Assembly (NCBI RefSeq): GCF_003337735.1
Contig: NZ_QPJY01000001.1
Coordinates: 846,175-910,174, forward strand
Origin: Thioalbus denitrificans
GTDB taxonomy: Bacteria; Pseudomonadota; Gammaproteobacteria; DSM-26407
Direction: 5' to 3'
Length of the DNA: 64,000 nucleotides
Below the pieces are notes generated by a model. The model worked only from the letters and a program-made list of their open reading frames with translations. It searched no databases and was not told the DNA's origin. The position numbers and the translations under genes were made by a program. How positions within the stretch are numbered: the stretch's first letter is position 1; each line of letters opens with the position of its first letter. Positions 1 through 64,000 of this stretch are shown here, piece after piece.

Positions 1-1
1 C

Positions 2-2053
2 GAGGCCATGCTCGCCGGCCACCGCGACCCCGAGTTCCACATCGAGCATCACGACAATCTGGCGGGGGGGCTGAAGCGGCTGCGCAGCGGCGGCATCGAC
101 CTGGTGCTGCTGGACCTCTGCCTGCCCGACAGTGCCGGGCTGGAGACCTTCCAGCGGCTGCATACCCAGGCGTCCTCGGTGCCGATCATCCTGATGACCA
201 ACCTGGACGACGAGGATCTGGCCGCCCGCGCCGTTCGCGAAGGCGCCCAGGACTACCTCATCAAGCGCCGGGTGGATACCGGTCTGCTGGTCCGCTCCAT
301 CCGCTATGCCCTGGAGCGCCAGCTCTCCGAGGAGGCGCTGCGGCAGAGCGAGGAGCGCTACGCGCTGGCGGTGCGCGGCGCCAACGACGGTGTCTGGGAC
401 TGGAACATGATCACCGACGAGGTCTACTACTCGCCGCGCTGGAAGGCCATCCTCGGCCATGCCGAGACCGATATCGGCAGCCGCCCGGACGAATGGCTCA
501 CCCGCATCCACCACGACGATTTCCAGGATTTCAACCATGCCCTCCAGGCCCACCTGACCGGAGAGACCGAGCAGTTCGCCCACGAATACCGGCTGCGGCA
601 CCAGGCCGGGCACTTCATCTGGGTTCTCAGCCGGGGCCTCGCGGTCCGCAACATCCACGGCGAGCTGCAGCGCATGGCCGGGTCGCTGACCGACATCACC
701 GCGCGCAAGGCGGCGGAGGAACAGCTGATCCACGATGCGCTGCATGACGCACTGACCGGCCTGCCCAACCGGGCCCTGCTGCTCGATCGCCTGGATCAGG
801 CGCTGAAACAGCTGCGCAGCCGCGGCAACAGCGGTTTCGCCGTCCTGTTCCTGGACCTGGATCGGTTCAAGAACGTCAACGACAGCCTGGGGCACAACGT
901 CGGCGACCAGCTGCTGGTGGAGTTCGCGCAGCGACTCAGCGCCCTGCTGCGGCCGGGCGACACGGTGGCACGGCTCGGGGGCGACGAATTCGCCCTGCTC
1001 ATCTCCGACATCGAACATATCGGACAGGTCACCGCGGTGGCGAAACGCATCCTGGAGCTGTCCCGTGACCGGTTCCAGATCGCCGGCCACGAGGTCTTCA
1101 CCACGGCCAGCGTCGGCATCGCCATGGGTTCCCGTGTCTACCAGGGGCCGGAGGAGATCCTGCGCGATGCCGATATCGCCATGTACCGGGCCAAGGGCGC
1201 GGGCAAGGCCCGCTACGAGGTCTTCGATCGCCAGATGCACCAGCGGGTGGTGGAGCTGCTGCGCCTGGAGACCGACCTGCGCCGGGCGGTGGAGCGGGGC
1301 GAGTTCGCCATGCACTACCAGCCCATCGTCTCGCTGGACGAGGGCAAACTGGTGGGTTTCGAGGGGCTGATCCGCTGGCACCACCCCCTCCGGGGCATGG
1401 TGGGCCCGGAGTCATTCATCCCCGCCGCCGAGGAGACCGGGCTGATAGTTCCCATGGGCTGGTGGACCATCCGGGAGACCTGCCGCCAGACCCGGCAGTG
1501 GCAGCGCGAGTTTCCCAACCGCGCGCCGCTGAGCATCAGCGTCAACGTCTCCGGACGCCTGTTCAAGCAACCGGACATGGTGACGCGACTGGAGCGGATC
1601 CTGGACGAAACCGGGCTCTCCCCCGACTCGCTGCGGATCGAGATCACCGAGAGCGTGCTGCTGGATCATGCCGAGGAGGCGATGGAGAAGCTCTCGGGCC
1701 TGCGCAACCTGGGCGTGGGTCTGCACGTGGACGATTTCGGCACCGGCTACTCCTCCCTGAGCTACCTGCAGAAGTTCGCCTACGACTCGCTGAAGATCGA
1801 CCGCAGCTTTGTCAGCGATATCGAGCAGACCAAGGGTTCCGGCGCCATCGTGCAGACCATCATCGCCCTGGGGCAGATGCTGGGCATGAATATCATCGCC
1901 GAGGGTGTGGAAACGCCGGTGCAGCTCAGGCGGCTGCAGGAGCTGCAGTGTCCCCAGGTGCAGGGCTTCTGGTTCTCACGCCCCCTGGATGCCGCCGGTG
2001 CGCGGCGCCTGCTCTCCAATCCGCCCACCTGGCAGGTGGACAAGATCGCCTGA
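2..2053 (+). CDS. Response-regulator receiver-PAS-GGDEF-EAL protein (5'-truncated by window edge)
   Basis: Cyclic-di-GMP signalling protein whose reading frame is open to the left edge, so the first receiver residues lie outside. What remains is a receiver domain with the phospho-acceptor in LLDLCLPD and the conserved lysine in YLIKRR, a PAS/PAC domain (about residues 115-235), a GGDEF domain with intact RLGGDEF (diguanylate cyclase) and an EAL phosphodiesterase domain. The EAL signature reads EGL (GFEGLIRW), but the downstream ITES, DDFGTGYSS and KIDRSF motifs are kept, so phosphodiesterase activity is plausible. The first ATG at base 8 is probably internal. It is likely cytoplasmic and driven by an upstream kinase not visible here. 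Confidence 0.9.
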   Translation, partial: EAMLAGHRDPEFHIEHHDNLAGGLKRLRSGGIDLVLLDLCLPDSAGLETFQRLHTQASSVPIILMTNLDDEDLAARAVREGAQDYLIKRRVDTGLLVRSIRYALERQLSEEALRQSEERYALAVRGANDGVWDWNMITDEVYYSPRWKAILGHAETDIGSRPDEWLTRIHHDDFQDFNHALQAHLTGETEQFAHEYRLRHQAGHFIWVLSRGLAVRNIHGELQRMAGSLTDITARKAAEEQLIHDALHDALTGLPNRALLLDRLDQALKQLRSRGNSGFAVLFLDLDRFKNVNDSLGHNVGDQLLVEFAQRLSALLRPGDTVARLGGDEFALLISDIEHIGQVTAVAKRILELSRDRFQIAGHEVFTTASVGIAMGSRVYQGPEEILRDADIAMYRAKGAGKARYEVFDRQMHQRVVELLRLETDLRRAVERGEFAMHYQPIVSLDEGKLVGFEGLIRWHHPLRGMVGPESFIPAAEETGLIVPMGWWTIRETCRQTRQWQREFPNRAPLSISVNVSGRLFKQPDMVTRLERILDETGLSPDSLRIEITESVLLDHAEEAMEKLSGLRNLGVGLHVDDFGTGYSSLSYLQKFAYDSLKIDRSFVSDIEQTKGSGAIVQTIIALGQMLGMNIIAEGVETPVQLRRLQELQCPQVQGFWFSRPLDAAGARRLLSNPPTWQVDKIA

Positions 2054-2093
2054 CGCTGTCATGCCGGGGCCCGGCGCGGGTCCCGTACCCGGT

Positions 2094-2999
2094 TCAACCG
2101 CAGTAGAGGAACTCGATGAGCGCCTTCTGCGCGTGAAGCCGGTTCTCCGCCTCGTCCCACACCACGCTCTGCGGTCCGTCGATCACCTCCGCGCTCACCT
2201 CTTCACCCCGGTGGGCCGGCAGGCAGTGCATGAACAGTGCGTCGGGGCGGGCGCGCGCCATCAGCTCCCCGTTCACCTGGTAGCCGGCGAAGGCCGCCTC
2301 GCGCAGCTTCTGCTCCTCCTCCTGTCCCATGCTCGCCCATACATCGGTGACCACCAGGTCGGCGGCGGTGGCGGCGGTGGCGGGATCGCGGGTGAGGGTC
2401 ACGCGGTCGCCGGCCGCGGCCAGCAGGGCGGGATCGGGATCGTAGCCCTCCGGGCAGGCGATGTTGAGGCGGAAATCGAACTGGCGCGCGGCATTGATGT
2501 AGGAGTTGCACATGTTGTTGCCATCGCCGATCCAGGCCACCGTGCGCCCGGCGATGGCGCCGCGGTGCTCCACGTAGGTCTGCACGTCCGCCAGCAGCTG
2601 GCAGGGGTGGTAGTGATCGGTGAGGCCGTTGATCACCGGCACCCGGGAGTGGGCCGCGAAGCGCTCGATCTTGTCGTGTTCGAAGGTGCGGATCATGACC
2701 AGGTCCACCATCCGCGACAGCACCCGGGCGGTATCCTCGATGGGCTCGCCGCGGCCGAGCTGGGTGTCCCGGGGCGAGAGGAAGATGGCGTGTCCGCCGA
2801 ACTGCGCCATGGCCGCCTCGAAGCTGACCCGGGTCCGGGTGGATGATTTCTCGAACACCATCCCCAGGACCCGGTTGCGCAGCGGTTCATGGATCTCGCC
2901 GGCGCGGCTGCTCCCCTTGAGCTCGATGGCGCGCGCGATGAGCCCGTTCAGCTCCGCGGTCGTGAGATCCATCAGGGTGAGAAAGTGGCGTACTGCCAT
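2094..2999 (-). CDS. argF: Ornithine carbamoyltransferase, anabolic
   Basis: Converts ornithine plus carbamoyl phosphate to citrulline in arginine synthesis; cytoplasmic trimer. The 301-residue length is normal for the family. The carbamoyl-phosphate loop STRTR is at residues 53-57, and the ornithine-binding [10 protein letters not shown] is near the C-terminus. It lies 30 bp downstream of argD on the same strand, so an argDF operon is likely. The start is well placed for the conserved N-terminal [10 protein letters not shown]. Confidence 0.96.
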
Positions 3000-3029
3000 G
3001 TCCTGTCCTCCCGGCCTTGCCTGTGGGCG

Positions 3030-4205
3030 TCAGCCGCGGGTGAAAGCCTGCACCAGGGCGATGACGCCGTCGGCCAGCTGGTCGGCCTCCGCGTCGGTCA
3101 ATACCAGCGGCGGGAGCAGCCGGATGACGCGTTCGGCGGTCACGTTGATGATGAAGCCCTGCTCGAGGCCGCGGGTCACGAGCTCGCCGCAGGGGCGGTC
3201 GAGCTCCACGCCGATCATCAGGCCGCGGCCGCGGATTTCGGCCACGTGGGGATTTTCGGCCAGCGCCTCGGCGAGGCGCCGGGTGATGCGCTCACCGAGC
3301 GCGCCGGCACGCTGCACGAGCCCCTCGCTCTCCATGATCTCGATCACCGCCAGGGCGGCCCTGCAGGCCAGCGGGTTGCCGCCGAAGGTGGTGCCGTGGT
3401 TGCCGGGCCGGAACACCTCGGCCGCCTCGCCGCGGGCCAGGCAGGCGCCGATGGGCATGCCGTTGCCCAGTCCCTTCGCCAGGGCCATCACGTCCGGCGC
3501 GATGCCGCTGTGCTGGAAGGCGAACCAGTGGCCGGTACGGCCGATGCCGCTCTGCACCTCGTCGAGCATGAGCAGCCAGCCGTGCTCGTCGCACAGGGCG
3601 CGCACGCCGCGGAGGTAGTCGTCGTCGGCCAGGTTGACGCCGCCCTCGCCCTGCACCGGCTCCATCAGTACCGCCACCACGTTGGGGCTGTTGTGGGCGA
3701 TGTTGGCCAGGGCCTCGAGATCGCCGTAGGGGGCGCGGATGAAGCCCTGCACCAGCGGCTCGAAGCCGGCCTGCACCTTGCGGTTGCCGGTGGCGGTCAG
3801 GGTGGCCAGGGTGCGGCCGTGGAAGCTGTTCTCCATCACCACCACGGCGGGCTGGGCAATCTCGCGCCGGTGTCCCCACAGGCGCGCGAGCTTGATGGCC
3901 GCCTCGTTGGCCTCCGCGCCCGAGTTGCAGAAGAAGGCGCGATCCATCCCGGCGAGCCGGGTCAGGGCCTCGCCCAGGCGCTCCTGCAGCGGGATGCGGA
4001 ACAGGTTGGAGGTATGCACCAGCGTTCCGGCCTGGTCGCACAGGGCATCCCGCACGGCGGGATGGGCGTGCCCCAGGCCGCACACGGCGATCCCGGACAG
4101 CCCGTCCAGATACTTCCGGCCCTCGGTATCCCACAGCCATGCGCCCTCGCCCCGCTCGAAGGCGATGGGCTGGCGGGCGTAGGTGGTCATCAGGGAGTCA
4201 GACAT
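3030..4205 (-). CDS. argD: Acetylornithine aminotransferase (class III PLP enzyme)
   Basis: Transaminates N-acetylglutamate semialdehyde to N-acetylornithine in arginine synthesis, and possibly acts on succinyl-diaminopimelate in lysine synthesis. The 391-residue protein has the class III fold signature LMLDEVQSGIGRTG and the PLP lysine in ALAKGLGNGMPIG. An ATG at 4214 would add three residues. The start at 4205 is preferred because a GGGGTGG stretch lies about 9 bases upstream and the protein then begins SDSLMTTYARQP, as in relatives. It is the first gene of the argDF operon. Confidence 0.95.
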   Translation of the reverse strand: MSDSLMTTYARQPIAFERGEGAWLWDTEGRKYLDGLSGIAVCGLGHAHPAVRDALCDQAGTLVHTSNLFRIPLQERLGEALTRLAGMDRAFFCNSGAEANEAAIKLARLWGHRREIAQPAVVVMENSFHGRTLATLTATGNRKVQAGFEPLVQGFIRAPYGDLEALANIAHNSPNVVAVLMEPVQGEGGVNLADDDYLRGVRALCDEHGWLLMLDEVQSGIGRTGHWFAFQHSGIAPDVMALAKGLGNGMPIGACLARGEAAEVFRPGNHGTTFGGNPLACRAALAVIEIMESEGLVQRAGALGERITRRLAEALAENPHVAEIRGRGLMIGVELDRPCGELVTRGLEQGFIINVTAERVIRLLPPLVLTDAEADQLADGVIALVQAFTRG

Positions 4206-4249
4206 GACCTGCATCCACCCCTCGGTCGATAAATCGGTTGTCCAAAACT

Positions 4250-4278
4250 AAAAAAGGCAGTGCCGAAGAGCAGCTGCC
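4250..4278 (-). terminator. Hairpin plus T-run in the argD leader (possible attenuator)
   Basis: Reading the minus strand, GGCAG (4278-4274) pairs with CTGCC (4260-4256), with an inner TGC/GCA pairing, followed at once by six T residues (4255-4250). It lies downstream of the proposed argDF promoter and upstream of argD. sodB has its own terminator 80 bp further up, so this is a candidate attenuator, not a gene-end terminator. Confidence 0.5.
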
Positions 4279-4296
4279 GTCGCTCGAAAACCTTCG

Positions 4297-4325
4297 ATTC
4301 TATCCATGTCAAGGCCGCATGGCAA
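4297..4325 (-). promoter_or_regulatory. Sigma-70 promoter for argDF
   Basis: On the minus strand TTGCCA (4325-4320) is separated by 17 bases from TAGAAT (4302-4297); each hexamer matches consensus at five of six positions. The transcript would start near 4290 and have a leader of about 85 bases. Confidence 0.55.
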
Positions 4326-4360
4326 ATTCCTGTTGACTGCCTCGGGCCTTGATTCACAAG

Positions 4361-4396
4361 GGGAAAAAGAAAAGACGGGCCCAGGGGCCCGTCTTT
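4361..4396 (-). terminator. Rho-independent terminator of sodB
   Basis: A perfect 12-bp inverted repeat (AAAGACGGGCCC at 4371-4382 and its complement at 4385-4396) is followed on the minus strand by a T-rich tract (complement of 4361-4370). It sits 17 bp after the sodB stop codon. Confidence 0.85.
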
Positions 4397-4412
4397 CCCC
4401 GCGCCGGGTGAA

Positions 4413-4994
4413 TCAGCCGGCGAAATTCCCTGCCACGAACTCCCAGTTCACCAGGTTCCAGAATGCCTCCAGGTACTTGGGGCGGGCGTTGCGGTAGTCG
4501 ATGTAGTAGGCATGTTCCCACACGTCCACGGTGAGCAGGGGTTTCTGGTCGGTGGTGAGCGGGGTGCCGGCGTTGCTGGTGTTGACGATGGCAACGCTGC
4601 CGTCGGCATTCTTCACCAGCCAGGTCCAGCCGGAGCCGAAGTTGGTGGCCGCGGAGGTGGACATCTTCTCCCTGAACTCGGCGAAGGAGCCGAAGGCGGC
4701 GTTGATGGCATCGGCCAGGGCGCCGGTGGGTTCGCCGCCGCCGTTGGGGCTCAGGCAGTTCCAGTAGAAGCTGTGGTTCCAGACCTGGGCGGAGTTGTTG
4801 AAGACACCGCCGGAGGATTTCCGGATGACGTCCTCGAGAGCCATGTTCTCGAACTCGGTGCCCTTGGTCAGGTTGTTCAGATTGGTGACATAGGTCTGGT
4901 GGTGCTTGCCGTAGTGGTACTCCAGCGTCTCGGCGGAGATGTGCGGCTCGAGGGCGTTCTTCTCGTAGGGCAGGGCGGGGAGCTCAAATGCCAT
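4413..4994 (-). CDS. sodB: Iron superoxide dismutase
   Basis: Dismutates superoxide in the cytoplasm. The 193-residue protein is the usual FeSOD length. Metal ligands are visible as the His of [15 protein letters not shown], and the Asp and His of [11 protein letters not shown]; the pattern suits the Fe type. A GGAGAA ribosome site precedes the ATG. It is monocistronic, with its own terminator. Confidence 0.96.
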
Positions 4995-5296
4995 GGGGTT
5001 CTCCTATCGCGTTTCGGTTGTCGGGTTTGTTTCCTTGGACGGCACGAAAGGGCAGTGTAGTCCACGCCCGTGACAGGGGTTCGATCACGGGGCATGGAAA
5101 ATAACCCAGTAGCGCAGTTTGGAATTAGTCTAAACAGGCCCCGGTCCCGATGCAAGGGTGTGGCGGACGCCGGTGGCGGATTCCCGGTGCGGGTTTGTCG
5201 TGTAACATGGATTGAGACCGGCCGGGCCGGTACCGGCGGGTGCCAGGACCCGGGGCGTGCAGGGCGATTCGAACGGGCAAGGAGTCAGACCGAGCG
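4995..5296. other. Divergent intergenic region sodB / asparagine-synthetase-like gene
   Basis: About 300 bp holding the promoters of two divergent genes. An AT-richer patch near 5096-5135 is the likely sodB promoter area. No recognised binding site could be assigned with confidence. Confidence 0.5.
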
Positions 5297-7075
5297 ATGT
5301 GCGGAATCTGTGGTGAGCTGCGCTTTGACGGGGCATCCCCCGACCTGGGGGCCCTGGGGCGGATGCTGGAGGTGCTGGTGCCGCGGGGGCCGGATCATGG
5401 CGGCAGCTATACCGACGGCGCGCTCGCCTTCGGTCACCGGCGCCTGTCCATCATCGACCTGTCCGAACGGGGCAACCAGCCCATGGTGGACCCCGAGCTG
5501 GGGCTGGCGCTGGTCTTCAACGGCACCATCTACAACCATCCGGAGCTGCGGCGCGAGCTCGAGGGCCGCGGCTACCGGTTCTTCTCCGGCAGCGACACGG
5601 AGGTCATTCTCAAGGCCTTCCATGCCTGGGGCGAGCGCTGCCCGGAGCGGCTCCACGGCATGTTCGCCTTCGCGGTCTGGGATCTGCGCAACCGGCGCCT
5701 GTTCCTGGCCCGCGATCGCCTCGGTATCAAGCCGCTCTACTACAGCCAGGACGGCGCGCGGCTGCGCTTCGCCTCCGGCAGCCAGGCCCTGCTCGAGGGC
5801 GGCGGCATCGACACCGCCCTCGACCCGGTGGGCCTCCACCACCAGTTCACCCTCCACGGCGTCGTGCCGGCGCCCACCACCGTGCTGCGCGGCATCCGCA
5901 AGCTCGCCCCCGGCACCACTCTCTGCGTCGACCTGGAGGGGCGCGTCGAACACCGGCGCTACTGGGAGCTGCACGCCCGGCGCCCCGCCGAGGCGCTGAG
6001 CGAGAACGAGTGGATTGGACGCATCCACGACGGCCTGCGGCGGGCGGTGGAGCGGCGGCTGCAGATTGCCGACGTGCCCGTGGGGGTCCTGCTCTCCGGC
6101 GGGCTCGACTCGAGCCTGCTGGTGGGGCTGCTGGCGGAAGCCGGGGTGGAGGAGCTGCTGACCTTCTCGGTGGGGTTCGAGGATCAGCCCGAGGAGCGCG
6201 GCAGCGAGTTCGAGTTCTCCGACGCGGTGGCCGAGCGGTTCCGCACCCGCCACCACCGCTACAGCATTCCCAACGACGAGGTGCTGACGCGCCTGCCCGA
6301 TGCCATCCGCCACATGGCCGAACCCATGTTCGGCCGTGACTCGGTGGCCTTCTACCTGCTCGCCGAGCGGGTTTCGCAGGAGGTGAAGGTGGTCCAGAGC
6401 GGGCAGGGAGCCGACGAGGTCTTCGGGGGCTATTTCTGGTATCCGCAGATGGAGGCGGAGGAGGGCGGCGACCTGGAGCGCTTCGCCCGCCACTACTTCG
6501 ACCGGGATCACCCGGAGATGGCGCGGCTGCTGGCGCCCGAGTACACCGGTGCGGACCACACCTCCGAGCTGGTCGCCCGGCTGCTGGCCGAGCCCGGGGC
6601 CGATACCTTCATGGATCGGGTCCTGCGCATGGACGTGACCACCCTCATCGTGGACGATCCCGTGAAGCGCGTGGACAACATGACCATGGCCTGGGGGCTG
6701 GAGGCGCGGGTGCCGTTTCTCGACCACGAACTGGTGGAACTGGCCATGCAGATGCCGCCCGAACTGAAGCTCATGTCCGGCGGCAAGCACCCGCTCAAGG
6801 CCATCGCCCGCGGCCTGCTGCCCGACAGCGTCATCGATCGGCCCAAGGGCTACTTCCCCGTCCCGGCGCTGCGCTATGTGCGCGGCGCCTTCCTGGAGTT
6901 CATGCGCGAGGTGCTCGACTCCCGCGCCTGCCGCGAGCGCGGCCTGTTCCGGCGCGAGTACATCGACTGGCTGCTCGAGGCGCCCGACCAGCGCCTTACC
7001 CGCATCCGCGGGAGCAAGCTCTGGCAGCTGGCGCTGCTGGAGTACTGGCTGCAGATCAACGTGGACGGGCGGTAG
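5297..7075 (+). CDS. N-acetylglutaminylglutamine amidotransferase-like protein (asparagine synthetase family)
   Basis: A 592-residue class II glutamine amidotransferase fused to an ATP-dependent amide synthetase. Cys2 after the initiator Met (MCGICGE) is the glutaminase nucleophile, which fixes the start at 5297 and not at the upstream in-frame ATG at 5240. The synthetase P-loop SGGLDS is at 267-272. The MCGICGELRFDG start and the RPKGYFPVPALRYVRG region resemble the family making the osmoprotectant N-acetylglutaminylglutamine amide more than AsnB of asparagine synthesis. The usual partner, an acetyltransferase/ATP-grasp synthetase (ngg), is not next to it or elsewhere in this window. A general asparagine-synthetase role is the alternative. 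Confidence 0.8.
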   Translation: MCGICGELRFDGASPDLGALGRMLEVLVPRGPDHGGSYTDGALAFGHRRLSIIDLSERGNQPMVDPELGLALVFNGTIYNHPELRRELEGRGYRFFSGSDTEVILKAFHAWGERCPERLHGMFAFAVWDLRNRRLFLARDRLGIKPLYYSQDGARLRFASGSQALLEGGGIDTALDPVGLHHQFTLHGVVPAPTTVLRGIRKLAPGTTLCVDLEGRVEHRRYWELHARRPAEALSENEWIGRIHDGLRRAVERRLQIADVPVGVLLSGGLDSSLLVGLLAEAGVEELLTFSVGFEDQPEERGSEFEFSDAVAERFRTRHHRYSIPNDEVLTRLPDAIRHMAEPMFGRDSVAFYLLAERVSQEVKVVQSGQGADEVFGGYFWYPQMEAEEGGDLERFARHYFDRDHPEMARLLAPEYTGADHTSELVARLLAEPGADTFMDRVLRMDVTTLIVDDPVKRVDNMTMAWGLEARVPFLDHELVELAMQMPPELKLMSGGKHPLKAIARGLLPDSVIDRPKGYFPVPALRYVRGAFLEFMREVLDSRACRERGLFRREYIDWLLEAPDQRLTRIRGSKLWQLALLEYWLQINVDGR

Positions 7076-7081
7076 AGACGC

Positions 7082-7120
7082 CGGTTTCCAGTCGCCGGTT
7101 GCCCGTCGCCAGTCGCCAGA
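7082..7120. repeat. Short iterated GTCGCC-word repeat
   Basis: Just after the preceding stop codon, variants of CCAGTCGCC recur about four times in 40 bp. It may be a degenerate member of the iterated-word class found elsewhere in the window. The remainder up to 7303 is the grxD promoter region (TTGTTT, 17 bases, TAGACT near 7206-7234 is a weak candidate). Confidence 0.4.
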
Positions 7121-7303
7121 GCGGGTAGCGCCATGGCCTTGCAGCGAGTCTCCAGAGGCGCGGCTCGCGCGGGCGGCAGGAAACCGGCGATCGGCGTCTA
7201 TTTCCTATTGTTTTGCTCAGGAATGGGCGCTAGACTAGTCCCGAATCTTCATCATCATATTAGGCAGCGCTTCTACAGCGCCCTGTCAGAGCGAGGTGGC
7301 AGT

Positions 7304-7642
7304 ATGGATATCCTGGAAGTTATCAAGCAGCAGGTGGAGAGCAACCCGGTCATCATCTATATGAAGGGCACCCCGCAGATGCCCATGTGCGGCTTCTCCT
7401 CCCGCGCCGCCCAGGCACTGCAGGCCAGCGGCGAACCCTTCGCCTACGTCAACGTGCTGGAGAATCCCGAGATCTTCCAGAACCTGCCGCGGTTCGCCAA
7501 CTTTCCCACCTTCCCCCAGATCTACATCGACGGCGAGCTGATCGGGGGCTCCGACATTGCCCTCGAAATGCTTCAGAGCGGTGAGCTGCAGGAGGCGATG
7601 AAGGCGGCCAACGGGAAGTCGGGCCAGGAGCAGAGCGCCTGA
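7304..7642 (+). CDS. grxD: Monothiol glutaredoxin, Grx4 type
   Basis: CGFS-type monothiol glutaredoxin that carries or transfers 2Fe-2S clusters with glutathione; cytoplasmic. The 112-residue protein has the active site PMCGFS, the cis-proline loop FPTFPQIYIDG and the GG(S)DI glutathione-binding end. The start at 7304 is preferred over an in-frame ATG at 7133, because GAGGTGG lies just upstream and homology begins there. It appears monocistronic. Confidence 0.93.
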   Translation: MDILEVIKQQVESNPVIIYMKGTPQMPMCGFSSRAAQALQASGEPFAYVNVLENPEIFQNLPRFANFPTFPQIYIDGELIGGSDIALEMLQSGELQEAMKAANGKSGQEQSA

Positions 7643-7691
7643 GCCGGACGGCGGCTGGGTATCCGTGGCCGGTCTGTCGGAATTCGACATA

Positions 7692-7732
7692 TTGACCCGG
7701 ATCAAGGTAATTCCGGTTCCATGAACTACAGT
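7692..7732 (+). promoter_or_regulatory. FNR/Anr box and class II promoter for the three-component operon
   Basis: TTGAC-CCGG-ATCAA at 7692-7705 matches the FNR consensus TTGAY-N4-RTCAA. A -10-like TACAGT at 7727-7732 predicts a start near 7740, which puts the box centre at about -41.5, the classical activating position. Confidence 0.65.
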
Positions 7733-7740
7733 TAAATCGT

Positions 7741-8170
7741 CACCGTCAAGGTGACGAGGGCCGGCGGCACCGGCCCGCCCGCGCCGCGAATACGCGACCG
7801 TTGCGGGGAGTTCCCCGCCGACCATCTGGGGCCTCATCCGGGTCCCGGGCGCACGGTGCCGCCGGCCCAGCCATGTCTGGCGTCGTCCACCAACCCGTTC
7901 TTCCGGTTCCTCCCGCATCGCATCCCGGCTTCCCCCTTCGATCTTCACCCCCGGATTCGCAGCAAAGCCGTTGTTCGTTCAGCATTCCCCGGTCCTGGCG
8001 CTGGAACCTGGGACGCTACAGGCAACGGGAGCACACGGCGGAGGCCGCCGCCCGCCACCCCGGTGCGGACCGGCTACGGGCCGCGGGAGTGGCCTTGCCC
8101 GGGGCAGGGGCGGTACCATCATCCCAAACCGCTGCGCCAGACGGCGGTTACGGGGACTGTACAGAGAGCC
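7741..8170 (+). other. Long leader upstream of the PhnD-like gene
   Basis: About 430 bp without a convincing gene. The frame is open from 7751, but the translated stretch before 8171 is Arg/Pro-rich and unlike a protein. A small hairpin (CGTCACC / GGTGACG, 7738-7756) lies at the predicted transcript start. No known riboswitch was recognised. Confidence 0.5.
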
Positions 8171-9034
8171 ATGTTTCAGCAATCGTCACGCCCGCGCGGC
8201 GCTTCGGCGTTTGGTCTGCCGGTCCGGGTGGCGGGCCTTCTGCTCCTGTTGCTGTGGACGACCGCGGCGTCGGCCGCGGGGGCGGAGTACTATCGTCTCG
8301 GCGTTCTGCCCCTGCAGAGCCCCACCAAGCTGGCGGGCATGTTCTCGCCCCTGGTGGGACTGATGGAGCAGGAACTGGATCATCCCGTGCAGTTCGTCAC
8401 CGCGCCGAGCTTTTCCGCCTTCATGGACCGGGTGGCGCGGCGCGAGTACCACGTCATCTACCTCAATCCCCTTCTGTACACCGAGGCCCGGGCGGCCGGT
8501 TACCGGGCCGTGGCCAAGGTGGCGGGGGAGCCCTTCACCGGCATCCTGGTGGTGCGCGGGGACAGCCCCGTCCGGACGCTGGACCCTGAGCGGCTGCCCC
8601 GCGGTCTGCGCATCGGATTCCCCGATCCTGGCGCCTATGCCGCCACGGTCATGACCCGCCAGTACATGGAATCGCTCGGCATTCATGTGGACGAGTGGTT
8701 CCAGGTGGAGTACTTCGGCTCCCAGGACTCGGCGCTGCTGGCGCTCCATGCGGGCCTGGTGGACATCATCGGCACTTGGCGCCCCTCCTTCCGCTCCATG
8801 CCCGAGGCCGTGCGCTCGGATCTGCGCATCATCGCCGAGACGCCGCCCCAGCCGCAGATGCCCGTGGCAGTGCGTGACGATGTCCCGGATGCCGAGGTGC
8901 AACAACTGGTGGCGCTGCTCACCGGGCTGGGGGAGCGGACCGAGGGGCGCGTGGCGCTCGAGCGCCTGGGGTTCCTGCAGGGCTTCGACCCGGCGACGGA
9001 CAGCGAGTACCGGGAGGTGCGCCATGAGCGCTGA
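8171..9034 (+). CDS. PhnD-like periplasmic solute-binding protein
   Basis: A 287-residue secreted protein of the phosphate/phosphonate-binding PhnD family. The signal peptide is a hydrophobic core (VAGLLLLLLW) ending at AASA-AGA. The mature part starts YYRLGVLPLQSP and has the family pattern YHVIYLNPLLYTEA and IGFPDPGAYAATVM. No transporter permease or ATPase is nearby. Instead the gene overlaps a histidine kinase by 11 bp, so it probably presents a bound anion to that kinase, as the fused PhnD-like domain does in the tetrathionate sensor TtrS. The ligand is unknown; a sulfur oxyanion is inferred from the downstream operon. The start is the ATG just before the signal peptide. Confidence 0.85.
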   Translation: MFQQSSRPRGASAFGLPVRVAGLLLLLLWTTAASAAGAEYYRLGVLPLQSPTKLAGMFSPLVGLMEQELDHPVQFVTAPSFSAFMDRVARREYHVIYLNPLLYTEARAAGYRAVAKVAGEPFTGILVVRGDSPVRTLDPERLPRGLRIGFPDPGAYAATVMTRQYMESLGIHVDEWFQVEYFGSQDSALLALHAGLVDIIGTWRPSFRSMPEAVRSDLRIIAETPPQPQMPVAVRDDVPDAEVQQLVALLTGLGERTEGRVALERLGFLQGFDPATDSEYREVRHER

Positions 9035-10496
9035 GACGGCGGCGCGCGGGCTGGAGACCCCGGGCGGGCTCGCGCGGCCCGCGCCGCGGATATCGCTGTT
9101 CCGGACCCTGCGCTTCCGGCTGATTCTCTCGGTGGCCCTCGTGCACGTGTGCCTGATGGGGGCCTTCACCTGGGAGTCGGTCCAGGAACAGTCCCAGAGC
9201 GTGCGGGAGCAGCTCTACAACCGGGGCGTGTCGCTGTCCAACCTGATGGTCGTGGCGAGCACCAATGCGGTACTGGCCGAGGACCTGGCGGCGCTGGCGG
9301 AAGTCACCGAGCGGGTCCACCGGCAGCCCGACGTGCGTTACGGCGAGATCGTGGACGCCCGCGGGCAGGTGCTGGCGAGTACCGAGCCGCGCAGCATCGG
9401 CCGTCCGGTCGGGGCGATGGTCGCGGCAAGCGAGCGTTTCCCGCTGCCTGGCGACGACCAGCTGCTGGACCTGCGGGAAGAGGTGACGGTGGCCGGCCGT
9501 CGGGTGGGTACGGTGCTGCTGGGCCTGTCCACGGAGAGCCTCGATGCGGCCCTGCGCAGTACCCGCAACGAGGGGCTGCTGTTCATCCTGTTAGCGCTGT
9601 TCATCGGCAGCGTGGCCGCCTGGGGGCTGTCGCTGGCGCTGACCCGCCATCTCCACGAGCTCACCCGGGCGGCGGGCCAGATCAGCGCCGGGGATTTCAG
9701 CGTCCGGGTGGCGCCGGGGGCACGTGACGAGTCGGGGGTGCTGGCCCGCGCCTTCAACGCCATGGCCGTGTCCCTGGAGCGGACCGCCCGCCGTGCCCGG
9801 CAGGAGCACGAGAAGCGCACCGAGGCCGAGCGCCTGGCCTGCGTGGGCGAGCTCTCCGCCAGCATCGCCCACGAGATCCGCAATCCGCTGGCTGCCATCA
9901 TCAACTCCGTAAGCCTGCTCGACCGGGAGGACCTGGAGCGCGAGGACCGTGGCGAGGTGGTCGACATCATCAACAGCGAGACCCGGCGCCTGCAGCGGAC
10001 CCTGAACGATTTTCTCGATTTTGCCCGCATCCGCGAACCGCAGCTGGCGGTGGTGGACCTCTGTCCGCTGGTGGAGGAGGTGGCGCGGCTGGTGGAGCGC
10101 GATCCCCAGTCCCAGGGACGGGTGCGGTTCCGCCTGCGCTTTCTCGACGGTTCCTGCCGGGCGCACATCGATGCCGACCAGATGCGCCAGGTGCTCTGGA
10201 ACCTGATGCTCAACGCCGTCCAGGCCATGTCCGGGGGCGGCGAGGTGACGGTGCGGGTGGAGTGCGGCGACGGCCGGGTGCAGGTGAGCGTCGTGGACGC
10301 CGGCTGCGGCATGGAGGAGGCATTCGTGGGGAAGGTCACCAAGCCCTTCGTCACCGGCCGCCGGAGCGGCACCGGCCTGGGGCTCGCCATCGCCCAGCGG
10401 GTGCTGATGCAGCACGGCAGCGGGTTGAGCATCGTCAGCCAGCCCGGGGTGGGCACCGAGGTGGGGTTCGAGCTGGGCGCGGTGGGAGCGGAGTGA
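9024..10496 (+). CDS. Membrane sensor histidine kinase
   Basis: A 490-residue kinase. Transmembrane segments are near residues 31-50 and 195-216, flanking a periplasmic domain of about 145 residues. A HAMP linker follows, then the HisKA box IAHEIRNPLAA (His283) and an HATPase domain with N (NLMLNAVQAM), G1 (DAGCGM) and G2 (GTGLGLAIA) boxes. It overlaps the binding-protein gene upstream by 11 bp and the response-regulator start downstream (TGATG), indicating translational coupling. It likely autophosphorylates in response to the periplasmic partner and passes phosphate to the NtrC-type regulator. Confidence 0.93.
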   Translation: MSAETAARGLETPGGLARPAPRISLFRTLRFRLILSVALVHVCLMGAFTWESVQEQSQSVREQLYNRGVSLSNLMVVASTNAVLAEDLAALAEVTERVHRQPDVRYGEIVDARGQVLASTEPRSIGRPVGAMVAASERFPLPGDDQLLDLREEVTVAGRRVGTVLLGLSTESLDAALRSTRNEGLLFILLALFIGSVAAWGLSLALTRHLHELTRAAGQISAGDFSVRVAPGARDESGVLARAFNAMAVSLERTARRARQEHEKRTEAERLACVGELSASIAHEIRNPLAAIINSVSLLDREDLEREDRGEVVDIINSETRRLQRTLNDFLDFARIREPQLAVVDLCPLVEEVARLVERDPQSQGRVRFRLRFLDGSCRAHIDADQMRQVLWNLMLNAVQAMSGGGEVTVRVECGDGRVQVSVVDAGCGMEEAFVGKVTKPFVTGRRSGTGLGLAIAQRVLMQHGSGLSIVSQPGVGTEVGFELGAVGAE

Positions 10497-11848
10497 TGGC
10501 GGTCATCCTCATCGTCGACGACGAATTCTCCATCCGCAAGACCCTGGGGCTGCTGCTCAAGGCCGAGGGCCACACGGTGCACGAGGCCGGAAGCCTGGCC
10601 GAGGCGAAGGAGCGGCTGGAGCAGGCACCGGCGGATCTCGTCATGACCGATCTGCGCCTGGGCGAGGATGACGGCATCGCGGTGCTGGAGCATCTGCGCG
10701 CCAGCGGCAGCGACGCGGAGAGCATCGTCATGACCGCCTACGGCACCATCGAGTCGGCGGTGGAGGCCATGCGGCTGGGCGCCTATGACTATCTGACCAA
10801 GCCCATCAATCCCGCCGAGCTGGTGATACGGGTCACCAAGGTGCTGGAGCGCAAGAGTCTGCGCGAGGAGGTCACCCGCCTGCGCGGCGCCCTCGACGGG
10901 CGGCATGTCCTCGCCCACGTGGTGGCCGAGAGCCCCCAGATGCAGCGGGTCCTGCAGGTCATCGAGCGCATCCGCGATCGGGATCTGCCGGTGCTCATCA
11001 CCGGCGAAACCGGCACCGGCAAGGAGGTGGTGGCGCGCGCCGTCCACGCCACCAGTACCCGGGCCGCCGCGCCGTTCCTGGCCATCAACTGTGCCACCCT
11101 GCCGGAAGACCTGCTCGACTCGGAACTGTTCGGCAGCCTGAAGGGCGCCTTCACCGGGGCGGTCGCCAACCGCAAGGGGCTGTTCCGGGAGGCCCATGGC
11201 GGCACCCTGTTCCTGGACGAGATCGGCGACATCAGCCCGCGCCTGCAGGCCAAGCTGCTGCGCGTGCTGCAGGAGGGCGAGGTGCGGCCGGTGGGGGGCG
11301 ATACCCCGACCCGGGTGGACGTGCGCATCGTCGCGGCCACCAACCGCGACCTCGATCGCATGGTGGAGGCGGGCGAGTTCCGCAGCGACCTGCTGTTCCG
11401 CCTCAACGTCCTGCCCATCGCCCTGCCGCCGTTGCGCGAGCGGCGCGAGGACATCCTGCCCTTGGTGCGGCGGGTGCTCGAGCGGTTGCGGCGGGAGCCG
11501 GGACGGGACAACCTGGGCCTCACCCCCCCCGCCCAGGAGAAGCTGCTGCGCTACGACTGGCCCGGCAACGTGCGGCAGCTGGAGAACATCATCGAGCGCA
11601 GCTTCGCCCTTCATCCCGGGCCGGTGCTCGATGCCCACGAAATCCTCATCACCCCCGCCGGTGTCACCCAGCCGACAGCCGGGCCCGAGGCGGGTCCGGA
11701 GTTGCCGGCCGATATCCCCCTCGCCGAGGTGGAGTCGCTGCACATCCGCCGGGTGCTGGAGCGCCAGGGAGGCAACCAGGTGGCGGCCGCCCGGGTGCTC
11801 GGCATCAGCCGTTCCACCCTGCGCCGCAAACTGGGCCAGAACGGCTGA
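10496..11848 (+). CDS. NtrC-family sigma-54-dependent response regulator
   Basis: A 450-residue activator. The receiver has acidic pair DD8-9 and phospho-acceptor Asp52 in MTDLRL. The AAA+ domain has Walker A GETGTGKE (170-177), the sigma-54 contact loop GAFTGA (217-222) and GGTLFLDEIGD. A Fis-type helix-turn-helix ends the protein (NQVAAARVLGISRSTLRRKL). Its start overlaps the kinase stop. It is followed by an upstream-site-like palindrome and a canonical -24/-12 promoter, so its target is very probably the sulfur operon just downstream. Confidence 0.95.
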   Translation: MAVILIVDDEFSIRKTLGLLLKAEGHTVHEAGSLAEAKERLEQAPADLVMTDLRLGEDDGIAVLEHLRASGSDAESIVMTAYGTIESAVEAMRLGAYDYLTKPINPAELVIRVTKVLERKSLREEVTRLRGALDGRHVLAHVVAESPQMQRVLQVIERIRDRDLPVLITGETGTGKEVVARAVHATSTRAAAPFLAINCATLPEDLLDSELFGSLKGAFTGAVANRKGLFREAHGGTLFLDEIGDISPRLQAKLLRVLQEGEVRPVGGDTPTRVDVRIVAATNRDLDRMVEAGEFRSDLLFRLNVLPIALPPLRERREDILPLVRRVLERLRREPGRDNLGLTPPAQEKLLRYDWPGNVRQLENIIERSFALHPGPVLDAHEILITPAGVTQPTAGPEAGPELPADIPLAEVESLHIRRVLERQGGNQVAAARVLGISRSTLRRKLGQNG

Positions 11849-11883
11849 CTCATTCTGCGACACCCTTGTCTTATCCTGAGGCA

Positions 11884-11909
11884 TTTCCCTGCAGTGAAAA
11901 CAGGGGAAA
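11884..11909. promoter_or_regulatory. Imperfect palindrome, candidate activator (enhancer) site
   Basis: TTTCCCTG (11884-11891) and CAGGGGAAA (11901-11909) form an inverted repeat with a 9-base gap, about 180 bp upstream of the sigma-54 promoter. That distance is typical for NtrC-type activators. There is no T-run, so it is not a good terminator for the regulator gene. Confidence 0.4.
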
Positions 11910-11919
11910 AGAGCCAACC

Positions 11920-12054
11920 TCGAAGGCACGAAGGTCACGAAGCGGTTTTTTCTCTATCTGGATGCCCCTCAGAAGCCTGGCGATGTTAAGCCAAGGTGCT
12001 CATTTTCTTATCGATAACCCCATGTTTCTTCGTGTTCTTCGTGCCTTCGTGGTG
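11920..12054. repeat. Iterated-word inverted-pair element (CGAAGGCACGAAGG family)
   Basis: The left end (11920-11943) repeats the word CGAAGGCA/CGAAGGTCA. The right end (12026-12054) is the inverted form TTCGTG...CCTTCGTGGTGG. The 135-bp unit lies between the enhancer-like palindrome and the sigma-54 promoter, and the same family recurs near 31.9 kb and 43.4 kb. Confidence 0.7.
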
Positions 12055-12081
12055 GATTATAATTATGTATTAATATTGTAT

Positions 12082-12099
12082 TTGGCACTGGCCTTGCAA
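12082..12099 (+). promoter_or_regulatory. Sigma-54 (-24/-12) promoter of the sulfur operon
   Basis: TTGGCAC-TGGCC-TTGCAA matches the RpoN consensus TGGCACG-N4-TTGCA at all but one position. The diagnostic GG (12084-12085) and GC (12096-12097) start positions are exactly 12 bases apart. Transcription would begin near 12109, 32 bp before the first gene. Confidence 0.85.
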
Positions 12100-12140
12100 C
12101 TGCCTGGGGAAAAGAAATCAACATCCAGGTGGAGGCCTGC

Positions 12141-12632
12141 ATGGAGCTGTTCAAGAAGACCCTCGATCCGGTCGTGGCGCTGGTGATTATCGCCGTGCTC
12201 GACATTTTCATGTTCCTCACCATCGGGGCATGGACGGTGGGGGGCGGCGAAACCATGATGACCGGGCTCATTGCCCAGTTGTTCCTCGGCGACGAGCTCT
12301 CCCGCATTCCCTTCTGGGAACTGGTGTTCCCGCCCGATCCCGGCTACTGGAAGATCTACATCAGCCTGGGGATGCTGTTCGGCGCCCTGGTGGGCGCGAT
12401 CATGAGCAAGGAGTTCTACTGGCGCTTCCCGCGCCACCTCTCCGAGTGGGTCATGATCACCGTGGGCGGACTGCTCATGGGCATCGGCATCCGGCTCGCC
12501 TTCGTCTGCAACGTGAGCACCTTCTTCGGGCTGACCCCGGAGATGAACCTCGGCGGCTACCTCGCGGTGAGCGGCATCCTCGCCGGTGCCTGGGTGGGTT
12601 CGCTCGTCTACAAGAAAGTGCTGGAGGGTTGA
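12141..12632 (+). CDS. YeeE/YedE-family sulfur transporter, first half
   Basis: A 163-residue inner-membrane protein, the N-terminal half of a YeeE/YedE permease (the family includes thiosulfate importers). About four hydrophobic segments are visible, with VGGLLMGIGIRLAFVCN near the end carrying the conserved cysteine region. The ATG at 12141 follows AGGTGGAGG. It is the first gene after the sigma-54 promoter and is separated by only two bases from the second half-transporter. The split arrangement is known in the family (PmpA/PmpB type). Confidence 0.85.
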   Translation: MELFKKTLDPVVALVIIAVLDIFMFLTIGAWTVGGGETMMTGLIAQLFLGDELSRIPFWELVFPPDPGYWKIYISLGMLFGALVGAIMSKEFYWRFPRHLSEWVMITVGGLLMGIGIRLAFVCNVSTFFGLTPEMNLGGYLAVSGILAGAWVGSLVYKKVLEG

Positions 12633-12634
12633 CC

Positions 12635-13285
12635 ATGTCCCCCGTCGGAGAGTGCATCACCGCCTTCATCTTCGGTTCCGTGGTGGGCCTGCTGGTGCAG
12701 CGCTCGCGCTTCTGCAACACCGCCGCGCTGCGCGACGCCATGCTGTTCAAGACCTACCGCAACACCAAGGCGCTGCTGGTGGCCATGATGATCCTGACCC
12801 TCGGCTTCACCACCTTCCTCACCTTCGGCGACGGCAAGCCGCTGCATTTCGACGTGGGGCTGAACCAGGTGATGGGGCTGTTTCTGTTCGGCATCGGCAT
12901 GGTGCTCGCCGGGGCCTGCACCGTCTCCACCTGGGTCAAGGCGGGAGAGGGCAACATCGGCGCCGTGTGGGCGCTGCTGTTCACCTTCATCGGCATGTTC
13001 CTGTTCTCACTACTCTGGTCCTTCTCCTACTGGCCGCCGGCGCCGGGGACCATGAGCGGCGAGCCCAACCTGGCCGGCCTGCAGCTGGGCTACGCCAACG
13101 CCGCCACCCTGCAGGAGAAGACCGGCATCCCGGCGGTGGTGTTCGGACTGGTGCAGTTCGCGGTGCTGCTGGCCATCTACCGCGCCATCCGCCGCAAGGA
13201 AACCGCCGCGGAGCACGCCAAGGCTCCGGCCGGTCAGGGCGCGGGCGCCGCCTCGGCGGGCGCCGTGGCCAGCCGCAACGACTGA
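12635..13285 (+). CDS. YeeE/YedE-family sulfur transporter, second half
   Basis: A 216-residue membrane protein complementing the gene before it. It has the RSRFCNTAALRDA segment and the GIGMVLAGACTVSTW motif, the conserved cysteines proposed to relay sulfur species in the family. A cytoplasmic Ala-rich tail ends it. Start ATG is two bases after the preceding stop. Sulfur imported here could be passed to the TusA-like protein encoded next. Confidence 0.87.
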   Translation: MSPVGECITAFIFGSVVGLLVQRSRFCNTAALRDAMLFKTYRNTKALLVAMMILTLGFTTFLTFGDGKPLHFDVGLNQVMGLFLFGIGMVLAGACTVSTWVKAGEGNIGAVWALLFTFIGMFLFSLLWSFSYWPPAPGTMSGEPNLAGLQLGYANAATLQEKTGIPAVVFGLVQFAVLLAIYRAIRRKETAAEHAKAPAGQGAGAASAGAVASRND

Positions 13286-13322
13286 TTCACTGACAATGAA
13301 CTGACAAAGAGGAGCACGGACG

Positions 13323-13634
13323 ATGGGACTGTTCGGACGCAAGAAGAGCAATGACGGCGGTGATGTCCAGCCCCAGGGCAGCATCACCCTGGAGGATGGC
13401 AGCAGCGTGAGCATCGCGCAGGTGGTGGACTGTATCGGCGACTCCTGCCCGCGCCCGCAGCTGATGACCAAGAAGGCGGTGGGCAACGCCGCCTCCGGCG
13501 ATGTCATCGAGGTGCGCATCGACAACCCCACCTCCATGGAGGCCATTCCGCCCATGATGCCCGACCTCGGCGCCCGCCACCTCGGCACGGTGAAGTCGGG
13601 GCGCTACTGGAGCGTGGTGGTGGCGAAGAACTAG
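13323..13634 (+). CDS. TusA-family sulfur carrier protein
   Basis: A 103-residue protein with a variable N-terminal extension of about 30 residues and then a TusA/SirA domain. The persulfide cysteine lies in the CPRP motif (IGDSCPRPQLMTKKAV). The C-terminal half is the usual beta strand pattern ending YWSVVVAKN. It probably accepts sulfur from the YedE pair and hands it to DsrE-like or enzyme partners in the cytoplasm. An AAAGAGGAG ribosome site precedes it. Confidence 0.9.
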   Translation: MGLFGRKKSNDGGDVQPQGSITLEDGSSVSIAQVVDCIGDSCPRPQLMTKKAVGNAASGDVIEVRIDNPTSMEAIPPMMPDLGARHLGTVKSGRYWSVVVAKN

Positions 13635-13653
13635 CGCGGGTCCTTTCGTGTTT

Positions 13654-13796
13654 ACCACGGAGGCACGGAGAACACGGAGAAGACGGGGAAAACTCTCCCT
13701 GCGCCAGGCTGACGCCGTAGCGCCCGGTTCCAGGGCCAGCCCTGCATTCTCCATGTGGAACAGCGCCTCCGTGACCTCCGTGTCTCCGTGGTGAAA
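13654..13796. repeat. Iterated-word inverted-pair element (ACCACGGAGGCACGGAG family)
   Basis: The left end (13654-13680) iterates CACGGAG; the right end (13764-13796) carries the inverted CCTCCGTG...TCTCCGTGGT. It fills most of the 206-bp gap between tusA and the next small gene, inside the presumed operon. Confidence 0.7.
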
Positions 13797-13840
13797 GCAT
13801 CGGATCGCAACACCCGTTGGAGCCAACAAGGAACAGCAAT

Positions 13841-14056
13841 ATGGGAACTGGCCATCTGCAGATGTGGATCTTCTCGGCGCTGGTGACGCTGCTCACCATC
13901 GGCGGCATCGCCTACATCTTCATCGCCCAGCCGGAGTACCTGCGCGCCGATCGCGACGGGGTTCCGTACTTCAGTCCCAAGGTGGAGAACCCGATCACCG
14001 GGGAAGCCATCGACATGGGCACCCTGGTGCGCCACTACCGCGGAGAGACGCCATGA
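13841..14056 (+). CDS. Small single-span membrane protein, function unknown
   Basis: A 71-residue protein with one N-terminal transmembrane helix (about residues 8-28, FSALVTLLTIGGIAYIF) and a polar tail with GVPYFSPKVENPITGEAIDM. An AAGGAA ribosome site supports the ATG at 13841 over a TTG at 13817. Its stop overlaps the ATG of the 30-residue gene that follows (ATGA). Not recognised; its position in the sulfur operon suggests an accessory subunit of the transporter. Confidence 0.7.
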   Translation: MGTGHLQMWIFSALVTLLTIGGIAYIFIAQPEYLRADRDGVPYFSPKVENPITGEAIDMGTLVRHYRGETP

Positions 14057-14145
14057 GCCTCGATCTGGAAACCCTGGTCCAGCTGGTGGCGTTCGGGGTG
14101 GCGTTCTACGCCATGTACATCAACTTCACCAAGGATCCCTTCTGA
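14053..14145 (+). CDS. 30-residue membrane microprotein
   Basis: Starts within the stop of the preceding gene (ATGA) and encodes a 30-residue peptide with one hydrophobic stretch (LVQLVAFGVAFYAMYI) ending NFTKDPF. The four-base overlap with one gene and the 13-bp gap to the next argue for real translation. It is too short for family assignment. Confidence 0.55.
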   Translation: MSLDLETLVQLVAFGVAFYAMYINFTKDPF

Positions 14146-14158
14146 GCCGGAGGTCGTC

Positions 14159-14437
14159 ATGAACACCCGTCAGATGCTGATGTTCTGTGCCGGCAGCCTG
14201 GCCCTGAGTCTCGGCGCCGCCGCCGTCCTCTTTCCCTTCGCCTCGGTGAGCAGGGAGACCCTGCAGGCGTCGCGCAGCGCCCAGCCGGTGGAGGCCCTGG
14301 GCGAGGTGGACCTGGGGCCCGATTTCGGCACGGTGCCGGTGACCGAGCTGGTGGGGTACTACATCGAGAACCCGCCGGCGGCGCCCGAGCCGGGCGTGGC
14401 GGCCGCGCCGAAGCGGCAGCAGTTCGGCGGCTGCTAG
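14159..14437 (+). CDS. Small membrane-anchored or secreted protein, function unknown
   Basis: A 92-residue protein with a hydrophobic N-terminus (GSLALSLGAAAVLFPF) and an acidic middle ending VGYYIENPP, then a Pro/Ala-rich tail finishing QFGGC. CCGGAGG lies upstream of the ATG. Its last base overlaps the GTG of the rhodanese-like gene. No family was recognised. Confidence 0.65.
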   Translation: MNTRQMLMFCAGSLALSLGAAAVLFPFASVSRETLQASRSAQPVEALGEVDLGPDFGTVPVTELVGYYIENPPAAPEPGVAAAPKRQQFGGC

Positions 14438-15390
14438 TGGGGAGAAGCCTCCACCACGGCCTGCTGCCGGCACTGTTGCTGGCCGTCTCCGGCCCAGTCG
14501 GCGCGGAGCTGGTGTACGTGGACGCGGTGCCCGACCCGGCCGCTGTCGTCGTGGTGGATACCCGGCCCGAACCGGCCTGCCTCGAACGCAGCCTGGATCA
14601 GGCCCGCTGCCTGCCGACCGAGACGTTCCTGGGTCCGCAACGGCGGCTGGCGAGTTTCCGCGACATCGTCTGGGTCCTGGGTACGGCCGGCCTGCGCGGC
14701 GATGAAACGGTGCTGGTGGCGGGAGCCGACCCGGTGCGCCGTGATGCCGTCGCGGCGCTGCTGCACCTGGCCGGTCAGCACCGCGTCGAGGTCCTGATCC
14801 CGCCCCTGCCGCAATATCTCGGGACGCCCGGGACGGCTGCGGGTACCGGACGGCCCCGGGGTGTCCTGCGGGACCCGATCTATACCGGGCAGCTGCGCGA
14901 GGAGCTCATGGTGCTGCGCGACGAGCTGGCACGGCGCCTCACCGCACCGGGCGCCCCCCGGCTGCTGGACGGACGGCCCGTGGGCGAGTACTGGGGCGAG
15001 CGGCTGCGGGCCCGGCGCGGCGGTCACCTGCCCGGTGCCGAGCTGGCGCCGGCCGCCGAGTTGCGGGCCGCGCTGGCACGGGGGGAGAAGCCCCTGGCGG
15101 CCGCGGGCGAGGTGGTGGCCTACGGCCATGAGCCGCTCACCGGGCTCGCCTACCTGACCCTGCTGCGGGCCGGATACGGCATCGACGCCCGACTCTACCC
15201 GGGCGGCTGGCGCGAGTGGGCCGATGACGGCCGCCTGCCCGCCGATGCGGTGGCCTACCGTGAGCCGGAACCGGTGGAGACATCCGGCGCCCCGGGCGCC
15301 GGACCCTGGGCCCAGGCCCTGCTGACCCTCGCTGCGGCGCTGGCCGCCGCCCTGTTCGGATACCTGCTCGGAAGAAGGAGGATTACCTGA
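14437..15390 (+). CDS. Membrane-anchored tandem rhodanese-like protein lacking the active cysteine
   Basis: A 317-residue exported protein with an N-terminal signal segment, two rhodanese-like domains and a C-terminal transmembrane anchor (ALLTLAAALAAALFGYLLG) followed by RRR. The second domain has LLDGRPVGEYWG and RGGHLPGAEL, but the active loop reads AYGHEPLTG, with glycine where rhodaneses have the catalytic cysteine. It probably binds or presents a sulfur compound without transferring it. The start is a GTG overlapping the previous stop; its own stop overlaps the next ATG (TGATG). Confidence 0.72.
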   Translation: MGRSLHHGLLPALLLAVSGPVGAELVYVDAVPDPAAVVVVDTRPEPACLERSLDQARCLPTETFLGPQRRLASFRDIVWVLGTAGLRGDETVLVAGADPVRRDAVAALLHLAGQHRVEVLIPPLPQYLGTPGTAAGTGRPRGVLRDPIYTGQLREELMVLRDELARRLTAPGAPRLLDGRPVGEYWGERLRARRGGHLPGAELAPAAELRAALARGEKPLAAAGEVVAYGHEPLTGLAYLTLLRAGYGIDARLYPGGWREWADDGRLPADAVAYREPEPVETSGAPGAGPWAQALLTLAAALAAALFGYLLGRRRIT

Positions 15391-15680
15391 TGGACCTGCT
15401 TTTCATCGTCTCCACGCCGGATGCGTCACGGGTGCTGCTGCCCCTGGCCGCCGCCTGCAAGCGGCGCGGCGCCCGCTGGGGGTGTTTCTTCACCAACGAC
15501 GGTGTGGAGGCCCTGCGTGACGAACAGGTGGTGCGGGCCATGTCCTGCGCCGATACCGCGGTGGCCTGCGAGCACTCCTGGGAGCGTTTCATGGGCGAGG
15601 CCGCCTGCCCGGTGAACCTGGGCAGCCAGACCAACAACAGCGCCCTGGTGGGCGAGGCGCGCAAGGTCATCAGCCTATAG
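15390..15680 (+). CDS. DsrE-family protein
   Basis: A 96-residue cytoplasmic protein with the DsrE/DsrF-like Rossmann start LLFIVSTPDA and the pattern ALRDEQVVRAM. Cysteines are found at WGCFF, MSCAD, VACEH and AACPV. Members of this family receive or hold persulfide sulfur next to TusA proteins. The start is coupled to the preceding stop (TGATG). A degenerate foldback element begins immediately after its stop. Confidence 0.75.
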   Translation: MDLLFIVSTPDASRVLLPLAAACKRRGARWGCFFTNDGVEALRDEQVVRAMSCADTAVACEHSWERFMGEAACPVNLGSQTNNSALVGEARKVISL

Positions 15681-15791
15681 GGCGCTGCTCCACACCTGAA
15701 GGCCCGTCCCGAGCTCTCCGGACACGCCGGGGCAAGGCGCTGCGCGCTGGCGACCGCTCGCCGAATGTGTCTCCAGGGGTGGAACAGCACG
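15681..15791 (-). mobile_element. Degenerate, shortened copy of the 270-bp foldback element
   Basis: Read on the minus strand it starts GTGCTGTTCCACCCCTGGAG, followed by ACACATTCGGCGAG. This parallels the left end of the copies at 43165 and 48228, and it ends with the inverted form. At about 111 bp it lacks the middle of the element. It separates the two DsrE-like genes. Confidence 0.65.
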
Positions 15792-15813
15792 CGAACACAA
15801 GGGAGAAGCCTAC

Positions 15814-16089
15814 GTGAGCGAGAAGAAGAACATCCTGGTGCTGGCGCGCCGCGACCACACCGAGGCCATGCGGGTGGCCGCCGGTCTCACCATCTTCGGC
15901 CACACCGTGCGCCTGGTGTTCATGGGCGGCCCGGTTGCGGACACGCCGGAGAACGCCGAGCAGGCGGAGACGCTGGAGCTGTGCGACATCGAGCCGGAGA
16001 CCACCGTGCCGGGACAGGAGCTGCCCATGCTGGATCCGCGGGCCCTGTCACTGGCCATGGTCCGCTCCGACTGCGTGCTGAGCATCTAG
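15814..16089 (+). CDS. Second DsrE-like protein
   Basis: A 91-residue protein starting at GTG 15814 behind AAGGGAGAAG. The first strand ILVLARRDHTEA and the segment HTVRLVFMGG fit a DsrE-type fold. Cysteines occur only at ELCDIEP and near the C-terminus (SDCVLSI), a position used by the sulfur-relay proteins TusB/DsrH. It is part of the sulfur operon, flanked on both sides by repeat elements. Confidence 0.65.
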   Translation: MSEKKNILVLARRDHTEAMRVAAGLTIFGHTVRLVFMGGPVADTPENAEQAETLELCDIEPETTVPGQELPMLDPRALSLAMVRSDCVLSI

Positions 16090-16120
16090 CAGCCTGTCGG
16101 ACTTGAGGCTGATCCACTGC

Positions 16121-16266
16121 GCCACCGGGGACACAGGGCGCACCGGGCGCTGCGATCCGGAGGCACAGGCCGGCCGAAGCGGGTAGGCGCGGTGTCCACA
16201 CCCATGCGGGGGATCGTGGACGCGGCCACTCCAACTTCCCCTGTGCGCCCTGTGTCCCCGGTGGCT
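16121..16266. repeat. Iterated-word inverted-pair element (CACCGGGGACACAGGG family)
   Basis: The left end GCCACCGGGGACACAGGGCG (16121-16140) is mirrored by the right end GCGCCCTGTGTCCCCGGTGG (16245-16264). It occupies most of the 212-bp gap before the next small gene. A weaker inverted CCTGTCGGA / TCGGACAGG pair flanks it. Confidence 0.7.
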
Positions 16267-16301
16267 GACATTGAAGTTTTCGGACAGGAGATTTCGAGCG
16301 A

Positions 16302-16487
16302 ATGAACATTGCCGTGCTGAAAACCGGGCTGTTCCCGGACCGTGAGACGGTGGAGGAGGGGTTGTCCCACTTCGAGACCACCTACTTCGTCTACACCTAC
16401 GATGCCACGCGTCCGGGGCTGACCGACGCCGACTGGGACCAGGCGCTCGACGAGCTGCTGGCCGCCGAGCGGGTGGTGGTCGTCTGA
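16302..16487 (+). CDS. 61-residue protein of unknown function
   Basis: An acidic soluble protein (MNIAVLKTGLFPD...) with an AGGAGA site upstream. The first strand resembles the start of DsrE-like folds, but the chain is too short to assign. It lies between the second DsrE-like gene and the active rhodanese gene. Confidence 0.6.
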   Translation: MNIAVLKTGLFPDRETVEEGLSHFETTYFVYTYDATRPGLTDADWDQALDELLAAERVVVV

Positions 16488-16541
16488 CCCCCGCATGCAC
16501 CTGTGCCCAAACCATAATAGAAAGCCAGAGGAGGTAGCACT

Positions 16542-17480
16542 ATGAGCAAACTGCAGCGTTTCATCACCACCGGCGTGGCCGTGGCCGCCATCGGTCTCAG
16601 CGGTACGGCCTGGGCCGCGGCCCAGCCGCTGGTGGACGTGGCGTGGATCAAGGCCAACTCCTGCAACGACGGCGTCCGTGTCCTCGATATCCGCAACGCC
16701 CTGGACGGCGGTTCCCAGACCGACTACCTGCGCGGCCATATCCCCTGCGCGGTGCACACCGACTACCTGAAGGACGGCTGGCGCGTGGCGGACAAGAACA
16801 AGACCCCGGGCCAGCTGCCGCCCGCCGATCAGCTGGAGAAGCTCATCGGCGGCCTGGGCATCGGCAACGATACCCAGGTGGTGATCGTCCCGGCGGGCAA
16901 GGATGCGCTCGACATGGGCAGCGCCACGCGGATGTTCTGGACCTTCAAGGTGCTGGGGCACGACAACGTCTCCATCCTCAACGGCGGCCTGGCGGCCTAC
17001 ACGAAGGATGAGAAGAACCCGCTGGAAAAGGGCAACAACAAGCCCGAGGCCGTTGCCTTCAAGGCCAACCTGCGCCAGGAGATGCTGGTGGGCAAGGAGG
17101 AGATGAAGGCGGCCATGGAGAAGGGCGTGACCCTGGTGGACAACCGCCCCAACGACCAGTACATCGGCATCAACCGTCACCCGAAGGCCAAGCGCAACGG
17201 CACCATCCCCGGCGCCAGGAACCTGCCGGAGAACTGGATGACCGAGAACAACGGCGGCACGTTCCGCGACGCCGAGACGCTGAAGAAGCTCTACGCGGTG
17301 GCCGAGGTTCCCACCGAGGGCGAGGTGATCACCTTCTGCAACACCGGTCACTGGGCGTCGCTGGGCTGGTTCGCGGAGCACGAGCTGCTGGGCAACCAGC
17401 AGGCGAAGCTCTATGACGGTTCCATGGTGGAGTGGAGCGCCGACGAGTCCCTGCCCATGGAGCAGAAGGTCAACTACTGA
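16542..17480 (+). CDS. Periplasmic thiosulfate sulfurtransferase (two-domain rhodanese)
   Basis: A 312-residue exported rhodanese. The signal peptide ends TAWA-AAQP. The N-terminal inactive domain has VLDIRNALDGG and YLRGHIPCAVH. The C-terminal catalytic domain has VDNRPNDQYIG, GTIPGARNLP and the active cysteine loop FCNTGHWAS. It transfers a sulfane sulfur from thiosulfate or a related donor to an acceptor in the periplasm, complementing the inactive membrane rhodanese in the same operon. An AGGAGG ribosome site precedes the ATG. Confidence 0.9.
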   Translation: MSKLQRFITTGVAVAAIGLSGTAWAAAQPLVDVAWIKANSCNDGVRVLDIRNALDGGSQTDYLRGHIPCAVHTDYLKDGWRVADKNKTPGQLPPADQLEKLIGGLGIGNDTQVVIVPAGKDALDMGSATRMFWTFKVLGHDNVSILNGGLAAYTKDEKNPLEKGNNKPEAVAFKANLRQEMLVGKEEMKAAMEKGVTLVDNRPNDQYIGINRHPKAKRNGTIPGARNLPENWMTENNGGTFRDAETLKKLYAVAEVPTEGEVITFCNTGHWASLGWFAEHELLGNQQAKLYDGSMVEWSADESLPMEQKVNY

Positions 17481-17508
17481 TGGGCTCCGCCCGCTCCGTT
17501 CGAAGGCC

Positions 17509-18156
17509 GTGAACGGAATACGCCGGATCGCCGCGGCGCTGGTGCTGCTCCTCTTGAGCGGTGCCGGCGCCGCGGTTTTTGCCCAGGGCGAGCACGGCCG
17601 GCGCTTTGCCGTGGAACTGGCCATCCTGGCCGGCGATGTGCGGCTGCTGACCGTGACGACGCCGTCTGACCTCCACCGGCGCGGGCTGCGGGACCGGGTG
17701 GCCAGTGCACTGGGTTACCTGGGGCTGCTGGCCCGGGAGGCGGCGCAGGAAACCGGCGTTGCCGACCCGGGACTGGACGCCGACATCGATGCCCTGCGCG
17801 CGGCGTTCCGGGGCGGCCGGCCGCAGGTGCTGGCCGATGGTCTGGCCGCGCTGCAGCGGCGCTACCCGGTCGATGCGCCGGGCTTCATGCCCGTCGAAGC
17901 GACCCCGGCGCGGCTGCGGACCGGGCGCGAGCTCTACGAACGGCTCTGCATCGCCTGCCACGCCGTGCCGGACACCAATCGTTCCAATCCGGCCCGGGAT
18001 CTGTTCCGGGATGCCAGGGAGATGCCGCCGGAGGAGTTCGTGGCGCGGCTGCTGGGCGGGGTGCGCGGCGTGACGCAGAGCGGTCTCGAAAACCCGCTCA
18101 CCGACGAGGAGTTGCGCGGCCTGCTGGCCTGGTTCCGGCACGGGCCGTCCCGGTGA
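17509..18156 (+). CDS. Periplasmic mono-heme cytochrome c
   Basis: A 215-residue exported protein starting at GTG 17509, with signal peptide IAAALVLLLLSGAGA. A helical domain of about 110 residues is followed by one c-type heme site CIACH. The distal methionine may be that of REMPPEEF, but this is uncertain. It is 28 bp after the rhodanese and probably takes electrons from the sulfur reaction. Its last 59 bp overlap the convergent nsrR-like gene. Confidence 0.82.
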   Translation: MNGIRRIAAALVLLLLSGAGAAVFAQGEHGRRFAVELAILAGDVRLLTVTTPSDLHRRGLRDRVASALGYLGLLAREAAQETGVADPGLDADIDALRAAFRGGRPQVLADGLAALQRRYPVDAPGFMPVEATPARLRTGRELYERLCIACHAVPDTNRSNPARDLFRDAREMPPEEFVARLLGGVRGVTQSGLENPLTDEELRGLLAWFRHGPSR

Positions 18157-18589
18157 GATCCGGCATCAGGATCGCGCGCAGGCGCGTCCGCTTCCTGAGC
18201 AGGTCCGCCAGGGTATAGCCATCCAGCACCTTGTAGAACGCCTGCAGCGCTTCGCCCAGGAACCGCTGCAGGTTGCAGGCTCCCTCGATGCGGCACTCCG
18301 AGGTGGCCGGGTCGAAGCACTCCACCAGCGCCGTGGAGGCCTCCGTGCGGCGCACCACCTTCCCCAGGACGACGGCGTCGGCCGCCTGCGCCAGGCGCAT
18401 TCCGCCGCCCTTGCCGCGCACCGTCTCCACGAGGCCTTCCGTGGCCAGGTGATGGACCACCTTCATCAGGTGGTTGCGGGAGATGCCGTAGGCCTCCGCG
18501 ATCTCGCCCACCGTGGCCAGCTCCCCGCCCTTGATGCCGAGGTAGATGAGAACGCGCAGGGTGTAGTCGGAGAACAGGGTCAGGCGCAT
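18098..18589 (-). CDS. Rrf2-family repressor, NsrR-like
   Basis: A 163-residue winged-helix regulator with the NsrR/IscR N-terminus MRLTLFSDYTLRVLIYLG and recognition helix GISRNHLMKVVHHL. Three cysteines (VECFDPATSEC, then GAC six residues later) are spaced as in NsrR and would ligate a nitric-oxide-sensitive Fe-S cluster. It diverges from an operon for NO- and Fe-S-related proteins, with an NsrR-like palindrome between them. It likely represses that operon and possibly itself. The C-terminal tail of about 20 residues is Arg/Thr-rich and variable. Confidence 0.85.
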   Translation of the reverse strand: MRLTLFSDYTLRVLIYLGIKGGELATVGEIAEAYGISRNHLMKVVHHLATEGLVETVRGKGGGMRLAQAADAVVLGKVVRRTEASTALVECFDPATSECRIEGACNLQRFLGEALQAFYKVLDGYTLADLLRKRTRLRAILMPDLTGTARAGTRPAGRATPRR

Positions 18590-18613
18590 GGCCGGGGCTC
18601 CTTCGGGTAATTA

Positions 18614-18681
18614 ACATGCATGTCAGATATTGATTATCCCGCGACGGGATGATATACAAAACATGTATCTCACATACATGT
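18614..18681. promoter_or_regulatory. NsrR-type operator region
   Basis: ACATGTAT-CTCAC-ATACATGT at 18661-18681 is a perfect palindrome of 8-bp arms, close to the 11-1-11 NsrR consensus. A second site ACATGCATGT (18614-18623) lies nearer the repressor gene. Together they cover both divergent promoters. Confidence 0.65.
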
Positions 18682-18689
18682 AAAAGACC

Positions 18690-19007
18690 ATGGGTACGAC
18701 ACCAATCAACCGTGACGATATCGAGGCGGCGCTGCGCGAGGTCATCGATCCCGAGGTGGGGGTGAACGTCCTCGACCTGGGGCTCATCTATGCAGTGCGG
18801 GCCAGCGACGCCGGCGACCTGCAGGTGGACATGACAATGACCACCCCGGCCTGTCCCGTGGGGGTGATGCTCTGCGACCAGGTTGAGGCCGCCCTGCGCC
18901 GCGGGGTGCCCGGTGTCGGAACGGTGGAGGTGGGCCTGGTATGGGAGCCGCCCTGGAGTCCGGAGCGGATGAGCGAAGCGGCCCGGCGCCAGCTCGGCTG
19001 GATTTGA
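18690..19007 (+). CDS. MIP18/DUF59 family Fe-S assembly-type protein
   Basis: A 105-residue protein of the SufT/PaaD/YitW-like family. It has ALREVIDPEVGVNVLDLGLIY and the cysteine-containing TTPACPVG loop, ending VWEPPWSPERMS as in relatives that help mature Fe-S proteins. It is the first gene after the NsrR-like operator, spaced 28 bp from the DUF2249 gene, suggesting repair of NO-damaged clusters. Confidence 0.87.
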   Translation: MGTTPINRDDIEAALREVIDPEVGVNVLDLGLIYAVRASDAGDLQVDMTMTTPACPVGVMLCDQVEAALRRGVPGVGTVEVGLVWEPPWSPERMSEAARRQLGWI

Positions 19008-19034
19008 CTGCCACTGAAAGGATGGAGAATTGCC

Positions 19035-19277
19035 ATGAACGACAAAGCGAGCGACCGGATCATCGACGTGCGGACCATCATACCGCGGGAGCGACATCCC
19101 CTCATCTTCGATACATTTGCGGCCCTCGAATCGGGCGAACACTTCGAGCTGGTCAACGATCATGATCCGAAGCCCCTCTACTACCAGTTCCAGGCCGAGC
19201 AGGCGGGCCGTTTCAACTGGGATTACCTGGAAGCGGGTCCCGATGTGTGGCGGGTGAAGATCGCGCGCCGCTGGTGA
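19035..19277 (+). CDS. DUF2249 domain protein
   Basis: An 80-residue single-domain protein with the family pattern IIDVRTIIPRERHPLIFDTF, ELVNDHDPKPLYYQF and a C-terminal WRVKIARRW. The family is often encoded beside NO-responsive and denitrification genes; its biochemical role is not established. A GAAAGGATGGAG ribosome site precedes it, and the NnrS-like gene starts 8 bp after its stop. Confidence 0.87.
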   Translation: MNDKASDRIIDVRTIIPRERHPLIFDTFAALESGEHFELVNDHDPKPLYYQFQAEQAGRFNWDYLEAGPDVWRVKIARRW

Positions 19278-19284
19278 CCCGGCC

Positions 19285-20409
19285 GTGAGCGCCACTTCCG
19301 TCCGTCCAAGGGAGCGCGAAACCGCGTGGCGCAGGGACCTGCCGCCGCCGCTGCGCCTGCCCCTGCTGGCGCTGGGTTTCGCCAGTCTGCTGCTGGGGGT
19401 GTGGGCCGGACTGGTGCGGCTCGGCTGGGCCTTCCCCCTGCCGCGCGCCGAACTGCTCCTGCTGCACGGGCCGCTGATGGCGTCGGGCTTCTTCGGCACC
19501 GTGATCGGGCTGGAGCGGGCGGTGGCGGCGGGCAGGCGGCCGGCCTACCTGGGGCCGACCGCCACGGCGCTGGGAGCGGTGCTCCTGGTGGCGGGAGCGC
19601 CCGCGCCGGCGGGCATCGGCGCGCTGGCGCTCGGCTCGGGGGTGCTGGCGCTGACGACGGCGGACGTCTGGCGCCGGCAGCGGACCCTGTTCAACGCCAC
19701 CCTGCTGGCGGGCGCCCTGTGCTGGCTCACCGGCAACGTCCTGTGGCTGGCGGGCGCGGCGGTGGCCGGGGTGGTGCCCTGGTGGGCGGCGTTCCTGGTT
19801 CTCACCATTGCCGGCGAACGCCTGGAGCTGAGCCGGCTGCTGCCGCCGGCACCCGCCGCGCAGCGGCTGTTCGGGGCCGGCCTGCTCCTGTTCCTGGCCC
19901 TGCTGGTCCTGGGGGCGTGGTTCCCGGAGGCCGCCGCCCGGCTGCAGGCGCTGGTGCTGCTGGCGCTGACCGCCTGGCTGGTGCGCTACGACATCGCCCG
20001 GCGCACCGTGCGCCAGGCCGGCCTGACCCGCTTCATCGCCGTGGCCCTGCTCTCGGCCTACGGCTGGCTGGCGGTCTCCGCCCTGCTGGGGTTGCTGCCC
20101 CCGGGCCTGGCGGGCGGCTCCCTGCGCGACGCCGTCCTGCACACCCTGTTCCTCGGCTTCGTCTTCTCCATGGTGTTCGGACACGCGCCGGTGATCCTGC
20201 CGGCGGTGACCCGCTTCGCCGTGGACTACCATCCCGTCTTCTATCTCCACCTGCTCCTGCTGCATGCCTCGCTGGCGTTGCGGGTGGCGGCGGACCTGGG
20301 CGGCTGGACGGGGACGGCCCGCCTGGCGGGGCTGCTCAACGGTCTCGCCCTCCTGCTCTTCATGGCCAATACCATCGCCGGTGTCCGGCGCGGGCGGCGG
20401 CTGGCGTGA
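19285..20409 (+). CDS. NnrS-like multi-span membrane protein
   Basis: A 374-residue, highly hydrophobic protein with roughly ten to twelve transmembrane helices and conserved histidines (LLLLHGPLMASGFFG, HTLFLGFVFSMVFGHAPVI). NnrS is a heme- and copper-associated membrane protein that protects against nitric oxide and is a usual NsrR target, which fits the operator upstream. The start is a GTG 8 bp after the DUF2249 stop. It is more distant than typical NnrS, so the call rests partly on context. Confidence 0.68.
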   Translation: MSATSVRPRERETAWRRDLPPPLRLPLLALGFASLLLGVWAGLVRLGWAFPLPRAELLLLHGPLMASGFFGTVIGLERAVAAGRRPAYLGPTATALGAVLLVAGAPAPAGIGALALGSGVLALTTADVWRRQRTLFNATLLAGALCWLTGNVLWLAGAAVAGVVPWWAAFLVLTIAGERLELSRLLPPAPAAQRLFGAGLLLFLALLVLGAWFPEAAARLQALVLLALTAWLVRYDIARRTVRQAGLTRFIAVALLSAYGWLAVSALLGLLPPGLAGGSLRDAVLHTLFLGFVFSMVFGHAPVILPAVTRFAVDYHPVFYLHLLLLHASLALRVAADLGGWTGTARLAGLLNGLALLLFMANTIAGVRRGRRLA

Positions 20410-20416
20410 ATCCGCC

Positions 20417-20441
20417 CCCGGGCGGAGCGGAGCCGCCCGGG
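20417..20441. terminator. GC-rich hairpin between convergent genes
   Basis: CCCGGGCGG (20417-20425) pairs with CCGCCCGGG (20433-20441) across a 7-base loop, between the ends of the NnrS-like gene and the DUF2189 gene. There is no clear T-run. Confidence 0.45.
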
Positions 20442-20457
20442 TGATGCCCCGGCGCGC

Positions 20458-21231
20458 TCAGCCGGGCCGGGGATCCGTCCCGAAGACCTCCCGGTAGGCG
20501 GCGTCGCTGGCGTAGGCGAGCACCGGCAGGGCGACGGGGAACAGCGGCCAGGCCACGGTCAGGGCGAGAAACATGAGACCGGCGATGACCGCGCCCCACA
20601 GCGCCATGGTCGGTATGTTGCCGAACACGGCCCGCACGCTGGCGACGATGGCGTTCACGAAGTATGTCCCCCGGTGGAAGGCCAGCGGCACCGAGAAGGC
20701 GGTGACGGCGAAGATCGCCGCCGCCAGGACGAATCCCATCAGCGTGCCGAAGCCCAGGTAGAGGAGAGTGTGCCGGCGCAGGACGTCACCGAAGTAGTCC
20801 AGCAGGCCGAGGGGGTCGGTGCCGAACAGGAAGCTGTAGAGCACGAGGGCGTCGGTGACCCAGACCAGGAAGATCAGCGTGCTGACGAAGGCGATGAACC
20901 AGAGGGCCGGGGGCGCCTCGATGAAGGCGCGGAGCAGGTCGGCGAATCGCGGCCGGCCACCGTCGCGCCGGATGGCGGCGGCCCGGTAGAAGCCGGTCAC
21001 CAGGACCGGGGCCACCAGCATGAACCCGCTCACGAAGGGATAGAAGGCCAGCGCCATGCCGAGGTACAGGCTGAGCCAGGCGCCGGCCAGACCGACCGCG
21101 CCGAAGATCGCGGCGAACAGCAGGCTCGGGGGCCAGTTGGCGCGGAACTGCCCCCAGCCCTGGACGAGCCAGCGGGGGATGGCTGCCGGTGTGACCCGCC
21201 GGTGAACGGGCTGCTGTTCGATGCCTGCCAT
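20458..21231 (-). CDS. DUF2189 family integral membrane protein
   Basis: A 257-residue inner-membrane protein with about six helices and the family start PRWLVQGWGQFRANWPPSLLFA. Function unknown in the family. The ATG at 21231 is chosen because a G-rich ribosome site precedes it; an in-frame start at 21255 gives eight extra residues. It stands alone, convergent with the NnrS-like gene. Confidence 0.75.
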   Translation of the reverse strand: MAGIEQQPVHRRVTPAAIPRWLVQGWGQFRANWPPSLLFAAIFGAVGLAGAWLSLYLGMALAFYPFVSGFMLVAPVLVTGFYRAAAIRRDGGRPRFADLLRAFIEAPPALWFIAFVSTLIFLVWVTDALVLYSFLFGTDPLGLLDYFGDVLRRHTLLYLGFGTLMGFVLAAAIFAVTAFSVPLAFHRGTYFVNAIVASVRAVFGNIPTMALWGAVIAGLMFLALTVAWPLFPVALPVLAYASDAAYREVFGTDPRPG

Positions 21232-21374
21232 CCGTACTCCCCCCCGCCGGCCCACCGGTTTCCCGTCAGGCCGAGTATAGGGGAGTTCGCCCGGTTCCGC
21301 GTGGGGCGCGCCGGCGGCGGGTGCGGGGCAGGCCCCGGGCGTCGGGCGCCCGGGGGTGGGATCGGGGGAGGGGC

Positions 21375-21989
21375 TCAGTCGTCGTCGTGACCGCGACCTT
21401 CATGACGGTCGTCGTCATGATCACGTCCACGGTCGGTGAAGCGCTGCTGGCGCACGTTGCCGGGCAGGCCGCGGTCGTCCAGGGCTGCCTGGCGGAAGCC
21501 CGGCGCGGCGTAGTAGGGACCGAGGCCCACGGCCCGGCTGCTGCCCCGGCTCACCACCACGGCGCCGGTGACGTCGAAGGGCGTGGCCCTGCCGTCGGCG
21601 TTGAAGCGGCTGTTCACCGCGCCGCCGCCGTGGCTGTAGATCATGAACTCCGGCGCCAGCTCGGCCTGCAGGTTGTAGTAGGCGCCGTCGGCCCGGATCT
21701 TCCGGGCATCGACCATGGCGCCCAGGCGGCCCACCTGGTCGAGGGGAAGCAGGACCCCTTCGGGCCTTTCGAACAGCACGTGGCGGCCCCCGTCGGGTCC
21801 GGTGCCGGTCAGCCGCTGCACCCGTACCAGCATCGCCGGCGCGGCGGGATCGAAGGTCGGCGCGGTCGCGGTCCGGCCGGCCCGGTAGTCGCGGTCATCG
21901 TAACGGTCGTGGCTGCCTGCCGCGGCATAGGGGGTGGCGAGGGTGGCGGCAAGGGCGCCGGCCAGGGCGATTCTGTGCATCGTCTGCAT
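21375..21989 (-). CDS. Secreted protein of unknown function with Asp/His/Arg-rich ends
   Basis: A 204-residue exported protein with signal peptide (IALAGALAATLATPYAAAG) followed by the charged stretch SHDRYDDRDY. The central 130 residues are beta-rich with no recognised domain. The C-terminus DRGRDHDDDRHEGRGHDDD could bind metal. The start at 21989 is taken because the signal peptide begins there. Not recognised. Confidence 0.6.
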   Translation of the reverse strand: MQTMHRIALAGALAATLATPYAAAGSHDRYDDRDYRAGRTATAPTFDPAAPAMLVRVQRLTGTGPDGGRHVLFERPEGVLLPLDQVGRLGAMVDARKIRADGAYYNLQAELAPEFMIYSHGGGAVNSRFNADGRATPFDVTGAVVVSRGSSRAVGLGPYYAAPGFRQAALDDRGLPGNVRQQRFTDRGRDHDDDRHEGRGHDDD

Positions 21990-22161
21990 GGTGGTCTCCT
22001 CCCGGAGGTTGTAGCGAATGACGAGCACAGGCTAGCGCGGGGGCCTGAATTGAACGTGAAGCGGGACTGAAACGGACCTTAATCGCGGGCATTCCGGACC
22101 TTGCCGAGGCCGGACGGGCCCGGTGGGCGGGCCGCGCGGGGGGGGGCGGTGGGGGATTCGA

Positions 22162-23466
22162 TTACGGCGCGGGGTCCGGCGCCGGAGCCGGTGAGGACTC
22201 CGCCGGTTCCCTGGGGCTCTGTTCGAGGGGCTCCAGCCCGGCCAGCTCCTTGGGGGTGCTGATGCCCATCTCCGCCAGCCGGCGGGCGGCGCTCAGCACC
22301 TGCCGCTCCAGCGAGCCCACCGCACGGTTGTAGCTCTCCACGCTGCCGCCGAGGTTCCGGCCCAGGCGGGCGAGATGCTCGGTGAAGGTGGCGAGCCGCT
22401 TGTAGAACTCCTCGCCGAGGTCGCGGATGGCGTCGGCGTGGCGGATGATGGCCATCTGCCGCCAGCTGAAGGCCACCGCCCGCAGCAGAGCCACGAGGCT
22501 GGTGGGGGTGGCGAGGATCACCCGGGCGCGCAGGGCGTCCTCCAGCAGGGCGTGGTCGTCGTCCAGCGCGGCGGTGAGAAACTGGTCACCGGGGATGAAC
22601 AGGATGACGAAGTCCAGGCTGTCCCGGAACTGGGCCCAGTACTGCTTGGAGGAGAGTTCGCGCACCCGTTGGCGCACATTGCGGGCATGGCGCGCCAGCG
22701 CCTCCCGGCGGATGCCGTCGTCGGTCGCCTCCACCGCGCTCAGGTAGGCGTCCAGCGGGGTCTTCACGTCCACCACGATCTCGCGCTCGTCGGGCAGCCG
22801 GATCACCATGTCTGGACGCAGGGCGCCGTCCTCGGTGGCGCGGTGGGCCTGCTCGGTGAAATCACAGTGCTCCACCATGCCCGCCAGCTCCACCAGCCGG
22901 CGCAGGGTGAGCTCGCCCCAGCGTCCGCGCACCTCGGGCCGGCGCAGGGCCTGCACCAGGTTGCGGGTCTCCGCCTGCAGCGCCTGCTGGGTCTGGGCCA
23001 TGCCCTCCAGATACTGGGTCAGCGCGCCCTGGGCGGTCTGGCGCGCCTGCTCCATCTCCCGCACCTGCTGCTCGGTCTTCTCCAGCGCGGTGCGGATGGG
23101 CAGCAGCATGTTGTCGATGGCCTTCTGGCGCTGGGTGAGGTCGGACTGGGCCTGCTGCTGGAACTGGCCCAGGCTCTCCCGGGCCAGGCGCAGGAAATCC
23201 TCCTGGTTGCTGCGCAGCGCGTGGGCGGCAAGCACTTCGAAGGTCTCGCCGAGCCGCTCGCGGGCATCCTCGAGAGCCTCGATGCGGGCTTCGGCGTTGG
23301 CCCGCTCGGCTTCCAGCTGGCCGGCGAGGGTGGCCCGCGCGGTTTCCAGCGCACCCAGGCGCCGCTGGCAGCGGAGCTGGGTCAGGAGCACCCCGAACAG
23401 GGCGCCGAGCATGACGGCCCCGGCCAGCGCCAGGGCCAGCATCCGGGGATCAGAGAGCGACGGCAT
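22162..23466 (-). CDS. rmuC: DNA recombination protein RmuC
   Basis: A 434-residue protein with one N-terminal transmembrane helix, a long coiled coil (about residues 35-190) and the RmuC nuclease-like core (RGRWGELTLRRLVELAGM, IVVDVKTPLDAYL, FIPGDQFLTAAL). It limits DNA inversions at short inverted repeats, which is notable given the many inverted repeats here. It overlaps the gph stop by 17 bp; ubiG-gph-rmuC form one operon. Confidence 0.93.
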   Translation of the reverse strand: MPSLSDPRMLALALAGAVMLGALFGVLLTQLRCQRRLGALETARATLAGQLEAERANAEARIEALEDARERLGETFEVLAAHALRSNQEDFLRLARESLGQFQQQAQSDLTQRQKAIDNMLLPIRTALEKTEQQVREMEQARQTAQGALTQYLEGMAQTQQALQAETRNLVQALRRPEVRGRWGELTLRRLVELAGMVEHCDFTEQAHRATEDGALRPDMVIRLPDEREIVVDVKTPLDAYLSAVEATDDGIRREALARHARNVRQRVRELSSKQYWAQFRDSLDFVILFIPGDQFLTAALDDDHALLEDALRARVILATPTSLVALLRAVAFSWRQMAIIRHADAIRDLGEEFYKRLATFTEHLARLGRNLGGSVESYNRAVGSLERQVLSAARRLAEMGISTPKELAGLEPLEQSPREPAESSPAPAPDPAP

Positions 23467-24160
23467 CCGTCTCCCGCTGGATCCAGTGGAGGATTCCGGC
23501 GGGGGTCTCCACCAGGCCGTGGGCGCCCCACGCGCCGGGATCGTCCCCCGTCCCCAGGTAGCCGAACAGGGCCACGAGGGTGCGCATTCCCGCCGCCAGC
23601 CCCGCCTCGATGTCACGGGCCGCGTCACCCACGTAGAGGGAGGCGGAGCAGGGCCGGCCGGTGAGGCGGCAGGCGTGCAGAAGCGGCTCCGGGTGGGGCT
23701 TGGAGTGGGGGGTGGTGTCGCCGCTCACCACGCAGGCCGCGCGGCGATCCAGCCCCAGCGCCCCCATGAGGGGATCGGTGAGGTAGGCGGGCTTGTTGGT
23801 GACCACCCCCCAGGCGATGTCCGCCGCCTCCAGGGCCGCCAGCAGCGCCTCCATGCCGGGAAACAGCCGGGTTTCCACCGCCAGGTGCGCCTGGTAGGCG
23901 TCGAGCAGGTGCCCGCGGTAGCGGGGAAAGTCCGGGTGCGCGTCGTCGATGCCGAAGCCGTGGGTGATGAGCGAGCGGGCGCCGTGGGAGACCCAGGGGC
24001 GGATGGTGGCGAAGGGCAGGGGAGCGCGGCCGGCCCATTCCAGGGTCCGGTTCAGGGCCCAGGCGAGGTCCGGCGCGGTGTCGAGCAGGGTGCCGTCGAG
24101 ATCGAACAGCACCGCGCGCACCGGCTGGCGGCGTCCGGCGGCGGCCGCGGCGACGCTCAT
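23450..24160 (-). CDS. gph: Phosphoglycolate phosphatase (HAD superfamily)
   Basis: A 236-residue HAD phosphatase with the nucleophile motif LFDLDGTLLDTAPDL, VVTNKP (motif II) and SKPHPEPLLHACRL with VGDAARDIEAG (motifs III and IV). It removes phosphate from 2-phosphoglycolate formed during DNA repair or RuBisCO oxygenation. It overlaps ubiG by 4 bp upstream and rmuC by 17 bp downstream. The ubiG-gph pairing is common in gammaproteobacteria. Confidence 0.93.
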   Translation of the reverse strand: MSVAAAAAGRRQPVRAVLFDLDGTLLDTAPDLAWALNRTLEWAGRAPLPFATIRPWVSHGARSLITHGFGIDDAHPDFPRYRGHLLDAYQAHLAVETRLFPGMEALLAALEAADIAWGVVTNKPAYLTDPLMGALGLDRRAACVVSGDTTPHSKPHPEPLLHACRLTGRPCSASLYVGDAARDIEAGLAAGMRTLVALFGYLGTGDDPGAWGAHGLVETPAGILHWIQRETDAVAL

Positions 24161-24891
24161 GTCTCCGCCGGGCGCCGGGCGTGCGCCAGGTAGTTCACGT
24201 CGAGTGTCCGTGACAGGCTGTAACGGCGGCTCAGGGGGTTGTAGGTCATGCCGGTCAGGTCCACCAGCTCCAGCCCCGCGGCGCGGGTCCAGGCCTCCAT
24301 CTCTGAGGGGCGGATGAACTTGGCGTAGTCGTGGGTCCCCTTGGGCAGCATGCCGAGCAGGTACTCGGCGCCGACGATGGCGAGCAGGTAGGACTTGGGA
24401 TTGCGGTTCAGGGTGGAGAGGAAGATGTGGCCGCCGGGTCGCACCAGCCGGGCGCAGGCGGCGATGACCGAGGCGGGATCGGGCACGTGCTCGAGCATCT
24501 CCATGCAGGTGACCACGTCGAAGGCGGCCGGCATCTCTTCGGCCAGCGCCTCGACGGTGACGCGCCGGTACTCCACCCGGATGCCGCTCTCGAGCTGGTG
24601 CAGCTTCGCCACGCCGAGCGGCGCCTCGCCCATGTCGATGCCCATGACCTCGGCGTCCCGGGCCGCGAGCGCCTCGGCCAGGATGCCGCCGCCGCAGCCC
24701 ACGTCCAGCGCCCGCTTGCCGGACAGTCCGCCGCAGCCCTCGTCCACGTAGGCCAGGCGCAGCGGGTTGATGTCGTGGAGCGGCTTGAACTCGCTGTCGG
24801 GATCCCACCAGCGGTGGGCCAGTTCCTCGAACTTGGCGATCTCGGCGTAGTCGACGTTCTCGCCCTGGGGAGTGCTGTCGGTGACGGGCAT
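24157..24891 (-). CDS. ubiG: Ubiquinone biosynthesis O-methyltransferase
   Basis: A 244-residue SAM-dependent methyltransferase that performs both O-methylations of ubiquinone synthesis. The SAM site is LDVGCGGGILAEALA; the family stretches AHRWWDPDSEFKPLHDINPLR and MLEHVPDP are present. It heads the ubiG-gph-rmuC operon and diverges from the lytic transglycosylase gene. Confidence 0.96.
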   Translation of the reverse strand: MPVTDSTPQGENVDYAEIAKFEELAHRWWDPDSEFKPLHDINPLRLAYVDEGCGGLSGKRALDVGCGGGILAEALAARDAEVMGIDMGEAPLGVAKLHQLESGIRVEYRRVTVEALAEEMPAAFDVVTCMEMLEHVPDPASVIAACARLVRPGGHIFLSTLNRNPKSYLLAIVGAEYLLGMLPKGTHDYAKFIRPSEMEAWTRAAGLELVDLTGMTYNPLSRRYSLSRTLDVNYLAHARRPAET

Positions 24892-25057
24892 CGTGGTCTG
24901 AAGTTCCTGTTTCGCGGATGTCGGAAGATTACCAGATAACCGCCCAGACCCTCCACGGCGGGCTCTGTGCGGGCTCTGTCCCCGATGTTATGATCGGCAC
25001 GCCTGTACCCCGCCATGGAGCGCTACGGGCCCCCTTCCCCCATCCGCGGTGCGCGCC

Positions 25058-26899
25058 ATGAGCGTTTCCGATCCGCGCCGTCTCCCGGTGCGATTCCTGT
25101 GGCTGTTGCTTCTGCTGCTGTCCGCCACTGCCGAGGCGGCGACCCTGCGCGTGCCTCTCACCATCCCCTATGCCCTGCTCGAGAGCGCATTCGGCGCCTG
25201 GTCGGGCGGCGCGGACGAAGCCGGCTGCAGGCACCTGCAGACCGGCGCGCCCCAGCTGGAGGCCCGCGGCGGCGAGCTGCACTTCGTCGCCACGGTGGAG
25301 GCGGTTCTCGGCGCGGAGGTGCTCGGCAAGTGCGTTCAGCCGCTGGCCTGGATCGGCATGGCGGACGTGGTGCTGGAGCCCTACGTGGACGAGGCCTGGC
25401 AGCTGCGCTTCCGCCTCGGCGCGACGGAGCTGAGCAACGCCGACGGGACGCGGGCCCCGGTGTTGAGCGCCATCTGGGAGCTGGTGCGGCACCTGCTCGT
25501 GCCGCGGCTGGAGTCGTTCAGCTTCGATCTCGACGCTCCGCGGGCCGAGATCCGTGCCCTGGTGCGCTCCGCGGCTCCCGCCCTGGAGGCGGTCCTGGCG
25601 AGCCTGCGCCTCGGCGAGCCGGTGGCCGGGGAGCGCGGCGTGGCGGTGCCGCTGCTGCTGGAGCTGCCGGCGGACCTGCCTGCGCCGCCGCCGCCGGTGG
25701 CGACGGAGGTGGAGGATGCCGCCGCCCTGGCCGCCCGCCGGCAGGCCGGGGAACGCATCGACGCCTTCCTGGTATTCGTGGTGAAGCAGGCGGGCCTCGA
25801 CCTGGAGGACCCCGAGCTGCGGGCCGCGCTGTTCAGCCTGCTGCTGCAGAGCCGCTACCGGCTGCTGGCGATTCTCGACGGCAGTGCGCCGGAGACGGAG
25901 GGTGACCCGGTGCGGGCGCTGCTGCGGGATGACTGGGAACGGTTGCGCGGGATCCTGCTGGAGGCGGAGCGGCGCGGGCTGGGTGGCGGCGCACTGCTGC
26001 GCTACGTGAGTTTCCTCAACGCCGGCGACGTGCTCCTGGCCCTGGATGCCGCGGCCCCGGAGCTGGGGGTGTGGATCTCGGCCGAGGGGCTGCGCCGGCT
26101 CGCGCTGGGGTTGCGGCCGGGCTACCCGGGCGATCCGCTGGAGTATGGCTACGACGTGGACTTCGAACTGCGCCGGCTGTTCGGTTTTCCCGACGAACCA
26201 CCGCTCCCGCCGCCCCTGCCGGAGCAGGAGCCGGACCGGAGCGGCGGGTTGATGGACTGGCTGGTGCGGCCGGCGCGGGCCGCGGCGTCCGCACCCGATC
26301 CGGTGACCCTGCTCGGCCGCCACCTGGAACGGCGCGTGCCCGGGACCGACGAGTTGCCGGTCTACCGGGCGGAGATGGCCGGCCTGCTGCGGCTGGTGGG
26401 GGAGCGGGAGCTGCAGGGCTCCGGGCTGGAACCCGCGGCGGCGGTGGTCTATCGGGCGCTGCTGCCGGCCACCGCGCTCATCGAGAGCTGCTGGCGCCAG
26501 TACGTGCGCGAGGACGGCAAGGTGACCTTCATCGCCTCACCGGTGGGCAGTGTCGGGCTGATGCAGGTCAATACCCGGGTCTGGCGTGGCCTCTACGACG
26601 TGGAGCGGCTGCGGTGGGAGGTGGCCTACAACGCCCGCGCCGGGGCCCAGATCCTGCTGCGCTACCTGCAGGACCCGGGCCTGAAGGTGGCGCAGCGCAG
26701 CGGTGATGCGGCCCACCTGCCGCGGGCCGCCTACGCCGCCTACAATGCCGGTCCCGGTGGCGCCACCCGCTTCCTGGCCCGGGATGGCAGCGTGAAGGCG
26801 GGCGCAGTGGACCGGCGCCTGTGGCGGCTCTACCAGGGCTTCAGTGCCGGCGCCGCGCCCGATCTCCAGCGCTGCGATGTGGGTGATGATGAATCGTGA
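25058..26899 (+). CDS. Lytic transglycosylase with large N-terminal domain
   Basis: A 613-residue exported protein. The signal peptide (FLWLLLLLLSATAEA) is followed by about 440 residues of unassigned domain and a Pro-rich linker (DEPPLPPPLPEQEPD). A C-terminal SLT-type catalytic domain follows, with catalytic Glu in TALIESCWRQY, GSVGLMQVNTRVWRG and AAYNAGPGG. It cleaves peptidoglycan. The ATG at 25058 is used; a GTG three codons upstream is possible. Its stop codon is formed by the first units of an 8-bp tandem repeat. Confidence 0.85.
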   Translation: MSVSDPRRLPVRFLWLLLLLLSATAEAATLRVPLTIPYALLESAFGAWSGGADEAGCRHLQTGAPQLEARGGELHFVATVEAVLGAEVLGKCVQPLAWIGMADVVLEPYVDEAWQLRFRLGATELSNADGTRAPVLSAIWELVRHLLVPRLESFSFDLDAPRAEIRALVRSAAPALEAVLASLRLGEPVAGERGVAVPLLLELPADLPAPPPPVATEVEDAAALAARRQAGERIDAFLVFVVKQAGLDLEDPELRAALFSLLLQSRYRLLAILDGSAPETEGDPVRALLRDDWERLRGILLEAERRGLGGGALLRYVSFLNAGDVLLALDAAAPELGVWISAEGLRRLALGLRPGYPGDPLEYGYDVDFELRRLFGFPDEPPLPPPLPEQEPDRSGGLMDWLVRPARAAASAPDPVTLLGRHLERRVPGTDELPVYRAEMAGLLRLVGERELQGSGLEPAAAVVYRALLPATALIESCWRQYVREDGKVTFIASPVGSVGLMQVNTRVWRGLYDVERLRWEVAYNARAGAQILLRYLQDPGLKVAQRSGDAAHLPRAAYAAYNAGPGGATRFLARDGSVKAGAVDRRLWRLYQGFSAGAAPDLQRCDVGDDES

Positions 26900-26966
26900 A
26901 TGCGTGAATGCGTGAATGCGTGAATGCGTGAATGCGTGAATGCGTGAATGCGTGAATGCGTGAATG
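26895..26966. repeat. Tandem repeat, nine copies of CGTGAATG
   Basis: Nine perfect 8-bp units. The second base triplet of the first unit supplies the TGA stop of the lytic transglycosylase gene. It lies between convergent genes. Confidence 0.95.
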
Positions 26967-26982
26967 CGTCGATATGCTCTGA

Positions 26983-27045
26983 CTGAAAACTGAAAACTGA
27001 AAACTGAAAACTGAAAACTGAAAACTGAAAACTGAAAACTGAAAA
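26983..27045. repeat. Tandem repeat, nine copies of CTGAAAA
   Basis: Nine perfect 7-bp units, 16 bp after the 8-bp array and 9 bp before the end of the deaminase gene. Confidence 0.95.
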
Positions 27046-27054
27046 CCGGTCACG

Positions 27055-28383
27055 TCACCGCCCGCTGTTGGCCGCGCCGATGCGGCGGCCCCACTCCCGC
27101 GCCCTGGCCACCAGCGCCGGCGCATCCAGGGTGGTGAGCACGCCCTCCTTGAGCACGTGGCGGCCGGCCACCCAGACGTCGCTGACCCGATCACGGACAT
27201 TGGCGTAGACCAGCTGGGACAGCGGATGGTAGACCGGCTCGGTCTCCAGGTCCGAGAGCCGCACCGCCACCGCGTCGGCGGCCTTGCCCGGCACCAGGGA
27301 GCCGATCTCCTCCTCCAGCCCCAGGGCGCGGGCGCCGTTGAGGGTGGCCATGCGCAGGGCATCGGCGGCGGACACGGCGGTGGCGTCGCCCGCCACGCCC
27401 TTGGCCAGCAGCGCCGCGGTGCGCATCTCCCCGAGCAGGTCCAGGTCGTTGTTGGAGGCCGCCCCGTCGGTTCCCAGGGCCACGTTGATGCCCGCGTCCG
27501 CCAGCCGCTGCACGGGACAGAAGCCGCTGGCGAGCTTGAGGTTCGACTCCGGGCAGTGGGCCACGCTGGCGCCGGCCTCGGCCAGCAGCCGCAGGTCCTC
27601 CTCCTCCACCTGGGTCATGTGCACCGCCAGCAGTCGCGGCGAGACCAGGCCCAGCCGGTGCAGGCGCGCCAGCGGCCGCTCGCCCCGCTCCGCCAGCGAC
27701 TGCTGCACCTCGTGGGCGGTTTCGTGCACGTGCATGTGCACGGGGATGTCCAGCTCCTCGGCCAGCACGCTGACCCGTTCCAGCGGCGCGTCGGAGACAG
27801 TGTAGGGCGCGTGGGGGGCGAAGGCGGTGTGCAGCAGGGGGTTGTGGCGCAGCTGGTCGTGCACCTCCAGTCCCTTGTGCAGGTAGTCCTCCGCGTTCCC
27901 GGCCCAGGCGGTGGGAAAGTCGATGAGAATGAGCCCGACCACGGCCCGGATGTGGGCCTGGGTAGCGGCGAAGGCGGCCTCGTCGGGAAAGAAGTACATG
28001 TCGTTGAAGCAGGTGGTGCCGCCGCGCAGCATCTCCGCCACCGCCAGCAGGGTCCCGTCGCGGACGAACTCCGCGCGGACCCAGCGCGACTCCGCCGGCC
28101 AGATGTGCTTGCCGAGCCACTCCATCAGGGGCAGATCGTCGGCCAGGCCCCGGAACAGGCTCATGGCCGCGTGGGTATGTGCATTCACCAGCCCGGGGAT
28201 GAGGGCGTGTTCGGGCAATTCCACCACCGTCGCCGCCTGGTAGCGGGCGCGGGCGGCCGCGGCGGGCAGCAGGTCGACGATGCGACCGTCACGCACGGCG
28301 AGGGAGAAATCCTCCAGCACGGTGCCCGCGGGTTCCACCGGGATGACCCAGCGGGCGTGGATGAGGGTGTCGATGGCTTCCAT
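27055..28383 (-). CDS. S-adenosylhomocysteine / 5'-methylthioadenosine deaminase-like amidohydrolase (TRZ/ATZ family)
   Basis: A 442-residue metal-dependent amidohydrolase. Metal ligands are VNAHTHAAMS (HxH), HMHVHETAHEV and the Asp of LGTDGAASNNDLDLL. Relatives (MtaD) deaminate SAH or methylthioadenosine to inosyl products, a salvage step for methyltransferase by-products. In many gammaproteobacteria it neighbours ubiG and gph, as nearly here. Substrate is inferred from the family; other purine or triazine substrates are possible. Confidence 0.85.
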   Translation of the reverse strand: MEAIDTLIHARWVIPVEPAGTVLEDFSLAVRDGRIVDLLPAAAARARYQAATVVELPEHALIPGLVNAHTHAAMSLFRGLADDLPLMEWLGKHIWPAESRWVRAEFVRDGTLLAVAEMLRGGTTCFNDMYFFPDEAAFAATQAHIRAVVGLILIDFPTAWAGNAEDYLHKGLEVHDQLRHNPLLHTAFAPHAPYTVSDAPLERVSVLAEELDIPVHMHVHETAHEVQQSLAERGERPLARLHRLGLVSPRLLAVHMTQVEEEDLRLLAEAGASVAHCPESNLKLASGFCPVQRLADAGINVALGTDGAASNNDLDLLGEMRTAALLAKGVAGDATAVSAADALRMATLNGARALGLEEEIGSLVPGKAADAVAVRLSDLETEPVYHPLSQLVYANVRDRVSDVWVAGRHVLKEGVLTTLDAPALVARAREWGRRIGAANSGR

Positions 28384-28558
28384 GGCGGCTCCGGGAAACG
28401 GCGTTCGCGCCAGTATAGCGATAAATTCCGCGGGACAGAGGGGCGGGCGGGCCGGATCCCGGGCGGTTGCGCACCGGGGCGTTCATTGAACCAGGGGACA
28501 AGGAATAAGGACGATTCCGCCGGTCGCCTGCGTCCGGTCGCAGGCGCGGTGGGATCCA

Positions 28559-29248
28559 TCAGGCGCCGGCCGGCGAAGAGCCTCCCTCGTCGTTCTCCGG
28601 CGGCGGGATGCGGAAGCGCTCCACCAGGTTGTTCACCTCCGTCCGGCGGGTGAGGAGGATCAGTTCGTCATCCTTTGCCAGCTTCGTGCCGCCGTCGGGC
28701 AGGATCAGCTTCTCCTCCCGGTAGAGGCAGACGGCGCGGGCAGTGGCGGGCAGATCCAGCTCGGCGACGGTTACGGCATCCTTCTCGTGCACGACGACCG
28801 ATACCACCCGGGCGTCGTACCTGATCATCGCCGAGAGTTCGAGGATGTCCTGGCCCTCGGCCATGTCGGCCAGGTAGCGGCCGATGGTGCGCGCCGGGAT
28901 GATGGTGTCCTCCAGACCCAGCTCGATGCAGATGTGCTCGTACGCCTCGTCCTCGATCTTGGTCACCACCCGCTCGAAACCCAGCGAGCGTCCCACCAGG
29001 CTGGCGATGATGTTGGACTGGTCGCGGCCGGTGAGGCAGTAGAGGATGTCGGTCTGGGAGGGGCCCACTTCCCGCAGGATGGCCGGCTTGCTGCCGTCGC
29101 CGTGCACGAAGGCGCAGTCGAGCTGGCCGGAGAGATCGTCGATGACCTCCTTGTCGCGCTCCACGATCACCACCTCGTGGCCACGCCGGATGAGCAGCTG
29201 CGCCGTCTTGACCGCCAGCGAGCTGGCGCCGATGAATACCACCCGCAT
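28559..29248 (-). CDS. TrkA-type potassium channel regulatory subunit (single RCK unit)
   Basis: A 229-residue cytoplasmic protein with one TrkA-N Rossmann domain (RVVFIGASSLAVKTAQLLI) and one TrkA-C domain, half the size of E. coli TrkA. It gates the TrkH-type transporter encoded 49 bp upstream in the same operon by binding nucleotides. The ATG at 29248 is set by homology; the open frame continues upstream without similarity. Confidence 0.9.
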   Translation of the reverse strand: MRVVFIGASSLAVKTAQLLIRRGHEVVIVERDKEVIDDLSGQLDCAFVHGDGSKPAILREVGPSQTDILYCLTGRDQSNIIASLVGRSLGFERVVTKIEDEAYEHICIELGLEDTIIPARTIGRYLADMAEGQDILELSAMIRYDARVVSVVVHEKDAVTVAELDLPATARAVCLYREEKLILPDGGTKLAKDDELILLTRRTEVNNLVERFRIPPPENDEGGSSPAGA

Positions 29249-29297
29249 GGGATCCTCCCCTGTCCGTTGCTGTCTGAAAGTGTAGTCGGCGCGTTGC

Positions 29298-30758
29298 TCA
29301 GTCGTTGCGGCGCCCGAACCAGGTCCGCGGGTAGAGCACCACCAGCAGCGCCAGGACCTCCAGCCGGCCCAGCAGCATGTCCAGGCACAGGACACCCTTG
29401 AGCCAGGGATCCAGTTCCAGGGCGGTGATACCGGTGGAGAGTCCCACCGTGGCGGTGGCGGAAACCACCTCGAACAGGGCGTTCAGGGGGTCGTAGCCCG
29501 CCGCCGCGAAGGGCAGCCAGGAGAGTGCGACCACCCCGATGTAGAGCACCACGACGAGCAGCGCCCGCAGCCCCTCCTCGGGCTCGATCCGGGTCTCTCC
29601 CAGCCGGTATTCCACCACCGCGTGCTCCACCAGCCGGGTGCGGTTGAGCAGGATCTGCAGCAGCCGCAGCAGGATCAGCAACCGCAGGATCTTGAACCCG
29701 CCGGCGGTGGAACCCACGCCGCCGCCCACCAGCATCGAGCCGGCGAGGGTAAGCCTGGCGGCCGGATCGAGCGCGCCCACGTCCAGGCTCGCGAAGCCGG
29801 TGGTGGTCTGGGCCGAGAGGGCGAGCAGCGGGGCGTGCCGCACCACCTCGCTCCAGGACTGGCCCGAGCGCAGCATGAACAGTGCCAGCACCACGGTCAC
29901 GGCCAGCGCGGCGAGCAGCAGGGCGCGGAGCTGGAGATCGTCCGCCAGTGCCGCCGGTCCCCCGCGCGCGGCCCGGTACCAGGTGGAGAGGGCCACGGCG
30001 CCGGCCAGGGACAGCAGGGTGACCGCCCACTGCGTGGACACTCCCAGACCGGCGAGGCTGCCGTCGAAGCTGGAGTAGCCGCCGGTGGAGACGGCCGCGA
30101 GGGTATGCACCACCGCGGCGAAGGGCGCAAGCCCCAGCGCCCAGAGCAGGGCGATGCCCGCTACGGTGAAGGCCAGGTAGACGGTCAGCACCCGCCGGGC
30201 GTGGCCGCGGGTGTTGCCGATGAGATCCTCGCCCTCGCCGGAGATGTTCGCCAGCCGCCGGGCCGCCACCCCCGGACCAATCAACAGCGCCAGTGACAGG
30301 ACGACGAAGCCCAGTCCGCCGTACCACTGCATCCAGGCGCGGGTGAACAGGAACGCCGGCGGGCGCTCGGCCACCGAGGCCAGCGTGGTGAGCCCGGTGG
30401 TGGTCACCCCGGAAACCGCCTCGAACAGCGCGTCCAGGTAAGGGATGCCGGTCGCCGCCATGGGCCAGCTCATGGCCAGCGGGGCGACGAGAAACACCAG
30501 TGCCGTCACCACCAGCGCCTCGTTGGTCTGGATGGTGCGGGGGCTGCGCAGCCGCCCCAGCGGCACTCCGGCAACAGTCAGCAGCGTCACCACCAGCGCC
30601 AGCCGCCAGGCCATGGGCCAGTCTTCGTAGCCCGCCGCCACCCCCAGCGGGACGAGAGTCAGCGCGGCCAGGGCCAGTCCCAGCTGACCGGTGTATTTCA
30701 GCACCACGCGCGGTCGGACCGCGAAGCTGAGCGGTTCCAGGCGATCTTCGTAGGCCAT
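29298..30758 (-). CDS. TrkH-family potassium uptake protein
   Basis: A 486-residue inner-membrane K+ transporter. The four filter loops are visible as SGVTTTGL, AAVSTGGYSS, SAQTTTGFAS and SATATVGLST, each with the central glycine. Start at ATG 30758; an in-frame start at 30782 adds eight residues. Partner of the TrkA-type protein encoded downstream, forming a two-gene Ktr/Trk operon. Confidence 0.92.
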   Translation of the reverse strand: MAYEDRLEPLSFAVRPRVVLKYTGQLGLALAALTLVPLGVAAGYEDWPMAWRLALVVTLLTVAGVPLGRLRSPRTIQTNEALVVTALVFLVAPLAMSWPMAATGIPYLDALFEAVSGVTTTGLTTLASVAERPPAFLFTRAWMQWYGGLGFVVLSLALLIGPGVAARRLANISGEGEDLIGNTRGHARRVLTVYLAFTVAGIALLWALGLAPFAAVVHTLAAVSTGGYSSFDGSLAGLGVSTQWAVTLLSLAGAVALSTWYRAARGGPAALADDLQLRALLLAALAVTVVLALFMLRSGQSWSEVVRHAPLLALSAQTTTGFASLDVGALDPAARLTLAGSMLVGGGVGSTAGGFKILRLLILLRLLQILLNRTRLVEHAVVEYRLGETRIEPEEGLRALLVVVLYIGVVALSWLPFAAAGYDPLNALFEVVSATATVGLSTGITALELDPWLKGVLCLDMLLGRLEVLALLVVLYPRTWFGRRND

Positions 30759-30835
30759 GGCGCCCCGGTGGCTCCTCCCCACACAGTTCCCCTGGGAATA
30801 AGCATAGCGGGTGGCCGCGGGTGAAGAATGGACCA

Positions 30836-30964
30836 GGGATGATGGATAAGGGAGAAAGGATAAGGGTTAAAGGCGTGTGGCCAGACCTCTCCAGTCATTC
30901 CGATGGATAAAGGTCGTTAACTGATCTTCATCCATTATCCGTTATCCTTTCTCCCTTATCCCTT
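30836..30964. repeat. Iterated-word inverted-pair element (GGATAAGGGAGAAAGGATAA family)
   Basis: The left arm (30836-30868) and the right arm (30926-30964) are inverted copies sharing a 20-base core. It fills the gap between divergent trkH and the permease gene and is only 24 bp before the permease ATG. Confidence 0.75.
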
Positions 30965-30988
30965 GCCTGCAACCTCTGCCCCCCGCCC

Positions 30989-31903
30989 ATGATCGCCACC
31001 CTGCTGCCCCTCTCCGCTCTCATCGGTCTCGGCCTGTTCTGGGTCTGGTGGCGGCCGGGGCCCGATGGCGACGGTGGCAGGCGGCCCGTCACCGACATCA
31101 TCTACCACCTGTTCCTGCCGGCGCTGGTGCTGGACGTGCTGTGGCGCGCACCGCTGGGACTGGACTCGGCGCGCATCTCCGCCAGTGCGGTGACCGGGGT
31201 GCTGTTCGGGCTGGGGCTGAGCGTGCTGGTCTACCGGGTCCTGCGGGTGGACCGGCCCACCACCGGCGCGCTGGTGCTGGCGGCGGGATTTCCCAACGCC
31301 ACCTACCTGGGCCTGCCCGTGCTGGAGCGGGTGCTGGGCGAGACCGGCCGCGGCATCGCCATCCAGTATGATGTGTTCGCGTGCACGCCGCTGCTGTTCA
31401 CCGTCGGCGTACTGGTTGCCACCCACTTCGGCCCTGAGTCGACGGGAGGGGGCGTGCTCCGGCGCCTGGCGCGGGTGCCGCCCCTGTGGGCGGCGCTGGC
31501 CGCCATCGCGCTCAACGTCTCCGGCGTTCCCCTGCCCGGGGCCGTGGACGGGTTCCTGCGCCTGCTCGGCACGGCCATGGTTCCCATCATGCTGCTGGCC
31601 GTGGGCATGGCCCTGCGGGCCGGCTTCAGCGAGTGGCGTCGCTTTTCGCTGGTGCTCCCGGTCCTGCTCATCCAGCTGCTGCTGATGCCGCTGCTGGTCT
31701 GGAGCATCGCCCACGCCCTCGGCCTGCGCGGGGATCTGCTCACCGGCACCGTGCTCGAGGCGGCCATGCCCACCATGGCGCTGGGGGTGGTCTTCTGCGA
31801 CCGCTACCGGCTCAACGCCGGCCTGTTCGCCACCGCCATGACCCTCAGCACCCTGCTGAGCCTGGCCACCCTGCCGCTGTGGTTCGGCCTGCTGGGGTCA
31901 TGA
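30989..31903 (+). CDS. AEC-family (auxin-efflux-carrier-like) permease
   Basis: A 304-residue membrane protein with about ten helices in the two-fold AEC pattern, including AAGFPNATYLGLPVLERVLG and AAMPTMALGVVFCDRY. Members export or import small organic acids; the substrate here is unknown. No good ribosome site is seen, and the promoter region is mostly the repeat element before it. Confidence 0.85.
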   Translation: MIATLLPLSALIGLGLFWVWWRPGPDGDGGRRPVTDIIYHLFLPALVLDVLWRAPLGLDSARISASAVTGVLFGLGLSVLVYRVLRVDRPTTGALVLAAGFPNATYLGLPVLERVLGETGRGIAIQYDVFACTPLLFTVGVLVATHFGPESTGGGVLRRLARVPPLWAALAAIALNVSGVPLPGAVDGFLRLLGTAMVPIMLLAVGMALRAGFSEWRRFSLVLPVLLIQLLLMPLLVWSIAHALGLRGDLLTGTVLEAAMPTMALGVVFCDRYRLNAGLFATAMTLSTLLSLATLPLWFGLLGS

Positions 31904-31920
31904 CGGGACGTTGAAAATCC

Positions 31921-32192
31921 ACCACGAAGGCACGAAGGACACGAACACAGAAAAGACTGAATGGACAGGATTCACAGGATTAACCGGATTTCAGTACGGA
32001 ATCTTCGGCATGAATGTGGCCGATCAAGATTGCCGGTCCGTCGGTAGCCATTGAACACCGTTCATGCAGGGGCTTGGGAACACGATCGGGAATCCATGCC
32101 CTCACTGAAACGACCACTCCATCCTGTCAATCCTGTCAATCCTGTCTATTTCTTCCTTTGCCATTCTTCGTGTCCTTCGTGCCTTCGTGGTT
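31921..32192. repeat. Nested iterated-word inverted-pair elements
   Basis: The outer pair ACCACGAAGGCACGAAGGAC (from 31921) is mirrored by CTTCGTGCCTTCGTGGT (to about 32192). Inside lies a second, unrelated pair: GACAGGATTCACAGGATTAA (near 31962) and its inverted form with three ATCCTGTC units (near 32121-32148). The whole 272-bp unit fills the gap upstream of hisC. Confidence 0.75.
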
Positions 32193-32227
32193 AAATTATG
32201 GTTTTTCATCACCTGCCGAGCCGAGTC

Positions 32228-33286
32228 ATGAACCGTTTCTGGAGCCCCGTCGTCCGTTCCCTGACCCCCTATGTCCCCGGCGAGCAGCCGAAGGTCGAGA
32301 ACCTGGTCAAGCTGAACACCAACGAGAATCCCTACCCGCCCTCGCCGCGGGCGCTGGAGGCCATCCGCGCGGCCGCGGGCGAGGCCCTGCGTCTCTATCC
32401 CGACCCCGGCGCCGATGACCTCAGGCAGGCCATCGCCGGCTTCAACGGCGTGGCGGCGGAAAACGTCTTCGTGGGCAACGGCTCCGACGAAGTGCTGGCG
32501 TTCGTGTTCCAGGGGCTGCTGCACCATGAGCTCCCGGTGCTGTTCCCGGATATCACCTACAGCTTCTACCCGGTCTACTGCGGGCTCTACGGCATCGACT
32601 ACCGGACGCTGCCGCTGGCTGCGGACTTCACCCTGCGGGTGGAGGACTACCTGGTGCCCAACGGCGGCATCATCTTCCCCAATCCCAACGCGCCCACCGG
32701 GCGGCTGTTGCCGCTGGAGGCCGTCGAGCGGCTGCTGGAGGCAAATACCGCCTCGGTGGTGGTGGTGGACGAGGCCTACGTGGATTTCGGCGGTGAGTCG
32801 GCCATCGCCCTGGTGGGGCGCTTCCCCAACCTGCTGGTGGTCCAGACCTTCTCCAAGTCGCGTTCACTGGCGGGGCTGCGGGTGGGCTTCGCCGTGGGCG
32901 ACGCGGGGCTCATCGAGGCGCTGGAGCGGATCAAGAACAGCTTCAACTCCTATCCCCTGGACCGGCCGGCCCAGGTGGGGGCGGCGGCGGCCATGGCCGA
33001 CCGCGAGCATTTCGACCGGACCCGCAATGCGGTCATCCTGAGCCGGGAACGCCTGGCCGGCCGGCTGACGGAGCTGGGCTTCGAGGTGCTGCCCTCGGCG
33101 GCCAATTTCCTCTTCGCCCGCCACCCGGGCCGCGACGCGGCGGAGCTGGCCGCGGCGCTGCGGGAGCGGAAGATCATCGTGCGCCACTTCCGCCAGCCGC
33201 GCATCGAGCAGTACCTGCGCATCACCATCGGTACCGATGCCCAGTGCGATGCCCTGGCGGCGGCGCTGGAGGCGATTCTCGACTGA
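32228..33286 (+). CDS. hisC: Histidinol-phosphate aminotransferase
   Basis: A 352-residue class I/II PLP aminotransferase acting in histidine synthesis. It has [13 protein letters not shown] at the start, [18 protein letters not shown] and the PLP lysine in [15 protein letters not shown]. The ATG at 32228 matches the family start ([12 protein letters not shown]); the frame is open 30 bases further up. No other his gene is adjacent. Confidence 0.93.
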
Positions 33287-33348
33287 AGCCATCCGGGTGC
33301 GTCCCCGCGGACGGGGATCGTGGCACCGCGAGGCATGGAGGAGGGACC

Positions 33349-33571
33349 ATGGAGCCGGTGATTCTCGAGAAACGCGATCCCATCGCCTGGGTGACCCTGA
33401 ACCGGCCGGAGGCGCTGAACGCGCTGGACGACGGGCTCAACGACGCCCTCTGGGCCGTGTGGGAGGAGTTCGCCGCCGACGCGGCGGTGGACGTGGCAAT
33501 TCTCACCGGGGCCGGCAAGTCCTTCTGCGCGGCTGGAGGCCTTCTTCGGCAAGCGCGGCGGCGGGGAGTGA
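33349..33571 (+). pseudogene. Remnant of an enoyl-CoA hydratase/crotonase gene
   Basis: The N-terminal 60 or so residues are a clear crotonase start (EPVILEKRDPIAWVTLNRPEALNAL, ILTGAGKSFCA). The frame then shifts straight into what looks like a crotonase C-terminal end (RLEAFFGKRGGGE, stop at 33569-33571). About 180 residues that would include the catalytic centre are missing, so the gene is dead by internal deletion. Confidence 0.75.
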
Positions 33572-33766
33572 AAGGCGGGCTCGCCAAGGATGCGGCCGTG
33601 GTTTCAGTGGGTTGGCGTGTTCTGCCGGCGCGTGGGGTGCCGCCCCCCTGTTCTGCCGCTCCGGCAGGGCGCGGAATTCCGTGACCGGCACCCCTGTGAG
33701 CCGGCGCCGTGATGCGGTAAAGTCTGCGCTCATCATCACTCCGGGAAGGAATCCGCGCATCCGGCC

Positions 33767-34471
33767 ATGGATCGACCCCAGTCCGACGTCCTGACGGCAA
33801 CCCCATTCGAGATCAAGGGCAGCATGCTGACGCTGCTGGAGCTGCGCCTGCACTCCACCGGCCTGGATGCCATCGCCCAGCACCTGGCCGAGAAGGTCGC
33901 CAAGGCGCCCGGGATGTTCCGCAGCGCCCCGATCGTTGTCGACCTGCAGGCGCTCGGCCAGGTCGACGGCCTCGACCTGGCGGGCCTCGCCGCCGTCATG
34001 CGCGGCCACGGGCTGGTGCCGGTGGGGGTCCGTGGCGGCAGTCCGGCCCTGCAGGCGGCGGCGGTGGAGGCGGGCCTGGGCCTGCTGGCGGCCGAGCGTC
34101 GGAGCGAGACCCGCCCGGTGCCGGCGAAGGCCGCGGCGGCGGGTGGCAAGACCCGGGTCGTCACCCAGCCGGTGCGCTCCGGGCAGCAGATCTACGCCGA
34201 CGGGGGTGATCTTGTCGTGCTGGCGGCGGTGAGCCCCGGTGCCGAGGTGCTGGCCGACGGCAACATCCATGTCTACGGACCCCTGCGGGGGCGTGCGCTC
34301 GCCGGCGCCCACGGGGATCGCACGGCGCGGATCTTCTGCCAGTGCCTGGAGGCGGAGCTGGTCTCCATCGCCGGGCACTATCGCCTGTTCGAGGAACTGG
34401 ACCCGGCCCTGCGGGGGCATGCGGTGCAGGTGTTCGAGGACGGCGACAACCTGATGCTGCAGCCGCTTTAG
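33767..34471 (+). CDS. minC: Septum site-determining protein MinC
   Basis: A 234-residue FtsZ-assembly inhibitor with an N-terminal MinC domain (FEIKGSMLTLLELRL) and the C-terminal beta-helix (RSGQQIYADGGDLVVL, GNIHVYGPLRGRALAGA) that binds MinD. First gene of minCDE, 42 bp before minD. Confidence 0.95.
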   Translation: MDRPQSDVLTATPFEIKGSMLTLLELRLHSTGLDAIAQHLAEKVAKAPGMFRSAPIVVDLQALGQVDGLDLAGLAAVMRGHGLVPVGVRGGSPALQAAAVEAGLGLLAAERRSETRPVPAKAAAAGGKTRVVTQPVRSGQQIYADGGDLVVLAAVSPGAEVLADGNIHVYGPLRGRALAGAHGDRTARIFCQCLEAELVSIAGHYRLFEELDPALRGHAVQVFEDGDNLMLQPL

Positions 34472-34513
34472 GGCACTGGCCGGCATGCCGGCATTTACAG
34501 GAGGAGTACTGTT

Positions 34514-35323
34514 GTGGCCAAAGTGATCGTCGTCACCTCCGGCAAGGGCGGGGTGGGCAAGACCACCACCAGCGCCGCGTTTGCCACCGGTCTGGCCCGG
34601 AAGGGGCACAAGACCGCGGTCATCGACTTCGACGTGGGGCTGCGCAACCTGGACCTCATCATGGGGTGCGAGCGGCGCGTGGTCTACGATTTCGTCAACG
34701 TCATCAACAACGAGGCGAACCTGAACCAGGCCCTGATCCGCGACAAGCGGGTGGAGAACCTGCACATCCTGCCCGCCTCCCAGACCCGCGACAAGGAGGC
34801 CCTGACCCTGGAGGGCGTGGGCCGGGTGCTGGAGGATCTGGGCCGGGAGTTCGACTACATCGTCTGCGACTCCCCGGCGGGGATCGAGCACGGGGCCTTT
34901 GCCGCCATGTACTATGCCGACGAGGCGCTGGTGGTGACCAACCCCGAGGTCTCCTCGGTGCGGGACTCCGACCGCATTCTCGGCATCATGGCCAGCAAGT
35001 CGCGCCGCGCCGTGCAGGGCGACGCGCCCATCCGGGAACACCTGGTGCTCACCCGCTACTCCCACCAGCGGGTCGCCCGGGGCGAGATGCTGGGGGTGGA
35101 CGACGTGCTGGAGATTCTTGGCATCCCCCTGCTCGGCGTGATTCCGGAGTCCCAGAGCGTGCTCCAGGCCTCCAACGCCGGGGTGCCGGTGATTCTGGAG
35201 GAGTCCAGTGACGCGGGCCGGTCCTACGAGGACGTGGTGGCCCGGTTCCTCGGCGAGGAGCGGCCCCACCGCCACATGAACGGGGAGAAGAAGGGACTGC
35301 TCCGCCGGCTGTTCGGGACCTGA
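34514..35323 (+). CDS. minD: Septum site-determining ATPase MinD
   Basis: A 269-residue ParA-type ATPase with the deviant Walker A motif GKGGVGKTT and a C-terminal amphipathic membrane helix ([11 protein letters not shown]). It recruits MinC to the membrane and is released by MinE, placing the septum at mid-cell. It starts at GTG 34514 behind AGGAGG; minE follows 4 bp after the stop. Confidence 0.97.
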
Positions 35324-35327
35324 CGCC

Positions 35328-35585
35328 ATGGGTTGGCTCGACTACTTCCGTACCTCCCGCAAGAACTCCGCCTCCATCGCCAAGGAGCGGCTGCAGATCG
35401 TGGTGGCCCACGAGCGCCTGCAGCGCAGCGGTCCCGATTACCTGCCCCTGCTGCAGAAGGACATCCTGGAGGTTATCCGCAAGTACGTGCCCATCGATCC
35501 GGGCGATGTCAGGGTGAACCTGGAGAAGGACGGGGACTACTCGGTGCTGGAGCTCAACATTTCCCTGCCGGAAAAGAGCCCGTGA
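35328..35585 (+). CDS. minE: Cell division topological specificity factor MinE
   Basis: An 85-residue protein of normal length with the N-terminal membrane/MinD-binding segment ([21 protein letters not shown], here from residue 2) and the dimerising C-terminal half. It stimulates the MinD ATPase. Last gene of minCDE, convergent with psiE. Confidence 0.95.
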
Positions 35586-35657
35586 CGGACAGCGGCTGAA
35601 CCCGCGCCGCCCGGTCATGCCGTGCCGGGCGTCGCCCGGGGTGATCGGAGGTGCGCC

Positions 35658-36098
35658 TCAGCGCTCCGGGGCTTCGCCGTCCGTGCTGTCGCCGCGGCTC
35701 AGATAGGGGAAGCGCAGGTGGCCGTAGCGGATGACCAGCACGGCGACACCGATGATGAGGATCGCCAGTGCGGCGGCAATGATGTCCCACTGCGACATCG
35801 ACTTCATGTCCAGGATCAGGTGCCGGGCCAGCGCCACGATGGCGATATACAGCGGCATGCGGATGGGCAGGGCGCCCGACTCGAGGTAGACCCCCACCAT
35901 GGTGAGCACCTCGAGGTAGATGAACAGCAGGAGCAGATCCGCCAGGGTGACGTGGCGGGCCGCGACCATGGTGTGGACTTCCTGGAATCCGGCCACCAGG
36001 GTGGCCACGGCAATCACCAGCAGCCCGCCGATCTCCAGCCCGTGCAGGGCCCGACGGCCCAGGTCGACGATGCGGGTTGGGGTGGCGACATCCTTCAT
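35658..36098 (-). CDS. psiE: PsiE-family phosphate-starvation-inducible membrane protein
   Basis: A 146-residue protein with four transmembrane helices and the family core VHTMVAARHVTLADLLLLFIYLE and MPLYIAIVALARHLILDM. Function unknown in the family. Start ATG 36098 by homology. It diverges from a tiny Cys-rich protein gene. Confidence 0.87.
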   Translation of the reverse strand: MKDVATPTRIVDLGRRALHGLEIGGLLVIAVATLVAGFQEVHTMVAARHVTLADLLLLFIYLEVLTMVGVYLESGALPIRMPLYIAIVALARHLILDMKSMSQWDIIAAALAILIIGVAVLVIRYGHLRFPYLSRGDSTDGEAPER

Positions 36099-36313
36099 GG
36101 GATGGAGTCTACCCCAAAGACCGGGGGGCGACGAGATCGCCATCCCGTTCCGCGGTGGGTGGCCATGCTCTCCTCCCGGCCGGCGCTGCCCATGGTGGCG
36201 TAGTTCTTGCCTCTGTATTCGTGATTCATCCGTCGGTCAGAGTCCTCCGGCAGACTGGCAGCAACGGGAGCCGGCCCGGTCAGTACACCACACGTCGCCA
36301 CAGGGAGGTCTTC

Positions 36314-36424
36314 ATGGGAACCGCACACCTCGTCTACATTCTCTTTCCGGCCGTTGTCGTGGTGATTCTCGGCGCGCTCCTGGTCTGCCCCATGAATCCC
36401 TGGTGTTGCCTGCGTTGCAAGTGA
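36314..36424 (+). CDS. 36-residue Cys-rich membrane peptide
   Basis: An excellent ribosome site (AGGGAGGT, 6 bases before ATG) precedes a 36-residue peptide. It has one transmembrane helix (LFPAVVVVILGALLV) and a C-terminal cluster of four cysteines (CPMNPWCCLRC) at its end. Not recognised. The cluster could bind a metal or be lipid- or disulfide-modified. Confidence 0.5.
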   Translation: MGTAHLVYILFPAVVVVILGALLVCPMNPWCCLRCK

Positions 36425-36736
36425 GTCGGTGAACCAGCGGTCGCCCAGCTGCCCTGTTGCGGTGCAATAACTCCCGGCGGGCCTCTCCCTGGTGCGGCTG
36501 AACGGTACGCCGGAGTGGAGCGAGGGCCAGCCGTTTGCCCCGGATCGCCGGCTCCGGGGAACGGTCAGGCACAGTGGTCGCCCTCGGCGGAGCCGGAGGG
36601 CTGGAAGGGGGGCTGTGTGTCACTGCCCGGCCGGGCATCACGGAGGTGCTGGCCGAACCGCGGGCGGAGGCCGGGGCGGCGCAGGACGATCTGGATCGGC
36701 CGGCGCGCTCAGAGTCTCGAGTGGAAGGAGCGCTGG
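36425..36736. other. Gene-free interval
   Basis: About 310 bp with no convincing gene or site; short open frames here are Gly/Arg-rich in the way expected of high-GC non-coding sequence. Confidence 0.5.
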
Positions 36737-36776
36737 GGCGGGACCGTCCCCGGGGCATTCCCGGGGGCGTCCCGCC
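36737..36776 (-). terminator. Hairpin after the ZnuA-like gene
   Basis: GGCGGGAC (36737-36744) and GTCCCGCC (36769-36776) enclose a second GC-rich inverted repeat (CCCCGGGG and CCCGGGGG). It begins 12 bp past the gene's stop codon. It lacks a strong T-run. Confidence 0.5.
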
Positions 36777-36787
36777 TCAGCCCGATC

Positions 36788-37639
36788 TTAAAGTGCGGGG
36801 GCGGTTTTCATCCGGGAGGCCGTGCGCACCAGGGGGGTGGCTTCCGGCTCCAGGGTGGCGAGCAGGGTGTTCAGGTTGCGCTCCATCAGGGTGAAGTAGC
36901 TCCCGCCGTCACGGACGGCGCCGTAACCCAGCGCATCCAGTTCGAGAACCGCCACGTCGGCGTTGGCCGCGGTGCTGTCAAGACGGGCATCGACCAGGCC
37001 GAAGCGCCAGGCCAGGTAGCGGGGCGCATCCGGCGCCAGCGCCACCGCCCGTCCCTGCAGGGGGGCGAGCCGTGTCTGGAGGTCCTGTTCCAGTTTCCGC
37101 AGTTGGCCGACCAGGCGAATCTCGTTGTCCAGGTAGGTATCGCAGTTGTCCGGGTCCATCTTCACCAGTTGCGGGGTGATGTGGCGGACCGCCATCACGG
37201 CCAGGCGCGGATCGAGCCAGAATTGGGGGTCATGGGCGGCTCCGGTTTCGTCGACGACGCTCATCCAGCGGCTGCCGGGGACGGCGTGCAGCAGCGGCAG
37301 GTGATGGCCCACCGTGACCGCGTTGGCACGGACGTGGGGCATATCGGCGAGAGCCGTGGCCAGGGATCGTTCCAGTTCCGGCCCGACCCAGACCACCATG
37401 TCGGCGGTGACGAGTTCCAGCGTTTGCGTGGCGCCGAGGAGATCGGACTCCAGGTCTTCGGGGCGGTCGTAGAGCAGTTCGGGTTTCCCCACCCCTTCCA
37501 TCAGGCTTTCCACCAGGCTGTACAGCGGTGGCACGGTGACCACCACCTGCGGTGCGGCGGCGGCCGGGGCGGCCCAGGCCGTGAGTGACAGCAGGGTGGC
37601 CAGGGCGCCCAGCCAGCCGGGGATTCTGTGTGCGATCAT
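36788..37639 (-). CDS. ZnuA/TroA-like periplasmic protein lacking the metal-binding histidines
   Basis: A 283-residue exported protein with signal peptide (WLGALATLLSLTAWA-APA) and the fold of cluster 9 metal-binding proteins (VVVTVPPLYSLVESLM, VVWVGPELERSL, FWLDPRLAV, YFTLMERNLNTLLATL). The three expected histidines are replaced: the first-ligand loop reads LYDRPEDLESD, the second FWLDP is preceded by Gln, and the third site reads ALAPDAPRYL. Only the late Asp (ELDALGYG) remains. No permease or ATPase gene adjoins it. It may have lost metal transport or have another ligand. Start ATG 37639. Confidence 0.75.
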   Translation of the reverse strand: MIAHRIPGWLGALATLLSLTAWAAPAAAAPQVVVTVPPLYSLVESLMEGVGKPELLYDRPEDLESDLLGATQTLELVTADMVVWVGPELERSLATALADMPHVRANAVTVGHHLPLLHAVPGSRWMSVVDETGAAHDPQFWLDPRLAVMAVRHITPQLVKMDPDNCDTYLDNEIRLVGQLRKLEQDLQTRLAPLQGRAVALAPDAPRYLAWRFGLVDARLDSTAANADVAVLELDALGYGAVRDGGSYFTLMERNLNTLLATLEPEATPLVRTASRMKTAPAL

Positions 37640-37908
37640 CTCTCTTCCTCCCTGATCCGGGTCGGCGGGTCGATCCCTTTGCCCGGGGTGATTGACGGAT
37701 GTCAATTCGGTAAGCAGGGGGCGTGCCAGTTCTTAAATCAATATAAAACAGCGTGTTGTGGTTGTGCAGGTGCGGGACAAGCGTGGGATGTGCCGCAGCG
37801 GTGTGGGATATGGCGACCAGGCGCCGGCCTGTCGGCGTGGTCTTCGCGAGGGGCGAAGCGGGTGTCTTGGGGCGGGGGGTGTCCCGGCTCCGCCCCGGCT
37901 TGTGCCGG

Positions 37909-40092
<2,184 letters not shown>

Positions 40093-40267
40093 GGCGAGGC
40101 TCGGGAGGCAATGACAACGGGAGCGGATTATATCAGAAAGGGGAAAATCCGATCATTGCGCTGGGTATTGTCGGGCCGGCTGCTGCTCCCGCGCGGGATG
40201 GTGTATTCTGCGCCCTCACCAGGCCGCGCCCGCGGCCGATTCCACCACGGCAGGAAATGGCAACGGC

Positions 40268-41035
40268 ATGGAATGGTTGACCGATCCGCAGGCCTGGATG
40301 GCGCTGGCCACCCTGACCCTGCTCGAAATCGTCCTCGGCATCGACAACATCATCTTTCTCACCATCCTGGTGGGGCGCCTGCCGGCGCACCAGCGCAACC
40401 GTGCCCGGGTGCTGGGGCTGGGCCTGGCCATGGGCACGCGCATCCTGCTGCTGTTGTCCCTGGCATGGGTGATGCGCCTGACCGAGCCGCTGTTCTCGGT
40501 CCTGGGCGAGGCCGTCTCCGGGCGGGACCTCATCCTGGTCGGCGGCGGGCTGTTCCTGCTGGCCAAGGCCACCATCGAAATCCACAACAGTCTCGAGGGC
40601 GTGGAGGACGGACAGACGGAAGGCCGGGGCGGCGCCGGCTTTCTCTCCATCCTGGCGCAGATCGCGGTGCTCGATATCGTCTTCTCCCTGGATTCGGTCA
40701 TCACCGCCATCGGGCTCGCCGACCAGGTCCAGGTGATGGTGATCGCCATCATGGCGGCGGTGGGTGTGATGATGTTCGCCGCGAAGCCCATCGGGGAGTT
40801 CGTGGATGCCCACCCGACGGTAAAGATGCTGGCGCTGAGCTTCCTGGTGCTGGTGGGGGTGACCCTCATCGTGGAGGGATTCGATGTCCACGTGCCGAAG
40901 GGCTATATCTATTTCGCCATGGCTTTCTCGGTGGCCGTGGAGATGCTCAATCTGCGGCTGCGCCGGCGGGCGGAGGAGCCCGTCAGGCTCCATTCCCAGT
41001 ACCGGGAAGAGCCGGAGCCATCCCGGGGAGAGTGA
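40268..41035 (+). CDS. TerC-family integral membrane protein
   Basis: A 255-residue protein with about seven helices and the two conserved acidic helix motifs LEIVLGIDNIIFLTILVG and IVFSLDSVITAIGL, typical of TerC/Alx proteins implicated in metal (often manganese) export. Start ATG 40268 behind CAGGAAATG. No manganese riboswitch was recognised upstream. Confidence 0.9.
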   Translation: MEWLTDPQAWMALATLTLLEIVLGIDNIIFLTILVGRLPAHQRNRARVLGLGLAMGTRILLLLSLAWVMRLTEPLFSVLGEAVSGRDLILVGGGLFLLAKATIEIHNSLEGVEDGQTEGRGGAGFLSILAQIAVLDIVFSLDSVITAIGLADQVQVMVIAIMAAVGVMMFAAKPIGEFVDAHPTVKMLALSFLVLVGVTLIVEGFDVHVPKGYIYFAMAFSVAVEMLNLRLRRRAEEPVRLHSQYREEPEPSRGE

Positions 41036-41281
41036 ATCCGGACGGGGTGGCATAAAATTTATGGGCCTATAACCAGATTCACTTGCATCTGGTGGGTGAT
41101 ATTTCCGATGATTGCCTACTTGCCGTCGGCGACGCCGTTGTCCGGTGGCCGGCGCAGTCCTGAAGCCTCGCCGGTCCGCAGGGAGCACCCGGGGCCGGAG
41201 AGATGGTTCCAGCAGGCAGCAGGGCGCTCGCCCGTGTTCCGCAACCGGCCGGCGCGGCCGTATCAGCCAGTCCGAGGGGTT

Positions 41282-41692
41282 ATGGAAATCGAGCCCGAAC
41301 TTCCGTTGTTCGCTTACGGTACACTGGAGATCGCCGAGGTCATCCAGGCCATTACCGGTCGCGTGTTTGACGGGACGCCCGCCATCCTGGACGACTACGC
41401 ACGCTATCAGCTGCGCGACGCCAACTACCCGGGAGTCATGCCGGTGAAGGGCGCGCGGACCACCGGCCTGCTCTATGGCGATGTGGACAACACGAGCCTC
41501 ATGCTGCTGGATCACTACGAGGGTGATCTCTACGAGCGGCAGCGGCTGACCGTGGTGAGTGAATCGGGTGAGCGGGTGCTGGCCTGGGTCTACGTGATCC
41601 GCCCCGAGCGCCGCGACGAGCTGACCCACAACGAGTGGGACCCCGAGGAGTTCGCCCGGGTCCACCTCAAGACCTACCTGTCGGAGATCTGA
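41282..41692 (+). CDS. Gamma-glutamylcyclotransferase-like (AIG2 family) protein
   Basis: A 136-residue protein with the substrate loop LFAYGTLEIAEV and the acidic DHYEGDLYERQRL that carries the proposed catalytic glutamate. Members act on gamma-glutamyl amines or glutathione-derived dipeptides. The frame is open to 41096, but similarity starts at 41282. Confidence 0.82.
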   Translation: MEIEPELPLFAYGTLEIAEVIQAITGRVFDGTPAILDDYARYQLRDANYPGVMPVKGARTTGLLYGDVDNTSLMLLDHYEGDLYERQRLTVVSESGERVLAWVYVIRPERRDELTHNEWDPEEFARVHLKTYLSEI

Positions 41693-41728
41693 CCGGCGGC
41701 GCCCGCGCCGCGAGGGCGTGCGGGGCCG

Positions 41729-42196
41729 CTATCCGAGCAGCAGGACCCGCGCCAGCTGATCCTCCAGCCCCACCCGGGCCGACAGTGCCTCGCCCAGGTG
41801 GGCCATCTCCTCATCGAGCTGTTCGGACAGGGGCGTATGCTCCGCTCCGGCGTATTTCTCGCAGAAGGCCTCCATGATGTGCGAGGTGGCCTTGATCTGC
41901 GGCTGCAGCTCGAGGCCGAGCAGGCCGAAGGCCTCGGGTGTGCGCTCCGGGGGCAAGTCGAAGAAGCAGGTTTCGCTGTAGACGAGGTAGGCGAGCAGGG
42001 CCTTGCAGAAGGCCTGCAGGACCTCGTCCGGATCATCGGCCTCCGCCGGCATGCCGCAGCGGTCCAGGCCCGCCGCATGGCAGAACAGCACCATCATGCG
42101 CCGGCGCTGGTTGACCAGGTCCTCGATGATCTCGCGGGCATGCGCGTCTTCATACCGCCGGCTGGTGCCGATCTTGTGTACTGAACCCGTCTCCAT
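41729..42196 (-). CDS. Rsd/AlgQ-family anti-sigma-70 factor
   Basis: A 155-residue mostly helical protein aligning with Rsd/AlgQ: VNQRRRMMVLFCHAAGL, LQAFCKALLAYLVYSE, and the C-terminal LGEALSARVGLEDQLARVLLL. The family binds sigma-70 in stationary phase to favour alternative sigma factors, which could matter for the sigma-54 promoter in this window. Confidence 0.82.
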   Translation of the reverse strand: METGSVHKIGTSRRYEDAHAREIIEDLVNQRRRMMVLFCHAAGLDRCGMPAEADDPDEVLQAFCKALLAYLVYSETCFFDLPPERTPEAFGLLGLELQPQIKATSHIMEAFCEKYAGAEHTPLSEQLDEEMAHLGEALSARVGLEDQLARVLLLG

Positions 42197-42270
42197 GGCG
42201 CACTCCCCAACTGTCTGTCCCGGCGGTCGAATATACGGTGGGGATGGCCATAAGTCTTTGATCTGGATCC

Positions 42271-43137
42271 TTATTCAGGTTTTTTTGCCGTGGTTTCCGG
42301 CAGGAACAGCTCCGGGTTCACGCGGGCATCGTTGAGGCTGACGCCCCAGTGGAGATGGGGGCCCGTGGCCCGGCCGGTGCTGCCCACCAGCCCGAGCATG
42401 TCCCCCTGGCGGACGCGCTCGCCCGGTCTGACGCGGATCTCCTGCATGTGGGCGTACATGGTCACCAGGCCCTGGCCATGGTCCAGGAACACGCTGTTGC
42501 CGTTGAAGAAGAAGTCACCCGTCTCGACGACCGTGCCGGCGGCGGGCGCCTGCACCGGGGTTCCCGCCGGGGCGGCGATGTCCAGTCCGCTGTGGGGACT
42601 GCGGGGCTGGTCGTTGTAGAAGCGGCGCAGTCCGAAGTTGCCACTGACCACCCCTTCCACCGGCAGGATGAAGCCGGTCTGCACAAGGTCCGAGTCACTC
42701 CAGTGCCGCAGCGCCGCCTTGATGCGCGGGGTCTCGTCGCGGATGCGGGCCAGATCCTCGGGCGGCGGGGTGACCTTGCGGGTGTCCTTGAGGGTGATGT
42801 GCTGGCTGGCGTACTCCTTGGAGACGACCAGGAACTCCAGGGTCTCGCGCCGGCCGTCGGCAAGCTCCGACTCCACCCGGTGGGTGCCGGGCTCCGCGTC
42901 CAGGGCGATGCCCACCACGGCGAACCAGCGGCCGGAGGAAGTCCCGTCCGGCAGCACCATGATCCGCCGCTCCCGGTACCACGCCTTCGGGGCGGTGGCG
43001 CCGGGTGCCTCGATGGCCACCAGGGCGACGCCGCCGGGCACGGGGTTGGCACGGGGCAGGGCGGAGGCGGCCGCGGGCGCCAGCAGCAGGATCAGCAGGG
43101 CGGCGCACAGCAGGCGGGGCAGGGGCGGGCGGTACAT
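42271..43137 (-). CDS. M23-family metallopeptidase (peptidoglycan hydrolase)
   Basis: A 288-residue exported protein with signal peptide (LLCAALLILLLAPAAASA), an Ig-like N-terminal part and a C-terminal LytM domain. Zinc ligands are HSGLDIAAPAGTPV (H...D) and the His of HLHWGVSLN. It likely cuts cross-bridges in the periplasm. It is complete, unlike degenerate EnvC-type activators. Confidence 0.92.
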   Translation of the reverse strand: MYRPPLPRLLCAALLILLLAPAAASALPRANPVPGGVALVAIEAPGATAPKAWYRERRIMVLPDGTSSGRWFAVVGIALDAEPGTHRVESELADGRRETLEFLVVSKEYASQHITLKDTRKVTPPPEDLARIRDETPRIKAALRHWSDSDLVQTGFILPVEGVVSGNFGLRRFYNDQPRSPHSGLDIAAPAGTPVQAPAAGTVVETGDFFFNGNSVFLDHGQGLVTMYAHMQEIRVRPGERVRQGDMLGLVGSTGRATGPHLHWGVSLNDARVNPELFLPETTAKKPE

Positions 43138-43164
43138 GGCGGTCTCCGTTCGCAGCGGTTCTCA

Positions 43165-43434
43165 TAGTGTACTGCTTCACTCCTGGAGGCACATTCAGCG
43201 AGTCGCCGGCCGGTCAGATGCAAGGCGCGCTTGCGCAGGAAGGGCAGGCCCCCTTTCAAGCGAGCGCAACACCGCAGATGGCCGGCCGGCGGCTCGCCCG
43301 CAGGGAGCCCCCCGAAAGCACCATGACGGCGTTGCAGCGCTTGACAAGGGAACAACCATTGCCTGCGCACTGCGCCTTGTCCTGGCGCTTTCGGGGGGCT
43401 CTGAAAGTACCTCCAGGAGTGAAGCAGCACACTA
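43165..43434. mobile_element. 270-bp foldback element, copy A, with 24-bp terminal inverted repeats
   Basis: The left end (43165-43188) and the right end (43411-43434) are inverted copies differing at one of 24 positions. Inner segments (GCAAGGCGC...TGCGCAGG) are also inverted copies, so the whole unit can fold back. There is no transposase gene. It is about 80 percent identical in the same orientation to copy B at 48228, and exactly the same length. A further 13 bp of left end (43433-43445) abuts it. Confidence 0.85.
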
Positions 43435-43447
43435 GTGTACTGCTTAC

Positions 43448-43553
43448 ACCACGAAGGCACGAAGGCACGAAGGGCACGAAGGGCACGAAGGGCACGAAGA
43501 ATGGACGCATATCAAACTGCAGATTACTTCGTATTCTTCGGGCCTTCGTGGTG
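43448..43553. repeat. Iterated-word inverted-pair element (ACGAAGGCACGAAGG family)
   Basis: The left arm (43448-43500) has six CACGAAGG-like words in a row; the right arm (43528-43553) is TTCGTATTCTTCGGGCCTTC followed by GTGGTG. It directly follows a broken left end of the foldback element. Confidence 0.75.
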
Positions 43554-43699
43554 AACAAAACGCTGGGCGCACCGCCTTGACTCGCTCCGCCCGGTCACTC
43601 ATATTCGGAACAAAACCCGGGCTCCCGGCCCGGATATCCCGGTGCAGCGGCGTATGGATGCCGCCGCGACCGGACAACACGATATACAAGGAGAGCGCT

Positions 43700-45253
43700 A
43701 TGTTCGGCGAAGGCCAGATGAACGAACGTCTGCGCCAACTGGAGCGGCACCTGAAGCAGGAGAATCCGGTGCTGCTGGAGGTGGTGGGCAGCTTCAGGGA
43801 ACTGGACAGGATCAGCCGCAGTCTCGGCTTTCTCGGCAAGAACGAGTCGCTGGCGGCGCGCGTGCCCTGGTGGCCGCTCATCGCCGTGCTCGGAACCTAC
43901 TCCTCGGGCAAGTCCACCTTCATCAACTCCTACCTCGACTATCCGCTGCAGTCGACCGGGAACCAGGCGGTGGACGACAAGTTCACCGTCATGTGCTTCA
44001 GCGGCGAGGGCATGGTGCGCACCCTGCCCGGGTTGTCCCTGGATGCCGATCCGCGCTTTCCCTTCTATCAGATCGGCGAGTCCATCGACGAGGTGGCCAC
44101 CGGTGAGGGCGGGCGCATCGACGCCTACCTGCAGCTCAAGACCTGTCCCAGCGAGAAGCTGCGCGGCAAGATACTCATCGACTCTCCCGGATTCGACGCC
44201 GATGCGCAGCGCACCTCCACCTTGCGCATCACCGACCACATCATTCACCTCTCGGACCTGGTGCTCGTGTTCTTCGATGCCCGTCATCCGGAGGCGGGTT
44301 CCATGCACGATACCCTCGAACACCTGGTGGGCAGCACCATCAGCCGCCATGATTCGAGCAAGTTCCTCTATGTGCTCAACCAGATCGACACCACCGCACG
44401 GGAAGACAATCCCGAACAGGTCTTCGCCGCCTGGCAACGGGCCCTGGCCCAGCACGGCCTTACCGCGGGGCGCTGCTACAGCATCTATGACACCGGGGCC
44501 GCGGTACCCATCGACGACCCCCAGAAACGGAGCCGCTTCGAAGGCAAGCGCGATGCCGACCTGGCGGCCATCTACCAGCGCATCGACGAGGTGGGGGTGG
44601 AGCGGGCCTATCGCATCGTCGGGATGCTGGAGCACACCGCGCGGATGCTGGAGGACGACCTGGTGCCGCGGGTGCAGGGTTTCATGCAGCGCTGGCGCCA
44701 GCGGGTGCTGTGGCTCGACGGGCTGATGCTCGCGCTCCTGGCCGCCGTGGTGCTGGGTCTGGGCGTGGGGACCGATCTGCTGGCCGGCGTCTCCCTGAGC
44801 GCCATGCAGAGCGATCCCGTCACTACCGGCATCGTGGCCGCGGTGGTGCTGGTCCTGCTGGGCTACGGCCACTTCCGCATCCGCAACTGGGCGGCCGGAC
44901 AGGTGATTCGCAAGACGCTGGCCGAAATCCCGGAGACCTCCCGGCATGCGGGCTATGCCCGGGCCTTCCGGCGCAACACCCAGTGGTGGCGCACCATCTT
45001 CGCCAAGAATCCGCTGGGCTGGAGCGGTCGTACCGCCAGGAAGCTGGAGCGACTGGTGGGCGTGGCCGACATCTACGTGCAGAAGCTGAATGACCGTTAC
45101 GCCAACCCTTCCGGGAAGGGCGCGGCGGTGGAGACGACGGCTCCGGAGCCGGGCGACACCTCGGCCTTCGCCCCGGCGCAGACGGCAGGGACGGGTGAGT
45201 CCGTGGCCGCCGGGGACGCGCCGGAACCGGCCCGGGAGAAGGAAGCCGGCTGA
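43700..45253 (+). CDS. Dynamin-like membrane GTPase
   Basis: A 517-residue GTPase with P-loop GTYSSGKS (65-72), DSPGF (G3) and NQID (G4). Two transmembrane helices follow the GTPase part (LMLALLAAVVLGLGV and GIVAAVVLVLLGY), then a basic segment and a disordered Pro/Ala tail. The short, unusual phospho-binding loop and the paired membrane segments suggest a membrane-remodelling or stress-survival GTPase; no function is established. The ATG at 43700 follows AAGGAGAG. It converges on two further GTPase genes, with only one base between the stops. Confidence 0.85.
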   Translation: MFGEGQMNERLRQLERHLKQENPVLLEVVGSFRELDRISRSLGFLGKNESLAARVPWWPLIAVLGTYSSGKSTFINSYLDYPLQSTGNQAVDDKFTVMCFSGEGMVRTLPGLSLDADPRFPFYQIGESIDEVATGEGGRIDAYLQLKTCPSEKLRGKILIDSPGFDADAQRTSTLRITDHIIHLSDLVLVFFDARHPEAGSMHDTLEHLVGSTISRHDSSKFLYVLNQIDTTAREDNPEQVFAAWQRALAQHGLTAGRCYSIYDTGAAVPIDDPQKRSRFEGKRDADLAAIYQRIDEVGVERAYRIVGMLEHTARMLEDDLVPRVQGFMQRWRQRVLWLDGLMLALLAAVVLGLGVGTDLLAGVSLSAMQSDPVTTGIVAAVVLVLLGYGHFRIRNWAAGQVIRKTLAEIPETSRHAGYARAFRRNTQWWRTIFAKNPLGWSGRTARKLERLVGVADIYVQKLNDRYANPSGKGAAVETTAPEPGDTSAFAPAQTAGTGESVAAGDAPEPAREKEAG

Positions 45254-45254
45254 A

Positions 45255-46625
45255 TCAGCCGGCGCGCAGACGCGCCAGGATGTCGCTGCGGGCCTGGGCC
45301 AGCAGGGAATCGCGGTCCAGGTTCGCCAGGATGTCCCGCACCACCCGCTTCGGGCCGCCGGCGCCCCAGGAGAGTCCCTGGGCCAGGTAGCGCTCCGCGA
45401 CCTGGCCCACCACGTAGGTGCTGTAGTAGGCGACCGCGCCCTGGGCGGCGGCGGTGATGACCGTGGACAGCCCGCCCGTGCCGAGCTTCAGGGCGGAGGA
45501 GACCAGGTGCACCGCCCAGGTGGTGCCCATGAGCAAAGCCATCTGTCCGATCACGGTGCGCACCAGCGCGCCAGCCTGGCTCCGGCTCATGGGCAGCCGA
45601 TGCAGGCGCGAGAGATGCACCACCATGCCGATGTCGATTGCCGCCGCGGCGACGAGGTCGGCCACCGGCAGCGGGTTCAGCGCCACCGCCACCCCCTTGC
45701 TGACGCAGTAGGTGCGCACCAGGGAGTCGGCCAGGGTCCTGCGGGTGGCGAGTATCCGTTCGGCCACCTGGTCGCTCAGGCGACCGGCGAAAAGCGTGGC
45801 GTTGAGCGCCGCCAGGCTCTTGCCCTCCTGCTCCAGCACCAGCCACAACCGCTCGCGGAGCTTCTCCACCTCCGTGGGCGGTCGCCGGACCACCTCGGTC
45901 TCCTGTCCCGTGGCATCCACCTGCAGGTAGACCCGTTCGCCCGGTTCGGCGGCGATGGCGAGGATGTTGCCCGGCGCCACCAGCCCGGCGCTGCGGCGCT
46001 CCAGGGTCTGCAACAGCAGCGCCCGCTCCTCCCGCGTGTAGCGGTCGGCCTTGTTGAGCAGCAGCAGGAGCGGACGGCGATAGCGGGCCAGCACCCGCAG
46101 CGCGTCCAGCTCGCTGCGGGTCAGGTCGCCGTCCACCACGAACAGGACCAGGTCGCTGCGTTCCGCCACCTCGTGCGCGAGCCGTTCCCGGGCCTCGCCG
46201 TCCACCTCGTTGATGCCGGGGGTGTCCACCAGGTAGACGCCGCCGGCATCGTACTGGCGCCAGTGGGCGAGATCGGCGCTGCGGGTCTCGCCATGGAGGG
46301 GGCTGGTGCGGAACCGGGGCTCGCCGAGCAGGGCGTTGAGGGTGGCGGACTTGCCGACGCTGACCCGGCCGAAGACGGCGATGTGGATATGGCCGTGCTC
46401 CAGCTTCTCCAGCATCGCCTGCACCTGGCGGTAGTCCTCGGCCAGGGATTCGCGCACCGAGGCGGGCACCCGGTCGTCCTGCAGCAGCTCGCGCAGGCTC
46501 TCGCGCGCCAGGGCCAGGTGGTCCTCGCCCGCGGCGGGAGCGGAGGGCTCATCCGTCGCGGGGCGCTCGACGTGTCTCGAGGACCATTTGCGCCAGTTGT
46601 CGCGCACGCGTGTCCAGATCTTCAC
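45255..46625 (-). CDS. Era-like GTPase with DUF697-type membrane domain (I)
   Basis: A 456-residue GTPase with P-loop GRVSVGKS (86-93), DTPGINEVDG and NKADRYT, then a helical C-terminal membrane domain (GVAVALNPLPVADLVAAAAI). The GTG start at 46625 behind GAGGAGAGG gives a 77-bp overlap with the upstream GTPase gene, so the two are coupled. Similar paired GTPases occur together in other bacteria, but their job is unknown. Confidence 0.82.
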   Translation of the reverse strand: MKIWTRVRDNWRKWSSRHVERPATDEPSAPAAGEDHLALARESLRELLQDDRVPASVRESLAEDYRQVQAMLEKLEHGHIHIAVFGRVSVGKSATLNALLGEPRFRTSPLHGETRSADLAHWRQYDAGGVYLVDTPGINEVDGEARERLAHEVAERSDLVLFVVDGDLTRSELDALRVLARYRRPLLLLLNKADRYTREERALLLQTLERRSAGLVAPGNILAIAAEPGERVYLQVDATGQETEVVRRPPTEVEKLRERLWLVLEQEGKSLAALNATLFAGRLSDQVAERILATRRTLADSLVRTYCVSKGVAVALNPLPVADLVAAAAIDIGMVVHLSRLHRLPMSRSQAGALVRTVIGQMALLMGTTWAVHLVSSALKLGTGGLSTVITAAAQGAVAYYSTYVVGQVAERYLAQGLSWGAGGPKRVVRDILANLDRDSLLAQARSDILARLRAG

Positions 46626-48042
46626 CGAGCCTCTCCTCGAAGGTCTCCGCCGCCGCCTCGGGAAGCAGCCGGCCGTGGGTCTCCAGGGTCTGGGCCAACG
46701 CCCGCCCCAGGGTGTCAAACAGCAGGCCATAGGCGACTGCGTGAATCAAGCCGCCGGCGATGGTGCCGAGGCCGGGAAAGGCCTTGCAGGCGTTGCCCGC
46801 CACGGCCATCAGCAGCGGGGTGGTGCGTCCCTTGAGGCTGCGCTGCACCAGTTCCAGGAAAGTGTCGAGATCCAGTTTCCGCGCCGGAACCCCGAACAGG
46901 CCGCACTGCGCCTTCACCAGCCCGACGCCCAGGACACCCTGGACCAGCAGATCGGTGCCCGGGCTCACGGCGGCCAGGGCGCCCACCACGGCGCGGCGGG
47001 CATAGCGGCGGGTGAGCGCCTGCGCCTTTTCGCGGCGGTAGTCGCTGACTGCCGCCTGGAGGCGGTCGGTGGCCAGCTTCACGGTGCTGCGCTCGCGCAG
47101 GGCTTCGAGCGCCTGCGGGTCCCGCTGCAGCTGGAAGCGCAGCGCGGTGCGGAGATCCTCCACCCGGGGCGGCGCCTCACGTGTCACCCGCTCCTCGCGG
47201 CCGTCGGGCAGTACCCGCACCAGCTCCCGGCGGCCGCCGGCACTGATGGCCACCACCTCCACATCGGGGGCGCCCTCCAGCCGTTCGCGCACGCGGTCCC
47301 GGATGGTCCCGATCTCCCCGGTGCTGTAGCGATCGGCCTTGTTGATGGCCACCACCAGCGGCTTGTCCAGCTGCACCAGGGAGCGGAGGGCCCGGTACTG
47401 GTCGCGGGTCAGGTCGCCATCGCAGACGAACACGACCACGTGGGCGCGCAGGGCCTCGGCGCGGGCCTGCCCGTCCAGCTCGCCGTCGGCCTCGTTCAGG
47501 CCCGGGACATCCGCCACCTCGATCCGCCTGTCGCCCTCCCCCCAGCGGTAGTGGGTGACTGCCCGGGTGGTGCCGCCGTCCACGCTCACCGCCGGCTCGG
47601 CACCCGGCACCAGGGTACGCACCAGGCTGCTTTTCCCGGTGCTGATTTCGCCGAACAGGGCCACGTAAAGTGCGCCGCTGGCGGTGCGCAGGTCGAGCTC
47701 GGCAAGCTCCCGCTCAACGCCCTGGGTGTCCATCCCCTCGTGCTCCCGGCGGAGACGTTCCAGTTCCGCCTCGAGGCCGGCGCGATCGGCCGGCGCCGGC
47801 TGTGCACGCCCCGGCCGGGAACGGCGCGGCAGCAGCAGGCGCCAGGCCAGCCAGCCACCGGCAACCGCCAGCGCCAGCAGCGCCGCGCCCCAGGCCAGGC
47901 CCACCCAGGGAGGCGTCTCCTTGAGGCGATCGAGGACGTTCAGGAGCGACTCGGTGGCGATCAGCAGGAACAGCAGCGCCAGCAGCAGGCCGAGCACCAG
48001 GGCCAGCGCGAGCAGGGCGCGGAGGGGCAGGGTGGCCTTCAC
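46549..48042 (-). CDS. Era-like GTPase with N-terminal membrane hairpin and DUF697-type domain (II)
   Basis: A 497-residue protein with two N-terminal transmembrane helices (residues about 8-30 and 50-70), a coiled stretch, P-loop GEISTGKS (131-138), DVPGLNEADG and NKADRYS, then a C-terminal DUF697-like domain (AAVSPGTDLLVQGVLGVGLV). Starts at GTG 48042. It is a paralogue of the next gene and shares its DLTR spacing after switch II. The three GTPases may form a membrane complex. Confidence 0.82.
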   Translation of the reverse strand: MKATLPLRALLALALVLGLLLALLFLLIATESLLNVLDRLKETPPWVGLAWGAALLALAVAGGWLAWRLLLPRRSRPGRAQPAPADRAGLEAELERLRREHEGMDTQGVERELAELDLRTASGALYVALFGEISTGKSSLVRTLVPGAEPAVSVDGGTTRAVTHYRWGEGDRRIEVADVPGLNEADGELDGQARAEALRAHVVVFVCDGDLTRDQYRALRSLVQLDKPLVVAINKADRYSTGEIGTIRDRVRERLEGAPDVEVVAISAGGRRELVRVLPDGREERVTREAPPRVEDLRTALRFQLQRDPQALEALRERSTVKLATDRLQAAVSDYRREKAQALTRRYARRAVVGALAAVSPGTDLLVQGVLGVGLVKAQCGLFGVPARKLDLDTFLELVQRSLKGRTTPLLMAVAGNACKAFPGLGTIAGGLIHAVAYGLLFDTLGRALAQTLETHGRLLPEAAAETFEERLGEDLDTRARQLAQMVLETRRAPRDG

Positions 48043-48227
48043 GGGCGGTTCCTGCCGGCGCTCGAGACCGGGCGTTTCGGGGCGATTGACGGTACCATGG
48101 CCCGGAAAGTATATCAGTCGCCGTCCGGCTGCGGCCCGGCTGGCGACGCGCTCCGCGGCTCCATTGCCGGTCCGGGGCAGGGGTTGATGCGGGTGTCCGG
48201 TGCGGGAAGGGAGGCACGAATCGTGGT

Positions 48228-48497
48228 CAGTGTACTGCTGCACTCCTGGTGGCCCATTCAGCGAGTCGCCGTCCGATCAGATGCAAGGCGCGCTTGCGCC
48301 CGAAGGGCAGGCCCCCCTTCAGGCAAGCGCAACGCCGCCGATGGCCGGCCGGCGGCCCGCCCGCAGGGGGCTCCCCGAAAGCGCCATGACCGCATTGTCG
48401 CACTGGACAAGGGACCAACCATGGCCTGCGCGCTGCGCCTTGTCCTGACGTTTTCGGGCGGCGCTGGAAGCACCTCCAGGAATGAAGCAGTACACTA
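48228..48497. mobile_element. 270-bp foldback element, copy B
   Basis: Same length and orientation as copy A. Left end CAGTGTACTGCTGCACTCCT and right end CAGGAATGAAGCAGTACACT are inverted copies with few mismatches. The right end contains the ATG of the small gene that follows. Confidence 0.85.
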
Positions 48498-48718
48498 GGT
48501 TCGGCCGGTGGCTGGCCCTGCTGCTGGCGCTGCTGGCCGGAGTCGGGGCGGCGGGATCGCTGCTGCTGTCAGGGCTGGTCGCCCTGCGCCGGGAGGGGAT
48601 CGATGGGCTGGTGCTGACGCTGCTGGCCGCGGCCCTGCTCTTCGCCGGCAGTGCCGCGCTGTTCGCCTGGCTCGGTCGCCGGTCCGCACCGGAGCAGGGC
48701 GGGAAGGCCCCGGATTGA
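48482..48718 (+). CDS. Small two-span membrane protein, start codon inside the foldback element
   Basis: A 78-residue protein with two transmembrane helices (LALLLALLAGVGAAGSLLL and LVLTLLAAALLFAGSAALFAW) and a polar tail. The first six residues (MKQYTR) are encoded by the terminal repeat of copy B. Not recognised. Whether it is expressed depends on a promoter in or before the element. Confidence 0.5.
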   Translation: MKQYTRFGRWLALLLALLAGVGAAGSLLLSGLVALRREGIDGLVLTLLAAALLFAGSAALFAWLGRRSAPEQGGKAPD

Positions 48719-48772
48719 GGCCGGGGTGCACGGTGGGCCAGTCCGTGGCGCGGGGTGGCCGGAGCCGAGAAC

Positions 48773-48808
48773 GAGGGGGGTGGCCCGGCAGCCCGGGCCA
48801 CCCCCCTC
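48773..48808. terminator. Strong GC-rich hairpin between convergent genes
   Basis: A perfect 16-bp stem (48773-48788 with 48793-48808) and a 4-base loop. It serves the end of fabI on the minus strand and the small membrane gene on the plus strand, where CTCTTCGTCT follows. Confidence 0.7.
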
Positions 48809-48827
48809 TCTTCGTCTGCCTGGTGCC

Positions 48828-49616
48828 TCAGGCGTCCTGTTCCGCCATCGCCACCACGTGGTAGCCGCCGTCCACGTACAGAATCTCGCCGCTGATGCCG
48901 GCGGCCAGGTCCGAGGCCAGGAAGGCGGCGGTATTGCCCACCTCCTCGATGGTGGTCGCGCGGCGCATGGGCGCATTGCGCTCGTGGTAGTCCAGCAGCT
49001 TGCGGAAATCACGGATTCCGGCCGCCGCCAGGGTCCGGATCGGGCCCGCCGAAATGGCGTTCACCCGGATTCCGCGCGGCCCGAGGCTGCGGGTCATGTA
49101 GCGGACATTGGCCTCGAGGCTCGCCTTGGCCAGGCCCATCACGTTGTAGTGGGGTATCGCCCGCACCGCGCCCAGGTAGCTCATGGCCAGCAGTGAGCCG
49201 CCGCGTCCCTCCATGAGGGGCAGTGCCGCCTTGGCCACCGCCGCGAAGCTGTAGGAGCTGATGTCGTGGGCGATGCGGAACCCCTCGCGGGTCACGTCCT
49301 CGAGGTAGTCCCCCTCCAGTTGCCCGGGCGGGGCGTAGGCGATGGAGTGCACCACCCCGTCCAGCCCGTCCCAGTGGCCGCCGAGCTCCGCGAAGGCCGA
49401 CGCGATCTGCTCGTCGTTCGCCACGTCACAGGGAAAGGCCAGCTCCGACCCCCACTGGGCCGCGAGCTTCAGTACCCGATCCCGGAGCTTGTCGTTCTGG
49501 TAGGTGAAGGCGAGCTCGGCCCCTTCGCGATGCATGGCCTCGGCGATGCCCGAGGCGATGGAACGGTTGCTCGCGAGCCCGAGGATGAGGACGCGTTTCC
49601 CGGTCAGAAAACCCAT
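48828..49616 (-). CDS. fabI: Enoyl-[acyl-carrier-protein] reductase (NADH)
   Basis: A 262-residue short-chain dehydrogenase-type reductase completing each cycle of fatty-acid elongation. It has the FabI nucleotide site [19 protein letters not shown] and the catalytic Tyr-x6-Lys in [20 protein letters not shown] 49616 is preceded by AGGGAG. A frame extension to 49892 has no similarity. Confidence 0.96.
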
Positions 49617-49912
49617 GTGTGCTCCCTGGTCGTAGGTGTTGTTCAGCCTGGATGATCTTTGGCCCGGTAGCCGCCAGTCCTGTGCGGCCCGTAGACCCTT
49701 GTCGGCAAGGTGGAGATTCCGGCAACCCCAAAACTCCGGCATTTTAGCCCAAGCGGCGTGCGCTGCACCAATCATCTTCCGTGGCCGCTTATCCACCGGC
49801 CCATGCCGCAGCGGCCGTTCCCGCCATCCTGCCATCCCGCCACCAGGGCGCCGCCCGAGGGAAGCGCGCCCGATTGCCGCTTGCCGCACCAACTCGGTGC
49901 GGGATTATCCGT
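49617..49912. other. fabI upstream region
   Basis: Contains the fabI promoter on the minus strand; a -10-like TAAAAT lies at 49746-49741. Translations of open frames here look non-protein. Nothing else was recognised. Confidence 0.4.
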
Positions 49913-49955
49913 TGACAAATCAGAAACCTTATTTATGCTGTGAACCAGTTCACAG
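49913..49955 (+). promoter_or_regulatory. Sigma-70 promoter with overlapping perfect 8-2-8 palindrome
   Basis: TTGACA (49913-49918) lies 16-17 bases before a TATGCT -10-like hexamer. CTGTGAAC-CA-GTTCACAG at 49938-49955 is a perfect palindrome on the predicted transcript start, the position of a repressor operator. It points to the TpsB-like gene. Confidence 0.55.
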
Positions 49956-50153
49956 TTTGCAGTTTTTAACAATTGCCGGCATGTCCGCGAGGGAGGGATC
50001 GCCCGGCAGCGTGAGGAACGAATTCCGCGTCAATGGCCCGCGCACCAGGGAATGGTGCCCGGCCTGACCGGAGCGACGGGTCGGATTGCCCGGTGATGAT
50101 TCGTCCCGCTCACGTCGTTCTCGGCACAGCCCCGGTCAAGGGAATGGTGGGCC

Positions 50154-51812
50154 GTGGAATCCCTCGCCGTGGCCAGTCAGTCACCTGAACCGGAGTCTGG
50201 AGCAAAGATGCCTGTAGTCGTTGCCGACGTGCCGCCAGAAGCGCCGTCGACCGTTGCCGTCCAGGAAGCGGCGGCCGGCGCCCGTGGCGATGTGCGCCAG
50301 GTGGTGGAGACGCACGGGTATCGCTACTCCCTGAGCGGTCCCCGGCTGTTGCCCCCGTCCCGGCTGCAGACGGTGCTGGAGCAGGCACCGGGGCCAGCCG
50401 AGGCCGTTCTGGCCATCGCCCAGGCGCGCCGCGATGGGGGATTCCTGTTCGGCGGGGCCGTGGTGGAGCGCATCGAGGGCAACAGCGTCAGCCTGCGCAT
50501 GGTACCCCAGCGGATCGTCACTGTCAGCGCGCCGGGGCCCCTCATGGGCTTCTATGCGGGTCTGGCTGATCGCCCCGACCTGAAGCGCGGCACGCTCCTG
50601 CGCCGGACCGCGGTGGCACAGCAGTACTGCCGGCGTAACGGCACCCGCCCCAAGGTCAGCTTCGAACCGCTGGAGGATGCCACCGAGCTCAGGCTCGTGG
50701 TCAGCGAGGAGCCGCTGCCCGATGCCCGCAGGATCACCTTCAGTGCCAGTTTGGGCAATCACGGAAACCGTTACTCCTCCCGCTGGCTGGCCAGTGCCGG
50801 TGTGTCCCTGCGCCCGGGTGACGGCGTCGAACTGTCCCTGTCGGGTACGAAGGGGCTCGGGGGCCTCGAGGATGACCCGGGTCCCGGGAGCAAGCTGGAG
50901 AAGGGCGTGGCCCAGTTGTCCGCCTACACCCCCTTCGGCCTGCTCGGCGTGCGTCTGAGTGAAGTCCGTTTCCGCTCCAACAACGCCGCCTACCTGGGCG
51001 ACCTGGAGGGGAGCCCGATGTTCGGCTACGAGGATGGAACCGTGCGCCGGGTGGGCCTGTTCGCCGAGCAGATCGTGTATGCCACCGATTCGGCGCGCCT
51101 CACCCTGGTGGAGCGGTTGACGCGGGTCTCCGACCTGGCCGACCGCCGGGTCTATGTGGATGGCGCCTACCAGGGCGATATTCCGCTGCGGGATGAGCGC
51201 TACAACCATGCCTCTTTCGGTCTGCGCTACAGCAGGAACGGGCAGGCTCTGGGCTTCCGCAACCGGACGGGTCTCGACTTGACGCTCGACCATGGCCTGT
51301 CGGAGCCGTCCGGCAGCCTGGCCGATGAGGGCCCCGGCGTTCCCGATCCCCGGTTCACGCAAGGCTCCCTCTACTTCTCCCACGAGCAGGGCCTGCCGGC
51401 GGGACTGCGTCTAGGGCTCTACCTCAAGGGGCAGTGGACCGATTCGGTCGTGCCGAACAGCAGGGAGTTCGTCCTTGGCGGTTTTGGAAATCTCATGGCC
51501 TGGCTGCCGGGTGTGGCATCCGGCGACAGGGGGGGGCTGGCGCGGGTGAGCCTGGCGACGCCCGAAACCCGCCTTGGACCCCTGAGCGCCACGGCAGGGC
51601 TCTACTACGAGGCGGGTTACGTGGAATCGGCCCGCGATGGCGGCCGCGACGGTCAGACCCTCAGCGATGTTGGGCTGAACCTGATGTTGCGGCATGAGGC
51701 GGTGAGCCTGAGCGTGGGATACGCCGAGCCACTGGCGGTGGAGGGGGTTTCCGATGAAGACCGGTCCGACTACCGCGCCGGTTGGCTGATGAATCTGGGG
51801 ATTAGTTGGTAA
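50154..51812 (+). CDS. TpsB/ShlB-like outer-membrane beta-barrel protein
   Basis: A protein of up to 552 residues with a POTRA-like region (YRYSLSGPRLLPPSRLQTVL to LRLVVSEEPLPDARR) and then a beta-barrel. The barrel has features of two-partner-secretion transporters: LKGQWTDSVVPNSREFVLGG, GDRGGLARVSLATPE, and a last strand ending LGISW. Such proteins export a large partner across the outer membrane. The only start options (GTG 50154, ATG 50208) give no signal peptide, although a barrel needs one. The true start may be missed, or the 5' end may be damaged. The next gene encodes a secreted repeat protein that could be its cargo. Confidence 0.72.
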   Translation: MESLAVASQSPEPESGAKMPVVVADVPPEAPSTVAVQEAAAGARGDVRQVVETHGYRYSLSGPRLLPPSRLQTVLEQAPGPAEAVLAIAQARRDGGFLFGGAVVERIEGNSVSLRMVPQRIVTVSAPGPLMGFYAGLADRPDLKRGTLLRRTAVAQQYCRRNGTRPKVSFEPLEDATELRLVVSEEPLPDARRITFSASLGNHGNRYSSRWLASAGVSLRPGDGVELSLSGTKGLGGLEDDPGPGSKLEKGVAQLSAYTPFGLLGVRLSEVRFRSNNAAYLGDLEGSPMFGYEDGTVRRVGLFAEQIVYATDSARLTLVERLTRVSDLADRRVYVDGAYQGDIPLRDERYNHASFGLRYSRNGQALGFRNRTGLDLTLDHGLSEPSGSLADEGPGVPDPRFTQGSLYFSHEQGLPAGLRLGLYLKGQWTDSVVPNSREFVLGGFGNLMAWLPGVASGDRGGLARVSLATPETRLGPLSATAGLYYEAGYVESARDGGRDGQTLSDVGLNLMLRHEAVSLSVGYAEPLAVEGVSDEDRSDYRAGWLMNLGISW

Positions 51813-51912
51813 GGGGCACTAGGGCGTGGCCAGGAACCGGGCCGGGTCGGCACCGGGCAGGCCACGATGCAGAAATTGATGAGGCGCAAGCGCACTCGTG
51901 GAGGTCCGGACT

Positions 51913-53001
<1,089 letters not shown>

Positions 53002-53103
53002 GCTGCCGTGGACATGAGAACACGTTCCCCTGCCGCCGTGGCATAGGCCTCCGGGCGGGGGAATCGGCAACGAATTTCCTGAAAACTGACGAGGTGCCTG
53101 GAT

Positions 53104-54132
53104 ATGAAGGGTCGGAAGAGGTTGTTGACAGTGCTGCTCGCCGCGGCATGCGTCCCGGCGATGGGAGTGGCGGCGGAGTCCGGGGAGGAGACGTTCCCCA
53201 TGGGCTTTCACATGGGGGTCAAGGGCGGGGTGAACAGCTCCCATCTCGACGGGGAGCATGCGACTGAATCGGAAACCGCCCGCAGCCTTGGCCTGGAAGC
53301 CGGTTACGACTGGCGCGTCGGCGAATCAGGGCGAGTGGGCGTGGAGGGCTTCTTCGAGAACAACGGCAGCGCCTGCCGCGATTACAAGGATAGTCCCAAT
53401 GCCCATTGCTACGGCACGAACGTCGTGGGTGCGGGGGTGAAGCTGGGCCTGGATGCTGGCAGGTTCCTGCCCTATGCGAAGCTCGGCGTCGCCCAGGTGA
53501 TGGGCACCGATGACGCCGACGGCCACGATGCCGCGGGGTTCCGGGCGGGCGTCGGGATGGAATACCTGTTCCATCCCCAGGCCAGTGTGGGCGTGGAGTG
53601 GAACTACACCAAGGCGAAAGATGAGGGTACCGATCTGGTCAACCGCAACCTGCTCCTGGGCCTCAACTACTACCTCGACGCGAAGAAGCCGGAGCCGAAG
53701 CCCGAACCGATCGTCCAGCCGGCGGTGCAGGAAGCCTCGCCGGTGGTCCAGGCCCTGATGCAGAACAAGCCGGTGACCCTGCAGGGGACGGTGTTCGACT
53801 TCGATTCCGCCCGTCTGCGTCCCTCGTCATTCCAGGTCCTGGACGAGGTGGTGAAGTTCGCCCGGGACTTCCCGAAGGCCAAGCTCGACATCTCCGGCCA
53901 TACAGACAATATCGGATCGGACGCCTACAACCAGCGCCTCTCCGAGGCCCGGGCCGAGGCGGTGAAACGCTACCTCGAATCCAAGGGTGTGGAACCCGAC
54001 CGCATCATGGCCAAGGGCTACTCCTTCCACAAGCCCATCGCCAGCAACGCCAGCGCCGCCGGGCGTGCCGAGAACCGGCGCGTGGAGATTCGCGCGGTGG
54101 TGACGGTGACGGAGCTCAAGCGGGAGGGCTGA
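53104..54132 (+). CDS. OmpA-family outer-membrane protein
   Basis: A 342-residue exported protein. It has a signal peptide (LLTVLLAAACVPAMGVAA), an N-terminal eight-strand-type barrel of about 180 residues, a Pro/Glu hinge (KKPEPKPEPIVQP) and a C-terminal OmpA-like peptidoglycan-binding domain (VFDFDSARLRPSS, ISGHTDNIGSDAYNQRLS, AENRRVEI). It anchors the outer membrane to the wall and lies 102 bp after the repeat-protein gene. Confidence 0.9.
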   Translation: MKGRKRLLTVLLAAACVPAMGVAAESGEETFPMGFHMGVKGGVNSSHLDGEHATESETARSLGLEAGYDWRVGESGRVGVEGFFENNGSACRDYKDSPNAHCYGTNVVGAGVKLGLDAGRFLPYAKLGVAQVMGTDDADGHDAAGFRAGVGMEYLFHPQASVGVEWNYTKAKDEGTDLVNRNLLLGLNYYLDAKKPEPKPEPIVQPAVQEASPVVQALMQNKPVTLQGTVFDFDSARLRPSSFQVLDEVVKFARDFPKAKLDISGHTDNIGSDAYNQRLSEARAEAVKRYLESKGVEPDRIMAKGYSFHKPIASNASAAGRAENRRVEIRAVVTVTELKREG

Positions 54133-54491
54133 CGCAAGGATGAGGCGGGGCGATGCCTGCCCCGTTCCCTTTCCATCACCGCTGGCCCGGGCATCGGGTC
54201 GGCGGTTTTTTTTGCCCGCGCCAGTACGGAGTTCCGGACCCGGAAGGCCGTGAAATGAACCGGCAGACCTTTCAAGCCACCAGGCAGGCATGGAGGTTGG
54301 TGAGAGTTGAGAGGGTTCAACCATAGGGTTCAACCATAAGGGCTGTCCCGTGTCGGGTGCACCAGGCTGTGACCTTCATTCCGCCGGTTATCTTCGTGTG
54401 CTCCGTGTCTCCGTGGTGAATGGTCGCTGGTCCAACCCGCAGAGACAGACAAGGGGCCCCGGGGCCCCTTGTCATCGTGGTTGGCAGAGGC
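54133..54491. other. Gap with repeat words and acs terminator
   Basis: Contains a 12-base direct repeat GGTTCAACCATA (two copies near 54313 and 54328), a single arm of the CTCCGTG word family (54392-54420, no partner seen) and the hairpin at 54448-54473. No gene was found. Confidence 0.6.
54448..54473 (-). terminator. Terminator hairpin of acs
   Basis: A perfect 26-base palindrome (GACAAGGGGCCCC and its complement) lies 18 bp past the acs stop. The minus-strand tail is only weakly T-rich. Confidence 0.6.
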
Positions 54492-56429
<1,938 letters not shown>

Positions 56430-57016
56430 GGAACGCTCTCCTTTGGTTGTGGGGCCCGGCTCGTCGGCCGGTGGGAGCCCCGATTCATTCTCTGTCTTGT
56501 TGTCTGTCCGGGTGCCGGGCGACTGCCGTGGCACCTTCAATAGCCGGCCGCGTACAGGCTCAAGGCGGCAACCGGCAGGTGTGGGCCGCGGTGCCCGTGC
56601 GCACCTGTCGCGGCACGCTGCAGTGCCGGAAGACAGTCACGCGGGGACGGGTGGGCCGGGCCGGGCCGTTCTCCGGACCCGTACGGAGCCCCGTGCGCGC
56701 TGTCCGGACTGTGCCCGAATAACGGGGCGTTGGAGAAGAGACGGCGGAAGGGGCGGCGCGCTGCGGCCCGGTCCCCCTCCATTCCCGCGCCCGGCGCCGT
56801 TGTCGGCCGACTCCTGTCGGCGCGCAGGGTCAGTTCCCCCATCCTGCGTGGCGGAGGTCGGACGGGAAGTCGAATTCCCGCCCATTCCGTCAGTAAAACC
56901 GCATTTTTGTGTTGCAGAGCGACATTGTCAATGCCCGCCCGTTTCCGACGGCCGGGCCGACCCGGCCGGGCCTCTGCTATTGTGGTAGGAATTCGGACGG
57001 GACGGTGGAGAACGGC
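56430..57016. other. Divergent intergenic region acs / DUF2339 gene
   Basis: 587 bp with the two divergent promoters somewhere within. Open frames here translate to Arg/Pro/Gly-rich sequence and are not supported. An AT-richer patch at about 56890-56930 is the best promoter candidate. No regulator site was recognised. Confidence 0.45.
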
Positions 57017-59944
57017 ATGGATCTGTCGTTGTGGGTGATGGCGCTGCTCGGGGCGGCTGTCGGCGGTGTGCTGGCGGGGTTGGAGGGTGCGCTGGTGGGC
57101 GGGGTCCTGCTCGGCCTGGTAACCGCCGTCAGCCGGCAGGGCGAGCGGCTGCGGCGGCTGGAGGCGGCGCTGGCGGCGTGGCGCCGGGAGGCCGCCGCCG
57201 GAACGGAAGCGGGCCGGCAGCCGGCAGTCTGGGCCGAGACCGAGACCGAGACCGAGGCCGGGGACAGGGTGGCCCCCGGTGAGGCCTGGGCCGCGGTCGA
57301 GCCCCCCGGGCCGGACGTCGCACCGGCGGAGGCGGCGCCGGAAACCGTACCCGGGAAGCCTGCCGTCCCGACGGCCCTGGCCGCGCCGGAGCCAGAACCG
57401 GAACCGGAACCCTGGAGCGGCTCGGCGCTCGACGCCGCGGACCGCGCAGGCGCCCCCGCCGGGGATGGCCTGCTCGGCCGCCTAGTGGCCTCCGGGCGCC
57501 TGGCCGTGTGGGTCGGCATCACCGTGCTGTTCATCGGCGTCGCCTTTCTGCTCAAGTATGCCGCCGACAGCGGCTGGCTCAGCGTGGAGGTGCGCCTGGC
57601 CGCGGCCGCGGTCGGCGGTGTGGCGCTGTGGGGCCTGGGGTGGAGACTGCGGCGGCGCCGGATCGAGTATGCCCTGGTGCTGCAGGGCGGCGGCCTGGGC
57701 ACCCTCTACCTGACGGTGTTCGCCGCCCTGCGCCTGTATGCGCTGATCGGCGAGGGCACGGCCTTCGTCCTGCTGGCCCTGCTGGCCATTGCCGCGGCGA
57801 TACTGGCGGTGGTCCAGGACGCCCGCTCGCTGATGCTGGCCTCCGCCACCGGCGGTTTTCTCGCCCCCCTGCTGGCCTCCACCGGCGCCGGCAGCCACGT
57901 GGCCCTGTTCGGCTACTATGCGGTCCTCGATGTGGGCATCCTGGCGGTGGCCTGGTTCAAGGCCTGGCGGTCCCTCAACCTGGTGGGGTTCGCCTTCACC
58001 TTCGTCATCGGCACCCTCTGGGGCTGGCGCTACTACCGTCCCGAGCACTTCGCCACGGTGGAGCCGTTCCTGGTCCTGTTCTTCCTGCTCTTCAACGCCC
58101 TGGCGGTGCTCTACGCCCTGCGGCGGAGCTTCGACCCGCGGCGCTACCTGGACGGCACCCTGGTCTTCGGCACCCCCATCATCGCCTTTGCCCACCAGGC
58201 CTGGCTGGTGGCCGACACCCGCTACGGGCTGGCGTGGAGTGCCGGCGCCCTGGCGTTGTACTACCTGGCGCTGGTGCTGGCGCTGCGCGGACGGGACAGC
58301 GTCCGCATGCTGCAGGAGTCCTGCCTGGCCCTGGCGCTGGTGTTCGCCAGCGTGACCCTGCCGCTGGCGGTGGATGCCCGCTGGACGGTGGTGGGCTGGG
58401 CGCTGGAGGGCGCCGCGCTGGTCTGGGTGGGCCTGCGCCAGGAGCGCCTGCCGGCGCGGCACTTCGGGCTGCTGCTGTTCCTGGGCGCCGGTGGCTACTA
58501 CCTGGTGGGGATGCCGGGCGAATCCGCCACGGTGCCCCTGCTCAATGGCCCGTTCCTGGGCGGAGCGGCACTGGCCCTGGCGGGCCTGTTCTCGGCCTGG
58601 CAGCTCTATCGCCGGCGTGGGGTGCTGCGGGAGTGGGAGGAACCCGTCGAGGCGCTGGTGCTGGTGTGGGGCGCGTTGTGGTGGCTGTGGACCGGCAGCG
58701 CCGAGATCGGTGATTTCGTGCCCTATGCCGAGCGCTCCCCCGCCTTCGCCCTGTTCCTGGCCGGCGGCGCCTGGCTGTTCACGGTGGCGCAGCGGCGGCT
58801 CGACTGGCCGCGCCTGCGCAGCCTGGTCGTGGTCAGCCTGGCGCTGGTGGCGGCGGTGTCGGTGGTGCGCTACCTCGAGGTGGGGAGCGTGGGTCCGCTG
58901 CGGGGGTGGGGCAGCGTGTGCTGGCCGCTGACGGTGGCGGCGTTCTACGCGGCGTTGCACGGCCAGGAGCCTGGGCTCTCCGCCCCCCTGCGGCGGGGGC
59001 TGCACGCGCTGGCGCTGGCGGTGCTCGGCTTCCTGCTGGCGTGGGAACTGGCCGGTTGGCTGGCGTCCCTGCCCGGGGAGGGGCCGCCCTGGCCGCTGCT
59101 GGCCTGGGGGTTGGTGCCGGCGCTGCTGCTGTTCTGGGTCCGCCACGGTGGCGGCCGGCCGGCCTGGCCGCTCGGGCGCTGGCAGATGGAGTACCGGACC
59201 TGGGGGGTGCTGCCGGTGGCGGTGGCTGCCGCAGTCTGGGTCGTGGATGCCGGGCTGGGCAGCGCCGGCGCTTCCGCGCCGCTGCCCTGGCAGCCGGTGC
59301 TGAATCCCCTCGATCTCGCTGTTCTGGTGGTGTTGGGGACGTTGTGGGACTGGTGGCGCAGTGATGACGCCAGGGGGGCGCCGTGGCGGCGCCGGGCCGC
59401 CCGGAGCGAGGCGCTCCTGCCGTTGCTGCTGCTGGCATGGGTGACCGGCGCGGTGGCACGCACCGTGCACCACTGGCTCGGAATTCCCTACACCCTGGGG
59501 GCGCTCGGCGCCTCGGTGGAGCTCCAGGCCTCGCTGTCCGTGACCTGGGCGGCCCTGGCCATGGCCACCATGGTGCAGGCCACGCGCCGGGGCCGGCGCG
59601 TGGTCTGGTTCGCCGGCGCCGGCCTGATGGCCGTGGTGGTGATCAAGCTGTTCCTGGTGGATCTGGCCGGCAGCGGCACCCTGGCCCGGATCTTCTCCTT
59701 TATCGGCGCGGGCCTGCTGTTGCTGCTGGTGGGCTACTTCTCACCCGTGCCCCCGCGCGAGCCGGTCGCGCCGGCGCCCGATGAGGGGCAGCCAGACGAA
59801 GCCGCCGATGAACAGGGCGAGGCCGGCGAGGCTCTCGCCGGCGAAGCTCATGCTGCTGACGAACATGATGACGACGCCGGCGTGGATGAACAGCAGGGCA
59901 AGGAACTTCTGCAGACCGCTCGACATGAAGGGGATTCCTCCTGA
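57017..59944 (+). CDS. DUF2339 large multi-span membrane protein
   Basis: A 975-residue protein with an N-terminal helix pair, a long Glu/Pro/Ala-rich linker (about residues 75-145), then roughly 25 hydrophobic segments of the DUF2339 family (GRLAVWVGITVLFIGVAFLLK, LQGGGLGTLYLTVFAALRLY). Function unknown. The membrane part ends at GLLLLLVGYFSPVPPRE. The last 65 or so residues are hydrophilic and are encoded opposite a separate minus-strand gene. Start ATG 57017; the frame is open further up. Confidence 0.82.
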   Translation: MDLSLWVMALLGAAVGGVLAGLEGALVGGVLLGLVTAVSRQGERLRRLEAALAAWRREAAAGTEAGRQPAVWAETETETEAGDRVAPGEAWAAVEPPGPDVAPAEAAPETVPGKPAVPTALAAPEPEPEPEPWSGSALDAADRAGAPAGDGLLGRLVASGRLAVWVGITVLFIGVAFLLKYAADSGWLSVEVRLAAAAVGGVALWGLGWRLRRRRIEYALVLQGGGLGTLYLTVFAALRLYALIGEGTAFVLLALLAIAAAILAVVQDARSLMLASATGGFLAPLLASTGAGSHVALFGYYAVLDVGILAVAWFKAWRSLNLVGFAFTFVIGTLWGWRYYRPEHFATVEPFLVLFFLLFNALAVLYALRRSFDPRRYLDGTLVFGTPIIAFAHQAWLVADTRYGLAWSAGALALYYLALVLALRGRDSVRMLQESCLALALVFASVTLPLAVDARWTVVGWALEGAALVWVGLRQERLPARHFGLLLFLGAGGYYLVGMPGESATVPLLNGPFLGGAALALAGLFSAWQLYRRRGVLREWEEPVEALVLVWGALWWLWTGSAEIGDFVPYAERSPAFALFLAGGAWLFTVAQRRLDWPRLRSLVVVSLALVAAVSVVRYLEVGSVGPLRGWGSVCWPLTVAAFYAALHGQEPGLSAPLRRGLHALALAVLGFLLAWELAGWLASLPGEGPPWPLLAWGLVPALLLFWVRHGGGRPAWPLGRWQMEYRTWGVLPVAVAAAVWVVDAGLGSAGASAPLPWQPVLNPLDLAVLVVLGTLWDWWRSDDARGAPWRRRAARSEALLPLLLLAWVTGAVARTVHHWLGIPYTLGALGASVELQASLSVTWAALAMATMVQATRRGRRVVWFAGAGLMAVVVIKLFLVDLAGSGTLARIFSFIGAGLLLLLVGYFSPVPPREPVAPAPDEGQPDEAADEQGEAGEALAGEAHAADEHDDDAGVDEQQGKELLQTARHEGDSS
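59741..59926 (-). CDS. Small two-span membrane protein, antisense within the DUF2339 3' end
   Basis: A 61-residue protein with two transmembrane helices (FLALLFIHAGVVIMFVSSM and LAGLALFIGGFVWLPLI) and a basic end. AGGAGG lies about 10 bases before the ATG. Its hydrophobic, protein-like composition contrasts with the charged, low-complexity tail it overlaps. Function unknown. Confidence 0.62.
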   Translation of the reverse strand: MSSGLQKFLALLFIHAGVVIMFVSSMSFAGESLAGLALFIGGFVWLPLIGRRRDRLARGHG

Positions 59945-60126
59945 GGCCGTGATCCACCGGGTGGTGGATCCTCATGCCCGGATGGGCGCGGCGTCCGGTC
60001 TTCGCTCCTCGATGGTTCTGGAACGTCACCGTTCTCACGGTGACGTCCGGAGCCGCCGGACCATGCCCGCCTATCCGGTACGACGGGAAGTCTAGCGGGG
60101 CGCTGTCCCCGGGGAGATGAGATCCG

Positions 60127-61773
60127 TCAATTTCCGCCGCGGCAGCGGCGGATGAGGGCGGCGGTGGAACTGTCGTGGCCGCCCACGGCTGCGCCCGGCT
60201 CGAGCTCCGGCAGGATGGCCCGGGCCAGCTGCTTGCCGAGCTCCACCCCCCACTGATCGAAGGAGTTGACGTTCCAGATCACGCCCTGGACGAAGATCTT
60301 GTGTTCGTAGAGGGCGATCAGGGCGCCGAGGCGCTCCGGGGTGAGGCGGTCCACCAGCAGCGTGTTGCTGGGCCGGTTGCCGGGGAACACCCGGTGCGGC
60401 ACGGCGCTCTCCAGCGCCGCGCCCGACAGGCCGCCGGCTGAAAGTTCCGCACGCACCTCGGCCGCGGTCTTGCCGCGCATCAGCGCCTCGCCCTGGGCCA
60501 GGCAGTTGGCCAGCAGGATGCGGTGGTGGTCCCCCACCGGATGGTGGCTCTCGACGGGAGCGATGAAGTCCACCGGCACCAGCTGGGTACCCTGGTGGAT
60601 GAGCTGGTAGAAGGCGTGCTGGCCGTTGGTGCCGGGTTCGCCCCAGAGCACCGGCCCGGTGTCCCAGGCCACGGGCTCGCCGGCGCGGGTCACGCCCTTG
60701 CCGTTGCTCTCCATGTCCGCCTGCTGCAGATAGGCGGGCAGGCGCTGCAGGGACTGGTCGTAGGGCAGCACGGCGTGGCTGGCCGCGCCGAGGAAGTTGC
60801 GGTACCAGATCCCGAGCAGGGCCAGGATCACCGGCATGTTCGCCGCCGGGGGCGAGTCGCGGAAGTGGCGGTCCATGGCGTGGGCGCCGTCGAGCAGGCG
60901 CTCGAAGTTCTCCATGCCCACCGCCACGGCGATGGGCAGGCCGATGGCCGACCACAGCGAATAGCGCCCCCCCACCCAGTCCCAGAACCCGAACATGTTG
61001 CGGGTGTCGATGCCGAAGGCGGCCACCTCCCCGGCATTGGTGGACACCGCCACGAAGTGGCGCGCCACCGCCGCCTCGCTGCCCAGGCGCTGAACCAGCC
61101 AGTCCCGCGCGGTGTGGGCGTTGGTGAGGGTCTCCTGGGTGGTGAAGGTCTTGGAGGCGACGATGAACAGCGTGGTCTCGGCGTCCAGGCGCCGGAGCAC
61201 CGCGCCGATGTCGGCGCCGTCCACGTTGGAGACGAAGTGCAACCGCAGGTCGTCGCGGGTGTAGGGCGCGAGCGCCCGGGTCGCCATCTCCGGGCCCAGG
61301 TGGGAGCCGCCGATGCCGATGTTGACCACGTCGGTGATGGGGCGGCCGGTGTGGCCGCGCCAGGTGTGGGAGCGCACCGACTTGGAGAACTCGTGCATCT
61401 GCGCCAGCACCGCGTTCACCGCCGGCATCACGTCCTCGCCGTCCACCCGCACCGGGGTGTTGGAGCGGTTGCGCAGCGCGGTATGCAGCACCGCGCGCCC
61501 CTCGGTGAGGTTGATGGCCTCGCCGCTGAACATGCGCCCGATCCAGCCGCCCACGTCCGCGGTCCGGGCCAACTCGAGCAGCAGGCCCAGGGTGGTGGCG
61601 TCGATGCGGTTCTTGGAGTAGTCGAGGAAGATTCCCGCCGCCTCCAGGGAGAAGCGTCCGGCGCGGCCGGGATCCTGCTCGAAGAGCTCCCGCAGATGGG
61701 TGTGGCGGATGGCGGTGCAGTGTGCTTCGAGGGCTTTCCAGGCGGGGGTTTCAGTCGGTCGGTAGCTGGGCAT
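60127..61773 (-). CDS. pgi: Glucose-6-phosphate isomerase
   Basis: A 548-residue enzyme interconverting glucose-6-phosphate and fructose-6-phosphate. It has [32 protein letters not shown], the signature [15 protein letters not shown] and the catalytic His region [21 protein letters not shown]. Downstream of zwf and gnd on the same strand, forming a pentose-phosphate / Entner-Doudoroff cluster. Confidence 0.96.
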
Positions 61774-61790
61774 CGGTCTTGGGCAACGTG

Positions 61791-61849
61791 TTATGGGTGA
61801 TGGGTGATGGTTGATGGTGATTATGCCCCATTACCCGGTGCCCATCACG
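61791..61849. repeat. Short iterated-word inverted pair (ATGGGTGATGGGTGATGG)
   Basis: The left words TTATGGGTGATGGGTGATGG (61791-61810) are mirrored by CCATTACCCGGTGCCCATCA (61828-61847), between pgi and zwf. This is the smallest example of this architecture here. Confidence 0.6.
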
Positions 61850-61895
61850 ACAGCCCCGTTCATGGGCCGTCCCCGGGCGGTGGCTCGCGCCGTAC

Positions 61896-63374
<1,479 letters not shown>

Positions 63375-63381
63375 GGTTTAT

Positions 63382-63568
63382 TGTCCGCAGATTACGCAGA
63401 TTACACCGATATTCCGGTGGTTCGGGACCGACAATCGTTCATGCCTGTCCGTTGTCCGGCCAGGCCGTCATTGTCTGCTGTGTGTGGGCGCCGGGGGATT
63501 GTCGGGCATTCCTCTCAGATTTCCTGTATCCGCAATCCAGTCTGCGCAATCGGCGTAATCTGCGGATA
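63382..63568. repeat. Iterated-word inverted-pair element (CCGCAGATTACGCAGATTAC family)
   Basis: The left arm (63382-63410) and the right arm (63541-63568, GCGCAATCGGCGTAATCTGC) are inverted copies. It fills the gap between gnd and zwf and ends 8 bp before the zwf start codon on the minus strand. Confidence 0.75.
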
Positions 63569-63587
63569 ACAACAGTCTACACGCCCC

Positions 63588-64000
63588 CTATCGGGCCGCG
63601 TCGTCCGTCTTCTGTACGGTGTGGCCGCCGAAGGCGTTGCGCATGACCGCGAGCAGGCGGTTGGCGTAGTCGGCGCCGCCCTGGCTGGCAAAGCGGCTGT
63701 GCAGCGCCAGGGTCATGACCGGCGCCGGGACGCCCTGTTCGATGGCCTCGATGGCGGTCCAGCGCCCTTCGCCGGAGTCGGAGACCACCGGGGCGATGGA
63801 CTGCAGGCCGGTATCCTGCGCCAGGGCGCCCGCGGTCAGGTCCAGCAGCCAGCTCCGCACCACCGAGCTGTGGCGCCAGAGCTCGGTCACCTGGGCCAGG
63901 TCGAGGCCGAACTCGGACTTGTTGTCCAGCAGCGCCAGTCCCTCGGCCAGGGCCTGCATCATGCCGTACTCGATGCCGTTGTGGACCATCTTGGTGAAGT
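63588..64000 (-). CDS. gnd: 6-phosphogluconate dehydrogenase, short (YqeC-type) form, 3' part only
   Basis: The C-terminal 137 or so residues, with the 5' end beyond the window. KMVHNGIEYGMMQALAEGL is the substrate-binding helix of 6PGDH; RHSSVVRSWLLDLTAGAL and SDSGEGRWTAIEAIEQGVP are typical of the shorter NAD-type enzymes. It oxidatively decarboxylates 6-phosphogluconate, following zwf in the pathway. Confidence 0.9.
   Translation of the reverse strand, partial: FTKMVHNGIEYGMMQALAEGLALLDNKSEFGLDLAQVTELWRHSSVVRSWLLDLTAGALAQDTGLQSIAPVVSDSGEGRWTAIEAIEQGVPAPVMTLALHSRFASQGGADYANRLLAVMRNAFGGHTVQKTDDAAR

Follow-up and report, generated by a model that had tools for sequence, protein, structure and literature searches.

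A candidate three-component sensor next to a predicted sulfane-sulfur import operon in Thioalbus denitrificans

Described counterparts of the trio and the operon

In TtrSR, a PhnD-like domain provides the input for a sulfur compound; this domain is fused to the kinase TtrS, whose partner is a LuxR-type regulator. The locus analysed here likewise joins a PhnD-like input to a kinase, but the binding protein (X) is separate from the kinase (S), and the regulator (R) is sigma-54 dependent.

AioXSR, ArxXSR, and ArrXSR are three-component arsenic sensors (Badilla 2018, PMC5908839). As in our locus, they comprise a lone PhnD-fold periplasmic protein encoded with a histidine kinase (PMC5908839). In the Aio/Arx branch, the regulator is likewise an AtoC-type sigma-54 activator, and an RpoN promoter and an activator site precede the target operon, as predicted here. 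The targets of these systems are related to arsenic, whereas the present trio appears to target a sulfur import operon. The trio is a variant of the XSR kind, and its novelty lies in the target and in the evidence for control. The initial annotation had called it a candidate new system; this applies to the target and control evidence and not to the architecture, which AioXSR, ArxXSR, and ArrXSR share (PMC5908839). No description of an XSR trio paired with a sulfur-import operon was found in the portions of the literature searched. Sensing and import of external sulfur by sulfur-living bacteria have been called poorly understood (PMC11582611), and the trio is a likely means by which such bacteria perceive extracellular sulfur compounds.

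For the operon, the closer parallel is the YTD cluster, or DsrEFH type II (PMC12998232, PMC13293266), which the initial annotation did not mention. It likewise contains a YedE-type transporter, TusA, a Cys-bearing DsrE-fold protein, and two further small proteins (PMC12998232, PMC13293266, PMC13047784, PMC9751629), and by gene kinds yedE, tusA, a dsrE-like gene, and two or three small conserved genes are clustered in our locus as in YTD. The two differ in that YedE is split here and is accompanied by two rhodaneses, three membrane mini-proteins, a cytochrome c and, at some loci, XSR. Common to both, at the level of the fold, is a DsrE-type protein with a conserved Cys, here Cys60 of dsrE1. DsrEFH type II is reported to occur mainly with reductive dsrAB, a tendency and no rule, whereas the one genome examined here has an oxidative-looking dsr operon.

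Among YeeE-type transporters, PmpB and PmpA are the N- and C-terminal halves, of about 130 aa each (PMC11582611). TsuA/TsuB, SoxT, and PmpA/PmpB combine a YeeE fold having three conserved Cys with a TusA-like partner, as here (PMC11582611); for TsuA and our YedE halves, the likeness is the presence of three conserved Cys in both. Our locus differs from PmpA/PmpB in that the C-half gene comes first, the halves are larger (163 and 216 aa), and the operon is long. SoxT1B is described as signalling via the repressor SoxR, not via a binding protein (PMC11582611).

The X, S, and R proteins

The window, that is, the whole stretch of 64,000 nt that was analysed, originates from T. denitrificans (GCF_003337735.1, NZ_QPJY01000001.1, positions 846,175 to 910,174, forward strand). 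Coordinates, Pfam matches, and promoter scoring bore out the initial observation of a trio followed by a sulfur operon: X, S, and R precede a sigma-54-type operon encoding a split YedE, TusA, small membrane proteins, rhodaneses, DsrE-type proteins, and a cytochrome c. The gene order was identical in all 51 loci long enough to judge. The genes and the promoter site described below lie on the + strand. Genes at 7307–20409 were scanned with Pfam, and the gene at 5240–7075, judged by eye, is asparagine synthetase-like.

X (8171–9034; 287 aa) is a periplasmic PhnD-like binding protein (PF12974, 1.9e-48) and the putative sensor input. Its AlphaFold2 model (pLDDT 87.8) gave Z scores of about 25–29 against the PtxB, PhnD, ArrX, and AioX structure entries. 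S (9024–10496; 490 aa) is a membrane histidine kinase with two predicted helices and HAMP, HisKA, and HATPase domains, and its outer domain has a borderline Pfam match to sCache_3_2. We rejected S as TtrS, as the PhnD protein is encoded by a separate gene and S scores 81.6 against a cut-off of 750. R (10496–11848; 450 aa) is an NtrC/AtoC-type sigma-54 activator consisting of a receiver, a sigma-54 AAA+ domain containing GAFTGA, and a Fis-type HTH; it scored 438 bits with the AtoC model, under the cut-off of 714. The coupling of the three genes noted initially was evident at both junctions, where X and S overlap by 11 nt and S and R by 1 nt, and X was correctly described as lacking ABC partners, no ABC permease or ATPase being found among the genes scanned with Pfam at 7307–20409.

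We compared the binding pocket of X with Ser161, Ser163, His192, and Cys106 of AioX (AioX numbering, taken from the text of PMC5908839), and X does not match this set. The two anion-binding Ser of AioX are replaced by Ala, invariant in 15/15 X proteins; DPMSFSGH of ArrX and DPNSTSGF of PhnD align with DP-x-A-[YF]-A-AT in X. The His of PhnD and AioX aligns with an invariant Gln185, and the whole translation of the window X contains no Cys. The proposal that X detects a sulfur oxyanion is therefore not supported, and the loss of these known anion-binding residues weakens any claim for a specific ligand. X is strongly conserved, with 50 invariant columns in the alignment of X proteins.

The trio, as a member of AioXSR or ArxXSR, might be a leftover sensor for arsenic, phosphonate, or phosphite that lies here by chance. 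X has the PhnD/ArrX/AioX fold, and AioR and ArxR also use RpoN promoters (PMC5908839). However, the pocket residues have changed as described, trio and sulfur operon occur in the same genomes, R-boxes are found at the operon promoter, and no aio, arx, or arr enzyme genes, for arsenic oxidase or reductase, are present among the genes scanned at 7307–20409. We consider this explanation very improbable.

Operon genes and pathway context

The operon starts with yedE1 (12141–12632), the C-terminal half of a YeeE/YedE transporter (PF04143 positions 171–310), followed by yedE2 (12635–13285), the N-terminal half (positions 1–161), so that the halves are in swapped order. The third gene, tusA (13323–13634), encodes a cytoplasmic sulfur carrier (PF01206, 1.8e-16). 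The split YedE and TusA recognized initially were thus confirmed by Pfam. A single full-length TsuA-type importer was rejected as a candidate: there are two half proteins, which score 47.6 and 60.8 bits against an NCBIfam cut-off of 400. Near-invariant Cys residues occur across the YedE halves, TusA, rhd2, dsrE1, and sm3, including Cys123 of yedE1 (conserved in 80/81 relatives), Cys27 (76/77) and Cys95 (77/77) of yedE2, and Cys42 of TusA (76/76).

After an interspersed inverted-repeat element at 13651–13795, between tusA and sm1, come two single-span membrane proteins with predicted helices, sm1 (13841–14056; 71 aa), present in 51/51 loci, and sm2 (14053–14145; 30 aa), detected by tblastn in 28/51 loci, a weak test at such a short length. 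sm3 (14159–14437; 92 aa; 50/51 loci) is membrane-anchored, and its last residue is Cys in 72/72 sequences, with an FGGC ending in 51/71 relatives. sm4 (16302–16487; 61 aa; 42/51 loci) is soluble, has no conserved Cys, and from its position may be the third subunit of a DsrEFH-like set. All four tiny proteins of the initial annotation are therefore present. They have no accepted family match in Pfam, and the locus provides these mini-proteins with a regulatory and pathway context.

Both rhodaneses described initially are present, one of them without a catalytic Cys. In rhd1 (14437–15390; PF00581, 1.4e-9), neither of the two rhodanese-type loops has a position at which Cys ranks in the top three residues (68 sequences); hydrophobic helices are located at both termini, and Cys48 and Cys58 are invariant (68/68). 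The tandem rhodanese rhd2 (16542–17480; PF00581, 4.4e-25) has an N-terminal leader by eye, and its catalytic Cys266 is conserved in 64/64. Two DsrE-like proteins had also been proposed. For dsrE1 (15390–15680), the AlphaFold2 model (pLDDT 97.5) supported this assignment, with Z scores of 12.3 to YchN, 12.3 to DsrEFH 2hy5 (best chain C), and 12.2 to TusBCD 2d1p_A; judged from this model, dsrE1 carries a DsrE/F/H fold. Its conserved Cys are Cys60 (69/69) and Cys73. For dsrE2 (15814–16089; 51/51 loci), a putative DsrF-like protein without conserved Cys, the assignment comes from position and a weak profile match to DsrF 2hy5_B (E 0.28). Neither protein has a Pfam or NCBIfam match above cut-off. 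The expected cytochrome c gene, cyt (17509–18156; PF13442, 1e-7), follows, and both heme Cys are found in 57/58 relatives. As this gene goes with the operon in 49/51 loci, the operon ends at 18156 and not at 17480 as first annotated.

We then considered the pathway. dsrA was above cut-off in 37/42 operon genomes, fragmentary in 4/42, and absent from 1/42 (G262, despite its operon and XSR). In the class draw, dsrA was found in 9/10 yedE1 genomes versus 108/359 others (p 1.9e-4). The window genome has a dsrA-B-E-F-H-C-M-K-type operon, oxidative-looking, with type I dsrEFH (TIGR03012, 03010, and 03011 over cut-off) and a DsrL-like gene. SoxB was above cut-off in 33/42 operon genomes. Because of the dsrA count in operon genomes, the sulfur of the operon probably feeds the Dsr pathway, as judged by sequence comparison.

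The operon might instead, under the same regulation, serve sulfur disproportionation or persulfide/sulfane detoxification, as suggested for YTD. The match of gene kinds to YTD (YedE, TusA, DsrE-like, and small conserved proteins), the greater abundance of YTD in thiosulfate-disproportionating cells (PMC9751629), the lack of dsrA in G262, and the lack of the operon in most dsrA genomes of the class are consistent with such a role. We regard it as unlikely in view of the dsrA counts, the oxidative-looking dsr operon with type I dsrEFH, and the transfer of sulfur from cable-bacteria DsrEFH-II to DsrC in vitro (PMC13293266). The locus carries the debate on YTD, disproportionation or oxidation, into Pseudomonadota. 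A role with selenium rather than sulfur is extremely improbable: YedE, TusA, and rhd2 match selenium-linked models weakly, all below cut-off, and two loci come from Sedimenticola selenatireducens, but SoxB and dsrA accompany the operon as counted above.

Promoter, R-boxes, and distribution

Among 369 genomes of the class, yedE1 was found in 10, and a close X was present in 7/10 of these versus 0/359 of the rest (Fisher p 6.9e-13). In this and the other counts, related genomes were taken as independent, and there are near-duplicates among the loci. The proposed link of trio and operon held, as all 7 class genomes with a close X also had yedE1, and the trio was not mainly beside phosphonate or unrelated genes: X adjoins the operon in 6/7, and the seventh, G207, carries the two on separate contigs. 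X, S, and R occur together at XSR-bearing loci, except L039, whose contig begins inside S. The trio was found at only 17/80 operon loci, at 15/62 of those covering 4 kb upstream, and at 12/38 of those covering 4 kb upstream and 8.5 kb downstream. Hence the operon does not need XSR.

The −24/−12 promoter noticed initially was confirmed as a sigma-54 promoter-like site, TGGCACTGGCCTTGCA (12083–12098; also in the genome-wide site listing), of the form TGGCAC-N5-TTGCA, 58 nt ahead of the first operon ATG. It matches 11/12 consensus positions, a score that 0/100 shuffles of the 300-bp upstream region equalled. A site scoring at least 9 precedes yedE1 in 19/20 XSR-bearing operons versus 6/63 others (p 1.3e-12), which supports sigma-54-type control of the operon.

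Upstream of this site, we predicted a palindromic activating site, the R-box, usually with a second copy at 21 bp. R-box 1, TGACTCATTCTGCGACA (11846–11862), has a PWM score of 17.5, and the weaker R-box 2 (11867–11883), 21 bp away, scores 8.1, which alone is close to the 95% level of shuffles (7.7). A 137-bp interspersed inverted-repeat element (11917–12053) lies between the R-boxes and the promoter. The palindrome does not evidently resemble the ArxR site as printed in PMC5908839. The best R-box scored 13.5–19.8 in 17/17 XSR-bearing named loci, 13 of which were the training data of the PWM, versus a maximum of 10.7 in 63 others. Outside the training set, the window scored 17.5, L025 18.5, and L039 13.8; L048, L078, and L079 were also untrained but are near-duplicates of trained loci. 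The best second box was at exactly 21 bp in 15/19 regions and was often weak (−1.5 to 13.7 at that spacing). Across the 274,650 bases that the XSR-bearing loci comprise, 19/21 matches of at least 13 were just upstream of yedE1. Among the 21 sigma-54 sites listed genome-wide, a strong R-box was found in the 3-kb locus of the yedE1 site alone, and the others reach at most 9.2. L115 keeps the R-box and promoter though its trio sits downstream of the operon. In L025, the R-boxes are 31 bp apart and, with a weaker −24/−12 site (9/12), precede a different gene, some 1.4 kb upstream of yedE1.

S might sense the signal itself with X as an accessory, or R might answer another kinase, with the operon sigma-54 dependent and X not binding sulfur. 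S has an outer domain of its own, X lacks the known anion-binding residues, and three class genomes without a close linked trio (G125, G207, and G266) have an 11/12 −24/−12 site within 200 bp of yedE1. G207 gave no match in the R-box profile search. In G266, a search for X gave nothing at E ≤ 1e-10, and tblastn of its 20-kb region detected no sm1–sm3, dsrE1, sm4, or cyt. The joint occurrence of X, S, and R and the conservation of X argue against these possibilities, to which we assign a small probability.

The comparative tests supported the three-component system and the sulfur import and relay role proposed initially. From the gene set and order, the conserved Cys, the enrichment of promoter and R-box beside XSR, and the co-occurrence with dsrA, we consider it likely that a dedicated XSR-type system governs an operon that imports and relays sulfane sulfur for the Dsr oxidation pathway. 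We infer the ligand, the phosphorelay, the binding of R to its boxes, the direction of sulfur flow, and the order of partners as follows. In the periplasm, X would bind a reduced sulfur species and engage the outer domain of S, which would phosphorylate R. Dimers of R on the two tandem palindromes would activate sigma-54 RNA polymerase at the yedE1 promoter. Sulfur would be collected by periplasmic rhd2 with the non-catalytic rhd1, by the membrane-anchored sm3 with its C-terminal Cys, and by the cytochrome c, and moved across the membrane by the split YedE1/YedE2. TusA would receive it and pass it via dsrE1, with dsrE2 and sm4, to DsrC/DsrAB. The locus offers a full testable chain that runs from a soluble sensor through a kinase and an activator, whose DNA site is predicted, to a single promoter and operon.

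A further proposal, possible but doubtful, is that X represents a new PhnD-fold ligand class for sulfane sulfur (polysulfide, polythionate, or a sulfur-loaded carrier), with a pocket free of the anion-binding Ser, and controls a membrane sulfur conveyor with sm3 as a SoxY-like carrier, tethered to the membrane and holding sulfur on its C-terminal Gly-Gly-Cys arm. If true, periplasmic Sox or rhodanese sulfur would be joined to cytoplasmic Dsr through dedicated hardware.

The operon was found in Pseudomonadota and SAR324, with dsrA as counted above. Cultivated carriers include Thiorhodococcus mannitoliphagus, Magnetovibrio blakemorei, and Sedimenticola, and the Sedimenticola strains of L041, L042, and L048 have XSR together with the operon.

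Gene content and conservation of the operon

The genes of the XSR trio, encoding a PhnD-like binding protein (X), a histidine kinase (S), and an NtrC-type regulator (R), occupy 8171-11848 and overlap one another. The host genome is 4.14 Mb, and the window corresponds to positions 846175-910174 of contig 1. X is a periplasmic protein of the PhnD fold (Pfam, 1.9e-48; predicted model with pLDDT 87.8), and its model aligned with structure entries of PtxB, PhnD, ArrX, and AioX at Z of about 25-29. S is a HAMP/HisKA kinase with two spans, and R is a full NtrC-type activator. The operon, with 12 genes, starts 292 bp past the trio and ends at 18156. It encodes a YeeE/YedE transporter split into halves in swapped order, TusA, three single-span mini-proteins, two rhodanese-domain proteins (one without the catalytic Cys and one intact), one DsrE/F/H-fold protein, two further small soluble proteins, and a c-type cytochrome. 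This pairing of a trio and a sulfur operon, pointed out in the initial annotation, was confirmed. The adjacent region (18098-20409) contains genes for an Rrf2-family regulator, a MIP18-type Fe-S assembly protein, a DUF2249 protein, and a 374-aa protein that has no Pfam match and is NnrS-like by eye.

Named genomes were scanned with yedE1, and the best 80 of 124 relatives were kept as loci, a choice biased toward window-like loci. By record title, these 80 belong to Alpha-, Beta-, and Gammaproteobacteria and SAR324, and near-duplicates were present among the loci (L061/L078/L079, L045/L048, and L087/L088). The order of the genes found was identical in 51 of the 51 loci with at least 6.5 kb downstream. 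All 51 carried yedE2, tusA, sm1, dsrE1, and dsrE2; sm3 and rhd2 were present in 50, rhd1 and cyt in 49, and sm4 in 42, and the 30-aa sm2 was detected in 28 by tblastn, which is weak at such length. This conservation of content and order marks the operon as a genuine unit.

Near-invariant cysteines were found at the positions expected of sulfur carriers: Cys42 of TusA (76/76), Cys27 (76/77) and Cys95 (77/77) of yedE2, Cys123 of yedE1 (80/81), Cys266 of rhd2 (64/64), and Cys60 of dsrE1 (69/69). Less expected were a C-terminal Cys in sm3 (72/72, mostly FGGC) and two other cysteines kept in the non-catalytic rhodanese rhd1 (68/68). Any side assigned to the sm3 Cys would be inferred, because positive-inside counts left the topology of sm1 and sm3 unsettled. 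A profile search with dsrE1 against PDB sequences yielded nothing up to E 10, whereas the fold search succeeded. With plain Foldseek, no match fell below E 0.001; the top six rows comprise TusBCD chain C, a DsrE/DsrF-like protein, and a DsrE-type sulfurtransferase (two chains), together with one designed cage and one conserved hypothetical protein. The locus has one more inverted repeat, the third, which differs in sequence from the interspersed elements described below and lies between dsrE2 and sm4 (16121-16265; 27-nt arms, 96% complementary, 91 nt apart).

Linkage of the trio and the operon

Among 369 genomes drawn from the class, a close X (at least 45% identity) was found in seven and yedE1 in ten, and all seven were within the ten. 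The trio lies just upstream of the operon in five of the seven (the window genome, G056, G334, G154, and G262), just downstream in G156, and on another contig in G207. Four loci appear to share their contigs with class genomes: L043 with G056, L046 with G334, L050 with G154, and L039 with G001. XSR and operon also occur together in the Sedimenticola selenatireducens and S. hydrogenitrophicus strains of L042, L048, and L041. Of the genomes with yedE1 and no close X, G001 has a completeness of 87% and a contig that starts inside S (L039 taken as the same contig), and G266 yielded no X match at E ≤ 1e-10. In G125, a strongly diverged trio immediately follows the operon (identity of X 27%, S 25%, and R 40%), perhaps an independent recruitment of a similar sensor. 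In its locus, L154 (9791-18115), the operon with an 11/12 sigma-54-like site is followed by this trio in convergent orientation.

We then compared X scores across 42 operon genomes, comprising the ten yedE1 class genomes and those behind 32 of the 80 named loci, selected because their contigs are long. The scores were bimodal, with 17 at 375 bits or more and all others at 156 or less. No such operon lies beside more distant X homologues, examined in nine regions of 8.7-18 kb (L027-L035; 31-36% identity), and three other regions of the window genome with weak X or YedE matches (L036-L038) contained no operon gene save a weak yedE2 match in L036. The immediate neighbours of operons without XSR (ten proteins, nine loci) included no shared regulator; they were LysR, PfkB, glucokinase, rhodanese, and ion channel proteins, and five had no match at E ≤ 1e-4. 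These co-occurrence patterns indicate that the trio belongs to the operon. Given the bias of the scan toward window-like loci, the 17 of 80 named loci bearing XSR give no unbiased frequency.

Predicted sigma-54 promoter and activator site

Of the 20 XSR-bearing operons compared (17 named loci, the window, L024, and L025; L154-L156 left out), 19 have a -24/-12 site scoring at least 9/12 no more than 300 bp from yedE1, against 6 of the 63 others for which 150 or more upstream bases were present (Fisher p 1.3e-12, relatedness ignored). The sites of XSR-bearing operons stand 53-83 nt before the ATG. The exception was L025, the locus of G156, in which R-boxes (the palindromic box predicted as the activator site of R) and a 9/12 site lie about 1.4-1.5 kb upstream of yedE1, before another gene. 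The end of that gene, which precedes yedE1, looks by eye like an outer-membrane beta-barrel, and it is perhaps a sulfur-compound porin of the same regulon. In the class draw, a site of at least 9 was found within about 200 bp of yedE1 in nine of the ten operon genomes, G156 being the tenth.

The R-box model is a 17-bp palindrome chosen after inspecting intergenic sequences. The motif search used 14 regions (13 of the 17 XSR-bearing named loci and L024, with the window left out), and every 17-mer of four regions served as a seed. All 17 XSR-bearing named loci, including the 13 used for training, scored 13.5-19.8; the window and L025, neither of them in the training set, scored 17.5 and 18.5. 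Scores were 10.7 or less in the 63 operons without XSR, and the 95% and 99% levels for shuffled regions were 7.7 and 10.4. The XSR-bearing loci, 274,650 bases in all, contained 21 matches of at least 13, of which 19 were located just upstream of yedE1. In 15 of 19 regions the best second box was offset by exactly 21 bp, equal to two helical turns, though it was often weak. The window genome contains 21 sigma-54-like sites, compared with 3 in the backward control, and only the yedE1 site is accompanied by a strong R-box within its 3-kb locus. The alternative that the box is merely coding sequence of R was rejected, as the box is kept at L115, where R is not before yedE1, and at L025.

Fourteen of the 17 named loci have the R-box at -153 to -170, and the remaining three have it at -208, -208, and -307. 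It is at -295 in the window because a 137-bp repeat lies between box and promoter (-295 + 137 = -158). NtrC-type activators work at a distance, and the extra spacing would be tolerated by R by analogy.

Inverted-repeat elements with CACGAAG-type arms occur in the window at 11917-12053, 13651-13795, 32166, 43466-43499, and 54392. Two copies are within the XSR/operon locus, and neither interrupts a gene. For the core pattern CACGRAGGNCACGRAG, 127 copies were counted genome-wide (69 forward and 58 reverse, against none in the backward control), and among the matches listed the copies often form inverted pairs some 130-260 bp apart.

Relation to known systems and the ligand of X

The trio is of the same kind as AioXSR and differs from it in its target and in the changed pocket of X. 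According to PMC5908839, the anion contacts of AioX include Ser161, Ser163, His192, and Cys106, and binding of thiosulfate and tetrathionate to AioX, ArxX, and ArrX was tested and not detected. In profile alignments of X with ArrX and PhnD, both serine positions are Ala, invariant in 15 of 15 sequences; the PhnD histidine aligns with an invariant Gln, and no cysteine occurs anywhere in the window X. X is unlikely to bind its ligand by the known mode, and a sulfane sulfur species is our favoured guess for the ligand. The initial annotation had interpreted the trio as an RpoN-dependent sensor of a sulfur oxyanion that induces sulfur uptake and relay. The outline of this scheme is backed by independent sequence evidence; its ligand found no support, and the kind of trio was already known.

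The operon core matches the YTD cluster in kinds of genes. PMC12998232 reports the complete YTD cluster, among 111 proteomes, only from Desulfobacterota and Nitrospirota. A search of the PMC open-licence literature, at the level of listings and selected passages, found no paper pairing XSR with the operon and no description of sigma-54/XSR control or of the full operon gene set. The triad dsrE1/dsrE2/sm4 may be a DsrEFH type II set of subtype 1 or a relative; according to PMC13293266, 985 genomes from 20 phyla carry type II, and Pseudomonadota make up 21% of subtype 1.

Counting only matches over the curated cut-off and named fragments, dsrA was present in 37 of the 42 operon genomes, with fragments in four of the other five (that of G400 being only 42 residues, at contig ends) and none in G262. 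Some match to the dsrA model at E ≤ 0.001 occurred in 42/42 operon and 8/14 control genomes, mostly to other sulfite reductases. SoxB was over its cut-off in 33 of the 42. In the class draw, dsrA (E ≤ 1e-40) was found in 9 of 10 operon genomes and 108 of 359 others; most class genomes with dsrA lack the operon, suggesting an accessory import module rather than a core part of Dsr.

The dsr operon of the window genome contains dsrA, dsrB (assigned by position and a weaker match to the dsrA model), then type I dsrE, F, and H and dsrC over cut-off, followed by a gene for a DsrM-like protein below its cut-off, dsrK, a DsrL-like gene, and dsrO. The DsrE-fold set encoded with yedE1 is thus a second one, in addition to the canonical DsrEFH. 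Operon genomes G056, G156, G370-G372, G377, G379, G383, G384, and G399 each have two or three copies of dsrA that exceed the family cut-off.

Follow-up and report, generated by a model that had tools for sequence, protein, structure and literature searches.

Three-component systems for arsenic oxyanions (AioXSR, ArxXSR and ArrXSR) share a PhnD-like periplasmic protein that is encoded together with a histidine kinase and a regulator. In AioXSR, whose ligand is arsenite, the regulator controls aioBA from a binding site upstream of an RpoN promoter (PMC5908839, PMC7533571), and the binding pocket of AioX, ArrX and ArxX includes a cysteine (PMC5908839). PhnD-like domains also sense thiosulfate or tetrathionate in ThsS and TtrS (PMC5408782); signalling by a histidine kinase is common to both types, but in ThsS and TtrS the PhnD-like domain lies within the kinase itself, and the paper describing them makes no mention of sigma-54. 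Sigma-54 activators of sulfur genes have been described as well. TspS/TspR of Acidithiobacillus caldus, reported as two components, controls the sox cluster via sigma-54 and the site TGTCCCAAATGGGACA (PMC6335251), while FisR of Cupriavidus and Acinetobacter is a single-component, sulfide/persulfide-responsive activator of a sulfide-oxidation operon (PMC7315123). For the PmpA/PmpB and SoxT/TsuA transporters of the YeeE family the described control consists of ArsR-type repressors or none, and pmpAB is not thiosulfate-regulated in H. denitrificans (PMC11582611); the yeeE-yedE-pdo2 operon of A. baumannii is under the repressor BigR (PMC7315123). How sulfur oxidisers sense external sulfur, and by what route it reaches the cytoplasm, have been described as poorly understood (PMC11582611).

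Here, we analyzed a locus within a window of 64 kb (the whole stretch of DNA under study) in which three overlapping genes, X, S and R, are encoded together upstream of a candidate promoter and a sulfur operon (Table 1). The best explanation of its sequence is that an AioXSR/ArrXSR-like three-component system drives a PmpAB (split YeeE)-TusA-rhodanese operon via sigma-54. Compared with the AioXSR-type systems, the target would be a sulfur import and relay operon, and X shows remote sequence similarity only and lacks the pocket cysteine. From TspS/TspR the locus differs in its YeeE-TusA target and in its activator site. With PmpA/PmpB and the SoxT/TsuA transporters of the YeeE family it has in common a pair of half-length YeeE proteins (PMC11582611), accompanied here by a TusA-like protein, and PF04143 is divided between them as in the split PmpA/PmpB layout. 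The first-pass annotation had called RpoN control of a YedE-TusA operon unfamiliar, which was borne out in part: sigma-54 control of sulfur genes is already known (TspSR-sox, FisR-sqr/pdo) and the sensing module belongs to the AioXSR/ArrXSR type, whereas X-S-R or RpoN control of a PmpAB/YeeE/YedE-TusA operon was not found in the open-access literature searched. The locus offers a concrete candidate sensor, activator site and promoter before a likely sulfur-import operon, and it ties this operon to the X-S-R class that senses arsenic.

Table 1. Features of the X-S-R locus and the downstream operon (positions in the window)
Feature	Position	Strand	Evidence
X, PhnD/PtxB/ArrX-type periplasmic oxyanion-binding protein with signal peptide, proposed sensor	8171..9034	+	Pfam PF12974 1.5e-48; ATG at 8171
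S, membrane histidine kinase: weak sCache match, HAMP, HisKA, HATPase_c	9024..10496	+	Pfam; conserved SIAHEIRNP H-box
R, NtrC-type response regulator: receiver, AAA+ sigma-54 activator with GAFTGA, Fis-type HTH	10496..11848	+	Pfam Sigma54_activat 5.5e-70, Response_reg 2.3e-26, HTH_8 9e-14
Candidate upstream activator sequence CTCATTCTGCGACACCCTTGTCTTATCCTG, consensus CTCATTTTGCTACAGCCCTGTTGCAAAATA	11849..11878	+	matrix from 13 other loci
Dispersed inverted-repeat element, 137 bp, 26-nt arms, 85 nt between	11917..12053		repeat search
Predicted sigma-54 -24/-12 promoter TTGGCAC-TGGCC-TTGCAA	12082..12099	+	consensus, conservation in relatives; predicted +1 12109
YeeE/YedE C-terminal half, PmpA-like, first operon gene	12141..12632	+	PF04143 positions 171-310, 2e-21
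YeeE/YedE N-terminal half, PmpB-like	12635..13285	+	PF04143 positions 1-161, 2.4e-24
TusA-like sulfur carrier	13323..13634	+	PF01206 1.8e-16
Three small conserved proteins (13841-14056, 14053-14145, 14159-14437)	13841..14437	+	no Pfam match; order kept in relatives for first and third
Rhodanese-domain protein	14437..15390	+	PF00581 1.4e-9; order conserved
Two small conserved proteins (15390-15680, 15814-16089), DsrE-like by position/size only	15390..16089	+	no Pfam hit over cut-off; order conserved
Two-domain rhodanese, mercaptopyruvate sulfurtransferase-like	16542..17480	+	PF00581 4.4e-25; NF008557 3.5e-33, below cut-off

Promoter sequence and genome context

Positions 12082-12099 read TTGGCACTGGCCTTGCAA, in which the GG (12084-12085) and the GC (12096-12097) are spaced by exactly 12 bases. 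This agrees with the first-pass annotation, which had described a near-perfect sigma-54 motif with this spacing in front of the sulfur operon, and we found the stretch to be the sole instance of TGGCAC-N5-TTGC with zero mismatches in the window. Setting C12097 as -12 placed the predicted transcription start at 12109, the same coordinate as had been proposed before, 32 bp upstream of the ATG of the first operon gene; from the GC of the -12 element to this ATG there are 43 bases. The gene for a GAFTGA-type activator that had been noted upstream is present as well (R in Table 1), carries the GAFTGA motif and ends 233 bp before the promoter motif.

For evaluation of the motif we compared its frequency with chance. 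The whole genome of 4.14 Mb contains 22 perfect matches to TGGCAC-N5-TTGC, a frequency from which about 0.3 perfect matches are expected per 64 kb and about 8e-4 for this strand of the 292-bp gap. When at most one mismatch was allowed, the pattern was not more frequent in the whole genome than a reversed-pattern control. Because near-matches are no commoner than this control, the consensus by itself is weak evidence for a promoter at 12082-12099, and a consensus match alone was rejected as proof.

The genome contains a single copy of rpoN. Of the remaining 21 perfect sites, four lie 31-67 bp upstream of nifH, nifE, an iscA-type gene and nifV, and NifH, NifE and NifV exceed their NCBIfam cut-offs; nif genes are classic RpoN targets. 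Since one rpoN is present and four perfect sites precede nif-type genes, the consensus appears to be meaningful in this genome, and the position of these sites shows, as far as sequence comparison goes, that TGGCAC-N5-TTGC fits the RpoN encoded here. The nif cluster with these four -24/-12 sites is located at about 390-414 kb of contig C2 of the window's own genome (G000).

The downstream operon is predicted to serve sulfur import and relay, with the split YeeE/YedE pair, TusA, rhodaneses and small conserved proteins. No sox genes were observed beside the promoter, where the neighbours are the YeeE halves, TusA and the rhodaneses. In the genome both dsrA and soxB score above cut-off (soxB on a different contig from the window) and no arsenite oxidase was found over cut-off, for which reason the organism is apparently a sulfur oxidiser.

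Conservation of the promoter and of an upstream element

Next, we investigated 80 relatives of the first operon gene. We defined a promoter score as the weighted agreement with TGGCAC-N5-TTGC (maximum 19.5) within 200 bp upstream and considered sites with a score of at least 17 as strong. A strong -24/-12 site was observed in all 16 loci with an adjacent X-S-R, one of which (L002) belongs to the window's own genus, at 38-66 bp before the ATG, and in 4 of the 64 others. The association of X-S-R with a strong site has a Fisher value of 1.8e-13, to be read with the fact that related sequences are not independent, and of 1.2e-12 once 8 loci with less than 1.5 kb of upstream DNA are dropped. In one of the four others (L076) the X gene is found about 6 kb downstream, and a search of the whole genomes of 10 relatives without the upstream genes detected a close X (61 percent) only in the genome of L076. 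If L076 is grouped with the X-S-R loci, strong sites occur in 17 of 17 loci compared to 3 of 63. As a score of at least 17 also occurs in 5.6 percent of 200-bp windows drawn at random from these loci, the 3 of 63 strong sites without X-S-R are background by this comparison. The three sites belong to L026, L044 and L055, where they lie about 110 bp upstream; they were treated as background or as a different palindrome, and a genome search revealed no X homolog in the three genomes. Conservation in related genomes, which had been suggested earlier as a check of the motif, was thus found in the 16 relatives with adjacent X-S-R and in the one with X downstream, and it raises the motif at 12082-12099 far above chance.

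In a tree of the first gene the X-S-R loci fall into two separate supported clades, the first mainly betaproteobacterial (Thiobacillus, Sulfuricellaceae) and the second gammaproteobacterial (Sedimenticola, the window), while relatives without X-S-R fall between and within the two groups. According to this tree the association of X-S-R with the promoter probably had few independent origins. The layout of the window is shared by Sedimenticola selenatireducens DSM 17993 (L005), which can be cultured, and an additional genome (L154) repeats the whole layout, a 98-bp spacing between the element described below and the promoter included. In L155 the X-S-R genes follow the operon, which begins with a different, porin-like gene, and the -24/-12 site lies before this gene. 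The X-S-R neighbourhood includes such a porin-like gene on the reverse strand of both L155 (2007-3197) and L156 (1822-3117); in L156, X-S-R occurs with a rhodanese and the porin-like gene, and no YeeE genes were found within 9.8 kb. The closest named relative of the operon, from Thiorhodococcus mannitoliphagus (L003), is without X-S-R, and the motif found there is no more than a degenerate one, TGGCATACCGCTTTC.

A candidate activator-binding element is positioned at the R stop codon or just 3' of it in the X-S-R loci, and just after the stop in the window. We trained a matrix on 13 loci, leaving out the window and its congener, and obtained a score of 18.4 for the element in the window, compared to 8.2 for the next-best separate site on both strands of the 64 kb. 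In a leave-one-out analysis the expected site outscored all others of its locus in 12 of the 13 cases, L009 being the exception. The distance from the CAT of the element to the GG of the -24 box is 98-100 bp in most loci, L154 included, and 121-123 bp in L076 and L078. L076 retains the element though R is not encoded beside it, so that, judged from this locus, the element does not owe its presence to the end of the R coding sequence. The consensus forms a near-perfect dyad (TTTTGCTACA / TGTTGCAAAA) and the L154 site has a long dyad. In most loci, the dyad symmetry of the single sites is no greater than that of shuffles, and the elements are weakly palindromic; for this reason we dropped the palindrome claim for individual elements and kept it for the consensus and for L154.

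Proposed mechanism and alternative explanations

From these data, 12082-12099 is very probably the sigma-54 promoter of the sulfur operon, controlled by R of the adjacent X-S-R. In the proposed mechanism, X would bind a sulfur oxyanion such as thiosulfate in the periplasm, as operon and genome content suggest, and the X-ligand complex would activate the membrane kinase S, by analogy with AioXSR. S would then phosphorylate the NtrC-type regulator R, a step for which both proteins have the domains, and from conservation and the near-fixed spacing we infer that phosphorylated R binds at 11849-11878. There it would remodel RNA polymerase-RpoN at 12082-12099, for which the domains, rpoN and the promoter are in place, and transcription starting near 12109 would switch on sulfur import and transfer. 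The catalytic residues and the HTH of R are conserved among relatives. The sigma-54 contact loop of R is GSFTSA and not GAFTGA in a betaproteobacterial group (L024, L040, L041, L046, L047 and L068), and further variants occur in L004 (GAYTGA), L011 (GAFTSA) and L013 (GSYTGA).

The ligand is the part of this mechanism with the most serious alternative. By profile, X is nearest to ArrX (1.3e-16) and also matches PhnD, PtxB and AioX. The AF2 model of X (pLDDT 89) aligns with the closed structures of PtxB, PhnD, ArrX and AioX over 241-251 residues (Z 24.5-28.8, rmsd 2.2-3.4), with about 18-20 percent identity to these proteins on the structural alignment, and as modelled the fold of X belongs to this group. 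These similarities would also suit a true sigma-54 promoter whose X-S-R senses a non-sulfur oxyanion (arsenate, phosphite or another), the operon relieving that stress and not serving sulfur oxidation. We consider this unlikely, because the entire downstream operon is sulfur-related, dsrA and soxB but no arsenite oxidase scored over cut-off in the genome, and X-S-R travels with the sulfur operon in two clades. In addition, the pocket cysteine of AioX, ArrX and ArxX is absent from X of the window, which is cysteine-free beyond residue 45 of the translated stretch, and it is likewise missing from X of most relatives; X was not filed as an arsenic sensor because of this missing cysteine. Hence the ligand of X is, on the present comparison, more likely than not a sulfur compound. 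With somewhat less confidence, though still leaning towards it, we propose a new family of sulfur-oxyanion X-S-R systems among sulfur oxidisers of the Beta- and Gammaproteobacteria. The periplasmic binding protein of these systems, a stand-alone protein, would sense thiosulfate or a related oxyanion and turn on sulfane-sulfur import through sigma-54. A search for AioX relatives on plasmids gave remote matches only, and the one inspected (from Vibrio) was not part of an X-S-R operon.

A second alternative is that the sigma-54 promoter responds chiefly to a different enhancer-binding protein, such as NtrC or a persulfide sensor of the FisR type, with R acting elsewhere. FisR and TspR are indeed further sigma-54 activators of sulfur operons (PMC7315123, PMC6335251), but the presence of the promoter tracks the R cassette even when the cassette is downstream of the operon, the TspR site TGTCCCAAATGGGACA has no match in the window at up to 3 mismatches, and the first half of the element is rare, with 4 occurrences in the genome at up to one mismatch and a perfect one only at 11849-11878. 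Control by a different activator is therefore highly improbable compared to control by R. Finally, that the motif arose by chance in an AT-rich gap, the operon being driven by sigma-70 or by read-through from the activator gene, is likewise highly improbable: the 22 perfect matches in the genome and the near-matches at control frequency would allow it, but 17 of 17 relatives with X-S-R keep the site at a near-fixed position, and no sigma-70-like promoter was found in the gap upstream of the first operon gene. A search of this gap for a terminator also found none.

A dispersed repeat between the element and the promoter

In the window, the distance between the activator element and the -24 box amounts to 233 bp, and in the congener (L002) to 244 bp. 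The spacing of 233 instead of 98 bp results from the intervening 137-bp inverted repeat at 11917-12053, to which the additional 135 bp can be ascribed. Activation of the enhancer type works over such distances, and the 137-bp repeat, as an insertion that arose naturally between the element and the promoter, represents a test case for the tolerance of spacing. Dispersed inverted repeats of the CACGAAG/CACGGAG type were also observed at 13651-13795, 31931-32181 and 43466-43542, with a length of about 140 bp in the two that were measured, and the window contains 16 matches to TTCGTGNNNTTCGTG compared to 3.2 in shuffles. Besides the copy between the activator site and the promoter, another copy is located between tusA and the next gene.
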